A stretch of DNA of 64,000 nucleotides from a virus: positions 17,768 to 81,767 of the IMG/VR virus record IMGVR_UViG_3300033145_001320. One strand, written 5' to 3'. The position numbers and the translations under genes were made by a program. Under the pieces are notes generated by a model that was not told where the DNA came from, ran no database searches, and saw nothing but the letters and a program-made list of their open reading frames with translations. Positions 1-64,000 of this stretch are shown here, in pieces; position 1 is the stretch's first letter, and every line of letters begins with the position of its first letter.

Positions 1-392
1 TTATACTTAACATTCTTTTTACAATCAACCATTAAATACCTTGATGAAATATATAATCTTACATCTATTTCTCTCCTTCGATCATATGTATAATCTCGAC
101 AATCCAAAACTAACTCACATGGAGGGATTTTTGTTTTCCCTTCAATAAACTTTTCATTTAAAGTTATAATTGTTAAGTCTGGATTTTTATGAGATAATAT
201 ATCTGTTAATGCTTCTACCTTTGTCATACCAACATCAATTTGTCGATAGATGGAGTTTTTGAGATTCTTTGCTTCAACTTTATCGTGGTCTATAACTATA
301 AGAGTCTCAAGAGTTTCAATATTAGAAAGTGCATTGGCAACAAATCCTCCAAGGGTTCCAATGCCAATAACTGCGATTGTTTTATATACCAC
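1..392 (-). CDS. E1/ThiF-like Rossmann protein (partial, runs off window)
   Basis: The reading frame is open from a GTG at 392 to the window edge, so the C-terminus is missing. Near the N-terminus it has a nucleotide-binding glycine loop (AVIGIGTLGG), then an acidic strand end (VIDHDKVEAKNL) and an RQxDxGxxK segment, the order found in the E1/ThiF/MoeB family that adenylates beta-grasp modifiers. It lies just downstream of the Ubl gene at 471-935 and a hairpin terminator, so it may be a second activating enzyme of the same system. The start is awkward: an ATG at 400 has the better-spaced AGGAG but is out of frame, so the true start is GTG or one base is missing. The catalytic cysteine region is not visible. 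Confidence 0.7.
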   Translation of the reverse strand, partial: MVYKTIAVIGIGTLGGFVANALSNIETLETLIVIDHDKVEAKNLKNSIYRQIDVGMTKVEALTDILSHKNPDLTIITLNEKFIEGKTKIPPCELVLDCRDYTYDRRREIDVRLYISSRYLMVDCKKNVKY

Positions 393-422
393 GGTCTCAT
401 TGTTCTCCTGTTATATTAAAAT

Positions 423-446
423 AGGGGGGTCTGAATCGACCCCCCT
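423..446 (-). terminator. Rho-independent terminator downstream of the Ubl gene
   Basis: A perfect 9-bp GC-rich stem (AGGGGGGTC paired with GACCCCCCT) with a 6-nt loop is followed on the minus strand by an A/T run (ATTTTAATA). It lies after the stop of the 471-935 gene and before the partial E1-like gene, so it probably ends or attenuates the Ubl-cassette transcript. Confidence 0.8.
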
Positions 447-470
447 CTAACACGTTAAGCGTTAATATAG

Positions 471-935
471 TTAGCAGCCTTTCTTTCCTGCGGGTTTCAG
501 GAACTCAAGGTTATCGCTTTGTTTTAGAACATAGTCTCCGTCAACTTCTTTACCATTGATAAGTCCGGTAGAGAGTTGATCAACATTAAGAACCTCACGT
601 AGAAATTCTCCAACCTGTTTTACGGTACGTCCAACAACAGGGAAGTTTCCAGAAGAGGCACCACAAGAAACATGAATAGTAGTGGTAGCACGAGCACCGA
701 ATGCTCCGTCAGGTTTGGTTATAACGCTACGACCTGTAAATTCAATACCTGTTACAGGTCCACTCTTAGAGATGCTTGCGCTGGCTGGTGCGCCATATTC
801 TGCCATAATGGCAGCGATGACCACATCCTTGGTTTTCTTTGTCATACCAGGAATATTCAGCTCATATACACACATTCTCTTTAGTTCTCTTGAAGTTTTG
901 TCTTCTAGTTGATCTTTAGTAAAAGTTGTTCCCAT
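471..935 (-). CDS. Ubiquitin-like (beta-grasp, PRTRC-C/ThiS-like) modifier with N-terminal SAP-like domain
   Basis: The protein is 154 aa. Residues about 8-48 look like a SAP/HeH helical DNA-binding module (TSRELKRMCVYELNIPG, then a KKTKDVVIAAI helix). Residues about 66-149 read as a beta-grasp fold like ThiS/MoaD and the prokaryotic ubiquitin family: INGKEVDGDYVLKQSDNLEFL matches the conserved C-terminal strands. The tail is G150-K-K-G153-C154. A residue after the last glycine suggests a precursor that a peptidase trims to expose Gly153, and the JAMM peptidase gene nearby would suit that role. It has a good Shine-Dalgarno (AAGGAG) and follows the E1-like gene by about 20 nt. The fold call is by eye; that it is conjugated to targets is inference. 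Confidence 0.72.
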   Translation of the reverse strand: MGTTFTKDQLEDKTSRELKRMCVYELNIPGMTKKTKDVVIAAIMAEYGAPASASISKSGPVTGIEFTGRSVITKPDGAFGARATTTIHVSCGASSGNFPVVGRTVKQVGEFLREVLNVDQLSTGLINGKEVDGDYVLKQSDNLEFLKPAGKKGC

Positions 936-954
936 TTTTAAATCTCCTTCGATT

Positions 955-1638
955 TTAGTTTATTGATCTAATTTTAGAGTTTGTATTCATAGTCAGAATA
1001 TCAAAATAAACTTCTGACCGTTCATAGGACTCTTTGACAACGGCATTGTAAAAAGTCCAACACATGATAGTTGCAACTCCCAAATTCGCAAAGTAGAGTT
1101 GCGGTTCTGACACAGATAGTTCCTCACAGGACATTTCGGTAGGTAACTTATCATCGGGATTTGCGATTTCTGGATGGTATTTGCACAAGTCAGGCGTGAG
1201 ATCTTTGCTTTCTCTTCGCACATACAGTTGTACATTTCCATCTGTAAAATCATTCCCACCGGATATTAAAATAACATTTTTCATTTCTTTACAGTAATTT
1301 GATATGACCATCCGGGTTTTGTGATTATCTACACACATAAATATAATATCGCCTTCATGAATAACCTCACCAACATTTTCTGGTGTGATATATTCTTCAA
1401 AGACGTCAAACCGCAGTCTATCGAATTTAGCCTCCAATTCAGTCGCTTTTATGTCTGCCTTATTTCCAAGTCTTGTGAACTCTTGTCTTTCATAGTTCTT
1501 CGGTTCATAATCATCGCCGTCCACAAGCAAGATATCTGCGGCCATATCTTGTGAAAAGTTCATAAATCGGCATAAGCGTTCAATAAGAATAGACCCAATA
1601 CCACCAAGCCCAATAACAACAATATTATGGTCGACCAT
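955..1638 (-). CDS. E1/ThiF-family ubiquitin-like activating enzyme (PRTRC-ThiF-like)
   Basis: The protein is 227 aa from the ATG at 1638, chosen because GGAGG lies 4-5 nt upstream; a longer reading would place that GGAGG inside the gene. It has an N-terminal Rossmann loop G10-LGGIGS16, an acidic end (VDGDDYEP, D40-P46), then NYERQEF, C102-VDN and C171 in MSCEELSVSEPQ, which is where ThiF proteins of PRTRC systems carry a conserved cysteine. The family adenylates the C-terminal glycine of a beta-grasp protein. It overlaps the 3' end of the JAB gene by 14 nt and is followed by the Ubl gene, so the three are probably co-translated. C171 as a thioester-forming residue is inference. Confidence 0.85.
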   Translation of the reverse strand: MVDHNIVVIGLGGIGSILIERLCRFMNFSQDMAADILLVDGDDYEPKNYERQEFTRLGNKADIKATELEAKFDRLRFDVFEEYITPENVGEVIHEGDIIFMCVDNHKTRMVISNYCKEMKNVILISGGNDFTDGNVQLYVRRESKDLTPDLCKYHPEIANPDDKLPTEMSCEELSVSEPQLYFANLGVATIMCWTFYNAVVKESYERSEVYFDILTMNTNSKIRSIN

Positions 1639-3247
1639 CTTTACCTCCAAACACACGTCTGAATTTTGACATTAATGATCCATCGTGTCGTGGATCAACA
1701 GGAATTTCTGTGATTGGAATTTGTGGTTCACTTGGATCTGGGATTTTTATTATAGTTTCTTCAATAGCTAGAGCATTTGCTTCTTCTGATTCAGTATCTA
1801 AAAATGCTCCTGTATCCATCTCTGATTGAGAGATTCTTTCTTCCTCTGTATCAACTCCTTTGATATCTTCTTCCTCAATCAATGAATAGCAAAATGGACA
1901 TATTGTTTCACCTGCAAAAGCATGGAAAGAATTTCCACATGTGTTGCATGTGAGATACTCTGTATCCTCTTTAAGACCAGGTTCCTTTTGTAGATGTGAC
2001 TGGTCAAGTTCGCTAATATAATTCTCAGGCAAGTCTTCCTCATCTAAAGGAATGAGATAGTCATCCGTTTTGCATATCGGACATAGTGGCATATCAATAG
2101 ATTCAGTATCCTCAATAACAACAGTTTCACATTGTTTACAGATATAAATTTCAGGTTCGTAATCTTCACCTGCTTCCTCAGCTAAGAATTTATGACCTCT
2201 GAATACACATGTTTGACATGGAATGAACTCATCATCTTCGCTATCTGTAACTTCAACCTTATGCATAGGAAACTTAATTACATTTCCAGACTTTGTATCA
2301 GGTAACGCTGAAGGTTTTGTAACACCTGGTTTGGATTGCGGAGGAACAAATCCTGCTTGTTTCCATAAATCAGCATCATAATGACCACCGTAACCACCGT
2401 AACCACCATACCCATACCCAGGATAACCAGGATATGTTACTCCACCTGATCTTCCAGCATACTTGTAAGTATAAGTTCCCTTTTCAACCATTTCCATCCA
2501 TTGAGGAATTACTCTATGATATTTATCAGATACATTAACTGTAAAACGTTTGTCTAGTTTTCGATAGGAATATGAGGATTGTTTGCCTGCTACAATATCT
2601 TCAACCATTTTCCCATGTTCCCATTTGAATACTCGCCTTATCGGTCTGTTTTCCATCTTATCAATATCCACGGTTTTAACTAACCGCTCAACATAGTCTT
2701 CTGGATTAATAACAAATCTATGCCCATTTGCAACAATCGAAGCTGTGATACTCACATCCTCATCTTTCATGTTTCCAATGGTAATATGAAGACCATCGAA
2801 ATGTTTTTCATCTGAATCATCAGTTCCAGAATGAAATGCAGACATATTAGCATGACTGTGAATTGTACCAATCATCTGCATACCATCTATAGTTATTCCT
2901 TTATTGTAATCACACGCAGCACCTGTAACCTTTTGATGAGGCGGGACAATTTTATATACTCTTTTTACTTCATCATAGAAAAGCAATACAATTGCTTCCC
3001 CATAATACTCGGCATATACTGCACGAAAGAAAGCAATAACCCTGGCAAATTGACCACCAGGGATTTTCTTAATGTTCATTCGTGCCATTGAATCGACGCT
3101 TTCTAATATAGAAATGTTATCAACTGGGGCAATGCTTTCCATTATCCCAACTTTCTTTTTGAGAAATACACCTTCCTTTGCCACAATGTAACATATATCA
3201 TCGTTTGGAATATCTGTCGTCCCATCATTAACATGTACTGGAAACAT
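1625..3247 (-). CDS. JAB/JAMM metallopeptidase with C-terminal zinc ribbons (deubiquitinase-like)
   Basis: The protein is 540 aa. Residues about 60-200 hold a complete JAMM signature: E84, then H130-S-H132, seven residues, S140 and D143, the zinc ligands and catalytic Glu of RPN11/Mov34-type isopeptidases. A Gly/Tyr-rich linker near 270-290 follows. The C-terminal half has three or more CxxC pairs (CQTC, CKQC, CPIC, CNTC, CPFC), probably zinc ribbons that bind partner proteins, and an acidic tail. Such enzymes remove residues after the C-terminal glycine of ubiquitin-like precursors or cleave conjugates. It overlaps the E2-like gene upstream by 20 nt and the E1 gene downstream. Phage-tail JAB peptidases also exist, but the E1 and Ubl neighbours favour a modifier role. 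Confidence 0.88.
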   Translation of the reverse strand: MFPVHVNDGTTDIPNDDICYIVAKEGVFLKKKVGIMESIAPVDNISILESVDSMARMNIKKIPGGQFARVIAFFRAVYAEYYGEAIVLLFYDEVKRVYKIVPPHQKVTGAACDYNKGITIDGMQMIGTIHSHANMSAFHSGTDDSDEKHFDGLHITIGNMKDEDVSITASIVANGHRFVINPEDYVERLVKTVDIDKMENRPIRRVFKWEHGKMVEDIVAGKQSSYSYRKLDKRFTVNVSDKYHRVIPQWMEMVEKGTYTYKYAGRSGGVTYPGYPGYGYGGYGGYGGHYDADLWKQAGFVPPQSKPGVTKPSALPDTKSGNVIKFPMHKVEVTDSEDDEFIPCQTCVFRGHKFLAEEAGEDYEPEIYICKQCETVVIEDTESIDMPLCPICKTDDYLIPLDEEDLPENYISELDQSHLQKEPGLKEDTEYLTCNTCGNSFHAFAGETICPFCYSLIEEEDIKGVDTEEERISQSEMDTGAFLDTESEEANALAIEETIIKIPDPSEPQIPITEIPVDPRHDGSLMSKFRRVFGGKDGRP

Positions 3248-5825
3248 TTATTAAACTCCTTTCATCTTTTAACAAGATGTATGGCGATATCTTACTTTCC
3301 ATAAATAAACCATGAAAGTTTGGCCATGCTTTAACTGATTCTAGTTTAGCTTGCTCGCTTTGCCCAATCCGTGGATTAGGAATACAATCAAATACAGTAT
3401 GATTCTTTACATAATTATCTACCTTATAATCACTTGCGTGGGAGGCATATGCCCCAAGGGACACTATACGTGGATTCTTATATTGTTGTACTCTGCTTAC
3501 CATCCACCCAGTGCTGCTTCTAAAATCAGATAAACCCAATAACAAATCTCCACATTGTAATTTGATTTTTGTAATATCAATAGGAGCATGTGCTAATTCT
3601 GGCCATTTTTTAGATTTCATAGTTACTCGTTTAAAGTTTTCCATCATTTCACTATACCATAATGTACAGCAATTAGAGCATAAGACTAATGGGTCCTCTC
3701 CACCTGTATCTGTAATAAAACCAATAATTATATTCACATCCTTCTTTGGAAAGTGTGGAATATATCCTTTTTCTGCTACAATTTTTGTTCCTGCTGAAAC
3801 CCTCCCATATTTATTTGTGATTTTTCTTATTTTTCCAACATGAATATATGCTGCAGTTCCGCCAGATCCAGTACCATTAATATATACAACTTCTGTCAAT
3901 CTACCTTCCTTATCAGAAAGTACAAAGCTCAAGCTGTGACTGTCACCATCTGTTTTAAAACCTTCAATAGTTCTAGGTATTAGCATGTTGATAGGATTAT
4001 CCCAATCTGCATAAACAACTTTATCACCAACATTGAATGTTATATCAAGATCAAAACTTTCAATGTGAAGAGTTGTTCCAGAATTGATCAACAGATGTTT
4101 TATAACATCTGTTATGGTTGGTGTTGATACAGAATAATTATTGTTAAATGCTATCCCTTCTGGTGTTCCCCATGCATACCCGCTTTTAGGATGTCCATCA
4201 AATTTATAAGCTAGGAGTCTACGCCCACATCTAAATACTGGAGACATTAACTTTGTATGTTCTTTATTATATAGTGGTTTTTGTTCTCCAGATTGAGCAT
4301 CAATAACTATAGGTCGATCTACTTTACCTACTCCTACTGTTTGAAATTCTAATAATAGATTATTATTTCCTTCATTAACAGTCAGACCAGAAAATTTGAC
4401 TTCTTGCCCCGAGTTCATAATCCCTCCACTATTTGTGGAAGTAAAGATAATATATCTATCCTTTTTATTCAGTTCTACTCCATAGTAAGTTGGGTTGTCT
4501 ACATCAAGTACTTTACCTACTGTATTCTCCAAAATGTAGAATGAATTACCAAGGCGTGCTTCAGTTATACCATCTCTTGATTTTCTGATAAAGTAAACTC
4601 TTTTATAGACATCCCTACCTAGATGATTTTTAATTACAACAATATCATCTTCTTTAATAACTATTCCATTTTTCAATGTACCTTGTTCTTCAAACCTGAG
4701 TTTCTTAATAGCGTCATGAATAAAGGTTTTTACCTTTGGAGTTAACCTTACATTAATAAGACGTTTGTTTTCAAGCTCAAGTTGAATATAACGGATTTTA
4801 TCAGAATCATAAAATCCAATGAATGAATTGATAAATGCGGTTTGTTTCCCCCAAGCAATCGGGTCGCCAACATGAATATAAAAAGTCCTTGTAAGATATA
4901 TTCCTTGTGCAATATCATAATATAATGACTGTGTCTTACGTGCTTTTGGTGTTGGTTTTTCCTTCTTACCAGTGTCAACACTTTGTGTAAATATTCTAGA
5001 TAGCTCTCTATATTGTATATTTCCAGTTGCGGTATTATTATAATTAGTTTTGATAGAGGAGATTGTTTCATAGAGAGTTGGTTTTATTCTGATCCAATCA
5101 ACATTATAAATAAACATTGGATCTATTTTAGACATTGCTTCCCAACCAATATATGTATTTACTCCGGGAATGGAATCATACGCAGTATAGTTATATGTGT
5201 AATCTCCATTAAATTCCGCAGACCAAAATACCATAATTGCATTTTCGATTCCAGCATTTAAACTCTGTTGTCTTGTGTGTGCTTTGTCTCCAAAACAAAT
5301 TGATTGTTCTCCGCTTATATTCATCATTGGCATTTTTAGCAAGTAATCGCTATACCCTGCCAATCTTGCATTTCGTAGATATACGTGCCCCACCATTAAT
5401 GATGAATGTTTATCAAACATAAGAATGAAAATTGTATAAGGAAATGCTAATGTAAAGCTGAATGGTGCGTTATGTCCATCTTTATAATATGCAGCATTGA
5501 TCCCATACTCTTCAATCTTTCCTTCACCTTCAAGAGTTTTAAGCTCTCTATCCATACCATAGTTAACTTTTATGGTTCTGTATGCAGGAGGTTCTTCAAT
5601 AACCACAATATGACCATTTTGTAATTTTTCAAGGTATCTGCAATTCGGAGGAAGAATCCCTTGTTGTGTAATCCCCGAAGTTATCTTTTGCAAATAACCA
5701 TCTGTTCTTGTAACATGATGCCTGATCTTCGGTGTTGCAATGTCTTTCGATGTTTGGGCAAATTCCGAAGTTACATGCTGTACATAATTTGAATTAATTC
5801 TTATTTCATCCAACATTTCTGTCAT
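3228..5825 (-). CDS. Large protein with PRTRC-B/prokaryotic E2 family D-like N-terminal domain
   Basis: The protein is 865 aa. Residues about 70-215 follow the pattern of PRTRC system protein B, which Pfam groups as Prok-E2_D: a PPAYR element near 79, a hydrophobic strand pair near 125-145, MNISGEQSICFGD (170-180) where PRTRC-B has N-W-x-G-x-ICIG, and FWSAEF near 200 where it has FFxSxFTH. C177 is the candidate thiol residue. The remaining 600 residues are not recognised; they include beta-rich KOW-like stretches (DDIVVIKNHLGRDVYKRVY) and a C716-SNCC zinc-binding-like cluster. Its start overlaps the upstream stop (TAATG) and its end overlaps the JAB gene. Being the first enzyme of the Ubl cassette, it could act as a transferase and target-binding scaffold; that role is inference. 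Confidence 0.55.
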   Translation of the reverse strand: MTEMLDEIRINSNYVQHVTSEFAQTSKDIATPKIRHHVTRTDGYLQKITSGITQQGILPPNCRYLEKLQNGHIVVIEEPPAYRTIKVNYGMDRELKTLEGEGKIEEYGINAAYYKDGHNAPFSFTLAFPYTIFILMFDKHSSLMVGHVYLRNARLAGYSDYLLKMPMMNISGEQSICFGDKAHTRQQSLNAGIENAIMVFWSAEFNGDYTYNYTAYDSIPGVNTYIGWEAMSKIDPMFIYNVDWIRIKPTLYETISSIKTNYNNTATGNIQYRELSRIFTQSVDTGKKEKPTPKARKTQSLYYDIAQGIYLTRTFYIHVGDPIAWGKQTAFINSFIGFYDSDKIRYIQLELENKRLINVRLTPKVKTFIHDAIKKLRFEEQGTLKNGIVIKEDDIVVIKNHLGRDVYKRVYFIRKSRDGITEARLGNSFYILENTVGKVLDVDNPTYYGVELNKKDRYIIFTSTNSGGIMNSGQEVKFSGLTVNEGNNNLLLEFQTVGVGKVDRPIVIDAQSGEQKPLYNKEHTKLMSPVFRCGRRLLAYKFDGHPKSGYAWGTPEGIAFNNNYSVSTPTITDVIKHLLINSGTTLHIESFDLDITFNVGDKVVYADWDNPINMLIPRTIEGFKTDGDSHSLSFVLSDKEGRLTEVVYINGTGSGGTAAYIHVGKIRKITNKYGRVSAGTKIVAEKGYIPHFPKKDVNIIIGFITDTGGEDPLVLCSNCCTLWYSEMMENFKRVTMKSKKWPELAHAPIDITKIKLQCGDLLLGLSDFRSSTGWMVSRVQQYKNPRIVSLGAYASHASDYKVDNYVKNHTVFDCIPNPRIGQSEQAKLESVKAWPNFHGLFMESKISPYILLKDERSLINVSSTC

Positions 5826-6208
5826 TATTCACCTCTTAAGTATTTGTACTGTTTCGCATAACCGGTTAATATTTTTTCAGGACGTTGTTCATCAATAACC
5901 CAAACCTTTTGCCGCTTCAATCCTGAATCTGGATTAGACAATTGTGAGATTGAAATTGTATAGAGAGCTACCATATAAGTATTTTCAGTTTCTCTTTCTA
6001 ATGTTAAATACGCAACTTCTTTATCATTTCTTCCAGGAACTTCTAATGCAAGAAAGATATTAGGTCCTACTGGAACATGTGAATCATGTTCAATAGTTTT
6101 GATTTCTTCTTCAAGAATTATATCACAGAGTTCTCTGATCTGTTGAAGTTCATCTTTTCCTTCTACTTTCATTTGTTTAATTAGTTTTGTTAGAATCGTC
6201 ACTATCAT
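5825..6208 (-). CDS. Hypothetical protein, 127 aa
   Basis: I do not recognise this family. The protein starts with an amphipathic helix (about residues 1-35, many Lys/Glu), followed by a beta-rich half with a conserved-looking PGRNDKEVAYLTLE segment. No membrane segment or signal peptide is visible. Its stop codon shares a base with the start of the 865-aa E2-like gene (TAATG), so the two are translationally coupled and it may belong to the Ubl cassette as an accessory. Confidence 0.75.
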   Translation of the reverse strand: MIVTILTKLIKQMKVEGKDELQQIRELCDIILEEEIKTIEHDSHVPVGPNIFLALEVPGRNDKEVAYLTLERETENTYMVALYTISISQLSNPDSGLKRQKVWVIDEQRPEKILTGYAKQYKYLRGE

Positions 6209-6213
6209 TTACC

Positions 6214-6549
6214 TCACTTCTTTGGTTTGACATAATACCTTTCTTCGGCAGTATCCATATATTCAACTCTTTCAAATGGTACAGACCTCCAAGCTTTTTT
6301 ATCAAGATCATACACATGCATGATTTTGTTTTTCTGAATAAGTCCTATAATTTTTTGTATATTGACTCCTTTTGGCTTGTCTATATCAGGCACCTTTTTA
6401 AAATCAAGTGTGCATCTCATGAGTCTAGTCGAGCCATCTTTTTTTGTGAATTTGATGCTTACTTCTTTTTCATCATAAACTTTTTTCCAAAATTGTAATG
6501 CGCTTACGATTACATTAGCATCAATTTCATTATTATCGTTTTCTGCCAT
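6214..6549 (-). CDS. WYL_2/DUF2693-like SH3-barrel protein
   Basis: The protein is 111 aa. The segment FTKKDGSTRLMRCTLD followed by VYDLDKKAWRSVPFERVEYM matches the small SH3-like barrel proteins (DUF2693/WYL_2) that are common in large phages and often sit near replication genes; their biochemical function is unknown. The first 20 residues are acidic and probably disordered. It is 5 nt upstream of the 127-aa gene and adjoins the radical SAM gene, consistent with one operon. Confidence 0.65.
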   Translation of the reverse strand: MAENDNNEIDANVIVSALQFWKKVYDEKEVSIKFTKKDGSTRLMRCTLDFKKVPDIDKPKGVNIQKIIGLIQKNKIMHVYDLDKKAWRSVPFERVEYMDTAEERYYVKPKK

Positions 6550-7608
6550 TTATACTTTCTCCCTTTTGTCGGCATGAATTAAATCATCTTCTCCATCGCC
6601 CGACTCATCAATATATCGACTCATTAACAAACATGAGTGATTGCATAACCTACAAAACTTCTTTTTATCATATGTTATTGTCTCTTGAAAAACATCATTT
6701 AATGTTCCTGGATTACTTTTGTCGAAGAGATTTGTTATAGAAAATACTTTTGGTGTGGTTGTTCCTCTAATCCTTAAACATAATCTGATTGTTCCATCGG
6801 CATCAACTGTTATATTATGTATGCCTTTCTCAAGACCGCAATCCATATTTGAAGGTAACGTGTCAAACATTGCTGGTAATAGCATATCTTTCATATGTAT
6901 TAATAATGACTTATCATTATACATATCCATTAATGTAGATGCTAACTCCCAAGTTGGTTTAACTAATTGTGAATAGTCTCTAATGTTTGAAAAATCATAA
7001 TATGGATTTTTTGCAATATCAACAAATGTAATATCACTGTATATGCCTTCTGAGCTTAGATTTTTAACCAGATTATATAAAAGATGTTGATTTTCGTTCA
7101 TGACAGTTATCTCTGCAACAACATCTTTTACTTTACCACTTGTTTGAAGTTCTTTTAATTTTTTAAACCCCCAAATACTTTTCCATATTCGATCTTCTGC
7201 AAACCTATCATCAGTATCAAATTGTACTGGATCCACAGAGCTTGTAAAACCTTCTATATAATCAACTTCCTCAAATAACCGTTTTATTAATGGTTGTATT
7301 TCATCAGTATTATTGCTAATAATAGTATAATGAATATTATTATCATTACAATAGTTAATTATATCTGCAAGATCTTTCCTTAGTGTTGGCTCGCCTCCAT
7401 ACCAGATATGAAATGCTTCTGGATTATGTTTTTTGAAATTTGCTAAAGCTTTAATAATAACTTCTAAAGACATTTCATTTTTTATATAATGCTCCATCTT
7501 TGGATAGACTGATGGCATATCAGGATAATTTTTAACGATAGAACAATAATCGCAATTAATATTACATTTACGTGTTATTAACCAATTGACAATTCTAATT
7601 TGACTCAT
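6550..7608 (-). CDS. Radical SAM protein with SPASM-like C-terminal cysteines
   Basis: The protein is 352 aa. C15-x3-C19-x2-C22 at the N-terminus is the radical SAM 4Fe-4S signature, followed by a GGEPT motif near residue 92 that contacts SAM. The C-terminus has Cys clusters (CGLEKG, LCLRIRG, CRLCNHSC), the usual place for a SPASM or Twitch domain holding auxiliary clusters. Such enzymes often modify peptides or nucleotides; the substrate here is unknown. It is not an obvious QueE because it lacks the short CxxxCxxCD layout and is longer. It ends 1 nt before the 111-aa gene, and its start overlaps the stop of an HNH gene. Confidence 0.85.
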   Translation of the reverse strand: MSQIRIVNWLITRKCNINCDYCSIVKNYPDMPSVYPKMEHYIKNEMSLEVIIKALANFKKHNPEAFHIWYGGEPTLRKDLADIINYCNDNNIHYTIISNNTDEIQPLIKRLFEEVDYIEGFTSSVDPVQFDTDDRFAEDRIWKSIWGFKKLKELQTSGKVKDVVAEITVMNENQHLLYNLVKNLSSEGIYSDITFVDIAKNPYYDFSNIRDYSQLVKPTWELASTLMDMYNDKSLLIHMKDMLLPAMFDTLPSNMDCGLEKGIHNITVDADGTIRLCLRIRGTTTPKVFSITNLFDKSNPGTLNDVFQETITYDKKKFCRLCNHSCLLMSRYIDESGDGEDDLIHADKREKV

Positions 7609-8219
7609 TTGTTTTCCTTTCTATATATATCCCATCCAGAATCTACTATATAAAATCCTGTTTTATCATTAGATAAATGAAGATTGTTTTCTCTACAAAA
7701 TTTACTTAAATTTTTTATTTTAAGTAATTCGCCATTTGGATTTGTAATGAGCCAATTCTTAGATGTATAAATTGATGGGTCAAAATCTGAATTATCCTTA
7801 ATCCAGTTTTTAACTCCTATGCTGATTTTATCACGTTTTTCTGATGAGCACTCAACACCATAACTTGCATTATTCTTACCTGCTAAAGTACCCGCTTTTC
7901 TTAAATCTCTCATATTATCAAGATGAGTTCCTGTATATAGATGTTCTGGATTAACACATAATTTATTATTACACCCATGACATACCATCATATCAGGCAA
8001 AACATCTTTAATGAATAGAATATATGAAGCTCTATGTGCTGGATATGGTTTTCCTTTCATGTAAAAATCGCCATACCCCTGTTTGGGTTTTCCAGTCCAG
8101 TTCCAACATCCTGTTTTTAAATCAATTTTATACTTCTTCCTAAACCTTTTAATAATAGTTTCTCTCAAGTTGGCATTTTTCTTTACATATGTTGAACCGA
8201 ACTTTCTACCCTTTGGCAT
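7605..8219 (-). CDS. HNH homing endonuclease (HNH_3 type)
   Basis: The protein is 204 aa. The core TGCWNWTG followed by YPAHRASYILF, VCHGCNNKLCVNPEHLY and a GTHLDNMRDLRKAG tail is the HNH_3 signature of phage homing endonucleases: paired Cys residues bind zinc, and the two His and Asn form the active site. The C-terminal 60 residues (KFCRENNLHL...DSGWDIY) look like a NUMOD-type DNA-binding module. It sits between the radical SAM gene (4-nt overlap) and the 126-aa NSSS gene as a free-standing mobile gene. Confidence 0.85.
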   Translation of the reverse strand: MPKGRKFGSTYVKKNANLRETIIKRFRKKYKIDLKTGCWNWTGKPKQGYGDFYMKGKPYPAHRASYILFIKDVLPDMMVCHGCNNKLCVNPEHLYTGTHLDNMRDLRKAGTLAGKNNASYGVECSSEKRDKISIGVKNWIKDNSDFDPSIYTSKNWLITNPNGELLKIKNLSKFCRENNLHLSNDKTGFYIVDSGWDIYRKENK

Positions 8220-8231
8220 TCAATATACTCC

Positions 8232-8612
8232 TTACAACATTTCGGCCAGCATATCAGAATAATATTTTGATCCTTCAAATTTCTCACATATATTATAATC
8301 AACTGCCACCAATATAACTTTATGACCATCATTTATAGCTTTTAAAGATTTATCAAAAGCTTCTTGCTCCATATTTATAAGTCTTGCAGCCATTGCTTTT
8401 GAAGCCCAATCATATGGCCGTTCTGTTGCATATTCATATAATTCTTTCTTTGTATCTAACCGTTTCCAGATCTGAACGCCTTCATTTGTAGCTTCAGGAT
8501 CGCCATCCAGCTTATTGATATATTTTTCAAAACCAGGAATATCATCTTCATTAAGAGACATAATATATGCTGCTGATGAACTGTTCGCTATAAAATCTAA
8601 CTTTACTTTCAT
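8232..8612 (-). CDS. NSSS-leader protein 1, 126 aa
   Basis: The function is not recognised. It begins MKVKLDFIANSSSAAYI, a variant of the N-terminus shared by four genes at 12-13.5 kb (consensus MKxKxDFVTNSSS followed by hydrophobic residues). The body is unrelated to those proteins: acidic and helical, with an ATERPYDWASKAMAARLINMEQEAF segment. It has a strong AGGAGG site and lies between the SbcC gene and an HNH gene. Similar NSSS-type N-termini occur on many uncharacterised bacterial and phage proteins; I know of no assigned role. Confidence 0.75.
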   Translation of the reverse strand: MKVKLDFIANSSSAAYIMSLNEDDIPGFEKYINKLDGDPEATNEGVQIWKRLDTKKELYEYATERPYDWASKAMAARLINMEQEAFDKSLKAINDGHKVILVAVDYNICEKFEGSKYYSDMLAEML

Positions 8613-8625
8613 TCAGAAAAACCTC

Positions 8626-10815
8626 CTATGTGAATGCTAAAATTTCATCTGCTTCTAAATGATTTTGATGCTGATGTGAAATGATATAAACTGAGTTACC
8701 AAATTTAATTTTCGATAATACTCTGGAAACATACTGGATGTTTTGTTCATCAAGCGCATCGAATATTTCATCAAACAGTAGAATGTTAAATGAAACATTT
8801 TGAATCCTTGATAATAAATCTCCTAGAGTTAAAATAATTGCTATATCAATAATACGTGTTTGTCCACCAGATAATTGAACTCTGGAATCTGCTCTAGTTT
8901 GTGTATCCAGAACATGTACAGAAATTTTATCTCTGAACTCTTTAGATTTTATTTCAGACAAAGTATCGAATGATACAACATATCGAGAATTGGTTAACAT
9001 ATCTAAATAGTAATCAACTCGTTCATTCATATATGGAATCGCTTCATCAATAAGCATTGAAGGAATCCCAGCTGATGAAAAACCTGTTTTCCAAAATTTT
9101 AACATTTCTATTGTCTTATCAATTGATATCATTGACGTTTTCAAGTCTGATATTTCTTTTGATAAGTCTATATCTTTTTTATAATAAGAGTTGAGCTGTG
9201 TTTCGTCATATTCAAGAGATTCTTGGTGACGAATTTGATCACCACATGATATAATAGCTCCTTCAAAATTACTAACATTAAGTTCAATTTTATGTAGCTC
9301 TTTTCTCAACTCTTCTTTTCTGCTTATTTCAAGATTTAATTGAAATTGTCTTTCCTGTAGTTCCTGTGTTTGGTCATTTGATTTTGATATGATTTTCTTT
9401 TCTTCAACTTTAACTAACTCAGAAACTTTTTCTTCTGCAACTTTAAATCTATAATCAATCTTTTCGTATTCTTCTTGCTCTTCCCGTTTGCATCTTCTTA
9501 TTTCTCGATCAACCATTGCAATCATTGTATTGTATTTTTCAGCTTCTTTCTTATATGCACCGCCGATTTTCTTTAATTCAATACCACATTCAGACTCTTC
9601 CTTCATAAGTTTTTTGAGATTTAATTTATATAATGCAACTTTCTGAAGCAATTTTTCTCTTGCAACATCTGTTACTTCTTGTTCACATGTTGGACATATT
9701 GAATTTTCTGTGTCCGATACATTTGATTCAAGCTCATATAAATTCTCTGTCATTAAATCAATGTCATGTATAGCATTTGATTGTTTCGTCTCAACCGTAT
9801 GAATTTGTTTCTGAAATCGTGTAGATGATTCATTAGCTTCTGTTACAAGACTATTTTTATTTTCATTCATTGATTCAAGATCTGCAGCTGTTATATTAGC
9901 AACTTCAACCTTACTTGCTGATGCAATCGCTTGAAGGTCTGATAACTTTGTTTTCTTCTGTTGATCTAATTGATCAATCATCTCTTTGAATTTTCTTGCT
10001 GAGTTTTTTAGACTATTATCAATGCCTAATAATTCTTTTTGTGGAGTTTCAATATCTATATCTTTATCGTCAAAAAGATCAAGTTCTTTTTTCCACTTGT
10101 CTAACATTCGTTCATTATCTTCTTTTTCTTTATTTTGGCGGAGAAGATCTTTTTCTTTTTTATCATGAAATTGTCTTTTAGAATTTTTAAGAATTTCAAT
10201 TTGTGACAATGCATCATCAAGAATACCTTGTTGAATTTTTACATCATTATTCAAAACTCCATGATCAGTTTCAGAAAGTTTTAATTTATAATCTGATTCT
10301 TTGTAATATAAAAGATAATGTCCAAGACCTATGATTTTTCTAAAGATTTCTTTTTTATCAGAATCGACTAAGTCTGTAAAGAAGTCTTTAACTTTTTGTC
10401 CAAACATTAAAGCATTCATAAACGCTTGCTTCGGGCAAATGAGTCTTTCAATATATGGCAATACTTCTCGATGACCTTTAAGTATATCAACTTTATTTTG
10501 ACTTACTATAACTGTATTTCCAAGTTTGGTATATTTATGGTATCGTGTTACTACATATTGCTCATCGTTAACTTTAAATTTTACCCAAGTTTTACAATTC
10601 TTTCCAACTTTATTATTAACCATATCATCGCCTTTTACACCTTTACTTGTCACTCCATAAAGAGTAAAAGGTATTGCCTCAATAGACAATGTTTTTCCGA
10701 TACCATTCGGACCTGTGATTAATGTTAGTTTGTCATTAACGAATGTCAACACCATCGGATCAATATAAGGTCCATAATTTTCCATCCCTACTTCTTGAAA
10801 GATTATGTTTTTCAT
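8626..10815 (-). CDS. 46: SbcC/Rad50-like ATPase, T4 gp46 homologue
   Basis: The protein is 729 aa. A Walker A (G35-PNGIGKT-42) near the N-terminus, long coiled coils (about 190-340 and 400-560), a zinc hook C374-PTC377 at the apex, an ABC signature LSGGQ near 647 and a Walker B ILLFDEIFDALD near 680 are in the order expected for SMC-like Rad50/SbcC/gp46. It works with the nuclease encoded next door (gp47/SbcD-like) to process double-strand ends for recombination-dependent replication. The two genes overlap by 4 nt (ATGA), typical of the T4 46/47 pair. Confidence 0.93.
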   Translation of the reverse strand: MKNIIFQEVGMENYGPYIDPMVLTFVNDKLTLITGPNGIGKTLSIEAIPFTLYGVTSKGVKGDDMVNNKVGKNCKTWVKFKVNDEQYVVTRYHKYTKLGNTVIVSQNKVDILKGHREVLPYIERLICPKQAFMNALMFGQKVKDFFTDLVDSDKKEIFRKIIGLGHYLLYYKESDYKLKLSETDHGVLNNDVKIQQGILDDALSQIEILKNSKRQFHDKKEKDLLRQNKEKEDNERMLDKWKKELDLFDDKDIDIETPQKELLGIDNSLKNSARKFKEMIDQLDQQKKTKLSDLQAIASASKVEVANITAADLESMNENKNSLVTEANESSTRFQKQIHTVETKQSNAIHDIDLMTENLYELESNVSDTENSICPTCEQEVTDVAREKLLQKVALYKLNLKKLMKEESECGIELKKIGGAYKKEAEKYNTMIAMVDREIRRCKREEQEEYEKIDYRFKVAEEKVSELVKVEEKKIISKSNDQTQELQERQFQLNLEISRKEELRKELHKIELNVSNFEGAIISCGDQIRHQESLEYDETQLNSYYKKDIDLSKEISDLKTSMISIDKTIEMLKFWKTGFSSAGIPSMLIDEAIPYMNERVDYYLDMLTNSRYVVSFDTLSEIKSKEFRDKISVHVLDTQTRADSRVQLSGGQTRIIDIAIILTLGDLLSRIQNVSFNILLFDEIFDALDEQNIQYVSRVLSKIKFGNSVYIISHQHQNHLEADEILAFT

Positions 10816-11840
10816 AGTTCATCTCCCTTCCTTATAATTTCCATAGCAACATTCATATATAACTCATGTTGATCTTCAGGAATTTCTTTTATCTCCAAAT
10901 ATTTTTTCAACTTATCTTCAGTTGACATATTACTTGTTATTCCACGATCAGTAATATCTCTATCCCTCTTATCAATAATATTAAATTCACCTTTTAGTTC
11001 AGATACGTCAACTGTTTCTGTCATGAGTACTTTTACATGATCGCCAGCTGCTCTAGCATCAAATGCTGCCTTGATAGCTTCATCTCTATTATCTGGAGCA
11101 ATTTCAATTTGAATATGTTTTTTATAACTTGAAATTGGGATACTATCAACTTTTAATGTATCAGTGTCAACAACCAAGAAACGTTTAAATTCATTTTTTT
11201 CACCCCAGTCCAATTGAATCAAAGACCCAACATAATATAAGGTAATTCCGTCACCTCTAAGCTCCTGTGGTTTATGATAATGTCCCAATAATACCAACTC
11301 GTACTTTCCTATCAAATCTCTCATTGATACATCTGAAACAATACTCATACCTGAATTTAATACGCCTTCACTTAAACCAAAATGTGATATAAGGATTCTT
11401 GCCTTATTATCTTTAATTATTTGTGGAAGGTCTTTAGAATAAGGAACAAACAGAATGTCTTCATTATCCATTCTATATGTTTCTGAAAATTTAACCCATT
11501 TAACATTTGGAATGTTCTTTAAAGATTTTAAAGCTGATACGACTTCAACTCCCTTTCCAGATACATCGTGATTCCCATCTAATACGATGAAATGTATATC
11601 GGTGAAATCTTCGAAGAAGTCAATCATAATATCTTGAGCGATTGCATAAATAATGGATTTTCCATGAAGTGTATCGCCACCGACTATCGCTGTGGTTATT
11701 TCATGTGCTCTACAATATTCTCCTACTTCATACAATGCATTTTTTATACTATGTAATCGCTCAGGTAAATGACTTGTGTCTTCAATTTTATCTTGACCGT
11801 ATTTTGATAAATGAATATCAGCAAAATAGGCAAATTTCAT
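10812..11840 (-). CDS. 47: SbcD/Mre11-like nuclease, T4 gp47 homologue
   Basis: The protein is 342 aa. The metallophosphoesterase motifs are all present: D8-IH10, GGD56, GN90-HD, ISHFG near 150 and GHYHKP near 187, giving the two-metal site of Mre11/SbcD. It is the partner of the adjacent gp46-like ATPase and resects DNA ends in recombination and repair. A glutamate-rich C-terminal part (about 280-342) would bind the ATPase. Its start overlaps the stop of the prepilin-like gene by 4 nt. Confidence 0.93.
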   Translation of the reverse strand: MKFAYFADIHLSKYGQDKIEDTSHLPERLHSIKNALYEVGEYCRAHEITTAIVGGDTLHGKSIIYAIAQDIMIDFFEDFTDIHFIVLDGNHDVSGKGVEVVSALKSLKNIPNVKWVKFSETYRMDNEDILFVPYSKDLPQIIKDNKARILISHFGLSEGVLNSGMSIVSDVSMRDLIGKYELVLLGHYHKPQELRGDGITLYYVGSLIQLDWGEKNEFKRFLVVDTDTLKVDSIPISSYKKHIQIEIAPDNRDEAIKAAFDARAAGDHVKVLMTETVDVSELKGEFNIIDKRDRDITDRGITSNMSTEDKLKKYLEIKEIPEDQHELYMNVAMEIIRKGDEL

Positions 11841-12061
11841 AGTCTGTTTTCCTCTTTATCAATCTCAGTTTTTGTTTCGATGGGAGTCGGGTTCTGTTCT
11901 TGTTCTTGTGTGATAAGTTCAACCTGTTTGTTTAATTCTCGCCGATTTAAAAAATTTTGTATTTGCGGAATGGCAATAGCACATATAATTCCCATTATTG
12001 CAATCACGATCATAAGTTCTATAAGAGTAAATGCCTTACTATTTTTTATTCTCTTTATCAT
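11837..12061 (-). CDS. Type IV prepilin-like short protein
   Basis: The protein is 74 aa. Its N-terminus is a class III (prepilin) signal: a short basic leader, then A11 followed by FTLIELMIVIAIMGII, with the conserved Glu at +5 of the mature part. This is the hallmark of type IV pilins and pseudopilins, which are cleaved by PilD and assembled as helical filaments. After residue about 35 the globular pilin domain is absent; there is only a short hydrophilic tail rich in Gln, Glu and Lys. It has a good ribosome site (AAGGTGG) and is embedded by overlaps between the SbcD gene and an NSSS-leader gene. A host-derived pilin mimic that enters the host pilus or secretion machinery is one possibility; this is inference. 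Confidence 0.8.
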   Translation of the reverse strand: MIKRIKNSKAFTLIELMIVIAIMGIICAIAIPQIQNFLNRRELNKQVELITQEQEQNPTPIETKTEIDKEENRL

Positions 12062-12482
12062 TTTCCACCTTTATCAAATCTGTTAAGATAGTGTTATTAA
12101 TAAGTATTTCAGAAACCTTTTCCTCTTTTATTCCGAGAATAATATCCTCTCCATCACCTGGCATATCTGCGGAATTAAGAAACAATCCAGCTCCATCTAA
12201 AGCAGTTTGTATAACTGCCCATACTTTTCTATCAACTCCATCTCCGTATGAGTTACTGTAAATGCTATCTCCTGCTTTCAATGATTCAATAGAGTCATCA
12301 ATTTCTTTTCTCATATCTTTAACTGTTGGAAATTCTTCTTCTTCATCGTCCGGTTCCCACCAAGTCATTTCAGCATCTATTCCTTCTTGTATCATTTCAT
12401 CTGTAATGATAAATGAACTTGGAATAAAGACAATATAACATACTGATGAACTGTTTGTTACAAAATCAAATTTAAATTTCAT
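12039..12482 (-). CDS. NSSS-leader protein 2, 147 aa
   Basis: The function is unknown. It starts at ATG 12482 (an upstream GTG at 12491 is less likely) and begins MKFKFDFVTNSSSVCYIVF. The body is very acidic (EPDDEEEEFP near residue 47) and has a GDSIYSNSYGDGVDRKVW segment reminiscent of small phage proteins with mixed alpha/beta fold. Its 3' end overlaps the start of the prepilin-like gene by 23 nt, so translation of the two is coupled. Confidence 0.75.
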   Translation of the reverse strand: MKFKFDFVTNSSSVCYIVFIPSSFIITDEMIQEGIDAEMTWWEPDDEEEEFPTVKDMRKEIDDSIESLKAGDSIYSNSYGDGVDRKVWAVIQTALDGAGLFLNSADMPGDGEDIILGIKEEKVSEILINNTILTDLIKVENDKENKK

Positions 12483-12487
12483 CACTA

Positions 12488-12754
12488 TCACCCATCATCT
12501 TTTATATGATCATCTTCAACACCGATCATTTCTAAAAACCAGTACATATCAAAATTATCCATTGTTGTACTACCACTGATTTCTGTTTCTGTTTCTGATA
12601 TTCTCCACGGTTGCTCATAGATACTTGCACCAAACATTTTAGATGCCTGAATATGATTCCGAATAAGATTTATTTGAAGTTCTGTTAAATTTTCCTTTAA
12701 GATTATAAAACTAGAACTTGAGCTATTAGTTACAAAGTCAATTTTTGCTTTCAT
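12488..12754 (-). CDS. NSSS-leader protein 3, 88 aa
   Basis: This is a small unknown protein starting MKAKIDFVTNSSSSSFIIL, the version closest to the consensus. The remaining 70 residues are helical and acidic and include TETEISGSTTMDNFDMYWFLEMIG. No catalytic motif is visible. It precedes NSSS protein 2 with no gap between the stop and the next start region. Confidence 0.7.
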   Translation of the reverse strand: MKAKIDFVTNSSSSSFIILKENLTELQINLIRNHIQASKMFGASIYEQPWRISETETEISGSTTMDNFDMYWFLEMIGVEDDHIKDDG

Positions 12755-12759
12755 AATAT

Positions 12760-13110
12760 TTACCTCAGGTATTCACAAAACCTCCAATTGAAATTTTTTG
12801 ATGAACCCCCGTCCCTTAATATATAATCAAATACATTCCCAACAATAGTTCCATCCTCATCACCAAACACACAATACGTTGCTTTGCCTGCTTCGAAAAC
12901 TTCATCCCTATATTTTTCCGCTGACTCAATTAGTTTTTCTTGTGTGTAGTTTGAATTATCTTTATACCAATCGTATGTTCTTAAAAATTCATCAATCAAC
13001 TGAGGATTTTCTTTTACGAAATCAGCTATAGTCAATTCATGGTCACTTAAGTTTGTGATAATGAATGCTGTTGATGAACTGTTTGTTACGAAATCCCCTT
13101 TAAATTTCAT
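12760..13110 (-). CDS. NSSS-leader protein 4, 116 aa
   Basis: This is an unknown protein starting MKFKGDFVTNSSSTAFIIT. The body differs from the other four: a helical, acidic middle (ENPQLIDEFLRTYDWYKDNSNY) and a C-terminal CVFGDEDGTIVGNVFDYILRDGG segment of beta character. It has a good ribosome site. It lies in the middle of the four-gene run 12039-13496. Confidence 0.7.
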   Translation of the reverse strand: MKFKGDFVTNSSSTAFIITNLSDHELTIADFVKENPQLIDEFLRTYDWYKDNSNYTQEKLIESAEKYRDEVFEAGKATYCVFGDEDGTIVGNVFDYILRDGGSSKNFNWRFCEYLR

Positions 13111-13118
13111 ATTATCTC

Positions 13119-13496
13119 CTATGGTCCGTCATAAAATTTATATTCAATATCTGATCCTGAAAAGAATTGGCTTATTGGTTCAGCAGTATCTTCCCAATAA
13201 AAGTGTACAGATTCCCCTCTAAGTAAGCCACTAACTATTGCTTTATATTCTTCTTCTGATAAATCTTTTAATTTCCCCTCTTTGTCCACATATTCTCTCC
13301 ACGGAGAGTCTGAATTTTCTATTTTTTCATATCTTTCTATAAATGTGTTAATATCCTCAAATGTAATGCTAACATTATCCATAAAATCAATAGTAGTTGT
13401 AACCTCCATAACTTTTCTATCAGGGACATCTCTTGAATCGAATACAATATAATTTGCTGAACTACTGTTAGTTATAAAATCAAGCTTGACTTTCAT
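13119..13496 (-). CDS. NSSS-leader protein 5, 125 aa
   Basis: This is an unknown protein starting MKVKLDFITNSSSANYIVF. It then has an EVTTTIDFMDNVSITFEDINTF segment and ends with HFYWEDTAEPISQFFSGSDIEY. It immediately follows the UvsW-like helicase gene (1-nt gap), so it is expressed with replication genes. The N-terminal 20 residues are the only part clearly shared with the other NSSS genes. Confidence 0.7.
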   Translation of the reverse strand: MKVKLDFITNSSSANYIVFDSRDVPDRKVMEVTTTIDFMDNVSITFEDINTFIERYEKIENSDSPWREYVDKEGKLKDLSEEEYKAIVSGLLRGESVHFYWEDTAEPISQFFSGSDIEYKFYDGP

Positions 13497-13497
13497 C

Positions 13498-14898
13498 TTA
13501 TCTTCCTTCTAAAATATCCAATGCAATTTGTTTATCTATTTTTTTCATTTGATTGTTTGTAAATAATATGTATTGGACATTCCATTGTTTGCTTTCATAA
13601 AAGTTTAATCGAGTATGTAAAGTCTTAGCTATTTCAGGACACCCATAATCAACCATATCAATTATTGCAGGAGTTAGTTTGTTTGGATATGTTCTCACAA
13701 CACGACCGCTTAACTGCTCAATGTTAGAGATTGGAGACGTCATTATAATTGCATCCTTCCACGGAGCATCAATCCCATCTCTACATTTTCCAGGTGTTGC
13801 AAATGTAAACCGTTTATTTAATTCAGCTAATGATGCTGATTTATAAAATTTTGATTTACTGTCAAATGGTAACCAATCATAAAGTTCATCAATCTGTTTT
13901 GTTCTTTCAAGTATCATAATTGTATTACGATCTGTTTTGAGTTTATTCATTAAACTCTTTGCCACTGTATCAAACGGTTTTGATTTCTTTATCATATTTA
14001 AATATCTTGCTCTTTGAAATTGACCGCCCCATCGAATGTATTTACTTCTTCCGGCCGAATCAATTAAATAATCAAGCATAACTACTGTAACATTTGCTGG
14101 CATTGTTCCCTCTGTATCATCGTCTTCGAATATATCACCAAGATGAAATTCAATAATATCTCCATTTCCATCATACCTATATGGAGTTGCACTTAATCCA
14201 TATACATATCTTGATGGCATGTGTATTGAACATTCCGAAAATGTTGGAGCTCCGACTGATGTATGAACTTCATCAGCGACAAATACTCCAATGTTTGCTT
14301 CATTCAATGCTATTAAAAATTCTTCTCGTTTTCTTTTTAATAATGACATGAACGTCTGTGTGGTCGCAATAATTATAGGATTTTCTAAATCCTTTTGAAA
14401 CGATGCAGATTTTAATCTAGAGATATCATCATATGATATATTTGTAAAGTCCATGAATCTTTGTCGCCATTGTTCTGCAAGACTATCCCGATGAACAAGG
14501 ATTAAACTTTTCTTTTTTCTTGTACCGATCATATAAATTGTTATAACAGTTTTTCCTACACCAGGTGATAATTGTAAAATACCTGATTCGTTTTCTAACA
14601 TGTATTGGATTGCTGCTTTTTGAGTTTGACTTCTCGGAGTAATGATATGTTCAATATCTATATCCTCTCCATCGTGTGTATAATCATCAACCTCATAATT
14701 AAAAGTATATTGTTGAAGTGGAAAGTTTCTTGGTATTAAAAGATACTTTTCCGATTCAATATAAAATGTATTAATAATGAATGATGATCTATTATACTCT
14801 TGAACCCTGCGCTGTAGGAACTCCCTGATTTTTATATAAAAATCTTCATACTGATATTTCTTTGGGATTAGCAATCCGGAGCGCTTTATAATTTTCAT
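13498..14898 (-). CDS. uvsW: UvsW-like SF2 DNA helicase
   Basis: The protein is 466 aa. Walker A is S111-PGVGKT117, the DEVH box is D209-EVH212, the SAT motif is S236-AT238, and a late SGRVVRT motif VI follows. An N-terminal domain of about 90 residues precedes the helicase core, as in T4 UvsW (about 500 aa), which unwinds branched DNA and R-loops during recombination-dependent replication. A generic type III restriction-like helicase is the alternative, but size and context with gp46/47 favour UvsW. Confidence 0.85.
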   Translation of the reverse strand: MKIIKRSGLLIPKKYQYEDFYIKIREFLQRRVQEYNRSSFIINTFYIESEKYLLIPRNFPLQQYTFNYEVDDYTHDGEDIDIEHIITPRSQTQKAAIQYMLENESGILQLSPGVGKTVITIYMIGTRKKKSLILVHRDSLAEQWRQRFMDFTNISYDDISRLKSASFQKDLENPIIIATTQTFMSLLKRKREEFLIALNEANIGVFVADEVHTSVGAPTFSECSIHMPSRYVYGLSATPYRYDGNGDIIEFHLGDIFEDDDTEGTMPANVTVVMLDYLIDSAGRSKYIRWGGQFQRARYLNMIKKSKPFDTVAKSLMNKLKTDRNTIMILERTKQIDELYDWLPFDSKSKFYKSASLAELNKRFTFATPGKCRDGIDAPWKDAIIMTSPISNIEQLSGRVVRTYPNKLTPAIIDMVDYGCPEIAKTLHTRLNFYESKQWNVQYILFTNNQMKKIDKQIALDILEGR

Positions 14899-15315
14899 TT
14901 ATTCTGTATAGGTTGCCTGTGAAGTATCTGTTTCATAAACTGTTATGTAATCCATCTGAACGGGTGATTTTAATTTTCTTTCAACGTGTACATAGATATC
15001 TTTTGCCATATTTTCTGCTGTTGGATCATAAGGTGAAGATACTATTTTTAAATCTGGCAACACATCAATTAACTTTTCAATCATTGGTTTATCAAGAGCA
15101 TTAATCATAAGAGCATGGTCAAACTTAATTATCATTTCATTTACAATATACTTCAGTTCTCCAAAATCCATAATCATGCCCGCATCATTTAGATGTTCGC
15201 TCTTTATTCCAACAATTACTTTATAATTATGACCATGGAAATTTTTACATAATCCTTTATGCCAACGAAGTCTGTGCCCCATTGCGAAGCTAAACTCTTT
15301 TGATATTTTATACAT
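14899..15315 (-). CDS. queD: QueD-like 6-carboxytetrahydropterin synthase
   Basis: The protein is 138 aa. Zinc-binding H14, H27 and H29 (AMGHRL, NFHGHNY), catalytic C23 (GLCKNFHGH), the MDFGELK segment (49-55), D66-H67 and a TAENMA motif near 114 match the QueD/PTPS family, which converts 7,8-dihydroneopterin triphosphate toward 7-deazaguanine. Phages use this pathway to make 7-deazaguanine DNA bases or to adjust host tRNA. The other pathway enzymes (FolE, QueE, QueC) are not in this window. It is spaced one nucleotide from the helicase start. Confidence 0.88.
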   Translation of the reverse strand: MYKISKEFSFAMGHRLRWHKGLCKNFHGHNYKVIVGIKSEHLNDAGMIMDFGELKYIVNEMIIKFDHALMINALDKPMIEKLIDVLPDLKIVSSPYDPTAENMAKDIYVHVERKLKSPVQMDYITVYETDTSQATYTE

Positions 15316-15325
15316 ATAGTCCTCC

Positions 15326-15649
15326 TTAAAATTTTGTATTTATAGTGTATCTCCACCGATCATCTATGGGTTCTTGTTGAATACTAACAGTAATTATTTG
15401 ATCTAATTTCATTCCTTCCTCTCTGATCAAATGCATTAGTCTGTGAATATTTTCATGAGAAATATGATATTGTAATGATCTCTTCTCATCTGCACGTTTC
15501 CCCATAGCATGATCAATCCAATCTTGACCGCCATTTCCATTACATTTTGGGCATATTTCCATAATCGTTCCTGGATGTTCCTTAGATGGAACAATTCTTC
15601 TTCCTCTACATTCTTTACATTCAATAATTCCTTTATCATTAAAATGCAT
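15326..15649 (-). CDS. Small zinc-binding protein with DnaJ-like CxxCxG motifs
   Basis: The protein is 107 aa from the ATG at 15649, chosen because GGAG lies 8 nt upstream; an ATG at 15673 is also possible. C-K-E-C-R-G and C-P-K-C-N-G-N-G form two CxxCxG elements like one half of a DnaJ zinc domain. The C-terminal part is helical with a beta end (ITVSIQQEPIDDRWRY). It overlaps the end of the topoisomerase A gene. No J domain is present, so it is not DnaJ; the partner is unknown. Confidence 0.7.
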   Translation of the reverse strand: MHFNDKGIIECKECRGRRIVPSKEHPGTIMEICPKCNGNGGQDWIDHAMGKRADEKRSLQYHISHENIHRLMHLIREEGMKLDQIITVSIQQEPIDDRWRYTINTKF

Positions 15650-16937
15650 TGTATTGCTCCAAAACATATTCATTTAAATTAGCAAGATGATGTTGTAATT
15701 CTTTCTTTGATTTATTTAATTCAGATGTATCTGTATCAAGAGTTAAAAGTTTTCTAATTTTATATTTATTCATCAATCCTTTTGATACCTCTTGTAGCAC
15801 GCCTGTCTTGGTTTCTATTTCAGCAAGGGTTTCATCTGTGCTCATCTTCTTTCCAATACACCTTGAAAGTACTGGTCTTATTTTTGCAAGGGTTTGATAT
15901 TCTATAATCATGTTATTAACATTTTCGATTTCATGAGTAAGCATACTTTCATTTGCTTGTTTGAATGATTCGAATGTATCTAATAACATTTGGTCAACTG
16001 ATTTGGTTAAGACAATACTGTCTCTATCAACAACAATTAATTCAAATGAAATAAACCCTTTATTGACTTCATATAACTTTTCAAGAAATTGTTCAAATAT
16101 TCTATCTCGATTTCTTTCACGGATAACTTGAAAAACTATATTTGTTTCTTCAACTGATAAATCTGTAAATCCAATCATTCCATCGTTTAGTTCTTTATCG
16201 AACTTATTTAGAAATGTTTGGAATCTTTTACCTGGAGGCCATGCTTTAATAGAAGCTGTGTTATTTCTTTTGTTTATTTCTACAACCCCTTCAACTTCTA
16301 TTCTTGCTTTGCCTGTTGTCAATAATTTTTCTAATTGTTTTTTATCATCAATAATATTACAATCTGATATTGGAACAATTGTTGGTTTTCTTTTTCGTAT
16401 TCCAAGTAACCATAACAATCTCTGATATAAATCCTTTACATGATAACATGGTATATATGTTTTAAACCCAAAACCAATACCTTGTGTATAGTCTGTACCC
16501 ATTAAACATATTGGAAACATTGTTGGCAAATATATTGGCTCTGTATCGCCTAATTCACTTTCAATCCAAGGAACATGCTTGACATATTTAAATGCCATAT
16601 CAAGAGTTTTCGGATGCATTTTACATTCTGTATATCTTGGAGCCGCCGGTCCTACAGGTTCGACTCCAACATTTGTTCCGAAGTTTCCTTGACCGATTAA
16701 AAATCCTTGACGAACCAATTGCACTACGGTCCCATAACATTCTCCATGAGGATGATAATGACCAATAGTATAAGCATCAATCTGTCTTGATTTTACAAGT
16801 TTCTCTCTTCCAATTTTATATGCTGAAAGTAATACTCTTCTCTCAACCGGTTTTAATCCATCAATATCTAATGGAAAATTCCTATAGTTGGAGTATTTTC
16901 CATAATCCTTGTAAAGAAGAGGTAAAAGTTTATCCAT
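15639..16937 (-). CDS. 52: Type II topoisomerase A subunit, T4 gp52-like
   Basis: The protein is 432 aa, close to T4 gp52 (442 aa) and much shorter than GyrA because the C-terminal wrapping domain is missing. The N-terminal winged-helix region is clear (DGLKPVERRVLLSAY, near 26-40; GHYHPHG, 59-65), and the cleavage tyrosine is Y102 in APRYTE. A coiled-coil part is at the C-terminus. It breaks and rejoins DNA with the ATPase subunit at 22528-24312 to remove supercoils during replication. An HNH gene overlaps its first codons. Confidence 0.93.
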   Translation of the reverse strand: MDKLLPLLYKDYGKYSNYRNFPLDIDGLKPVERRVLLSAYKIGREKLVKSRQIDAYTIGHYHPHGECYGTVVQLVRQGFLIGQGNFGTNVGVEPVGPAAPRYTECKMHPKTLDMAFKYVKHVPWIESELGDTEPIYLPTMFPICLMGTDYTQGIGFGFKTYIPCYHVKDLYQRLLWLLGIRKRKPTIVPISDCNIIDDKKQLEKLLTTGKARIEVEGVVEINKRNNTASIKAWPPGKRFQTFLNKFDKELNDGMIGFTDLSVEETNIVFQVIRERNRDRIFEQFLEKLYEVNKGFISFELIVVDRDSIVLTKSVDQMLLDTFESFKQANESMLTHEIENVNNMIIEYQTLAKIRPVLSRCIGKKMSTDETLAEIETKTGVLQEVSKGLMNKYKIRKLLTLDTDTSELNKSKKELQHHLANLNEYVLEQYNAF

Positions 16938-17823
16938 TTTGGTTATCCTTTTTACAAATTATTTGAGATAAATTCCATGCATCACATTCTGTTCCTGTTT
17001 TATGTCCAATTTCATAATGACATTTTTCACATAAAACTATTCCATTAGTTGGGTCTAAAGCTAACATTGGTTCTACTTTAACTGGTTGAATATGATGGCA
17101 ATGTAAATTTTCTTTTGATGCACATTTTTGACAAGTATAATTATCTTGTTCTAAAACTACTTGTCTCCAAATTTGATATTCTTGTTCTGTAAATGGAGAT
17201 TTAAATTCTTCTTTAAATGGATCATCTCTTAATTTATATAAAATACATGAATCTTTGCATTTATTAGAACAATAGAAATATGAACCATCATTACCATATT
17301 CTTTTTCTAATTGTCTTATTCGTTCATAAAACTGTGTTTTTGTAGGTGTAAACCATCCACCTTTTTCTTTTGAATTTGGACAATCATGATTTTTACAATG
17401 TACTTGTATTTCTTTTTCTTCCTGTTTATCAGGATTATATCTCATTTCTTCTTCTTTAGCAAATATTAAATATTGTTTTTTTAATTTTTTTATAGTTAAA
17501 AAGCTATGATTATTTTTTCCCAATTTAGCTTTTCGTCTAATTTCTTTTAGTAATATAGCTTTGTCTTCTCCATAAATTTCTTCATATGTTTTATTATTTC
17601 TAATTAACCTCATTTTATTTTTTGTTTCTTTAGTAATAATCTGCCCAAGATGTGAATTTCTCATTTTTTCTTTGGTTTTATCAGAATGCTTTTTATCCAA
17701 ATGCCCTTTTCTATCTTTTTCTTTATTTATAGGGCATTGACTTGTATATTTACTACAACAAAATTTGCCATTTTTAAATTGGTATTTGGCTTGTTGCCCA
17801 CACCCATAATCACATAGGTTCAT
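16930..17823 (-). CDS. HNH homing endonuclease with N-terminal zinc finger and NUMOD3-like repeats
   Basis: The protein is about 297 aa from the ATG at 17823 (MNLCDYGCG); an ATG at 17838 is the alternative. An N-terminal CxYGCG...CC finger, KTKEKMRNSHLG-type NUMOD3 repeats (about 60-85), a second zinc element near 150-200 and a C-terminal HNH (CQKCASKENLHCHHIQP...CEKCH) give the usual order for large phage homing nucleases. It overlaps the first 8 nt of the topoisomerase A gene, a common insertion neighbourhood for such elements. Confidence 0.85.
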   Translation of the reverse strand: MNLCDYGCGQQAKYQFKNGKFCCSKYTSQCPINKEKDRKGHLDKKHSDKTKEKMRNSHLGQIITKETKNKMRLIRNNKTYEEIYGEDKAILLKEIRRKAKLGKNNHSFLTIKKLKKQYLIFAKEEEMRYNPDKQEEKEIQVHCKNHDCPNSKEKGGWFTPTKTQFYERIRQLEKEYGNDGSYFYCSNKCKDSCILYKLRDDPFKEEFKSPFTEQEYQIWRQVVLEQDNYTCQKCASKENLHCHHIQPVKVEPMLALDPTNGIVLCEKCHYEIGHKTGTECDAWNLSQIICKKDNQNG

Positions 17824-18256
17824 TACTTGTATAACCATACTCCCGCAATAACTCCTCTGTTTTCATTAGTTGATCGGGTAGCATAGTTGGAAAATTTGGA
17901 GTTCCGTATAATTCTATACTTTCCATTATACTATATCCTTGTAAAATTTTGAGTGGGTCGGTTACATAGTCTACACCTGATTGATACATTACAACTTTTT
18001 CTCTTGCAGTATCAAACATATATGTATAGTCTGTTATGCGACTGTCTGCCCAAGGATGATCCCATTTATCTCCTCGGTCTGCAATAACACTATCACTTTT
18101 TTTCAAGAAATCCAGAGTCAATTCTTCAAACATAGTTTGATTGACTTGGATTAGAATATTTAGTGGTATGTGACAAACATCTCCATCCTTAAAAATGCTT
18201 CCCAACCATTCCATATCATTTCCAGTTCCTACATAAAAATCTGCTTTAGTTCCCAT
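17810..18256 (-). CDS. Conserved phage hypothetical, 148 aa
   Basis: It begins MGTKADFYVGTGNDMEWLGSIF, a start seen in many small phage proteins of unknown function (MGTRADFYVGxGxxxEWLGSI). A central IADRGDKWDHPWADSRITDY segment and a Tyr-rich C-terminal part follow. No catalytic motif is recognised. It overlaps the start of the HNH gene by 14 nt. Confidence 0.7.
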   Translation of the reverse strand: MGTKADFYVGTGNDMEWLGSIFKDGDVCHIPLNILIQVNQTMFEELTLDFLKKSDSVIADRGDKWDHPWADSRITDYTYMFDTAREKVVMYQSGVDYVTDPLKILQGYSIMESIELYGTPNFPTMLPDQLMKTEELLREYGYTSNEPM

Positions 18257-18269
18257 AACAGCTCCTTAA

Positions 18270-18518
18270 TTAAACATCTCCGTTTTCTGTTATCTTTTTA
18301 TTTTCGTATGGAGCCAACAATCTGCGCCTTATTTCTTCGCCTGCTTCGTTAAGTTCTCCGAGAAAGTTTTTGTAATTCCCATATCCGGGTTCAACATGAT
18401 ATTTAGCAAACTTATAGAGTATATAATTCAAATCTCCATTCGCTTCAACACCAGCATCGAACATGGCCCGTACTACTTGGTCCATTGCTAAACGTTTACC
18501 TTCTTTAATGTATGGCAT
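18270..18518 (-). CDS. DUF6899-like small protein, 82 aa
   Basis: It begins MPYIKEGKR, has a central EANGDLNYILYKFAKYH...YGNYKNFLGELNEAGEEIRRR and ends in an acidic PYENKKITENGDV. This layout is common in phages and is listed as a domain of unknown function (DUF6899). Helical and soluble. The ribosome site (AAGGTGAT) is good. Confidence 0.7.
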   Translation of the reverse strand: MPYIKEGKRLAMDQVVRAMFDAGVEANGDLNYILYKFAKYHVEPGYGNYKNFLGELNEAGEEIRRRLLAPYENKKITENGDV

Positions 18519-18522
18519 ATTA

Positions 18523-18675
18523 TCACCTTTTCAATTTGCATCGTAATGCTTTTTTACCTTTTGCAGCATACATAATTTTTGGGGTTTGTCCCCAGTTACA
18601 TACAAAATTTGTATTGTTATCTACTTTGCATAGTTTACAATTAACACAATCAATCGTAAGGGCTTTGTTTCTCAT
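18523..18675 (-). CDS. Small cysteine-rich protein, 50 aa
   Basis: The ORF is too short for usual cut-offs but convincing: ATG at 18675 with AAAGGA 7 nt upstream and a 50-codon frame to TGA at 18523. C10-x2-C13-x2-C16 followed by C30 suggests a small zinc-binding knuckle; the tail is basic. Its start overlaps the end of the 129-aa gene by 26 nt, consistent with coupled translation. The function is unknown. Confidence 0.6.
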   Translation of the reverse strand: MRNKALTIDCVNCKLCKVDNNTNFVCNWGQTPKIMYAAKGKKALRCKLKR

Positions 18676-19039
18676 AACGTGGTCCTTTTTTAAAATTATT
18701 TGATTTCCAATTGATATACCTTTTCATTCTATCTTCACATGTTTCATTGAACTTGTGCTCATCAAAATTATCAGCAATGAATTGTGATGCTTCTTTCTGC
18801 TTGGTTCCTGTAAATTTAATCTCTAACCTTTTTTCAATATCCTTTATGAGTCTATATTGTTTTCCGGTGATATTGTTAAATTTGAGATTATTTTTGATTT
18901 TAAATTGTTTGTTTTCTTCGGCATACTTCTGAAGAAATAAATCAGCACCTTTTCTGGTATTATAACCTGTAAATTTAACATTCAAATTTCTTTCGATATC
19001 TTCAACATATTTTCTTTGAACCTTGGTCATAACAGCCAT
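18650..19039 (-). CDS. Protein with two KFTG-type repeats, 129 aa
   Basis: It holds two related helical units: RKYVEDIERNLNVKFTG (about 9-25) and YRLIKDIEKRLEIKFTG (about 62-78), each followed by a xxxKxAxxFI-like helix. Such units occur singly or in tandem in phage proteins, usually as small DNA- or protein-binding helix pairs of unknown role. The C-terminus is basic (RYINWKSNNFKKGPRYEK). The AGGAG spacing favours the ATG at 19039. Confidence 0.65.
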   Translation of the reverse strand: MAVMTKVQRKYVEDIERNLNVKFTGYNTRKGADLFLQKYAEENKQFKIKNNLKFNNITGKQYRLIKDIEKRLEIKFTGTKQKEASQFIADNFDEHKFNETCEDRMKRYINWKSNNFKKGPRYEKQSPYD

Positions 19040-19245
19040 TGTAGCTTTCTCCTATTATCATAAATCCAACTTGCTGCGTTTCTTGCTTCATATGATGATA
19101 AATCAGATTTGATATGATATAAGATCTTATATTTTCCTCGTTCCACAGTTTCCAAAATACCCAATCTTGATAAAATTCCTCTATAGTTATCATCTGTTGT
19201 ACGATATGCTGATGTACGGGAATATAGTGTTTTATTTTTTGCCAT
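19027..19245 (-). CDS. Small winged-helix-like protein, 72 aa
   Basis: In the frame starting at ATG 19245 the product has a plausible winged-helix pattern (ILSRLGILETVERGKYKILYHI, about 25-47) and a basic helix at the C-terminus (NAASWIYDNRRKL). The overlapping alternative frame from ATG 19253 gives a Trp/Gln/His-rich product with poor protein character, although its ATG is better spaced from the AAGGA. The choice rests on protein composition. It could be a small DNA-binding regulator; this is uncertain. Confidence 0.5.
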   Translation of the reverse strand: MAKNKTLYSRTSAYRTTDDNYRGILSRLGILETVERGKYKILYHIKSDLSSYEARNAASWIYDNRRKLQWLL

Positions 19246-19264
19246 TTGTTCATTGTCAGCTTCC

Positions 19265-19450
19265 TTATTTTATCTTATATAAGAGTCTGCCTTTTTTATC
19301 ATATATCCTTGACCCATATTTATTAGTACGAATCTTTCCTACATATTTTCCTTTTTTATCATATATCCTTGACTCATGTTTATTAACATGAATCTTCCCT
19401 GCATAACTCCCATCCTTATTATAAATTCTATGTCTTTCAGGAAAGTCATA
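19265..19450 (-). repeat. 60-bp tandem repeats inside the lipoprotein gene
   Basis: About two and a half near-identical 60-bp units (each with CCTTTTTTATCATATATCCT on the plus strand) encode the repeated RIYDKKG motif. The repeats give scope for copy-number change by slippage. Confidence 0.8.
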
Positions 19451-19516
19451 CAAGGTCCCAGTAGTTATGCACCCACATATGAAAATGGTGCATAACATAC
19501 TCATAAATAGTTTCAT
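19265..19516 (-). CDS. Repeat lipoprotein, 83 aa
   Basis: It has an N-terminal signal (MKLFMSMLCTIFICGC) with a lipobox-like I-C-G-C15, so it is probably acylated and membrane-anchored. The mature part is two and a half tandem 20-residue repeats of the type RIYDKKGKYVGKIRTNKYGS. Short RIYDxxGxxxG repeats occur in exported bacterial proteins of unknown role. This is one of several phage-encoded exported proteins in this window. The ribosome site is AAGGAG. Confidence 0.72.
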   Translation of the reverse strand: MKLFMSMLCTIFICGCITTGTLYDFPERHRIYNKDGSYAGKIHVNKHESRIYDKKGKYVGKIRTNKYGSRIYDKKGRLLYKIK

Positions 19517-19531
19517 TTTATTGGTCTCCTT

Positions 19532-19560
19532 ATTTTAGGAATCCAAATTTATATACTCTT
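19532..19560 (-). repeat. Short duplicate of the 3' end of the 259-aa gene
   Basis: This stretch closely matches 19924-19955, the last codons of the 259-aa gene. Both can encode VYKFGFLK then TAA and are followed by a GGAGA site. Here the coding frame is not otherwise open, so it looks like a remnant of a small duplication next to the frameshifted gene. Confidence 0.6.
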
Positions 19561-19731
19561 TGGTATAACCGTGTTTTTATCAATCAACCCAACTTCAGGG
19601 ATTAATCTTGTGTTCATATCAAGATTCATAACCATTTCTTTATTTTCTGGAATTATATATTTCCAACCGATAGCGGTTAATACCTTTAAAATTCTTGATA
19701 CATCCTCGAATGGTTCCAGTTGGATTTTCTT
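19549..19731 (-). pseudogene. C-terminal piece of a frameshifted gene
   Basis: This frame reads well as protein (EDVSRILKVLTAIGWKYIIP, then a Met/Asn stretch and LIPEVGLIDKNTVIPKSI, stop) but has no start or ribosome site. It follows directly from the 91-aa ORF at 19640-19915 if one A is removed from the A4 run at 19725-19728 (minus strand), giving MKEIQLEPFEDVS and a continuous product of about 123 aa. Either a genuine mutation, a frameshift mechanism or a sequence error. Confidence 0.6.
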
Positions 19732-19915
19732 TCATGACTTTAAAGTTTACATCAGTCATTGTGGCTGTTTTTGTTTTTTTATTTATTTTTAATGAGTAAT
19801 GTGATGTTATCCATATAAATCCATCTGTTTGGTCATTTAAAAAATTTTCAGTCCATTCAAGATCAGATTTGTTTGGGGTCCATTTACTAAAATTTAACAT
19901 TTTGTTCGTGTCCAT
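19640..19915 (-). CDS. Hypothetical protein, N-terminal piece of a frameshifted gene
   Basis: This is a 91-aa ORF with a good start. Residues 1-68 look genuine (NFSKWTPNKSDLEWTENFLN, HYSLKINKKTKTATM). The last 25 residues (NPTGTIRGCIKNFKG...) are probably out of frame, because the neighbouring frame continues with better protein sequence from the A4 run at 19725-19728 to a stop at 19549. The function is unknown. It lies between a lipoprotein gene and the methylase-related 259-aa gene. Confidence 0.6.
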   Translation of the reverse strand: MDTNKMLNFSKWTPNKSDLEWTENFLNDQTDGFIWITSHYSLKINKKTKTATMTDVNFKVMKENPTGTIRGCIKNFKGINRYRLEIYNSRK

Positions 19916-19924
19916 TATTCTCCT

Positions 19925-20704
19925 TTATTTTAAAAAACCAAATTTATAAACTCCTTCCCTCATTCGATCTTCGAATGTTTTGTAGAGAATAGCAAACTTG
20001 TCTAAATCATTTTTGAAGTATTTTTCCAATACAAAGTTTTTTATTTGCCACCATCCAGCATCCCATCTATCTAAATTCCAATGAGGGGTTTTTTGATGTA
20101 CAATTTTTCTTGCCTCAATGGACATCTTTATCAAGGATGCAGCTGTTGTCAAAACTTCTTCAGCATCTGAAGACAATCTTAAATTATGAATATTATGATG
20201 GTTCAGTAAAAATCTTTCGTTATTATCTTGATATGAATTTTGAACTAACTCTGTAAAATTTATAGATGAGGAAAGATCAACCATTTCTTCTTTTTTTATA
20301 AAGAACCATTGATTCAGTATATTAAATTTTTCATTCTTGAATGAAAATTGATAGCTTTTTGTATTAAATAAACAATATATGATCGAATCTATATACCATT
20401 GAAAATAATCTTCTTGTGAATCGTCTGGCCATACATATTCTTGTATTCTCTCATAAAAATGAGTCCATTTATCTGTCAATAAATTAGCGGTAGCAGCAGG
20501 CACAACTTTATGAAAATTAGATCTATCCACATAAATTCCACCGGTTACTGTCAAATTTGTTGATGATATTGCAATATTCGCTTCCTCTCTATTATATGCT
20601 AATGTAACATATCCTAAATATGGAAGTTCTTTCTTTGATTCGATTTCATACCCAGTTCCATTTGAAAATAATTTTTTTGGGGATGTAATTATCATTGTTG
20701 TCAT
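19925..20704 (-). CDS. C-terminal partner of a split methylase-like protein, 259 aa
   Basis: The start overlaps the 601-aa methylase gene (ATGA, GAGGT site), indicating coupled translation. The segments ISSTNLTVTGGIYVDRSNFHKVV, AATANLLTDKW and YIDSIIYCLFNTKSY...NILNQWFFI resemble the C-terminal, target-recognition-side region of type IIG-like or phage methylase proteins, where it is one chain with the catalytic domain. The split halves would add up to about 860 aa. No catalytic motif is in this half. The assignment is by layout, not by search. Confidence 0.6.
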   Translation of the reverse strand: MTTMIITSPKKLFSNGTGYEIESKKELPYLGYVTLAYNREEANIAISSTNLTVTGGIYVDRSNFHKVVPAATANLLTDKWTHFYERIQEYVWPDDSQEDYFQWYIDSIIYCLFNTKSYQFSFKNEKFNILNQWFFIKKEEMVDLSSSINFTELVQNSYQDNNERFLLNHHNIHNLRLSSDAEEVLTTAASLIKMSIEARKIVHQKTPHWNLDRWDAGWWQIKNFVLEKYFKNDLDKFAILYKTFEDRMREGVYKFGFLK

Positions 20705-22506
20705 AGAGTTACCTCACTAACTACACGTTCCTTTAAACAATTTTGCATTTCATCACAATTATATAGTTTTATTTTTCCATTAGATTCTAAATTTTTATCA
20801 TATAAATCAAATTCAAATTCATATTTAGATGTTTCTTCTTTAGGGGAAAAGATGCAAAAACACATTACAAAGTCATCAGTTAAAGATGGAAAAACTGTTG
20901 CTGGAAACATAACTCCTTTTTCCATCTTATAATAGTTAAACCATAAATTTCTAAAATCTCTATTATTAAATCCTGTAAAGAAAGTACCTAATAGAAATGT
21001 TGAAACATATTGATTATCATTTTTATAGTATCTTCTATTAAATAAAATTCTATATAGAAAATTGATGTATAGTTCTGAGTTAACACGGGCCAATTCTGGA
21101 TCCTCTTTCATATAAAGTTTGGTAATATCATTTTCATCAGGAAAAAGACGTTCTTTTTCATTATATCCGCCTGGCGTACTCATTGGAGGATTTTGTAATA
21201 TGTGAATATTTTTATTTTGTAACATTGCCAATATTAAGTCAACCGGAATTTTTGAATTTTCATGAAAAATCAAGGAAGATGAGTTCTGCATATTTTTAAA
21301 AACTTTTTTGATTTCACTTTTATCAACTGTTATTTTGCCTTTTTTATTTATTTTTTTAACAACTGATAAATCATCATTTAAGAAATCTAATTGAAATTTA
21401 ATAGCATTAATATTATTTTCTTTTGAAATTGTAAAATCGTCCTTAAATAAATTTGAACAATATAATCTCTCAATTGCATATCCGTATTTATGGTTAGTTA
21501 GATTTTGTGTTGCACAACATGTATCCCACCACCACAATTCATTGAATGGATTAATGTCAATTCCTTCAAAATAAGGAAGAATATATTTCTCATATAGAAA
21601 TTCCGCCAAAGGTATAGGTGTGTAATATTCGCCTGTTGCTCTTCTATATTTATCTTCGCTAAGATCATCAAATTCACTTGAAATATTATCTAACGTTTCT
21701 TTATTTGAAATTGGAAAATCATATTTTGATATAAACATTGATAATGCTAAAGGAATTATTTCTAGATCATAAATGATATTATCAACTGTAGTTATCATTA
21801 TTTTTTCATCTACATGATACTTGCCTAAAATAATAGCATGATAAAAAATTACTTTTAATTGATTAAAGTTATATTTTTCTTGATCTGATAGAACTGTATT
21901 TTTAAATTCTCTATATATAAGACTCAGATTTTTCATACTCACAACCTTTTTATTAATCTTTAGTTTTCCACTTTTAAAACAATATTCAATATAATTATAA
22001 ATATCATCGACACTAGTTTCTTTATTTTCAAAATATGTGATTTTATTAAAGTCCAGTATCTCTTTTTTTATATCATATCTTAACCATTTATAATTATTCT
22101 CTGTATCATCATATAATTTTCTGGCTGAACTTGTTGGGATTCTTTCATCGTGAAAATATTTTTCTATATTTTTTGTTTCTAAAATAAAACAAAAATCTTT
22201 TAAAACCCCAACTAACAATGATGGATTCTCTTGTGGAAGATTATTTATAGCTTTTGCATACACAATTAACTGTGATATAACTCGACTACACTCATCTTCA
22301 GACAAATTGATGTTTTTCCCCTCAACTAAAAATGAGAAATCAAGAACATAGTGATATCCATCACTATTCACTAAAGATATATTTGTAGTTCCTCGCTTTT
22401 TTAATCCACTATTAATAATTTCTAATATATCAGTCTCAACTAAGTTTGTAGGTATTTTTAATTCTTCTTTTTCTTTTATTAAATATGTAATTGTTTCTTT
22501 TTGCAT
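20701..22506 (-). CDS. N6-adenine DNA methyltransferase-like protein
   Basis: The protein is about 601 aa from the ATG at 22506 (GGAG 6 nt upstream; upstream GTG/ATG starts are less likely). GEYYTPIPLAEFLYEKYI is the GxxYTP motif of HsdM/type IIG enzymes, D328-TCCATQN takes the place of the SAM-binding motif I, and N439-PPM is the catalytic NPPY motif with Met instead of Tyr. The changes at motif I (no clear GxG) and IV leave it open whether it still methylates. It follows topoisomerase B with almost no gap. Confidence 0.72.
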   Translation of the reverse strand: MQKETITYLIKEKEELKIPTNLVETDILEIINSGLKKRGTTNISLVNSDGYHYVLDFSFLVEGKNINLSEDECSRVISQLIVYAKAINNLPQENPSLLVGVLKDFCFILETKNIEKYFHDERIPTSSARKLYDDTENNYKWLRYDIKKEILDFNKITYFENKETSVDDIYNYIEYCFKSGKLKINKKVVSMKNLSLIYREFKNTVLSDQEKYNFNQLKVIFYHAIILGKYHVDEKIMITTVDNIIYDLEIIPLALSMFISKYDFPISNKETLDNISSEFDDLSEDKYRRATGEYYTPIPLAEFLYEKYILPYFEGIDINPFNELWWWDTCCATQNLTNHKYGYAIERLYCSNLFKDDFTISKENNINAIKFQLDFLNDDLSVVKKINKKGKITVDKSEIKKVFKNMQNSSSLIFHENSKIPVDLILAMLQNKNIHILQNPPMSTPGGYNEKERLFPDENDITKLYMKEDPELARVNSELYINFLYRILFNRRYYKNDNQYVSTFLLGTFFTGFNNRDFRNLWFNYYKMEKGVMFPATVFPSLTDDFVMCFCIFSPKEETSKYEFEFDLYDKNLESNGKIKLYNCDEMQNCLKERVVSEVTL

Positions 22507-22527
22507 GATAAACTCCATTTTATACAC

Positions 22528-24312
22528 TCATGATATCAGTTTCCTTTTTTCTTCTGCACTTGAAAACAATATTGATAACTTGTCGATATCTTTACTATAT
22601 TCAATCGGTATTAGATTTCTTGTTGCTTCATCAAGTAAACATATTCTTAATTGTGCAGGATTCATTTCCCCAAGTCCTTTGTACCTTTGAATCTTTCGAC
22701 CCTTTGCTCTAGCTTTTTCCAATTCTTTTTCTGACCATAAAGGGATAAATGTTTTTCCTTCATGAATTGCAAACAAAGGAGTTTGAGCGATAAAATAGTT
22801 TCCTGCTTGAACAATTTCTGGAACTAAGATTCCCATAACCATTGATACAAGACATGCAATATGATTTCCATCATGATCAGCATCAGTCGAACATACGATT
22901 TTGTCATACCTTAATTTACTAATATCAAAGTCTGGACCAACTCCAGTTCCCAACGCTTTAATTAATTCTCCTACTTCTTTATTTTCGAGAATGTTTTTCT
23001 TTGTTGTGACATTCGGAATTGATTTTCCTCTTAGTGGAAGGATTGCATGAATGGTTGGATTCCTTGATTGTATAATTGAACCACCTGCTGAATCTCCCTC
23101 AACTATAAATAATTCACCATTTCGACTTGTACAGTCTCTTAGTTTTGTGAATTGTGTAGATGCTCTTCTTCCTCCTGATCCGTTTGTTTTCAACTTCTTT
23201 GCATCTAAACGTTTTCTATATTCAGAAAATCGTTCAAGCCATTCAATCATTAATGGTTCTTGAACCTGTGCAAATTCTTCCAGTTGTGATCTGAAATCTT
23301 TTGCGAATTTATCAAAATCTGTTTTTCGATTTGTTAGTTTATCTTTTGTCTGCCCTGAAAACTTTGGTTCAATTAAATTCAACATCAGATATGCTCGTAA
23401 ACCATACAAACAATCATTTGGTTGAAATGATAAACCATGTTTCTTTGCTTTTGATGTGAAGAACTCTTTCAAAATATCTTGAAATAATAAAACATGTGTA
23501 CCGCCTGCATTAACAGGTAGTAGATTCACAGATGAAATCATTTTTGGAGATACTGATCCATCTGTTTCATAAGCAAATAATACATGAAATTTTTCAGGTG
23601 CTTTGTCTGAATTTAAAAATGTTGCTATAGTTTTGCCTTTACCTGTCAAGCAATTACGAGCAAAATGTTCTTCAATGCTTAATTGAAATACTTCCTTTTC
23701 GCCATCGACAATCAACACGAAGCTAATATCATTTGACATTTCTGCTGATGCTGTTGTTAAGCGTCTTCTAATTCTATCAAGATCAGGTGTTAGTGTTTCG
23801 AAGAATTTAGCATCAGGAGTAAACTCAATTTTTGTTGAGAATGGTCTTTCGTCTTTATAAGGTTCAATTTTCGAACGTTTTAATTTAGCATTGTTAAACT
23901 CGAATATACCATATTGCTTATCTCGATATACTTCAACTGTATAATCTGTGCTTAGAGCATTAACAACAATCAATCCAACACCGTGTAATCCTGAACTTAT
24001 TTCATATGCTGTTTTTCTATCTTGAAACTTTCCCCCTGAGAATAGTTTTGATGAAATTATGATCGGAGTGTTATCATCAAGTGGGATTCCTCTCCCATCA
24101 TCAAGTACTGAAAATTTATTTAATTTTGTGTCTATTATAACAGCAATAATTTTTGCATGACCGGATAAAGCCTCATCAAGAGAATTATCTAAAATTTCTT
24201 CAAGCAGATGTGTTGGAGTCTCACTAGATCCAATGTACATACCAGAATTTAACTGTATATGTTCTATTTCTTCAAGAACTTGAATATCTTTTGCCGTGTA
24301 TCTTTTTGCCAT
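22528..24312 (-). CDS. 39: Type II topoisomerase B/ATPase subunit, T4 gp39/60-like
   Basis: The protein is 594 aa. GHKL ATPase motifs (LEEILDNSLDEAL, N43 and E39; DDGRGIPL; GLHGVGL) are followed by the transducer and the TOPRIM domain (EGDSAGG; STDADHDGNH) and a KGLGEMN close to the C-terminus. It is undivided, unlike T4 where genes 39 and 60 are separate. It forms the heterotetramer with the A subunit at 15639-16937. AAGGAGG ribosome site. Confidence 0.93.
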   Translation of the reverse strand: MAKRYTAKDIQVLEEIEHIQLNSGMYIGSSETPTHLLEEILDNSLDEALSGHAKIIAVIIDTKLNKFSVLDDGRGIPLDDNTPIIISSKLFSGGKFQDRKTAYEISSGLHGVGLIVVNALSTDYTVEVYRDKQYGIFEFNNAKLKRSKIEPYKDERPFSTKIEFTPDAKFFETLTPDLDRIRRRLTTASAEMSNDISFVLIVDGEKEVFQLSIEEHFARNCLTGKGKTIATFLNSDKAPEKFHVLFAYETDGSVSPKMISSVNLLPVNAGGTHVLLFQDILKEFFTSKAKKHGLSFQPNDCLYGLRAYLMLNLIEPKFSGQTKDKLTNRKTDFDKFAKDFRSQLEEFAQVQEPLMIEWLERFSEYRKRLDAKKLKTNGSGGRRASTQFTKLRDCTSRNGELFIVEGDSAGGSIIQSRNPTIHAILPLRGKSIPNVTTKKNILENKEVGELIKALGTGVGPDFDISKLRYDKIVCSTDADHDGNHIACLVSMVMGILVPEIVQAGNYFIAQTPLFAIHEGKTFIPLWSEKELEKARAKGRKIQRYKGLGEMNPAQLRICLLDEATRNLIPIEYSKDIDKLSILFSSAEEKRKLIS

Positions 24313-24386
24313 TCAGAGTCCTCCTTTAATACTCTAATACAAGTCCATCCATTTTTATGGCTACTTATTTTATTATTAGCAACTAA

Positions 24387-25049
24387 TTACATACACCCAT
24401 AATTTAATTTATTCTCGTTACAAAACATTTTTAAATTATAAACTTCATATATAAGTTCATTTGGAGAAGTACATACATACTTAAATTTAGTTCTTCCAGT
24501 TAAAGAATCACTGAGTTTTTCTCTAGCTCCCGGTTTATGCATAGATGGTTTTTGTTTCATAAACATAGAATGATCTGGTCTTTTTCTTCCCTTTAAAGTA
24601 TTTGCATGCTTTATACATTCATCGGGGTTATTCATCCTACCACGTCCTTTATTTATCATATCCTGAGCATTATCTTTAGAAGTTCCAACAAACAAATGAT
24701 CTGGGTTTACACAATAAGTTATATCACACTTATGACAAATATACATATCATTAGGAATAGATCCCACATATAATTCATAAAAAATTCTATGAGCTTGATT
24801 ATCATTATAACAACCATAATTATTATTTTTCTTTCCTTGTATCCATTCCCAGCAATTAGTTTTATCATTTATAATATATCTATCTGCTAATTCTATCTTT
24901 AAATATTCTTTTAACAGACTTGAATGCTCATTCCAATAAATCTCTTTATTTGGATGATCTAGCATACGAGTTAAATGTTGGTTTAAATATCTAAGAGACC
25001 TGAATGTTTTTCCGCAAATTTTACAGTTAAAAATGTTTTCCTCTGTCAT
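24387..25049 (-). CDS. HNH homing endonuclease with C2H2-type finger, possibly truncated
   Basis: The protein is 220 aa. An N-terminal FNCKICGKTFRSLRYLNQH zinc finger precedes an HNH_3 core (NCWEWIQGKKNNNYG, AHRIFYELY, ICHKCDITYCVNPDHLF, GTSKDNAQDM). It ends at a TAA inside what looks like a NUMOD-type tail; after the stop the same frame reads LVANNKISSHKNGWTCIRV, the kind of ending seen in the 7605-8219 gene. So the stop may be a nonsense mutation or be read through. It lies directly upstream of topoisomerase B. Confidence 0.8.
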   Translation of the reverse strand: MTEENIFNCKICGKTFRSLRYLNQHLTRMLDHPNKEIYWNEHSSLLKEYLKIELADRYIINDKTNCWEWIQGKKNNNYGCYNDNQAHRIFYELYVGSIPNDMYICHKCDITYCVNPDHLFVGTSKDNAQDMINKGRGRMNNPDECIKHANTLKGRKRPDHSMFMKQKPSMHKPGAREKLSDSLTGRTKFKYVCTSPNELIYEVYNLKMFCNENKLNYGCM

Positions 25050-25079
25050 TTCCCATCGTTTGCCTCCTTTAAAATTATA

Positions 25080-25116
25080 GTAACCAGACTTAAAACTAAT
25101 TTTTAAGTCTGGTTAC
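25080..25116 (-). terminator. Long perfect hairpin, probable terminator
   Basis: A 16-bp perfect stem (GTAACCAGACTTAAAA with its complement) with a 5-nt loop lies 8 nt after the stop of the 56-aa membrane protein gene. The U-tract in the minus direction is weak, so termination may be partial. It separates the VWA/MoxR block from the HNH/topoisomerase block. Confidence 0.65.
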
Positions 25117-25124
25117 CATTTTGA

Positions 25125-25295
25125 TCAGTCCTGTGTGTTTTGATCATATGGAAATACTGGGTACCATTTAACACACATAAAATAAACATATAATATATCA
25201 ACGGCTAATAGAACCGTATTTCCTGTAATACCTGCAACCATAGCTAATCTCCATGCAGCCATCCATAGTAACATAACCCAAATTATATGTAACAT
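25125..25295 (-). CDS. Small membrane protein, 56 aa
   Basis: The ORF is short but has ATG at 25295, an AAGGA site 8 nt upstream and a strongly hydrophobic product: one long or two short membrane segments (IIWVMLLWMAAWRLAMVAG, then VLLAVDILYVYFM) and a soluble tail rich in Asp, Gln, Asn. It follows the VWA-protein gene by 3 nt. The function is unknown; holin-like or inner-membrane accessory are possibilities that the sequence does not decide. Confidence 0.6.
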   Translation of the reverse strand: MLHIIWVMLLWMAAWRLAMVAGITGNTVLLAVDILYVYFMCVKWYPVFPYDQNTQD

Positions 25296-25298
25296 AGT

Positions 25299-33114: not shown

Positions 33115-33135
33115 ACAATAATTTTTAAAATGAAT

Positions 33136-33396
33136 TTATGTGGCGTCTACGAGGACAGGTTTTTTTGCATCACCCAAATCAAATATTAACTTTCTGCCTG
33201 GGTAATTGTCAGCAGTAGATGACATAATTTGTTTTACAGAATGAGGCATAGAATTATTTGTGTAATATAATTGGACCCCGCCTTTAAAATTAAATACAAT
33301 TCCATCATGAGTCTCTGAAACATCTACTAACTCACTTCTATCGACACTTAAATTTAAAGATTTATGTTTGATTATTATTTGTGTGTTGTCTGCCAT
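33136..33396 (-). CDS. Hypothetical protein, 86 aa
   Basis: The protein is small and mostly beta in character (IIIKHKSLNLSVDRSELVDV, GIVFNFKGGVQLYYTNN, RKLIFDLGDAKKPVLVDA). It is not recognised. It follows the 205-aa gene by 6 nt and precedes promoter copy 1, so it appears to be the last gene of the RNA-polymerase operon. Confidence 0.7.
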   Translation of the reverse strand: MADNTQIIIKHKSLNLSVDRSELVDVSETHDGIVFNFKGGVQLYYTNNSMPHSVKQIMSSTADNYPGRKLIFDLGDAKKPVLVDAT

Positions 33397-33402
33397 TCTT
33401 TT

Positions 33403-34020
33403 TTACTCCTTTCGTATTAATGTTATTAAAATAGAACTTCTCAAATTCTTTGATTTTTTACAAAACCATTTGATAATGTTGTCTTTATTATATGTTCTTA
33501 AAAAATCAGCAATCATCTCAGAGTAATAATGCAGATCTAATTGTTCCTCAATCTCTCGAATTATTTTGATATCATTATGTTCGCAGAACTTTTCAACTTG
33601 GAACGAGTTAGTATCTGGATTTAAAAGACTCCATATATCAACTATAAATTTTTCATGATCATATTCGACAAATTCTATAAATTTATACAATTCATTTATA
33701 TCATCTTGATTATAGAATGGATCAAGATTTATTGAAAATTCAAAATCATATTTTTCAGGCATTTTCTGAACAATTGAAAATGCAAGTACCCTTTGATATG
33801 CAAGAGGAAACTTTTTGATCTTTCCAATAACAGATTGATAGTTTGTCATAAATTCTGGATGACCCATGTAATCCGTAACATTCACATAATAGAATTGCAT
33901 AAGTCCTGAGTCGATTACAGAATTTCCATAATATTCATCTATCTCTGTATCGTCAATTTCCATTTCTGGTTCTTCAATTGTGTTTCCACATAATACTTTT
34001 AATTCTTCTGAGTCATACAT
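33403..34020 (-). CDS. Hypothetical protein of the RNA polymerase operon, 205 aa
   Basis: It has an acidic N-terminal 30 residues, then helices with many aromatic residues (KFPLAYQRVLAFSIVQKMPEKY) and a basic C-terminus (WFCKKSKNLRSSILITLIRKE). No family is recognised. It starts 3 nt after the beta subunit stop, so its product may be a polymerase accessory; this is inference from position only. Confidence 0.7.
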   Translation of the reverse strand: MYDSEELKVLCGNTIEEPEMEIDDTEIDEYYGNSVIDSGLMQFYYVNVTDYMGHPEFMTNYQSVIGKIKKFPLAYQRVLAFSIVQKMPEKYDFEFSINLDPFYNQDDINELYKFIEFVEYDHEKFIVDIWSLLNPDTNSFQVEKFCEHNDIKIIREIEEQLDLHYYSEMIADFLRTYNKDNIIKWFCKKSKNLRSSILITLIRKE

Positions 34021-34023
34021 TCT

Positions 34024-37000
34024 TTAATCCCTCGTCAACATTAATGATATAAAATATGAGTTTAATAAATCTCTTGCAGGTGATGTTTTTGGTTCACGAT
34101 ATTCGGCACCACCAGTTTTAATAATTTCTGCTAACATTTCTTCTTTTGTTATATAATCATCTGATAGTGGACCCATGAACTCTGCAAGCACGCTAGGACA
34201 GTTATAAGAAATGAATGAATAGGTATCAAGCTCTCCTAACCTCTGTCCTCCTTCACGCCTTTTACCAGCAGTAGGTTGTGCTGTTTTTCCTGTCATTGGT
34301 CCTGTTGAACGTCCGTATATTTTTGCATCGCCCATATGCTCCAACTTTGCTATATACATATAACCTACTGGAACAGCATGAGTAGTAGATGTATTATATT
34401 CAGGTAGTTTTAATTTATATGTTGATTTCAATCCAATAGATTTTAATGCATTTTCAATATCTTTATGACTTGGTGCTTTAAAAGGTGGAATAATAATTGG
34501 ATAGAATCCACTTTTCTTAATTTCAGCTATGAATTTAGTATATGCTGTTGCACTCAAACTTGATATATTCTTACCGAGTCTTTCTGTTGTTTCTTTATTT
34601 TTTGACTTATCTAAATGACCATATACTTTTTTAATTAAAGCAACAACTTGTGTTTTTGTTTTCAGAGTTGGAATGATTTTTCCAAGTTCTTTTGCTATTA
34701 GTCCACAATACATTTCATACAATTGCCCGATATTCATTCGACCTAATAACCCAAGAGGATTCAAAAGAATTTCAACACGGTCACCATTTGGCATTCTTGG
34801 CATCAATTCATCTTTTTCAATTATTGAAATGATACCCTTGTTTCCATAACGGTTGCAGAGTTTATCACTTACTTTAATATCTAACTCTTGTTCAATTTTA
34901 AATCGAATATAAACTCCCTTTATTGTTTCACCTTTATATGTAAATTTATCTTTTGGAAGTTTTGGATTTCGTTTGTTTGTCCTTGCAATGAGATCTTTTA
35001 ACATTGGAAATTTAGAATCACCAACATTAGAAAATATATCAATATCAACAATTCGACCACCCTGACTCTTTTTAATAAATTGACCTGAATGCATATCAGT
35101 AGTTTCATCTTCTTCAAAGCCAATAATATCTTCAACGTCTCCAAATGTCTTTCTTAATATTGGTTTTCCTTTTGCAATTGAATCGCCGACCTCTGCAATA
35201 TAAAGAAGTCTGTCATTTTCAGCAACTATAACTTCTTCTTCAATTCCATGAAGGGATGTTAGTTTTCCTTCTTTAGCAACACTCTCACTTATAACAGCAC
35301 CATCCTCAAAGTTATATCCTTTGTATGGCATTAAGGCAGCTAGTAATGGTCTACCTAATGCAATTGCACCATTAGACATACAAGCACCTTCTGCAATAAC
35401 TTGGTTTTCTTTGACTCTTTCATTCTTTTCAACAACAGGATTGAATACACTCAAGGTATTCTTTCCTGAACCAGAACGAAGATGTACAGGTGATATATCG
35501 ACCGTCTTAGACCCCTTAGAACCGCATTGAATCTTAATTGCATCCTTGGATATACTTAGTATCTTACCGTTGCATGGGGACCGCTTTACGAAGTTGTCAG
35601 ACAGAACGTCCGTAAGGATTGACTCGTATCCTGACTGTACAATAGGCGCTTGAGGATCCTTTAATGGAACCATCTGCTTTGCTTGATTTGCAAGCATTAT
35701 TATTCTAGCACCATCTACATTTTCAAGGAATGGCACCATTGATGTAGTCGTTGACAACATTCCTGATTTTTCGGTATTGGTTATATTTTTACTTGAGAAC
35801 ATGCCACGTGAAGATGAGATTAAAGCATCAATTGTTAGCTGTTGAGCAATACCAATATTATCACTTTCAGGAGTATCTAATGGATCAATATTTCCAAAAT
35901 AGCTTGGGTGAATATTACGAGCTATTGTTTGAATTGCTCTCTTATCAGGTATGCCGCCTACCTTTTGGCCAACAGGAGAAACTCGAGTCATAGTTGACAT
36001 CTCTTCAATTGGATTTGCGTATTCCATATCAACAACTAATTCTGTCATTAAGAAATCGCTTAATACTTTTGTTGATGGAATTTCAAATTGTGCTTGTTCA
36101 TTTCCTGATAATACTTGTTCTTTATACACTGTATATGCAGCAAGAATTTGTTTCTGTGTTAAATGAACCAATACTTCTGAATTTCTAATACGTTGATTTG
36201 ATAAATCATTACGTTCAATGACATATCCTTGTACAACTTTATCAGCCATATAGTTCATAATCAAATCAAGACTAGTTGGAAACTGTTGACTTTTCAATAC
36301 TTGCTTTGCAACAGGATCAACAATATTTTGTAAGTTTGAACTGATTAAGAATGTTGAGTTCATTCTTCCAGTTAGACTAATAATTAAATCTTCAAAGTAT
36401 TCTTTTGATGGAAATTCTTTTTCAATTGTATATTGTTCTGGTTTCCCATGTATAAAACCTACAACCATTTGCTCTTGAAGTTCAGTGTTTATATTTTTAA
36501 ATACACAATACTGCCCTTCTTTGATTTTAGCAAAATACTTTTCACCTGTTGGTTTTGTATCAACAATTTCATATTTTATTTTGTATTGGTTACATGTTTT
36601 TTCAAAACCAAAACTAAATGATAATAAGAAAAACAAAGGCATTTTATATGACATAAATGCTTCTAGATATTTAACACGTCTTAAACTTTTAACATAGATT
36701 CTAAATACAGAATATGAACTTTCGAATCGTGAATGTCCTGGTTTCGGAAACGTTATCGGATTCTGTACAATTTGATTAACAAGACATTTTTGTTTTCCAT
36801 TTAATCTAAAGACTCCTGTACTTGGATTAATACGTGGAAGTTCTAGTTTGATATTATGTACATTGCCAAATTGATCTTTCAATGTAACGGTTGCAATGTT
36901 AATATCTGATTTTAATATTTCTCCAGCTCGTCCTGGTTTATGAGAAATAGAAAATTTTTCAAACTTCAATGGAAGATCTTTTGATTCCAATACCTTAAAT

Positions 37001-38112
37001 GAACTAATCAAATCTTTTCTTAGATTTGTTTCAAAGTCTAACTGTCTTTTCTTAAATATATGTTTTGGAGCTTTTCCGTCAACCATCTTTACAGGATCGT
37101 ATGTTTTGATGGTTTCGTTTATTGCTAAACTTTCTGCTTTTGTAGGAGGAATTATATCCCCCGCTAATGTTGAACTGATTGCAGTTAAAGCTTTTGTTTT
37201 CCCTTTAGCTGGAATTTTCTTTGCAATAGCTGTAGCTCTGTTTATATCTCCACTAGTTCCATATAAAATAGAAGATGTTGCAATGGTTTTAATTTCATCT
37301 GCATTTGCATCACCAGAGACAATTTTTGTAACCTCATCAGGATCTTTTTGTAAGTATGTTTGGATTGCTCCTTTTATGCTAGCTACATTTTTTGAGTCAA
37401 TATTTTTATCGAGTACTTTCATTATAATTTTTGTAGCTTTATTTGTTTCTGTTTCTTGTTCTGTATCAGTCAGGACACCTTTTAAATTTCTTACATAATG
37501 AAGTACTCTTTGAAATGTAAATTCTCCATCCTTTACAAGAAGTCTATAATTTGATTTTCCATTAGTTACTGTATTCAATATCATATCATCAAATAGAAAA
37601 CTTCCATCTTTCATATCACGAACAATTGGAAATATCTTTCTATTGACAAATGTATTAACTTCTCTATTTAAATCTATAGAATATAAAAGAATTTTTTGAT
37701 AGTTGTCTGGGAACTGTGCAGTTGCTGTCTTTAAAATATTTTTTAATAGAAACCCAGCTCTTTGTCTGTAGTTGGTTGGTTTATGCATTACATCAATAGC
37801 ATTTGTGTATTGTGATAAATCAAGGATAACGTTTTTTCCTGGTGGGACTTTTTGGTTGGCTGCATATGGTATTAATTTTAAAGCACGATATGCTCTCACA
37901 AGATCAGGAGTCATTCTTGTTCTTGGAACTGTTGTCAATGGAACTGATACATTCTTAAAATCAATCTTCCTCAAATTCATTTTCGCATAATCTTCAATAA
38001 AATTTGAGTTCTCAGGAAAATATATTAAAAGAAACGGTTCTTTTATATCCTGTGGAAATCTAACTCCATCAACAATATGTGTATATTGTCTCCAATTTTT
38101 AAATTGAATCAT
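34024..38112 (-). CDS. DNA-directed RNA polymerase beta subunit (undivided)
   Basis: The protein is 1362 aa, comparable to E. coli RpoB (1342). Diagnostic segments are in order: IHPSYFGNIDPLDTPESDNIG, ALMPYKGYNFEDGAVISE, DKLCNRYGNKGIISII, PNGDRVEILLNPLGLLGRMNIGQ and GRSTGPMTGKTAQPTAGKRREGGQRLGE, all core elements of the beta family (active-site and switch regions). It is one chain, whereas phiKZ-group jumbo phages have beta split into two or more proteins. The beta' gene is 2 nt upstream. With no alpha, omega or sigma gene in the window, it may be a two-subunit core or use partners encoded elsewhere. Confidence 0.93.
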   Translation of the reverse strand: MIQFKNWRQYTHIVDGVRFPQDIKEPFLLIYFPENSNFIEDYAKMNLRKIDFKNVSVPLTTVPRTRMTPDLVRAYRALKLIPYAANQKVPPGKNVILDLSQYTNAIDVMHKPTNYRQRAGFLLKNILKTATAQFPDNYQKILLYSIDLNREVNTFVNRKIFPIVRDMKDGSFLFDDMILNTVTNGKSNYRLLVKDGEFTFQRVLHYVRNLKGVLTDTEQETETNKATKIIMKVLDKNIDSKNVASIKGAIQTYLQKDPDEVTKIVSGDANADEIKTIATSSILYGTSGDINRATAIAKKIPAKGKTKALTAISSTLAGDIIPPTKAESLAINETIKTYDPVKMVDGKAPKHIFKKRQLDFETNLRKDLISSFKVLESKDLPLKFEKFSISHKPGRAGEILKSDINIATVTLKDQFGNVHNIKLELPRINPSTGVFRLNGKQKCLVNQIVQNPITFPKPGHSRFESSYSVFRIYVKSLRRVKYLEAFMSYKMPLFFLLSFSFGFEKTCNQYKIKYEIVDTKPTGEKYFAKIKEGQYCVFKNINTELQEQMVVGFIHGKPEQYTIEKEFPSKEYFEDLIISLTGRMNSTFLISSNLQNIVDPVAKQVLKSQQFPTSLDLIMNYMADKVVQGYVIERNDLSNQRIRNSEVLVHLTQKQILAAYTVYKEQVLSGNEQAQFEIPSTKVLSDFLMTELVVDMEYANPIEEMSTMTRVSPVGQKVGGIPDKRAIQTIARNIHPSYFGNIDPLDTPESDNIGIAQQLTIDALISSSRGMFSSKNITNTEKSGMLSTTTSMVPFLENVDGARIIMLANQAKQMVPLKDPQAPIVQSGYESILTDVLSDNFVKRSPCNGKILSISKDAIKIQCGSKGSKTVDISPVHLRSGSGKNTLSVFNPVVEKNERVKENQVIAEGACMSNGAIALGRPLLAALMPYKGYNFEDGAVISESVAKEGKLTSLHGIEEEVIVAENDRLLYIAEVGDSIAKGKPILRKTFGDVEDIIGFEEDETTDMHSGQFIKKSQGGRIVDIDIFSNVGDSKFPMLKDLIARTNKRNPKLPKDKFTYKGETIKGVYIRFKIEQELDIKVSDKLCNRYGNKGIISIIEKDELMPRMPNGDRVEILLNPLGLLGRMNIGQLYEMYCGLIAKELGKIIPTLKTKTQVVALIKKVYGHLDKSKNKETTERLGKNISSLSATAYTKFIAEIKKSGFYPIIIPPFKAPSHKDIENALKSIGLKSTYKLKLPEYNTSTTHAVPVGYMYIAKLEHMGDAKIYGRSTGPMTGKTAQPTAGKRREGGQRLGELDTYSFISYNCPSVLAEFMGPLSDDYITKEEMLAEIIKTGGAEYREPKTSPARDLLNSYFISLMLTRD

Positions 38113-38114
38113 TC

Positions 38115-41100
38115 TTATCTCCTACGTTTTTTAGTTTCAACCAATGTTCCTGTAAGGACTTTTTCAAGAATACTTGGGTCACCACCATCATCTGTAATGA
38201 GTCCAGTTTTTATAGCTTCGTTTACATTTTCGAATGCCAGTCCCTGGATAAAACTTGTTTTGAATACAATTTGTTTTATGTTAATCATTGTGGGATCCCA
38301 TTTCTGTCCAAGTCTTGCTGGAATGCTTTGATTCTTTTTATCTCTCAATGCTTGTGATAATAAGACTTCAAGGTGTACAGAATCCATATTTCTCAATGTT
38401 CCATAAACAGCAAACAGTTTTAAGAATAAATGATTTGCATCTTTATAGATTTCTCGACCACCTAATAAACGTCTTACATATTGAATTTGTGCTTTTGTAT
38501 CGTCAGTCTGTATTGGTATTTCTAATACAGTACTATTTGCTTCATATGATATCTTTGTAAATTCTTTTCCTACTTTTTCATCATTATATGTTTTTAGAAT
38601 GGCTGGATAATCTAATATAATATTAAAAATAGAATCATCATATTCAACCTTACATACTAATGCTTTAACAATAATTTCATTATCAATTTCATTATAAACT
38701 AAATCATCAGGTAAAGGATAATCTTCTTTATTTAAAGTCAGTACCATAGGACGTTTTGTAAATAATTCAGTATTATTCTGACCCAAATTTTTCATGATAT
38801 TTTCTTTTGTGGTTAATGGATCGTTTTGAATAATGTCATATCTGATATCTCTATCTTTAATCTTTACTGCTCCACCTGTATGGAATGATTTCATGATTGT
38901 TTGTGTACCTGCTTCTCCAACAAGCTGTGCTGCTAAAACTCCAACGTAAGGACTTTTGTGTCGTTTTAATAAATCACCATAACAAGTATGACATAATTTA
39001 GTAGACTCACATAATATAGGACTTCTTAAATTAACAACATCTCCAACTTTTGTTTTACCTGGATCAAATCTTTCAACAGAATTTCCATTTAGGATATATC
39101 TACCTGTGAATATTCCTTTCATTTCTTTTGTCATTCTGAAACTCAAATGACGTTTTGTTTTGCAATCTTTTAAACTCCTATCAATTTCAACAGTATTTAA
39201 AACATATGCAAGCTGGCGTGACATATAACCTGTATCAGCAGTATTTAAAACACGATCAATTATACCTTTTCTTGAACCAGATGCTGCTGTAAAATATTCT
39301 TTATTTGTTAGACCATCTGCAAACGAACCTTTAATTGCAGGAAGCACTTTTCCAGTTGGATCAGCAATCAATCCTTTTGCAACTAAAATTTGCATTGGTT
39401 GAGTCCATCCTTTTCCAGATCCAGATTGGACCAGATCATATAGTCCTGTACCCTTTAAATGTTCAACTAATAATTTTTCCATCTCTTCTAACAATACGGC
39501 AGCTTCTTCTGTTGTTGCACCATCTAACTTTTTCTTTAATTGTAGAATTGATGTTGGTAATTGAATATCATCTAATGTTATACTTGGTGAAGAAATTGTT
39601 GCAAATTTAAAACCTATTGTTTTCAATGCTGAGAATGTATTGATTGCTTGTTCACGCCCATACATTTCAAGAATTACAGGAATAAGACCATTTACAATTT
39701 TGCTATTAACTTCTTGATCAATAAAAGGATACGATAGTGGGAATGTACTATTGAATATTGCTTTTCCCATAGTTGTAGTTTTCCCACGATATTTAACAGG
39801 GATATATGGATCAGATGCATTTTGTAAATCTGTATTAGTAACAGAAATGGGTGGTGCTGTTCTTTTGACATTTTTTGTGATTGTATATAAACCAACACAC
39901 ATTTCTTTTGACAACTCAAATGTTACGGCAGTGGCAGAGTCTCCACTTTCTCCATTCATCATTTTACTTATAACTTCAGCTTGTGCTTCAGTTGTTATAG
40001 GATGATAAATTGCCATTGTGTCTCCATCAAAATCAGCATTGAATCCGCCTACTTGGAGAGTACATAATCGTACTGTATTTCCATCAACTAAAATTGGTTT
40101 GAATCCACGAACAGATTCAGGTCGAAGTGCAGGATCACGTTTTGCTAATACACTACGATTCATCATTGCTACTTCTGCCGCATCCCATATAATTTTATAT
40201 AACTCTGGTGGAAGAACATCTCCACTTCCTACAGCTTTAAATACAGATTTAATACTATCAATTGATAATTCTAATTCTGTATGCTTTGTTACAGCTGCTG
40301 CTAATTTTGCTTGATCTACTTGACCAGAATAAAACAACCGATGAATAATAAAAGGTTCAAACAAACTTATTGCTAACCTTAACGGGATACCAATCTCATT
40401 TACTTTTAAGTCTGGACCAGGCGTAATAACAGCGCGACCAGAAAAGTCTGTACGTTTGGCTAATAGACTTGAACGAATCAACCCATTCTTCTTTTGAATT
40501 AATTTACGAATGAATCCATCATGGGCAATTACTGCCTTTTGAAGTTCATAATTTAAAAGATCGAATAAAGGTCCTGATTTAGATGCACTCTTAATTTGAT
40601 ATGCTCGTCTAATTAAAGAAATGTAATGATCATTTATTGGATCGTATATCCACATTCCTTTCTCATCCTGATATGCATCACGTTGTTCGGGTGGAATGAC
40701 AGGAACTGTATCAATAAATAGATTGTTTTCTTTTATAGATTGTTTTATCTTTTTAATGAATTTATCTCTAGTTTCTGTCCCGCCTCTAAATTTTATCTTT
40801 GGTAGAATCTTAATAAACTCTGAAATGCCTGTTACTCCATCAGGGTCAGTAATCAATAATCCTTGTGAATTAACTTTATATGTTTCCTCAGTTGATAGGA
40901 ATTTTTCAATCTTTCTATCTAGCTGAAGTAATAACATATATGCTGATGGATGAATAACTAATGCATTTAGTTTAATATATGAAAATGTCTTTTTACGATC
41001 TGTAGACTCTTCTGGACCAAAAATAATTTCTGAAAACAACCCCTCAGGATGCCATTCGCCTGGCTTTGAGAAAAACTCTGTTGTAGTAACAGGAGTAAGT

Positions 41101-41138
41101 CCTTGTTTGAACTTTTTGATATCCAAAAATTGTATCAT
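38115..41138 (-). CDS. DNA-directed RNA polymerase beta' subunit (undivided, compact)
   Basis: The protein is 1007 aa versus about 1400 in E. coli RpoC. The catalytic Mg-binding N367-ADFDGD373 (D369, D371, D373) is intact. Upstream are TDFSGRAVITPGPDLKVNEIGIPLRLA; downstream are the ASGSRKGIIDRVLNTADTGYMSRQL bridge-helix region, a CESTKLCHTCYGDL cysteine cluster and the LVGEAGTQTIMKSFHTGG trigger-region end. It lacks the N-terminal zinc finger length of the bacterial form. It starts with MIQF like the beta subunit and is preceded by the 153-aa gene. It should transcribe phage promoters such as the 22-nt motif. Confidence 0.94.
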   Translation of the reverse strand: MIQFLDIKKFKQGLTPVTTTEFFSKPGEWHPEGLFSEIIFGPEESTDRKKTFSYIKLNALVIHPSAYMLLLQLDRKIEKFLSTEETYKVNSQGLLITDPDGVTGISEFIKILPKIKFRGGTETRDKFIKKIKQSIKENNLFIDTVPVIPPEQRDAYQDEKGMWIYDPINDHYISLIRRAYQIKSASKSGPLFDLLNYELQKAVIAHDGFIRKLIQKKNGLIRSSLLAKRTDFSGRAVITPGPDLKVNEIGIPLRLAISLFEPFIIHRLFYSGQVDQAKLAAAVTKHTELELSIDSIKSVFKAVGSGDVLPPELYKIIWDAAEVAMMNRSVLAKRDPALRPESVRGFKPILVDGNTVRLCTLQVGGFNADFDGDTMAIYHPITTEAQAEVISKMMNGESGDSATAVTFELSKEMCVGLYTITKNVKRTAPPISVTNTDLQNASDPYIPVKYRGKTTTMGKAIFNSTFPLSYPFIDQEVNSKIVNGLIPVILEMYGREQAINTFSALKTIGFKFATISSPSITLDDIQLPTSILQLKKKLDGATTEEAAVLLEEMEKLLVEHLKGTGLYDLVQSGSGKGWTQPMQILVAKGLIADPTGKVLPAIKGSFADGLTNKEYFTAASGSRKGIIDRVLNTADTGYMSRQLAYVLNTVEIDRSLKDCKTKRHLSFRMTKEMKGIFTGRYILNGNSVERFDPGKTKVGDVVNLRSPILCESTKLCHTCYGDLLKRHKSPYVGVLAAQLVGEAGTQTIMKSFHTGGAVKIKDRDIRYDIIQNDPLTTKENIMKNLGQNNTELFTKRPMVLTLNKEDYPLPDDLVYNEIDNEIIVKALVCKVEYDDSIFNIILDYPAILKTYNDEKVGKEFTKISYEANSTVLEIPIQTDDTKAQIQYVRRLLGGREIYKDANHLFLKLFAVYGTLRNMDSVHLEVLLSQALRDKKNQSIPARLGQKWDPTMINIKQIVFKTSFIQGLAFENVNEAIKTGLITDDGGDPSILEKVLTGTLVETKKRRR

Positions 41139-41141
41139 TCT

Positions 41142-41603
41142 TTAGTCACCCATTGCTTTCGTTTTATTCATGTCCAAATGTTGTTTAATATTTTTGAACA
41201 TTCTTGTTACTTTAGCTTTCTTAGCTCCCATACTCATGGGTTTCGGTACAGTTTTTGATAAAATGCTATTTCTATGATTCAATTGATTCAATACTTTTTG
41301 AATATCATTTATATCGAACATATCGCTTTTCTCAGCCATAAGTTTCTGAACCATTTTAAGTGCAATTGCAATAACTTTCGGATCTTCAAAACCTGCTCTA
41401 TTACATAACGGTAGTAGATACGGTGAAGTATCACGACCAATAGGTAACAGTTTTAAGAAACATTTTGGCTTCTCGCCATACAAACGATCTCTTATATCTT
41501 TCTTCTGAAGATATGCTACAGAATCTTCTGGATTAATTAATTCATTCGCTTTTCTAATTAATTCAGATAAATGCTGAATATCTTGTTTTATATCATCTCT
41601 CAT
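41142..41603 (-). CDS. Hypothetical protein upstream of the beta' gene, 153 aa
   Basis: The protein is helical and basic at the C-terminus (PKPMSMGAKKAKVTRMFKNIKQHL). The middle has a LYGEKPKCFLKLLPIGRDTSPYLLPLCNRAGFED segment. It is unrecognised. It precedes beta' by 3 nt and starts the RNA-polymerase operon; a polymerase-binding role is inference. Confidence 0.7.
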   Translation of the reverse strand: MRDDIKQDIQHLSELIRKANELINPEDSVAYLQKKDIRDRLYGEKPKCFLKLLPIGRDTSPYLLPLCNRAGFEDPKVIAIALKMVQKLMAEKSDMFDINDIQKVLNQLNHRNSILSKTVPKPMSMGAKKAKVTRMFKNIKQHLDMNKTKAMGD

Positions 41604-41669
41604 CTAACAAATCCTCCATTGTGGGTGGATGTATCCTATTTGTTTTTTGTTCTGAATTTATAGATACAA

Positions 41670-41698
41670 AAAAATAAAATGGGGGACTTACATCCCCC
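41670..41698 (-). terminator. Rho-independent terminator after the 482-aa gene
   Basis: On the minus strand GGGGGA, 6-nt loop, TCCCCC is followed by CATTTTATTTTTTTG, a clear U-tract. It lies 8 nt after the stop at 41706 and ends the transcript that starts at promoter copy 2. Confidence 0.88.
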
Positions 41699-41705
41699 AA
41701 ATCAT

Positions 41706-43154
41706 TTAAAAATCAGCATTCATTAACTTTGTCATAACTGCAATTTCATCTTCCATCTTATTTGCGAAATATAATGTGAAGAATTGTATCATACTATGTT
41801 CAATCTTTGATAATGGAATACCACCAAGTTTCCTTCCTGAAAGTAAATCACGAAAGTCAACTCTAGATACTCTACCAACATAGTGACAAAGTAATGTATG
41901 TGGAAGAATCTTTACATTAAACCCATAGAAGTCTTGATGTTTATCTGCTGCAGCAATAAATTCATGAACAGACTTAATCTTATATGTAGTTGTTAACGAT
42001 GGACTTCTTGTTGGATAATAATTCAATAATGCAAATAAATCCTTATAATCAGTTGAAAATGCAAGTCTAAATAGATTTTGCATATAAACTGAAATGACAG
42101 CTGAATGTTCAGGTGATAATGTCTTAAAGTGATGATATGGTATTTGCGTCATCTTTGACAATATTGGGTATATCAATGTTTCAGATAATGGTGAAATAAA
42201 TTCGATTTCACTTGCTCTTTCATGAAAGGTTATAATATCTTTATCGCTTTCATCCGGTTTATTATCAACAGTCAATGTTACCTGTTTCTGAAGCAATTCA
42301 TATATCTTCTCATATGCAATGCCTTTCAACCGACCCAATGTATCATTGAAACTATATGTCTTTAAGTTATCTGTATTAATTCCCTGAATATCCTCAGTTG
42401 AAATACTATCATCATAAACAATTGACCCTTTATAAACTGATCGAAGAAACCATTTTACCGATTCATCAATTACCCCAACAAAATATGTAATCGGATTTTT
42501 GTCTTCTTCACACAGGATTAGAATATGATTCATGATAAAGTTAAATATTTCAACAACATGTATTCCGATATCTTTACCTTGAACATTTTTAATATATTCC
42601 CACATAAATCTATCTGTGAGATTGTATCTAAATGTTTTAGTTTTGATAACATCATAAATTTTTCTTACAACATCTGATTCAACAATTTCAGAAGCTAACT
42701 TATTGTAAACTTCACGATGCAAGGTTTGCCCTAACTTTAACTTTTCGTTATTCGATATAGCTGAATATATTTTTAAATAGCACGATAAACGAATAATTGT
42801 TTCAATTTCATCGGGCATAAATAGAATTGAATTTTTCTTAGCTTTAGTTATATCAACAAACTGTGAAAAATCAATTTGTCTATAGTCTAAATATTTATTA
42901 ACATATTCTTTAAGTTTTGGAATATTATCAATAATAGCTTTCGGTCTTAATTCTTCGTCCTCGCAATCAGTCAATAATTTCATAAACCAGTCACTGAACT
43001 CTTCTCCACATAATTCAGCAACGCCCTCTATAAATTTAGTTACAATAAAATATTTATTTGTAACAGAAGAAGATAAGAGCATGAGTTTTATTGGTTCATG
43101 TTTTTCATCAATTACTGTCCATTGTTTCGGACCACCCTGTTCGATTCGTAGCAA
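41706..43154 (-). CDS. Hypothetical protein, 482 aa, single-gene transcription unit
   Basis: I do not recognise this protein. It is mostly alpha-helical and hydrophobic-spaced with no membrane segment, and includes IPYHHFKTLSPEHSAVISVYMQNL and HTLLCHYVGRVSRVDFRDLLSGRK. The start is TTG at 43154 with AGGAGG 6 nt upstream; no ATG is nearby. It has its own promoter copy 2, a structured leader of about 140 nt and a terminator, which suggests high, separate expression. It is upstream of the RNA-polymerase operon and could be a virion-packaged polymerase component; this is inference. Confidence 0.75.
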   Translation of the reverse strand: MLRIEQGGPKQWTVIDEKHEPIKLMLLSSSVTNKYFIVTKFIEGVAELCGEEFSDWFMKLLTDCEDEELRPKAIIDNIPKLKEYVNKYLDYRQIDFSQFVDITKAKKNSILFMPDEIETIIRLSCYLKIYSAISNNEKLKLGQTLHREVYNKLASEIVESDVVRKIYDVIKTKTFRYNLTDRFMWEYIKNVQGKDIGIHVVEIFNFIMNHILILCEEDKNPITYFVGVIDESVKWFLRSVYKGSIVYDDSISTEDIQGINTDNLKTYSFNDTLGRLKGIAYEKIYELLQKQVTLTVDNKPDESDKDIITFHERASEIEFISPLSETLIYPILSKMTQIPYHHFKTLSPEHSAVISVYMQNLFRLAFSTDYKDLFALLNYYPTRSPSLTTTYKIKSVHEFIAAADKHQDFYGFNVKILPHTLLCHYVGRVSRVDFRDLLSGRKLGGIPLSKIEHSMIQFFTLYFANKMEDEIAVMTKLMNADF

Positions 43155-43180
43155 AAAATACCTCCTATGGCATGTAGTGA

Positions 43181-43218
43181 AATAACCCCGACATATAATT
43201 AAATATGCCGAGGTTATT
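43181..43218 (-). promoter_or_regulatory. Leader hairpin 2 of the 482-aa gene
   Basis: AATAACCTCGGCATAT pairs over 16 positions (two G-U) with ATATGTCGGGGTTATT; 6-nt loop. It ends 15 nt before the AGGAGG. No U-tract follows, so it is more likely a translation or stability element than a terminator. Confidence 0.6.
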
Positions 43219-43223
43219 CTAAT

Positions 43224-43268
43224 GGTCTTCCATTGTTGTCAGGGTTGGGGTGATTTCAACAGAAGACC
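43224..43268 (-). promoter_or_regulatory. Leader hairpin 1 of the 482-aa gene
   Basis: GGTCTTC pairs with GAAGACC and TGTTG with CAACA, with an ATG bulge, enclosing an 18-nt C/A-rich loop. It lies 25-70 nt downstream of promoter copy 2. Confidence 0.55.
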
Positions 43269-43296
43269 AAAATTATACAGCGAACAATTCCCATCT

Positions 43297-43318
43297 ATTC
43301 AATAATTAATATATATAG
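43297..43318 (-). promoter_or_regulatory. Putative phage promoter, copy 2
   Basis: Minus strand CTATATATATTAATTATTGAAT, the same element as at 33093 and 47051. It points to the 482-aa gene and its structured leader and follows the kinase gene stop at 43338. Confidence 0.72.
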
Positions 43319-43337
43319 TTGAGTATTGTATAATTGA

Positions 43338-44249
43338 TTATTTTTCAATGATATGTTTAAAGGGTTTCATAAAAAGTCTCTTTGATACAACAGTTGTCCC
43401 TGGTTGAGTAACAACATCCTGAGCACATCTATTTGCATGTCTTGCCGCATCCAATTCTTTTACTCCCATTGCAATACATACTGACATAACAGCAACAACT
43501 GTATCCCCTGCACCAGAAACATTATAAATTTCAACTGGTTCCGCAGGGATGCGCCAATAATAATCACCTCCAGATTTAATCAATGTCATTCCATCTTTTC
43601 CCTTTGTTACAAGAAAGAATTGAACATCAGTTAGTATATATGAAGAAGAAACTTGCATAGTATCCCATTCTTTTTCATTTGGGGTCATCATATAAACACC
43701 ATTATACATATAAGCATTAATGGGTTTTGGATCAACAATTATTTTTACATTTTTTGATTTTAAATAAACCATCAAGTCTTCTGTGATCATACCTTTTGCA
43801 TAATCCGAAATGACAATCATATCATAATCATTAATGTTTATACTTTCAAGTCTTTTGATAGCTGATTCAGCTTTAACAGGTCTAATTGTTTCCCGATCTA
43901 TTCTCAACATTTGAACTTGTCTTTGATCTGAAATGATTCTTTCTTTGGCTATTGTTTGATAAGAACCCATTAATATTAGATTGGTATTTACTCCAATGTG
44001 ATTAAGTTCATCCAAAACTTTTTTACCATCACGGTCACCTCCAATTGAAGCTAGGCAATCAACCGTTGCGCCTAGTTCTCTTATGTTTCTTGCAACATTA
44101 CCACACCCTCCAAGAGTATGATATTCCTCAGAAACATTAACAATAGGAACTGGTGCTTCAGGTGAAATTCTTGATACATCTCCAACAACATATTTGTCAA
44201 GCATGATATCGCCAACAACTAAAATTCTAACATCCTCTGGGGTTTTCAT
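43338..44249 (-). CDS. PfkB-family kinase resembling HldE/RfaE heptose kinase domain
   Basis: The protein is 303 aa. Matching features of the heptose-7-phosphate kinase half of HldE are VVGDIMLDKYVVGDVSRISPEAPVPIV (11-38), GGCGNVARNI (47-56), ISDYAKGM near 148-154 and the catalytic GAGDT with D249. The cytidylyl/adenylyl half of HldE is absent. HldA/HldE enzymes feed ADP-heptose into LPS. In a phage it could modify the host surface or make heptose-phosphate signals or modified nucleotides. It follows a terminator and precedes promoter copy 2, so it may be expressed by readthrough. Confidence 0.82.
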   Translation of the reverse strand: MKTPEDVRILVVGDIMLDKYVVGDVSRISPEAPVPIVNVSEEYHTLGGCGNVARNIRELGATVDCLASIGGDRDGKKVLDELNHIGVNTNLILMGSYQTIAKERIISDQRQVQMLRIDRETIRPVKAESAIKRLESININDYDMIVISDYAKGMITEDLMVYLKSKNVKIIVDPKPINAYMYNGVYMMTPNEKEWDTMQVSSSYILTDVQFFLVTKGKDGMTLIKSGGDYYWRIPAEPVEIYNVSGAGDTVVAVMSVCIAMGVKELDAARHANRCAQDVVTQPGTTVVSKRLFMKPFKHIIEK

Positions 44250-44274
44250 ATATCTTAATGCTCCTTTATATTAC

Positions 44275-44311
44275 AAAAAAAGAGTGAGGATAACTATCAT
44301 CCCCACTCTTT
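44275..44311 (-). terminator. Rho-independent terminator of the exported-protein operon
   Basis: On the minus strand AAAGAGTGGGGAT, 7-nt loop, ATCCTCACTCTTT (13 bp with one G-U) continues into TTTTTGTAATA. It follows the end of the 44345-45059 gene. Confidence 0.85.
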
Positions 44312-44344
44312 ATTATGTTCTAACTACTGGTAAAATCGACCGGT

Positions 44345-44719
44345 CTATCTGGTCATTTTCTTCTTTACGGGTTGTTCAAGGTCGTAATCAACCAGAGCAA
44401 AACCTTGCAACCAGGGTAGATCTCTTGTTCCAGCTTGGGCACTTGAATATCCCATGCCGCTGGAACTTACATTTGTGTGACCTGCACCATTGACCTGAGC
44501 TTGAGTCGTATTAAGACCAACGCCCCAACCAGATGAGAACACATCACGTACAGCACCCTGAGCTGTGAAATGAATCACGTTGGCGCCTGCTTCTAATGCT
44601 TCCTTAGCAGCTGCGGCCATAACTTCAACCATAGTTGCATTTCGGCCATCGGACTTGGCAGTAACATAACCCGATTTTGATATACCGAGTGTCGCCGTTT
44701 TCTCTGCGGGTCGGTGCAT
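44345..44719 (-). CDS. C-terminal piece of a frameshifted exported protein
   Basis: This is a 124-aa ORF whose first residues (MHRP) are probably out of frame. From AEKTATLGISKSGYVTAKSD on it continues the exported protein encoded by 44625-45059 if one C is removed from the CCC run at 44708-44710. It has an Ala-rich helix VMAAAAKEALEAGANVIHF near 34-52 and then Gly/Ser-rich sequence ending in a basic tail (VKKKMTR). The function is unknown. The terminator follows. Confidence 0.6.
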   Translation of the reverse strand: MHRPAEKTATLGISKSGYVTAKSDGRNATMVEVMAAAAKEALEAGANVIHFTAQGAVRDVFSSGWGVGLNTTQAQVNGAGHTNVSSSGMGYSSAQAGTRDLPWLQGFALVDYDLEQPVKKKMTR

Positions 44720-45059
44720 CGTTGTAAGTAAGATCAGCTATTTCAAGTTCGGCCTCAGCATCATCAAAACCCTTGAGTATACTGTCCAAAGCACCATCGC
44801 TAAACCAACATACATACATCAGTATGGTTTCAACGGGCTGGAATCCTTCACTCGGTAATGGTTTGCCGAAGTAGTTAATGGCCGGACCGTATGCAGCACC
44901 ACCGGGAATCGGGGCGGCAATACTTGTATTGTAAGAGTTAATGGGACCCTGAGTTATATCAGCATCAGACACAGCATCAGCGTCACTATCAGCCATGGCC
45001 GGGATTGCAAACAGAATGAACATTGCTGCAATTACACTTACGAAAATATTTTTCATCAT
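44625..45059 (-). CDS. Exported protein, N-terminal piece (frameshifted)
   Basis: It has a Sec signal peptide (MMKNIFVSVIAAMFILFAIPAMA, predicted cut after AMA) followed by an acidic DSDADAVSDAD and a stretch with VETILMYVCWFSDG. The reading is good to about LTYNDAPT; the last 30 residues (RRENGDTRYIKIG...) look out of frame. Joined to 44345-44719 the product would be about 238 aa. It shares the operon with three other secreted proteins. The role is unknown. Confidence 0.65.
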   Translation of the reverse strand: MMKNIFVSVIAAMFILFAIPAMADSDADAVSDADITQGPINSYNTSIAAPIPGGAAYGPAINYFGKPLPSEGFQPVETILMYVCWFSDGALDSILKGFDDAEAELEIADLTYNDAPTRRENGDTRYIKIGLCYCQVRWPKCNYG

Positions 45060-45099
45060 TATTTTTTGAACTCCTGTATTTAGGTGTTTATATTTTAAA

Positions 45100-45133
45100 G
45101 AATGTGACAGATAAATATTTATCTGTCACATTC
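45100..45133 (-). terminator. Perfect 34-nt palindrome, probable attenuator
   Basis: GAATGTGACAGATAAAT with its exact complement (17 bp, no spare loop bases) lies between two exported-protein genes; on the minus strand it is followed by TTTAAAATATAAAC. It may reduce transcription into the downstream gene or bind a dimeric protein. Confidence 0.65.
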
Positions 45134-45157
45134 AACATAAGTCAATCAAATCTGATA

Positions 45158-46075
45158 TTACCTGGGGTCACCTATTGACCCGTTAACTGTTGCTTGTGAA
45201 GAACCATGAACAGATATTACAGTCATGTTACCGGTCGTAGATATATTCCCATTTAGAGAAGCATTACCAGAACCTGAAACTCCACCGTTATAAGAGAAAG
45301 TGGTGGTACCGCCGGCAAAGCTATTTCCATTAGTAATTATACCACTGACCATACCAGAACCGGACACATTTGAAGCTACCAGATTCTTAGCATTTGTAGT
45401 AACACTATTTTGAGCATAACCGGAGATGCTTACACCCGGATTGATTGTAACAATGCTACTACCTTGGGTAGAAATTCCACCACTCAAACAATCAGCGCCG
45501 ATTGCAAGACCGCGTCCAGAAGCATAGTCACTACTTTCGTTCATGAAATAACCATTACTCATTTGCTGGGCACCGATACCACTTCCATTAGGGTATCCAA
45601 TTTCGTTGACCCAGGTTTCCTGAGCAACGTTCCCACTAACACTGAGGTTAGTAACTACGGTTTCACGATCTCCACACAATCCAAGAGCAAGGCCGCCACC
45701 AATAATATGGCCATTGGTTGCTGCACTCGCTTCCGCTGCTGATGTATAACCGGAATCATTTACATCTGTCTTGGCACTGGACTCATCCATTCCTGTGAGA
45801 CCGCCTGTCTCATATGCATATCCGGGAATCGTAAAACACCAAATTTTAATCGGCGCTGCTGAGGCCGATGTGGCAACTGTTCCATATGCAATACCGTTCG
45901 ACGAGGCGATGGCACCATCATTACCTGGGGTTTTACTGGAATAATCGTCAGATGCTGCTCCACCTTCATAAAAACCGGTAACGGTTGCATTACCAGATCC
46001 ACCACCTGCGATTGCCAAACTACCAAAACTGAACATCAGTCCTGCTGCGATTAACGCAATAATTCTTTTCTTCAT
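45158..46075 (-). CDS. Exported Gly/Ser/Asn-rich protein, 305 aa
   Basis: It has a Sec signal peptide (MKKRIIALIAAGLMFSFGSLAIA, cut after about residue 23). The mature part is rich in Gly, Ser, Asn, Thr with repeated SGxGNxSxxGN-like phrases toward the C-terminus (YNGGVSGSGNASLNGNIS...), like beta-solenoid or fibre proteins, and contains only a few Cys (IWCFTIP, GLCGDR, ADCLSGG) that could form disulphides after export. No family is recognised. AAGGAG site. Confidence 0.75.
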   Translation of the reverse strand: MKKRIIALIAAGLMFSFGSLAIAGGGSGNATVTGFYEGGAASDDYSSKTPGNDGAIASSNGIAYGTVATSASAAPIKIWCFTIPGYAYETGGLTGMDESSAKTDVNDSGYTSAAEASAATNGHIIGGGLALGLCGDRETVVTNLSVSGNVAQETWVNEIGYPNGSGIGAQQMSNGYFMNESSDYASGRGLAIGADCLSGGISTQGSSIVTINPGVSISGYAQNSVTTNAKNLVASNVSGSGMVSGIITNGNSFAGGTTTFSYNGGVSGSGNASLNGNISTTGNMTVISVHGSSQATVNGSIGDPR

Positions 46076-46172
46076 TTTAAAACTCCTTGCTATTTAAGGT
46101 TTATGTTTCAATTTGTTATAAGCTTATACTAAATTCCTACTTCCATGCAGACCTCATGATTAGTCTGCGGCA

Positions 46173-46430
46173 TCAGTTCTTTTGACGATCTGATACTTCT
46201 TTGATACGATCCTCTGTTGCCGGAGTAATCGCACCTTCTTCAACTCTATCCTGAATGTTCGTTTCATTATCAGATGTTTCTTTGGGTGGTTCTGCTGTCC
46301 AGAGATAATGGGGACCAAGCAATTCCGGTGATACAATTGTATTTGGAATCGGGGTCTTTTCATCATCTGCAAAAGCAATCCCAGTGATAATAAAGCATAC
46401 AAGCATTAATGCAACAGCGATCTTCTTCAC
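46173..46430 (-). CDS. Small exported protein, 85 aa
   Basis: GTG start at 46430 with AAAGGAGGTGAGATC upstream. The signal peptide MKKIAVALMLVCFIITGIAFA is followed by an acidic, Pro-rich mature part of 64 residues (DDEKTPIPNTIVSPELLGPHYLW..., then VEEGAITPATEDRIKEV). The mature part is probably flexible. The function is unknown. It is the second gene of the exported-protein operon. Confidence 0.7.
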   Translation of the reverse strand: MKKIAVALMLVCFIITGIAFADDEKTPIPNTIVSPELLGPHYLWTAEPPKETSDNETNIQDRVEEGAITPATEDRIKEVSDRQKN

Positions 46431-46447
46431 GATCTCACCTCCTTTCT

Positions 46448-46981
46448 TTAATTGGTTAATCTATAATTGATATTCCCGAAATGCATAATTGGGAAATTAT
46501 CAACTGTAACTAAGTCCACTCCATATTGAATCTTGCCTATATCTTCTTTATGGAATGGAAGGTTAATTATAAACTGTCTGTAAGGCAAATCGCTTATACC
46601 CACAACCTTCCTGTTATATTTTGCATAACTTTCATGTTTCTTCATAGTCGTAATTTTTTCAACAAGTTTATACTCTATACGCTTCGGATTTCTAACTTCA
46701 ATCGTAAGGCATACATGTGAATATTTTTTCATTGAAAATTTATAATCCTTGGTATAAGGAATGAAGGTTGGATGTTGAATAATTGACCCATCTAAATCTT
46801 GTTTCGATTTAAATGTTGCCCAATATGATACTGTTTGAATGTTTAAATCAGATGTGCTCATTAACATATAATGAGGAGTTGGTATTTGTCTTCCGGTTGG
46901 ATCAATTAGTTGAATGTTTTTGACACCGCATCCTGAAAATAACAAGATGCTCAATAATAAGATACCCCAATATTTTAACAT
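46448..46981 (-). CDS. Lipoprotein, 177 aa
   Basis: The ATG at 46981 is chosen because AAAGGA lies 6 nt upstream; an upstream TTG would add 11 residues without a site. The signal MLKYWGILLLSILLFSGC has a clear lipobox L-F-S-G-C18. The mature part is a beta-rich domain (QTVSYWATFKSKQDL, CLTIEVRNPKRIEYKLVEKI, YRQFIINLPFHKED). As a phage-encoded lipoprotein it could block superinfection at the host envelope, a known use of phage lipoproteins; no specific family is recognised. It is the first gene after promoter copy 3. Confidence 0.75.
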   Translation of the reverse strand: MLKYWGILLLSILLFSGCGVKNIQLIDPTGRQIPTPHYMLMSTSDLNIQTVSYWATFKSKQDLDGSIIQHPTFIPYTKDYKFSMKKYSHVCLTIEVRNPKRIEYKLVEKITTMKKHESYAKYNRKVVGISDLPYRQFIINLPFHKEDIGKIQYGVDLVTVDNFPIMHFGNINYRLTN

Positions 46982-47050
46982 TTTACATCCTTTCATTTTT
47001 ATAGGTTGATTCAATAGTTATAAAAAATTAACGAAATACCCTTCATTATT

Positions 47051-47072
47051 ATTCACTAATTAATATATATAG
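47051..47072 (-). promoter_or_regulatory. Putative phage promoter, copy 3
   Basis: Minus strand CTATATATATTAATTAGTGAAT. It lies about 70 nt upstream of the lipoprotein start and heads the exported-protein operon. Confidence 0.72.
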
Positions 47073-47092
47073 ATCTGTATGGATTTAAATGG

Positions 47093-47809
47093 TTACTTAA
47101 AAGATAGTAAAGTTTCTAATGTAATAGTTGAATGGATACTTTTGGATCTGTTTAATTGTTTTGGAATGACTTGTAAATTTTTATGGTGAGCTATTTTATT
47201 TGGAGGGATATTATTCAAAAACCCATCATATATAGAATATATATGATCTAATTCATAATTATATTTATTCCCTCTTAAGTTGAGGTTGTTTATTTTAAAA
47301 AAATATTTTTTTAAAGTTTTGTAAGTTTCTCGATGCACTAATGAAGAATATCGTTTGAATTTTTCAAGTTGTTTAGGATCAACTTTTCTATCAAATTCTT
47401 CACATTTATCTTTACAAATTTCTGAGCAATAGAAATAGCTATTCCCGCTCACTTCATAATTTCGATCAAATCTTCTTAATCTTTCATATAATTGTGATCT
47501 TGTTGGTGTAAAATATTTATCACAGAATTTACATTTTACTTTAATTTGTCCATTTTCAAATTTTGGATTTTCTTCCTTAATAAAGGTTGGGTATTTTTCT
47601 TTATATTCTTCTATTGTGTATATTCTTGATTTGCTTACTGCTTTTGCATTTTTTCTAACTCGTTCATCAGTTTCTTTTGTCAGTCCTTTATTCCATGTAC
47701 TTTTTCCTTTTCTTACTTTTTTAAAATGTTTGCTTCTCTGTTCTCTCAAAAGTTTAGCTTTTTCAGGACCATGAATTTTTTCATATGTTTTTCCTTTTAA
47801 CGATGCCAT
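47093..47809 (-). CDS. HNH-type homing endonuclease, 238 aa
   Basis: Its start is KGKTYEKIHGPEKAKLLREQRSK (NUMOD3-like basic repeats), then a zinc element (CKFCDKYFTP...YFYCSEICKDKC) like that of the 16930 gene, and a C-terminal HNH variant YELDHIYSIYDGF...HHKNLQVIPKQLNRSK. This last arrangement is common in phage homing nucleases. It shares a TAATG overlap with the amidase gene upstream. Confidence 0.78.
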   Translation of the reverse strand: MASLKGKTYEKIHGPEKAKLLREQRSKHFKKVRKGKSTWNKGLTKETDERVRKNAKAVSKSRIYTIEEYKEKYPTFIKEENPKFENGQIKVKCKFCDKYFTPTRSQLYERLRRFDRNYEVSGNSYFYCSEICKDKCEEFDRKVDPKQLEKFKRYSSLVHRETYKTLKKYFFKINNLNLRGNKYNYELDHIYSIYDGFLNNIPPNKIAHHKNLQVIPKQLNRSKSIHSTITLETLLSFK

Positions 47810-48327
47810 TATTTAATTACAAACCTTCTTACTTGTGTAATAAGTCTATCTTTATCAAAAAACTCTCCGGGACAATATACATCTTTATCTGTTGATACTT
47901 CTTTATGAAGTTTAATTTTACTTGGTGTGATGTTAAACATTTTCATCATTGGATTTACTAATCTGTAAGCCATAATTTCATATAATCGTTTTGGTGGGAT
48001 TTTAAAATCATAATTACCTAAAATACTAATATGAATCGCTCTCGAATTTATTTCATCTGGAATTGAATCCCACTCACAAAGATATGGATATGGACGAGTT
48101 GCAATAGCTACGTAATCTTCTTTAATCTTTTCAATAACATAATGATAATTTACATCGCCTTGTTTTAATTCTAATACTCCTTTAAATATTCCAGGCATTT
48201 GATATTTCGGATTGTCAATACGTGCTTCAGGATTCTTATACATTTCTGCCGTATGATGTATGATAATCCACTTGACCGACTGTCGTCTTATCTTTAATAA
48301 AGAAGGTCTTAAAATAATTTTGGCCAT
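47809..48327 (-). CDS. N-acetylmuramoyl-L-alanine amidase (Amidase_2), lysin
   Basis: The protein is 172 aa. The zinc ligands are in IIIHHTA (H24 or H25), a later LHKEVSTDKD histidine and the CPG motif (YCPGEFF), with YHYVIEK and ILGNYDF between, matching Amidase_2/PGRP-type peptidoglycan amidases. There is no signal peptide or wall-binding domain. It is next to tail-tip genes, so it may be a virion-associated or a lysis amidase. Confidence 0.8.
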   Translation of the reverse strand: MAKIILRPSLLKIRRQSVKWIIIHHTAEMYKNPEARIDNPKYQMPGIFKGVLELKQGDVNYHYVIEKIKEDYVAIATRPYPYLCEWDSIPDEINSRAIHISILGNYDFKIPPKRLYEIMAYRLVNPMMKMFNITPSKIKLHKEVSTDKDVYCPGEFFDKDRLITQVRRFVIK

Positions 48328-48336
48328 TGTAACTCC

Positions 48337-49266
48337 TTATAATATAATATCTAAACTAGCTGAAACATATCTATTCTTACCAAGTTCCATTGATGCTAAC
48401 ATGCATATAACTTCTGATGGATAAAAGAGCTCCTGATATGGTGTTGTTGCTGCATCAAATTTAAATGCGACTTTATACGCTTTCATGAGACCTCGAAATA
48501 TAAATGGATATTTGTTAATTATACTATTTAAGTTTGAGTCATTAGCACCATAAGACTCAAATGCATATTCTAATATAGCATTAACTCTAGTATCGAAAGC
48601 ATCTCCTGAAAATTTTGAATATGGTTTAACTGCATTTATAATTTTATCGGCATACACTTTTCCATTTAATTTAACATTTCCAGTTTCAAACCTTCGAATA
48701 TACATTATCCAATCAAGAATTGATTTTTTATCGTTACCCTTCATATCAAATATTATATCTAAAAAGTTTGAATAATATTGATGTAATGGAACAATATTTA
48801 TTCTAGTGAATTTAGTTTGGTTTTTTTCAGCAGCCATATGCATACATTCATGTAATGTTACACTTGCTAAATGTTTATCAGGAACCCAAGTAAGAATTTT
48901 ATAACTCGTGTCAATTAAAACAATTATTGTGTTGCTATCATGCATATAGATGCCATATGCTCCAGAATATTTATGCTTTAGACCGGTGAAGAAATGTTTT
49001 AAATAATATGAAAAACTTGATTTAGTCAAAAATGCAGGAATGATAGTTTTTTCATTAACCAATTTTATAACTGTTTTATGACTTTTTACTGGAGTATTTT
49101 TTAACAAACTTAATATAAACTTTTGTCTTAATTTTTCATTTGTATAAAACTCAACTCCACCAAGCTTTATAGTTTCCCTATCTTTTCTTGTAATGCCGGG
49201 AGTAGTAGCCATTTCGTTTTGGGTATATTTAAAATTAATTTCTTTTAAATCATCCTCGTAACTCAT
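48337..49266 (-). CDS. HExxH metallopeptidase-like structural-region protein, 309 aa
   Basis: ASVTLHECMHMAAE holds an HExxH (H139-E140-C-M-H143), the zinc motif of gluzincin-type peptidases; the third ligand is not obvious. The rest is helical with a Lys-rich N-terminus. It lies between the amidase and the PAAR gene, 10 nt from each neighbour, so it is probably a tail or baseplate component. Whether it cleaves protein is unknown. Confidence 0.65.
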   Translation of the reverse strand: MSYEDDLKEINFKYTQNEMATTPGITRKDRETIKLGGVEFYTNEKLRQKFILSLLKNTPVKSHKTVIKLVNEKTIIPAFLTKSSFSYYLKHFFTGLKHKYSGAYGIYMHDSNTIIVLIDTSYKILTWVPDKHLASVTLHECMHMAAEKNQTKFTRINIVPLHQYYSNFLDIIFDMKGNDKKSILDWIMYIRRFETGNVKLNGKVYADKIINAVKPYSKFSGDAFDTRVNAILEYAFESYGANDSNLNSIINKYPFIFRGLMKAYKVAFKFDAATTPYQELFYPSEVICMLASMELGKNRYVSASLDIIL

Positions 49267-49276
49267 GCTCTTCTCC

Positions 49277-49573
49277 TTAACCAGTTATGTGTGTTGGATT
49301 ACCTGCAGTTATTGATCCTATTAAACATCCTGTGGTAGTACTTCCGACATGTGCTTTTGATTTTCCGTTTGTAAAATTTGTTGCACTACCTGAATTAATA
49401 GTTCCTGTATGTCCACATTTGCCTTGCACAGTATCTCCTACTCTTGCTACTGCTGGTCCACCAGAAAAATGATCTGGGCTTCCAGTTATAATCACACCAG
49501 TCATAGGAGTTGGCTGTTGATGACATATACATATTCCTACCCATGGATCTCCTATCCTTGCTACATCTGGCAT
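49277..49573 (-). CDS. PAAR-repeat spike tip protein
   Basis: The protein is 98 aa. The whole chain is the PAAR pattern: VARIGD, then GVIITGSPDHFSGGPAVARVGD and GSITAGNPTHITG, with Cys and His residues (CICHQQ, GKCGHTG, TTGC) that bind the metal at the tip. It caps the contractile tail spike and sharpens it, as in T4 gp5.4 and type VI secretion. It lies between structural genes and near the gp5-like spike. Confidence 0.9.
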   Translation of the reverse strand: MPDVARIGDPWVGICICHQQPTPMTGVIITGSPDHFSGGPAVARVGDTVQGKCGHTGTINSGSATNFTNGKSKAHVGSTTTGCLIGSITAGNPTHITG

Positions 49574-49593
49574 TATATAATCTCCTAGATACT

Positions 49594-51234
49594 CTATGAT
49601 ATGTTTTCAAGTATTCTATCAACTTCTGTGTTTGTTACTGGAGGCCATTTCTTAATAGCTTGTCTTAGTGCTTCCTTCATGAGAGCGGGAATTATAGTTG
49701 TGTCGCTTATCCATTCAGATGAAGGTATTTTATCTGAATATGTAACTCCTACATTACCAAAATTGTCTCTGAATATAGGTCTAAATCTTCCAGTAGTCAA
49801 GTTTCTTATACTAAGATTACCAGACATAAATCCTCCAACTGCCCAATAATTATGTTTCACTCCATCTATCATTTTTTCTTTTAGTTCATGCACCAATGAA
49901 TAAACATATGTTGAAATATCTACAGTTAGTTGGTCGGGGGAAGGTAAATCTATAATAATTTTCCATACCAAATGATTATATGCATCTGACATAAAAACTG
50001 GTTTCCATGATCTGTTTGGATCATAGTCAGTATAATTGTTAGCATATTTAGTATAAAACAATCCCTGATCTACAACATATTTAGCTAATGCTACTTTCGG
50101 AGGTGGTGGATCAGGTGGCTCGCCAGGTGTTACTAATACTGGTTGATAAGGTTCTGGTGCCGGCATCTCTACTAATCTTGCTGGAGTACTTCCTGAATCT
50201 GGTTTTACAAATACAGTTTTTGAATTATCTTCCATGTATTGTTTTTTTATAGCTATAGAATCAGATTGTGTTTTGCCCATTGCAGATGATTCAACCGTTA
50301 ATGTGTTTGCTCCCATTTTTACTGCTGCCTGTGTATTGCCTTGACTTTTTGCTTGAAGATTCATACCCTTTTTAATGTTACTTGCTTTAATTGGATCAAC
50401 ACCAAGTAAAAATTTATCAATATCAAATTCTCCATAATTTGATTTGGCTGGATCACTGTGTAACCCAACTGTGTCATAAAAACAATCAAGTTCTGCTGTC
50501 ATGCCATCAACTTGATCTGCAAAAGCAGAACCTCCAATTGAATTAGTACATTCGACCATTGAGTCCATCATTTTTAAACTTTTTGCTACGTCACTAACAA
50601 CTGTTTTCCTTATATTGACTTCACTAAATCCTGAAGGGATTACATCACTTGCTGCTTCAGCAGGATCTGTAACTGATGTTTTCGGAATACTATTTGAAGG
50701 TCGTGGTGCGCCAGCTAGAGTATCTAGTTCAGCACCAAGTCCTAATTCTTCAAAAGGTACACCCGGAAATTCTTTTTTCATTTCGTCAATTACATCATTA
50801 ACTACCTGTGTAGTATTTGTACTTGCTCCTGCATTTAAAGCATCAGTTAACTTACCTGGTTCTGAAAACTTTGGAACTTCCGTAGCATAAGATGCGAAGA
50901 AACTACATTTGTTAATTGTATCTGTTATATTGTTCGCCAGCGCATCAGAGGTTGCCCACGCCGAACTTCCATACGCAGCATCTAATGAATTTACCATCAT
51001 CGAATTAATAACGGTGGGTGGACTTGTTTTACAGTTGGTTATTCTTGATTTTATATCACTTAACTGTCCTTCTAACTCACTACATTTACTAGTCAAAGGA
51101 CCCATAAAAGAATCAAATTCATCAACTAATGTATTAGCAACAGAAGCATCAAATGCACCTGTTGAATCATAAACAATAATAGTAGTTGTATCATAGAAAG
51201 ATGTTGTGTCAATGTATGCTGTTGAGTCTGCCAT
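49594..51234 (-). CDS. Tail/baseplate structural protein, 546 aa
   Basis: The N-terminus is beta/Thr-rich (STAYIDTTSFYDTTTIIVYD), the middle has helical stretches and a Pro-rich linker (EPYQPVLVTPGEPPDPPPP), and the C-terminal 150 residues look folded (SWKPVFMSDAYNHLVWKIIIDLP, PALMKEALRQAIKKWPP). It is unrecognised but sits between the PAAR and gp5-like genes with a shared TAATG, so it is probably part of the tail tip or baseplate. Confidence 0.6.
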   Translation of the reverse strand: MADSTAYIDTTSFYDTTTIIVYDSTGAFDASVANTLVDEFDSFMGPLTSKCSELEGQLSDIKSRITNCKTSPPTVINSMMVNSLDAAYGSSAWATSDALANNITDTINKCSFFASYATEVPKFSEPGKLTDALNAGASTNTTQVVNDVIDEMKKEFPGVPFEELGLGAELDTLAGAPRPSNSIPKTSVTDPAEAASDVIPSGFSEVNIRKTVVSDVAKSLKMMDSMVECTNSIGGSAFADQVDGMTAELDCFYDTVGLHSDPAKSNYGEFDIDKFLLGVDPIKASNIKKGMNLQAKSQGNTQAAVKMGANTLTVESSAMGKTQSDSIAIKKQYMEDNSKTVFVKPDSGSTPARLVEMPAPEPYQPVLVTPGEPPDPPPPKVALAKYVVDQGLFYTKYANNYTDYDPNRSWKPVFMSDAYNHLVWKIIIDLPSPDQLTVDISTYVYSLVHELKEKMIDGVKHNYWAVGGFMSGNLSIRNLTTGRFRPIFRDNFGNVGVTYSDKIPSSEWISDTTIIPALMKEALRQAIKKWPPVTNTEVDRILENIS

Positions 51235-52238
51235 TATAATTCTCTACTCCCATCTGGATTTGATGGTGAAGCAGGAGTTGCATCAACAGTGGTTGCAGGT
51301 GGTGGGGTTGATGCTCCTGAATTATCTTGAATAGTAGGGGATGCATCTCTAGCAATCATACCACCAGATTGAGTATGCATATCTCCAGCAGATTGCACAT
51401 ACAGTTCATCTCCAACCTTTGTAATTTTTGTCCCACCTACTTCTTCAATAGCATGAGATCCACTTTTTACATTATATTCACCTGATGATTGACTGTTGAT
51501 TGTACCTCCAGATAAGAAATTAATATCTTTTGTTGCTGTAAGATACATTGCACCTCCAGATAAAAAATGTTGATCTCCACTGGTTGTTACTAATAAGTGA
51601 CCACCTGATTTTATATGAATATCACTAGCCACTTGTATTTCAATAGTTCTATCATCAATGTCTAATTTAATAAAGTCGCCTTTATATGTTTTGATTAATA
51701 ATTTTTGTTTGTCAACTCTTTCATCAAGTAATATTGTGGTTTGATTATCTTCAATTTCAAATACAGAAACTGTATCTCCAGAAGGAGGATTTGTCAGCTT
51801 TCTTTTTCTACCTGTTATTTCAGTCCTTTCATCATCGGGATCATCAGAGACAACAATTGCTCTACCGTCTCCACTTTTAATTAATGTCCATTTATTTTCA
51901 AAATTTGATCCTACCTGATTTTCCGGTAAGACTTTTGTATTTTCTAAATCTAGTGCACCAAAATAATATGGTCTGTTAATATTACCACCTTCAAAAAATA
52001 CAAAAACCCAAGCCCCTTTTTGTGGAATGTATGATGATCCAGCATAGTAGTTATCCATATTATCTTCTTTATTTCTTCCACCAAGAGGATTGTTTGCGGG
52101 TCTTGCCCAAATTCCTTTTGTTCTGTCAACCTCAGGCATAAAATCAGGAATGTGTACAAGGACTCTACCGAACTGCTCTTTATCTTTATTGTTAACAACA
52201 ACAGCTCTATAGTTTCCAAATGCAGATGCTTTTTCCAT
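51234..52238 (-). CDS. gp5-like baseplate central spike protein
   Basis: The protein is 334 aa. An OB-fold N-terminus (NYRAVVVNNKDKEQFGRVLVHIPDFM) and the segment KGIWARPANNPLGGR...WVFVFFEGGNINRPYYFGAL match gp5/VgrG-type OB domains. From about 190 the sequence has triple beta-helix repeats (HIKSGGHLLVTTSGDQHFLSGG...). No lysozyme domain is inserted, in contrast with T4 gp5. It ends with a Pro/Ala tail. It forms the membrane-piercing needle under the PAAR tip. Confidence 0.88.
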   Translation of the reverse strand: MEKASAFGNYRAVVVNNKDKEQFGRVLVHIPDFMPEVDRTKGIWARPANNPLGGRNKEDNMDNYYAGSSYIPQKGAWVFVFFEGGNINRPYYFGALDLENTKVLPENQVGSNFENKWTLIKSGDGRAIVVSDDPDDERTEITGRKRKLTNPPSGDTVSVFEIEDNQTTILLDERVDKQKLLIKTYKGDFIKLDIDDRTIEIQVASDIHIKSGGHLLVTTSGDQHFLSGGAMYLTATKDINFLSGGTINSQSSGEYNVKSGSHAIEEVGGTKITKVGDELYVQSAGDMHTQSGGMIARDASPTIQDNSGASTPPPATTVDATPASPSNPDGSREL

Positions 52239-53138
52239 TTATTTCCTTTTAAATATAACTTTAGAAATTTCTAATATTTTTGAAAACTCTCTTTCATTAT
52301 ATTTTGATAAATATGTTGATATGACATTACTTCCTTTAATATCAGAAGTTGCAATTGTAGCGATGAATCTTGAACAATCCTCAAATGCAGGCATTACATT
52401 TAAACCAAAGAATCTCAATAACTTAGCTGCAAATACATGTTTATTTATATTTGGCATTACACCAAAATCTGATAATGCTTGAATGAAATTGCTTATGTTT
52501 TCAAAGTCATATTTCTTTAAATCACTCTCAATTTCTTTATAATCAAATGCAGATGCAGAGGATGCTTTTCTATATGCATACGTCCCGTGTTTTCCAAAAA
52601 ATGCAGTTAACACATAAAGGTTTGTCAAAAATTTCATTTTTGGAATTTCAGTTGAGAAACTTCCTAATAATCCATACTGTTTTCCAAATAGTCTCATTAA
52701 AACACTAAGAAGATAATTTGATATTACTTCACTATATTTGTCTGTGATTGGTATCTTACCTGATATCAACTCACTAAAAACAATACCATATACCATAAGA
52801 GCATATAAATTAAATGTTCCTGGTTTTGTTGTTTCTATATCAGTAACACCAAAAGGACTAACATTTAATATCATACTTTTTGTTGGGATATTATATGTGA
52901 TTGGTAATGGGTAATCTGGCATGTTCACAACATTGATAAATTTCCGTTCGTTTAAATTTGTTAATTTGTTAAACACCTTATCTTTTGTATAATGACTTAT
53001 TCTGTTTTTCATTAATTCAACCATTACAAAAATTCTACGTGGCCCATTTTCGACAGTATATTTTGCAATAGTTGCCTTAGGCATTCTTAAAATATTATCA
53101 ACTCCCTTTAATAAATCAAACTTTTCTTTAACTATCAT
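52239..53138 (-). CDS. Structural-region hypothetical, 299 aa
   Basis: The protein is mostly helical with two long hydrophobic segments (NLYALMVYGIVFSELISGKI; SNYLLSVLMRLFGKQYGLLG) that are probably buried helices rather than membrane spans. It is unrecognised. It directly abuts the gp5-like gene and the 130-aa gene (overlap of one base), so it is likely a baseplate protein. Confidence 0.6.
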   Translation of the reverse strand: MIVKEKFDLLKGVDNILRMPKATIAKYTVENGPRRIFVMVELMKNRISHYTKDKVFNKLTNLNERKFINVVNMPDYPLPITYNIPTKSMILNVSPFGVTDIETTKPGTFNLYALMVYGIVFSELISGKIPITDKYSEVISNYLLSVLMRLFGKQYGLLGSFSTEIPKMKFLTNLYVLTAFFGKHGTYAYRKASSASAFDYKEIESDLKKYDFENISNFIQALSDFGVMPNINKHVFAAKLLRFFGLNVMPAFEDCSRFIATIATSDIKGSNVISTYLSKYNEREFSKILEISKVIFKRK

Positions 53139-53530
53139 TACCAGCTTACCTCCTCAAGTTCACTGACAGGTCGTTTTGGGAATTTGTCCTTTAACATTTC
53201 TGTTATTGCAGACATTGTAGGTATAATAACAGTCTCTAGCTCAAAAAATTCAATTGATGGTACAGCATTTACATACATTAATAATTGTGCGAGAGCAACT
53301 GTTCCATATTCATCGTAACTAAGATAATCCGGACGCATCAAATATTGTCTTTCAAATTTTACTTCTTTTGAATTTGTTAATAAAAAATATAAATATTGGT
53401 CAATTGTTTCAAGTGCCGGCGCAGGGAATGTAAAATATCCATTTGCAGTTCGATATCTATCTCCTGAGAAATTGATATCAATTGCTAAATTTGCCCTTTG
53501 ACGACTTTCTCTATCAATTGTTTCTGCCAT
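53138..53530 (-). CDS. Baseplate-region hypothetical, 130 aa
   Basis: It contains RQYLMRPDYLSYDEYGTVALAQLLMYVNAVPSIEFFELETV, which reads like small baseplate wedge proteins of the gp53 type that span a folded C-terminal half. The match is by general pattern only. Neighbours are structural genes on both sides. Confidence 0.55.
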   Translation of the reverse strand: MAETIDRESRQRANLAIDINFSGDRYRTANGYFTFPAPALETIDQYLYFLLTNSKEVKFERQYLMRPDYLSYDEYGTVALAQLLMYVNAVPSIEFFELETVIIPTMSAITEMLKDKFPKRPVSELEEVSW

Positions 53531-53541
53531 ATATTATCCGC

Positions 53542-54198
53542 CTAATTAGAAACAGCTTCTTTTATTTCTTCTTGATAGTTGTTTCTACTCCATGAACAAT
53601 TATGTTCTTTAATAGCTAACCTCGATTGTATTGTTTCAATGTCACCCTCATCCAAATATTTTGAATGGTTTCTTATAAAGTTATTATAATCTCCTTGTAC
53701 AAGTTCAATCGGAATATCAAGTCTGCCATTGTGGAATTTTTCATGCATACTTTTTATTAAAGTTGTATAACCAACTCTATTTTGAAAATGAAGTTCGATT
53801 GCTTCTTGACAAATATCAAACGTACAGAACTCCTCATTTTCTTCAATGTGTTTGTTAACTAATGCTGTTACGAGAACAAAAAGGGATGGAAGGTGATGAT
53901 GGACTTCTATTGTTACCTCGTCCATTCTTTCGTGGGTAATCATACATTCGTTGATTTGAAGTACGTCAACAATGTAATTTCTCCAATCTTTATATTCAAT
54001 ACTTCTCCTAATTGACATTTCACAGTTTTTAACGAACTTCTTATATTCAGCTTCATTTTCAAAATTATTAATTCTTAAAGAAAGACTAAACGGATGTCTT
54101 TCACTATAAATTTCTAAGATATCAGGATTACTTTGAATATCTCCATTACTTTTTGTATCTTCAATAAGAGCATCTAAATTAATATCTGATCCGCCCAT
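53542..54198 (-). CDS. Hypothetical protein, HNH-like segment, 218 aa
   Basis: A central INECMITHERMDEVTIEVHHHLP, together with FCTFDICQEAIELHFQNRVGYTTLIKSMHEKFHNGRLDI, resembles an HNH/treble-clef-like fold without the zinc cysteine pairs. Nuclease activity is not supported. The N-terminal 30 residues are acidic. It lies in the structural block; a virion role is also possible. Confidence 0.55.
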   Translation of the reverse strand: MGGSDINLDALIEDTKSNGDIQSNPDILEIYSERHPFSLSLRINNFENEAEYKKFVKNCEMSIRRSIEYKDWRNYIVDVLQINECMITHERMDEVTIEVHHHLPSLFVLVTALVNKHIEENEEFCTFDICQEAIELHFQNRVGYTTLIKSMHEKFHNGRLDIPIELVQGDYNNFIRNHSKYLDEGDIETIQSRLAIKEHNCSWSRNNYQEEIKEAVSN

Positions 54199-54201
54199 AA
54201 T

Positions 54202-55227
54202 TTATTTTCCTTGTATTAACTCTAAGTATTTGTCTACTGATGTTTTTGATTCAGAAAACGCCTTACGTCTGTTAGTTCTCATATTGAAAAATGGTCCAGA
54301 CGCTTTTTTAAGATCCTCTAGATCTTCATATGCTTGGTTCATATCTTTTCCAAGTGATGTGAACATGTAATTAAAAGGTACTACTGAACATACTCCCTTA
54401 AATTCTTTCATACAGAAAGTGGCTCTTCTGTTTACATCATCAACAATAATAAATGATGCCCAACCAAGTTTTTGTACCTTTTGAACATTTGCTGGGCTTG
54501 AGAATACTTCATCATTATCTAAATCCATTTGATTCATACAAATGAACATGTTCTTTCCGTAAACACTTTGACCTAACAAAACATCTTGCCTTGGATCTCC
54601 TGTAATTGGTTTGTCTTTTAGAACTGGAACCTTCAGTTTCTTCATTAATCTAAAGACTACTCTTACCATACCACGAGTATACTTGGTCCCTAAATAGCTC
54701 AAAAATTTTAGTTGCACATCCTTCATTACGAGTGATGTAATTGGTTCAGATGATTTAATTCTAAAGGGAACTACTTTAACACCTAGAAGTTGCAATCCTT
54801 TCTTTTGAGTAGTAACTTGAAGCCATGTAGGTTCAAGTGAAATGGCATCACCTCTTGGAATATCGAGTGATGGTTTTACTCCACCTCCACCTCCACCTCC
54901 GGTTTTAACTGTAACGTTTACAGGTTTAGTTGGTTGTGGTTTAGTTTTAGACGTTGGAGCTTCTGATATTGGATTTCCATCCTCTATTGTATTGTCGAAA
55001 AACTTTTTAGCTAAGTATCCTCCAGCTCCAGCTGCTACGGCACCTGCCACTCCGGCAATAACTTTTCCTCCGGTTGACATGATTTTACCTGCGGTTGAGA
55101 CGCCTGCTGCTTTTAAGACTTCATCGGTATTGTATAATAAGATATATTTTTCAACCGCTTTAACAAGTCCCGGTAACACATTTGGAGAAATGCTTTCTGA
55201 GGTTAACATTGGGTATACTATAATCAT
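54202..55227 (-). CDS. Structural-region protein with Gly-rich hinge, 341 aa
   Basis: A hydrophobic Ala/Gly helix (GKVIAGVAGAVAAGAGGYLAKKFF) near 55-77 could be a membrane or packing helix; then a Pro/Thr linker and a run of seven Gly near 110-118 separate it from a folded C-terminal domain (LQLLGVKVVPFRIKSSEPITS..., VVFRLMKKLKVPVL). It is unrecognised. It is downstream of the Cas4-like gene with a 12-nt gap. Confidence 0.6.
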   Translation of the reverse strand: MIIVYPMLTSESISPNVLPGLVKAVEKYILLYNTDEVLKAAGVSTAGKIMSTGGKVIAGVAGAVAAGAGGYLAKKFFDNTIEDGNPISEAPTSKTKPQPTKPVNVTVKTGGGGGGGVKPSLDIPRGDAISLEPTWLQVTTQKKGLQLLGVKVVPFRIKSSEPITSLVMKDVQLKFLSYLGTKYTRGMVRVVFRLMKKLKVPVLKDKPITGDPRQDVLLGQSVYGKNMFICMNQMDLDNDEVFSSPANVQKVQKLGWASFIIVDDVNRRATFCMKEFKGVCSVVPFNYMFTSLGKDMNQAYEDLEDLKKASGPFFNMRTNRRKAFSESKTSVDKYLELIQGK

Positions 55228-55239
55228 TTTAATTATCTC

Positions 55240-56199
55240 CTATAATAAAAACACTGTATCATCATGCTTTGGTTTATCTTCCTTTGGTGTGTCTTTATTT
55301 TTTTTCTTTTTTATAAAAGGTGGAACGAGTTTAACAGTTTCATCGTTTACACAATAATCCTTATAAGGGCACCATTGACATGAGTCTTTTGTCGCCCCAA
55401 TCGGATCAGGTGGAACATTATCTGCAAGCGCTGTTAATAATACTGGAGCTCTTTGAAGGAACTTTTCAGCTAATTTTAAATCTACATCTAAATCAAAAGC
55501 TCTTACAGTTTTCAAATCTCTCAAGACATATATAATTGTAATCTTATCAATTGTATATCCGTATTCAGTAATCAATATATAAGCATATATCAATCCCTGA
55601 AACCAATGTTCTTTGATAAATTTACCTTTATATTTTTTTGGATCTATACTTTTTATTTCATATAAGTTCGATCCTTTTATTGCATCAACTCGTCCTTTGA
55701 CTTTAAACTTTTCACTTACAACAGTTTTTTCAACCTCAGAAAAGTTGTACAACTTTTGAAAAATATCATGTATTACATCTCCTATCTTTTGTATTAAATA
55801 CAAATAAGAAAATTTAAACTGAGATGTTATATCTATTTGATATCTACTTCTTGCATAATACGATTGTCTAAGACAATTATATAATTCACTACAAGAAATA
55901 TAAGGTCTTTCATAAGTCTGACTTGTTTTATATTTCTCAACAAGTTTTGATCTCATCATTGATTCAAATTCAAGAACACTAAACCCGTCAGACCCCCCTT
56001 CAACTTGATTGTGCGTATGAGGAATCTCTATGAAATCATTAATAGTTGATTCCTCTAAAATCTGCTTAGTGGTTACAGAAGCTTTTGCCTTTTTTATTTC
56101 TTTTTTTCTTTCTTTTTTATTCTTAACTGGACTGGTGGCACCTTTCTCATTTTCTAAATAACGTAAAAGTTTTTCGTATTCATTTGATAATTCTACCAT
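55240..56199 (-). CDS. Cas4/RecB-like PD-(D/E)XK nuclease with iron-sulphur-type cysteines
   Basis: The protein is 319 aa. The active site is in KGRVDAIKGSNLYEIKSID (D near 170, E-x-K near 180), followed by WFQGLIYAYI typical of PDDEXK_1 nucleases. Four cysteines (C107 region SELYNCLRQ; CQWCPYKDYC near 287-296) are spaced as in Cas4/AddB-type Fe-S nucleases. The N-terminal 50 residues are basic and probably flexible. It would act in DNA end processing or recombination. Confidence 0.82.
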   Translation of the reverse strand: MVELSNEYEKLLRYLENEKGATSPVKNKKERKKEIKKAKASVTTKQILEESTINDFIEIPHTHNQVEGGSDGFSVLEFESMMRSKLVEKYKTSQTYERPYISCSELYNCLRQSYYARSRYQIDITSQFKFSYLYLIQKIGDVIHDIFQKLYNFSEVEKTVVSEKFKVKGRVDAIKGSNLYEIKSIDPKKYKGKFIKEHWFQGLIYAYILITEYGYTIDKITIIYVLRDLKTVRAFDLDVDLKLAEKFLQRAPVLLTALADNVPPDPIGATKDSCQWCPYKDYCVNDETVKLVPPFIKKKKNKDTPKEDKPKHDDTVFLL

Positions 56200-56224
56200 T
56201 CGTCACCTTTCAGTTAATTATTGT

Positions 56225-56992
56225 TTAACTGGGTTTTTTCATGCTTGCTTTAACACATTCTTTATATTTTGCTTTATCTTCTTTATGTTGACCACATGCT
56301 TTTTTAGCTCTACTTTTTAAAGCCAGCCACTTAGCACCTTTTGCAGCAGCTAATGCTCCAATAGCACCGGCAGCAGCTGCAGGTCCGGCACCTATTTCAG
56401 ATACTTCTTCTTCTTTAGTTAACTTTTTTTTTACTTCGTCGTCAGTAACATCATAAAGAATTTGATAAGCAGATTCTACAAGACTATCACGAAGAATCTT
56501 ATATGAATCTTCAACAATACGACCTTCCCATTCATTCATCTTTTCAGGTTGTTTTGCCTCAGTTAAAGAACGTGCAACCATCAGATTATCAACAGCAAGA
56601 CCAAATGCTTTTGAGCGGATTGCTTTTTCAACAATACCACCAACATCAGCATCAGGATCACTTTTCAATTCATCCTGTAAAGATTCCTTGATGTTACCTC
56701 TTGATTTTTGTGTAGTAACGATTTTTTCTGAATTTTCACGAGCAATGTTTGCTGATTTCTTAGCCATTGTATTAAGAACTTTGCCATCAATAGATTCTTG
56801 AACTGTTCCTGGTTTATGGTCAAGTATTTTTAACATTTCAACAAATACTGATAGAAGTGCGCCTTTGACAGAAAGATATTCTTCTTTCACAATAGGGCAG
56901 CACATCTCTACTTCATTAACTGGTTTCCCGAAGAAAATATAGTCAAGTGCATAGAAATTTTCTAACACTCTAATTTTAGACTCTTTTAACAT
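56225..56992 (-). CDS. Hypothetical protein with Ala/Gly-rich C-terminal helix, 255 aa
   Basis: It has helical sequence throughout, an N-terminal CCPIV, a mid-region LQDELKSDPDADVGGIVEKAIRS and a C-terminal AAAAGAIGALAAAKGAKWLALK that could insert in a membrane or pack in a virion. It ends with a basic, Cys-containing tail (CGQHKEDKAKYKECVKAS). The function is unknown. Confidence 0.6.
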   Translation of the reverse strand: MLKESKIRVLENFYALDYIFFGKPVNEVEMCCPIVKEEYLSVKGALLSVFVEMLKILDHKPGTVQESIDGKVLNTMAKKSANIARENSEKIVTTQKSRGNIKESLQDELKSDPDADVGGIVEKAIRSKAFGLAVDNLMVARSLTEAKQPEKMNEWEGRIVEDSYKILRDSLVESAYQILYDVTDDEVKKKLTKEEEVSEIGAGPAAAAGAIGALAAAKGAKWLALKSRAKKACGQHKEDKAKYKECVKASMKKPS

Positions 56993-57007
56993 TTTTTAAA
57001 CCCCCTA

Positions 57008-57298
57008 TTATTTGTATGAAAACTCTGTGTCTTCATCCTCCAGAACTTCAAGCATAATTCGTCTTGAATCTTCTGGATATTGTGTATTTTTAATATTTAA
57101 GCACTGGACCTTCATTGAATCAATAGATCGTCCTTGTTTCCCTATAATCTTCCCACAATCACTTTCGTGAACTCTTATTTGAATAATAATTGATTTGGTA
57201 GACATTGATGTTTTGACTTCTACTTCTTCTGGTCGGTCAACACTTAGTTTTGCAAGATATTCAACAACTTCTTTTAATAAACTTGTCATCTCACCCAT
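57008..57298 (-). CDS. KH-domain RNA-binding protein (KhpA-like)
   Basis: The protein is 96 aa. The KH signature is G49-KIIGKQGRSIDSMK with the GxxG loop, between beta-rich segments (SIIIQIRVHESD; RRIMLEVLED), like bacterial KhpA (about 80 aa) that binds RNA together with KhpB. Its role in the phage is unknown, but the phage also encodes a Ro-like protein and structured RNAs. It sits between structural genes and RecA. Confidence 0.8.
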   Translation of the reverse strand: MGEMTSLLKEVVEYLAKLSVDRPEEVEVKTSMSTKSIIIQIRVHESDCGKIIGKQGRSIDSMKVQCLNIKNTQYPEDSRRIMLEVLEDEDTEFSYK

Positions 57299-57378
57299 TT
57301 TAATATTCTCCCTTTCGATTGTCTCATTTCAATCTATAACATATTTACTTTTTGTTCTAAAATAATGAAAGTGTTAGA

Positions 57379-57911
57379 TTATATCTCTGGTGAATACTTC
57401 CCAATTATTTCAGTATTTAATGCTTCTTCTACAGAATCTTTAAATGCGGATTTGTTTTGTATTTATGAGGAGCATCTTTAGTTCTGAACTTATATTTAGG
57501 GTCAGGTAATGTTATTAAATAGTTCCATGCTCCTGACTTCAACCTCTTCGTATTTTTCAAGAAATTATAGTTTGTCCAGAAATTTGAAAATCCTGATACA
57601 AATGAACCAACAAGTTCAATTTCAATATTTGGTGGAAAGAGTTTGTTTTTAACACACTTCAATTTACAGATTACACCTTCAAATCCATATTTATTAGAAT
57701 CTTCTGCTTTACCTGGAGCAATTGCAGACTTAACTTTCATCTCAACTAGGTGAAATGCATTGTATTTTAATATTGTTCCACCAGGCATGTCTTTTGTATT
57801 ACTCATAAATTTTAAATCTTTAGGAGCACCATAAGGACCCATAGATAAAACATCTCTCAATTGATTAACTGCGATCAATGCAATATTATTCTGAGCAACA
57901 TTTTGCAACAT
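57379..57911 (-). CDS. uvsX: RecA/UvsX-like recombinase, C-terminal piece (frameshifted)
   Basis: The ORF starts at an internal ATG (57911): MLQNVAQNNIALIAVNQLRD is the end of the RecA core (motif with VNQ as in UvsX), and then MPGGTILKYNAFHLVEMK. In this frame it stops at 57429, but one added base in the A4 run at 57455-57458 (minus strand) lets the sequence run on in good protein sense (KSAFKDSVEEALNTEIIGKYSPEI) to a stop at 57379. So the natural gene probably spans 57379-58566. Confidence 0.7.
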
Positions 57912-58566
57912 ACTTCGGTATTAATAATGAAAGAGTTCTAGCTTTTCTACCAATGACCTGATTTATATCATCTGCTTCAATTTCAGCTTGACATAATGTA
58001 TTTGCAATACTATCCCAAACTACCATTGAAGGAGTGTCAAGAATATCTTTTTCTTGTTTGAATAAACATACCCCTTCAATAACTTTGAATACTTTCTCTA
58101 CTGTAATATCAGAGATAGGTTCTATTGGTGGATAGTTAACTCCTAGATTTGAAAGTCTTATTTTTGTTGTTGCTTCTTCTGAATCAAGAAACAATGGGAT
58201 CATCTTTCCCTTATATTGTCTTTCTCCAGCTCCCATTGTCTGAATTGCAAGCATTGACTTTCCACTGCCTGGTTGACCAACAATAATACTTAAAGCTCCG
58301 ATAGCAAATCCACCACCGAGAATAGCATCTAATAGATCAATTCCTGTAGAAATTGTTTGTTTGATTCCAGTATCACCCTTAATTTCAGTAGTTTTTTCAA
58401 GAAAAGAACTAAACTCTGAATATAGGTCCATAGCTTCTTCACTATTATCAACCTTTAATTCTTCTGCATCCAAATCAATGATTTCAGGATCTTCATTTGA
58501 AGGTAATGCTTCTTCTTCTGTTTCAACGTTTTTTAAAATTTCTTGTGCCTCATTTTCGTTTGTCAT
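57886..58566 (-). CDS. uvsX: RecA/UvsX-like recombinase, N-terminal piece (frameshifted)
   Basis: The frame is 226 aa. After an acidic N-terminal 50 residues comes Walker A G97-QPGSGKS104, a Walker B-like VVWDSIANTL near 193-202 and VIGRKARTLSLLIPK. It then stops (KCCSE), but deletion of one T near 57912 gives IPK-MLQN and joins it to the downstream ORF. Together the two would be about 395 aa, the size of T4 UvsX, the strand-exchange protein. RecA function is expected to be essential, so the break suggests a sequence error or a frameshift mechanism. Confidence 0.82.
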   Translation of the reverse strand: MTNENEAQEILKNVETEEEALPSNEDPEIIDLDAEELKVDNSEEAMDLYSEFSSFLEKTTEIKGDTGIKQTISTGIDLLDAILGGGFAIGALSIIVGQPGSGKSMLAIQTMGAGERQYKGKMIPLFLDSEEATTKIRLSNLGVNYPPIEPISDITVEKVFKVIEGVCLFKQEKDILDTPSMVVWDSIANTLCQAEIEADDINQVIGRKARTLSLLIPKYVAKCCSE

Positions 58567-58578
58567 AAACTTCCTCCG

Positions 58579-59019
58579 TTAACCGCTTTCTTGAACGGTT
58601 ACAATTTCGCTTGCGATTTCATCTGTTTCTCTCTGAGCTTTCTCAAGAGTTTTGTGACGCATCTTTTTACGATCATCTTGAAATGTTTCAACCCTATCTG
58701 CTAATTGTCTTATATCAATAATCTTTTCGATATCCCTTTCATCATCAACTACATTAACCTTTCTACGAATATCAATTTCTTCTTTAAGACTTTTTTGAAT
58801 TTCTTTCCTCATCTCCAAAAGAGTTTTAAACAATTCGGTTACTGACTTAATTTTTTCTTCAAAAAATCTAGCATAACGAGCATCAAGTTTTTTTGGAATC
58901 AGTCTATCAATATCCTGTTTGATTACTTCAAGGTCATTGATCATAACCATTATAGCATCTCGATGTGATCGAAATTCTGTTAGAAGTTCAAAAATAATAT
59001 CGGCATTTGATTGTTCCAT
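58579..59019 (-). CDS. Coiled-coil protein, 146 aa
   Basis: It starts at ATG 59019 (AAAGGTGG 5 nt upstream; an in-frame GTG at 59028 is inside the site). The whole chain is a helical heptad pattern, e.g. SVTELFKTLLEMRKEIQKSL and DIRQLADRVETFQDDRKKM. It is unrecognised. It is upstream of RecA with a 12-nt gap and could be a recombination accessory. Confidence 0.7.
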   Translation of the reverse strand: MEQSNADIIFELLTEFRSHRDAIMVMINDLEVIKQDIDRLIPKKLDARYARFFEEKIKSVTELFKTLLEMRKEIQKSLKEEIDIRRKVNVVDDERDIEKIIDIRQLADRVETFQDDRKKMRHKTLEKAQRETDEIASEIVTVQESG

Positions 59020-59050
59020 GATTACCACCTTTTTTATATTTTGTTCTTAA

Positions 59051-59251
59051 TTATTCCAGAATGATTTTCATTCTTCCTGTTTTATCTCCTGGTATTCTCA
59101 TTGAATGCCCATCAAGTATTTTACCATCTTTAACATAATCACAAACAAATTCATTGTCTCTTCCTGACTTAGCTCCAAAACAACTGTCATTTGAATTATA
59201 TGGACATTGTATAGCTAATGAACATATTTCATATTCTTTTAAAATCATCAT
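59051..59251 (-). CDS. Small Cys-containing protein, 66 aa
   Basis: Four cysteines (C10, C16, C24, C37) in a short sequence with NSNDSCFGAKSGRDNEFVC suggest a small metal-binding or Fe-S module. No family is recognised. AAGGAG lies 10 nt before the ATG. Confidence 0.6.
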   Translation of the reverse strand: MMILKEYEICSLAIQCPYNSNDSCFGAKSGRDNEFVCDYVKDGKILDGHSMRIPGDKTGRMKIILE

Positions 59252-59265
59252 TGTTTATATACTCC

Positions 59266-59649
59266 TTAATCAATATTTTCCGGTATTTCATTTGGTTTTA
59301 AATATTTACTTAACTTAACTACTTCGTATCGTATGATAGAATTAATAATATCAGACCATGTATCTTCATCAAATATGCCATCTGCCAAATCATTACCACG
59401 TAACCAATCTTCACCAGCTCTTGCTTTTCTTACTTGGACTTGACAACCAAGATATCCCTCATCTTTTTCTCTATCTATTGCAATTATAAAATATTGATAT
59501 TCTTCTGTGTAAAATGCAAATCTTCGATATACTTCTACGCCTGGTTCGCATTGTCCTTCTATATCCTGTATAAAATCTGAAAGTTTACCAGGATATATTA
59601 ATTGATTGAGCCAACGGTCTAGTTGCTGCATTTTGGTTTCTTCATCCAT
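59266..59649 (-). CDS. Conserved phage hypothetical, 127 aa
   Basis: It has an N-terminal helix, then a beta-rich centre (YRRFAFYTEEYQYFIIAIDRE...GYLGCQVQVRKARAGEDW) and an acidic C-terminus, a pattern common in small phage proteins of unknown function that follow the sequence EVYRRF and the KARAGEDWLRGND segment. It is in an operon with the phosphoribosyltransferase gene. Confidence 0.65.
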   Translation of the reverse strand: MDEETKMQQLDRWLNQLIYPGKLSDFIQDIEGQCEPGVEVYRRFAFYTEEYQYFIIAIDREKDEGYLGCQVQVRKARAGEDWLRGNDLADGIFDEDTWSDIINSIIRYEVVKLSKYLKPNEIPENID

Positions 59650-59653
59650 TTCA

Positions 59654-60028
59654 TTACTCCTTCCATAACTGAAATATTGGGTCTATCCATTCAGGGCACT
59701 TTGACCTAGCAAATATAACTACTCCCTGTATGTTCATTTTTGAAGACAAGACATGTTCTTTTTTTGCTTGTTCCATTGATTTTCCTGTTGTTAACACATC
59801 ATCTACAATAAGAATGGTTTCATATTGATCATTACAATATTGTTTTAGTTCGTTTGCTAATTTAATACCGCCAGTTGGAATACCATATATATATATATAT
59901 TTAAAATTGTATTTTTGCGCTATTATATATGCTATAGTTTGTGTATCTTCGTCTATTAAACTATCACATTCAATTTTAAAATATAGATTTAAACCAGAAT
60001 GTGAAACAAAGTCTTTTCGTATAAACAT
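59654..60028 (-). CDS. Phosphoribosyltransferase-like protein
   Basis: The protein is 124 aa. The PRPP-binding loop ILIVDDVLTTGKS (72-84) with paired Asp and TTGKS is diagnostic of the type I PRTase fold (orotate or ComF-like). The chain is short, so it may be a minimal version without the hood domain. It could salvage nucleobases for phage DNA synthesis. It is next to the ribonucleotide reductase gene, 10 nt apart. Confidence 0.82.
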   Translation of the reverse strand: MFIRKDFVSHSGLNLYFKIECDSLIDEDTQTIAYIIAQKYNFKYIYIYGIPTGGIKLANELKQYCNDQYETILIVDDVLTTGKSMEQAKKEHVLSSKMNIQGVVIFARSKCPEWIDPIFQLWKE

Positions 60029-60038
60029 CTAATTCTCC

Positions 60039-64000: not shown

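What the first reader, a model, noticed from the sequence alone, without database searches (positions are those of the whole stretch)
44275..47072. Operon of four exported proteins bounded by a promoter and a terminator
A lipoprotein, a small secreted protein, a Gly/Ser-rich secreted protein and another secreted protein are expressed from promoter copy 3 and end at the terminator at 44275. None is a typical lysis or tail gene. A phage that exports several proteins through Sec probably remodels or blocks the host surface.
Basis: partly seen in the sequence, partly recalled or inferred. Interest (0 to 1): 0.7.

Follow-up and report, generated by a model that had tools for sequence, protein, structure and literature searches.

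The report
Four exported proteins in jumbo phages
A large bacterial virus and two relatives carry the same cassette of four fast-changing proteins of unknown family, each with an export signal, so they probably act on the outside of the infected bacterium; what they do there is not known, and in this copy the fourth gene is broken.

Summary
On the minus strand, four consecutive genes encode proteins with Sec-type signals: a lipoprotein, an 85-aa protein, a 305-aa Gly/Ser-rich protein and a fourth protein. They lie between a 22-bp motif (47051-47072; three exact copies in the window, 0.06 expected) and a terminator-like hairpin (44279-44311). Two corrections: the fourth gene is broken in this record (about 35 nt missing near 44672, so two frames; intact in both relatives), and a strong hairpin at 45100-45133 separates genes 3 and 4, so one transcript is not certain.

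Relatives make the case stronger. Jumbo-phage contig L003 has all four genes in the same order behind the same motif; contig L002, cut at its end, has the last two. No Pfam, NCBIfam, PHROGs or PADLOC family matches, and no bacterial homologue turned up. They diverge faster than most neighbours.

My best reading is an envelope-modifying cassette made early in infection. Superinfection exclusion, as by T5 Llp, is the likeliest role, but nothing tests it. L003 carries a c-di-GMP-I-GGC riboswitch just before the following kinase gene. That riboswitch class is common in Desulfobacterota and often precedes exported proteins there, which hints at host and theme. Both structure predictions failed.

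The parts
47051..47072 (-). Promoter-like motif CTATATATATTAATTAGTGAAT upstream of the cassette
   Evidence: Three exact copies in the window against 0.06 expected; more in two related phages, one just before the L003 lipoprotein gene. Function inferred.
46448..46981 (-). Gene 1: lipoprotein, 177 aa, lipobox LLFSG|C, residue +2 is Gly
   Evidence: homologue in L003 (33% in the alignment; 32%). No family match.
46173..46430 (-). Gene 2: small exported protein, 85 aa, GTG start after a strong ribosome-binding site
   Evidence: L003 counterpart by position, length and signal, only 18% identity.
45158..46075 (-). Gene 3: Gly/Ser/Asn/Ala-rich exported protein, 305 aa
   Evidence: full-length homologue in L003, C-terminal part in L002. 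GC 0.45 against about 0.31 around it.
45100..45133 (-). Perfect 17-bp inverted repeat (hairpin) between genes 3 and 4; possible terminator or mRNA stabiliser
   Evidence: z -5.4 against mononucleotide shuffles; hairpins of unrelated sequence at the same place in L003 and L002.
44625..45059 (-). Gene 4, 5' part: signal peptide and N-terminal half, runs out of frame near 44672
44345..44719 (-). Gene 4, 3' part in another frame; 65% identical to L002 over 103 residues
   Evidence: intact single frames in L002 711-1589 and L003 7979-8716.
44279..44311 (-). Intrinsic-terminator-like hairpin closing the cassette
   Evidence: a similar hairpin in L002. L003 has a c-di-GMP-I-GGC riboswitch plus a short terminator-like hairpin here.
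43338..44249 (-). Neighbour: PfkB/HldE-type sugar kinase (heptose-7-phosphate kinase-like), next to the cassette in all three phages; not exported
   Evidence: TIGR02198, E 3e-78, 263 bits against a cutoff of 345.

Best explanation
It is a phage envelope-modification cassette. From a phage-specific promoter, probably used early, the infected cell makes an outer-membrane lipoprotein and three other exported proteins. These leave through host Sec and coat or alter the cell envelope. The likeliest benefit is that the infected cell no longer takes up further phages, or progeny do not stick to debris, as with T5 Llp. Shown: signals, gene order in L003, shared motif, fast divergence. Inferred: outer-membrane location (no Asp after the lipid cysteine), early timing (the same motif precedes one of the phage's two RNA polymerase operons and no recognised virion gene, which resembles the phiKZ plan as I recall it), and the benefit itself.
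For: Four consecutive exported proteins among 70 window genes; outside them my heuristic finds only one other convincing signal. Same four-gene order in L003 and the last two genes in L002. Same motif upstream in L003. The three comparable products are 30-37% identical to L003, against about 60-75% for most neighbours, the pattern expected of host-facing proteins. No virion or lysis family match. The motif precedes the RNA polymerase operon in all three phages and lipoprotein, ATPase-like and other non-structural genes. Precedent: T5 and BF23 Llp lipoproteins block the receptor in infected cells (PMC4728585).
Against: No homologue of known function. Four proteins are more than a receptor blocker needs. 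Gene 4 is broken in this record, so it is dispensable here or the assembly is wrong. Timing is by analogy only. No receptor or host is identified.
Confidence: 0.4

Rival explanations
1. Matrix or adhesin cassette: the Gly/Ser-rich protein forms extracellular fibres or a coat, with the other exported proteins helping its secretion or anchoring, so infected cells stay attached or aggregated.
For: Gly/Ser/Asn/Ala-rich, strand-rich by a very low-confidence prediction. Raised GC and GC3 of genes 3 and 4 in all three phages could mean high expression. L003 holds a c-di-GMP-I-GGC riboswitch at the cassette's edge; in Desulfobacterota this class precedes exported proteins at most loci where a clear gene followed. 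Both phages encode a type IV prepilin-like protein.
Against: No curli or other adhesin family match. The L003 riboswitch precedes the kinase, not the secreted genes, and neither the window record nor L002's has one.
Confidence: 0.22
2. Lysis helpers: the lipoprotein and the small protein act as an outer/inner spanin-like pair near an endolysin-like amidase.
For: An Amidase_2 gene lies two genes upstream (47809-48327), and a lipoprotein gene sits directly before a small exported protein.
Against: No spanin family match. The small protein has a cleavable signal rather than an obvious membrane anchor. The lipoprotein is large. Genes 3 and 4 are unexplained. A separate promoter-like motif follows the amidase and an HNH gene.
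Confidence: 0.1
3. Host-benefit or moron genes taken from bacteria, with no role in the infection itself.
For: GC and GC3 of genes 3 and 4 are far above the phage average in all three phages.
Against: Same order and place in diverged phages behind the phage's own motif. No bacterial homologue among 395 genomes of one phylum or in the genome scan.
Confidence: 0.12
4. Virion or tail-associated proteins.
For: A baseplate gene lies about 4 kb upstream (51234-52238).
Against: Sec signals would send the products out of the cytoplasm, where virions assemble. Separate promoter-like motif. No tail family match.
Confidence: 0.06

Closest known systems
Llp receptor-blocking lipoproteins of T5 and BF23 (PMC4728585)
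   Same: Phage-encoded lipoprotein made in the infected cell; sequence diverges quickly between phages
   Different: Llp is a single protein beside the receptor-binding gene. Here four exported proteins stand beside a kinase and upstream of an RNA polymerase operon; no sequence similarity was found to any family searched, but T5 Llp itself was not compared
Phage spanins (Rz/Rz1 type)
   Same: A lipoprotein gene beside a small exported protein, near an endolysin-like gene
   Different: Large lipoprotein, cleavable signal on the small protein, two further exported proteins, no family match
Curli-type secreted fibre operons
   Same: Several exported proteins including a lipoprotein and a Gly/Ser/Asn-rich one
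   Different: No curli family match and no CsgG-like sequence
c-di-GMP-I-GGC riboswitch-controlled exported proteins of Desulfobacterota
   Same: In relative L003 this riboswitch class lies at the cassette's edge
   Different: It precedes the kinase gene, not the exported proteins, and is absent from the window and L002

Membership tests
Superinfection-exclusion lipoprotein (Llp type) | Lipobox-bearing signal peptide | tested here: met
   LLFSG|C in the window, FLVS|C in L003; heuristic, not SignalP
Superinfection-exclusion lipoprotein (Llp type) | Sequence family match | tested here: not met
   No phage record matched and no Pfam, NCBIfam or PHROGs family at a meaningful level; T5 Llp not compared directly
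Superinfection-exclusion lipoprotein (Llp type) | Binds a receptor and blocks adsorption | not testable with these tools
   Host and receptor unknown
Spanin pair | Outer-membrane lipoprotein beside a second small exported or membrane protein | tested here: met
   Genes 1 and 2 adjacent, 17 nt apart
Spanin pair | Inner partner keeps an N-terminal membrane anchor with a periplasmic coiled coil | tested here: inconclusive
   Small protein ends its hydrophobic stretch with AFA|D, as in a cleaved signal; no topology predictor was available
Spanin pair | Match to annotated spanin families | tested here: not met
Curli-type secretion | CsgG/CsgA/CsgE/CsgF family domains | tested here: not met
   Pfam scans
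c-di-GMP-I-GGC riboswitch (RF03167), L003 only | Covariance-model score above gathering threshold | tested here: met
   65.2 bits against 59, E 7e-13
HldE-type heptose-7-phosphate kinase (neighbour) | TIGR02198 score above the curated cutoff | tested here: not met
   263 against 345 bits; clear PfkB kinase, substrate unproven

The most novel reading that the evidence does not exclude
A jumbo phage lineage builds its own multi-protein surface layer or fibre on the infected cell early in infection, tied in some members to the host's c-di-GMP state, so the virus reads and rewrites the host's attached or free-living state.
Probability: 0.12. Interest if true: 0.85.

Novelty: new variant of a known kind. 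Interest (0 to 1): 0.45.

Why it matters
Known phage surface modifiers are mostly single small proteins. A conserved four-gene exported cassette with no known family, under the phage's own promoter motif and beside a c-di-GMP riboswitch in one relative, would widen what lytic jumbo phages are known to do to the outside of their host, and it gives a defined set of genes to test.

Tried and rejected
Structure prediction of genes 3 and 4 from three-sequence alignments failed (mean pLDDT 32 and 33), so no fold search was made. PDB sequence searches with genes 1 and 4 gave only chance hits. Searches for bacterial homologues of gene 4 and gene 3 found none: genome collection (gene 4), 25 mixed genomes (gene 4; one E 0.04 hit, not followed), 395 genomes of one phylum each; the single E 9e-4 hit lies on a spurious frame next to ABC-transporter genes and was rejected. 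These negatives have no positive control. The kinase gave no host: its best bacterial and archaeal relatives are only 31-43% identical and scattered over many phyla. The promoter motif was tested as a hairpin element; a few copies lie in inverted repeats but most do not. A programmed frameshift in gene 4 was considered and rejected as less likely than a deletion, because both intact relatives carry the missing stretch. Contig numbers were not found in the literature; papers on phiKZ promoters and phage heptose enzymes were not found.

Full report
What is there. The window is part of an 81.8-kb virus record. It encodes two sets of multi-subunit RNA polymerase genes, one in the window (34024-38112 and 38115-41138) and one in the record's first 17.8 kb (L095 10592-13594 and 13789-16497), a terminase and 7-deazaguanine-type enzymes, so it is a jumbo-phage fragment. 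Genes lie on the minus strand. At 46981-44345 stand a lipoprotein gene, a small exported protein gene, a Gly/Ser-rich exported protein gene and a fourth exported protein gene. Upstream is CTATATATATTAATTAGTGAAT at 47051-47072; the pattern has three exact copies in the window against 0.06 expected in shuffles. Downstream is a 15-pair hairpin followed by U at 44279-44311.

The fourth gene is split: the signal-bearing frame (44625-45059) loses homology after about 44672 and the rest continues in another frame (44345-44719). Against the intact L002 gene about 35 nt are absent at that point. This may be a real deletion or an assembly error. Between genes 3 and 4 lies a perfect 17-bp inverted repeat; L003 and L002 have strong hairpins of different sequence at the same place. 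It may end or stabilise part of the transcript, so a single operon is unproven.

Relatives. Only two related contigs were found among viral contigs. L003 (223-kb record) has amidase, HNH, motif, lipoprotein, small protein, Gly/Ser-rich protein, fourth protein, kinase in the window's order. L002 (101.6-kb record) starts inside the Gly/Ser-rich gene and then has the fourth gene and the kinase. The kinase is 57-60% identical and the 482-aa gene beyond it 74-82%, while the lipoprotein, Gly/Ser-rich protein and fourth protein are 30-37% identical to L003; the fourth protein is 58-65% identical to L002. The small protein is recognisable only by place, length and signal. Conserved order with fast sequence change argues for selected, host-facing proteins.

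Composition. Genes 3 and 4 have GC 0.43-0.54 in the three phages against 0.31-0.35 overall, and GC3 of the fourth gene is 0.335 in L003 and 0.58 in L002 against neighbours at mostly 0.11-0.29. Strong codon selection for expression or bacterial origin would both explain this; they were not separated.

Family searches. None of the four proteins, nor their intact relatives, matches a Pfam, NCBIfam, PHROGs or PADLOC family at a meaningful level, and no phage record or plasmid record matched those searched. Bacterial searches were empty but had no positive control. AlphaFold models were unusable.

Riboswitch. At the place where the window and L002 have the closing terminator, L003 has a c-di-GMP-I-GGC riboswitch (65.2 bits, threshold 59), followed by a short hairpin and U-run just before the kinase gene. 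It is absent from the window record and from L002's. In a sample of one phylum (that of a Desulfovibrionaceae genome) the class occurs in 49 of 118 genomes and in none of 14 control genomes under the same filters; at the loci fetched, where a clear gene followed, it mostly encodes an exported protein. This suggests, for L003 only, a Desulfobacterota-like host and a surface-related theme. It does not show that the exported cassette is under c-di-GMP control.

Timing. The motif also precedes the operon of one RNA polymerase set in all three phages, a lipoprotein gene, an ATPase-like gene and short unknown genes in L003's record, and no gene recognised as capsid or tail. In phiKZ, as I recall, polymerase genes of this kind are read early from AT-rich promoters by the virion polymerase. 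Early expression is therefore my inference, not a result.

Function. The cassette most likely changes the envelope of the infected cell. Among such roles superinfection exclusion has the clearest precedent, T5 Llp (PMC4728585). A matrix or adhesin role is the main rival; a spanin role for genes 1 and 2, host-benefit genes, and virion proteins are less likely. I give the exported, envelope-acting reading high weight and the exclusion reading about 0.4.

Noticed in passing
window 11837-12061 (-); L098 11373-11636 (-): A type IV prepilin-like protein (Pfam N_methyl, E 2.7e-9 and 4.8e-8; PHROGs pilin family in the window copy) next to SbcD in both phages, suggesting use of a host pilus or type II secretion apparatus.
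   Followed up: partly
window 32654-32728 (-): tRNA with anticodon TTA, which would read the stop codon TAA; the L002 counterpart at 13976-14048 appears to read TTG. TAA ends 48 of 70 window genes, so genome-wide recoding is unlikely.
   Followed up: partly
L003 8757-8831 (+): c-di-GMP-I-GGC riboswitch in a phage record, directly before a PfkB/HldE-type kinase gene.
   Followed up: partly
window 43338-44249 (-): Phage-encoded heptose-7-phosphate kinase-like gene kept beside the cassette in all three phages; the partner enzymes were not looked for.
   Followed up: partly
window 471-3247 (-): Adjacent genes for a small protein with weak TGS similarity, a ThiF-family protein and a Prok-JAB-domain protein, resembling a ubiquitin-like conjugation set.
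   Followed up: no
window 8232-8612, 12039-12491, 12760-13110, 13119-13496 (-): Several small proteins starting MK(V/F)K.DF..NSSS, a family repeated within the phage and in its relatives; no Pfam match for the one tested.
   Followed up: no
window 33093-33114, 43297-43318, 47051-47072 (-): Long promoter-like motif shared by three phages; a few copies in the relatives lie inside inverted repeats.
   Followed up: partly
window 29940-30908 (-): ARPP-1 domain protein (Pfam E 1.7e-21).
   Followed up: no
L095 9551-10405 (-); window 14899-15315 and 6550-7608 (-): FolE2 (Pfam E 6.5e-64) together with QueD-like and radical-SAM QueE-like genes judged by eye, suggesting 7-deazaguanine modification of phage DNA.
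   Followed up: no
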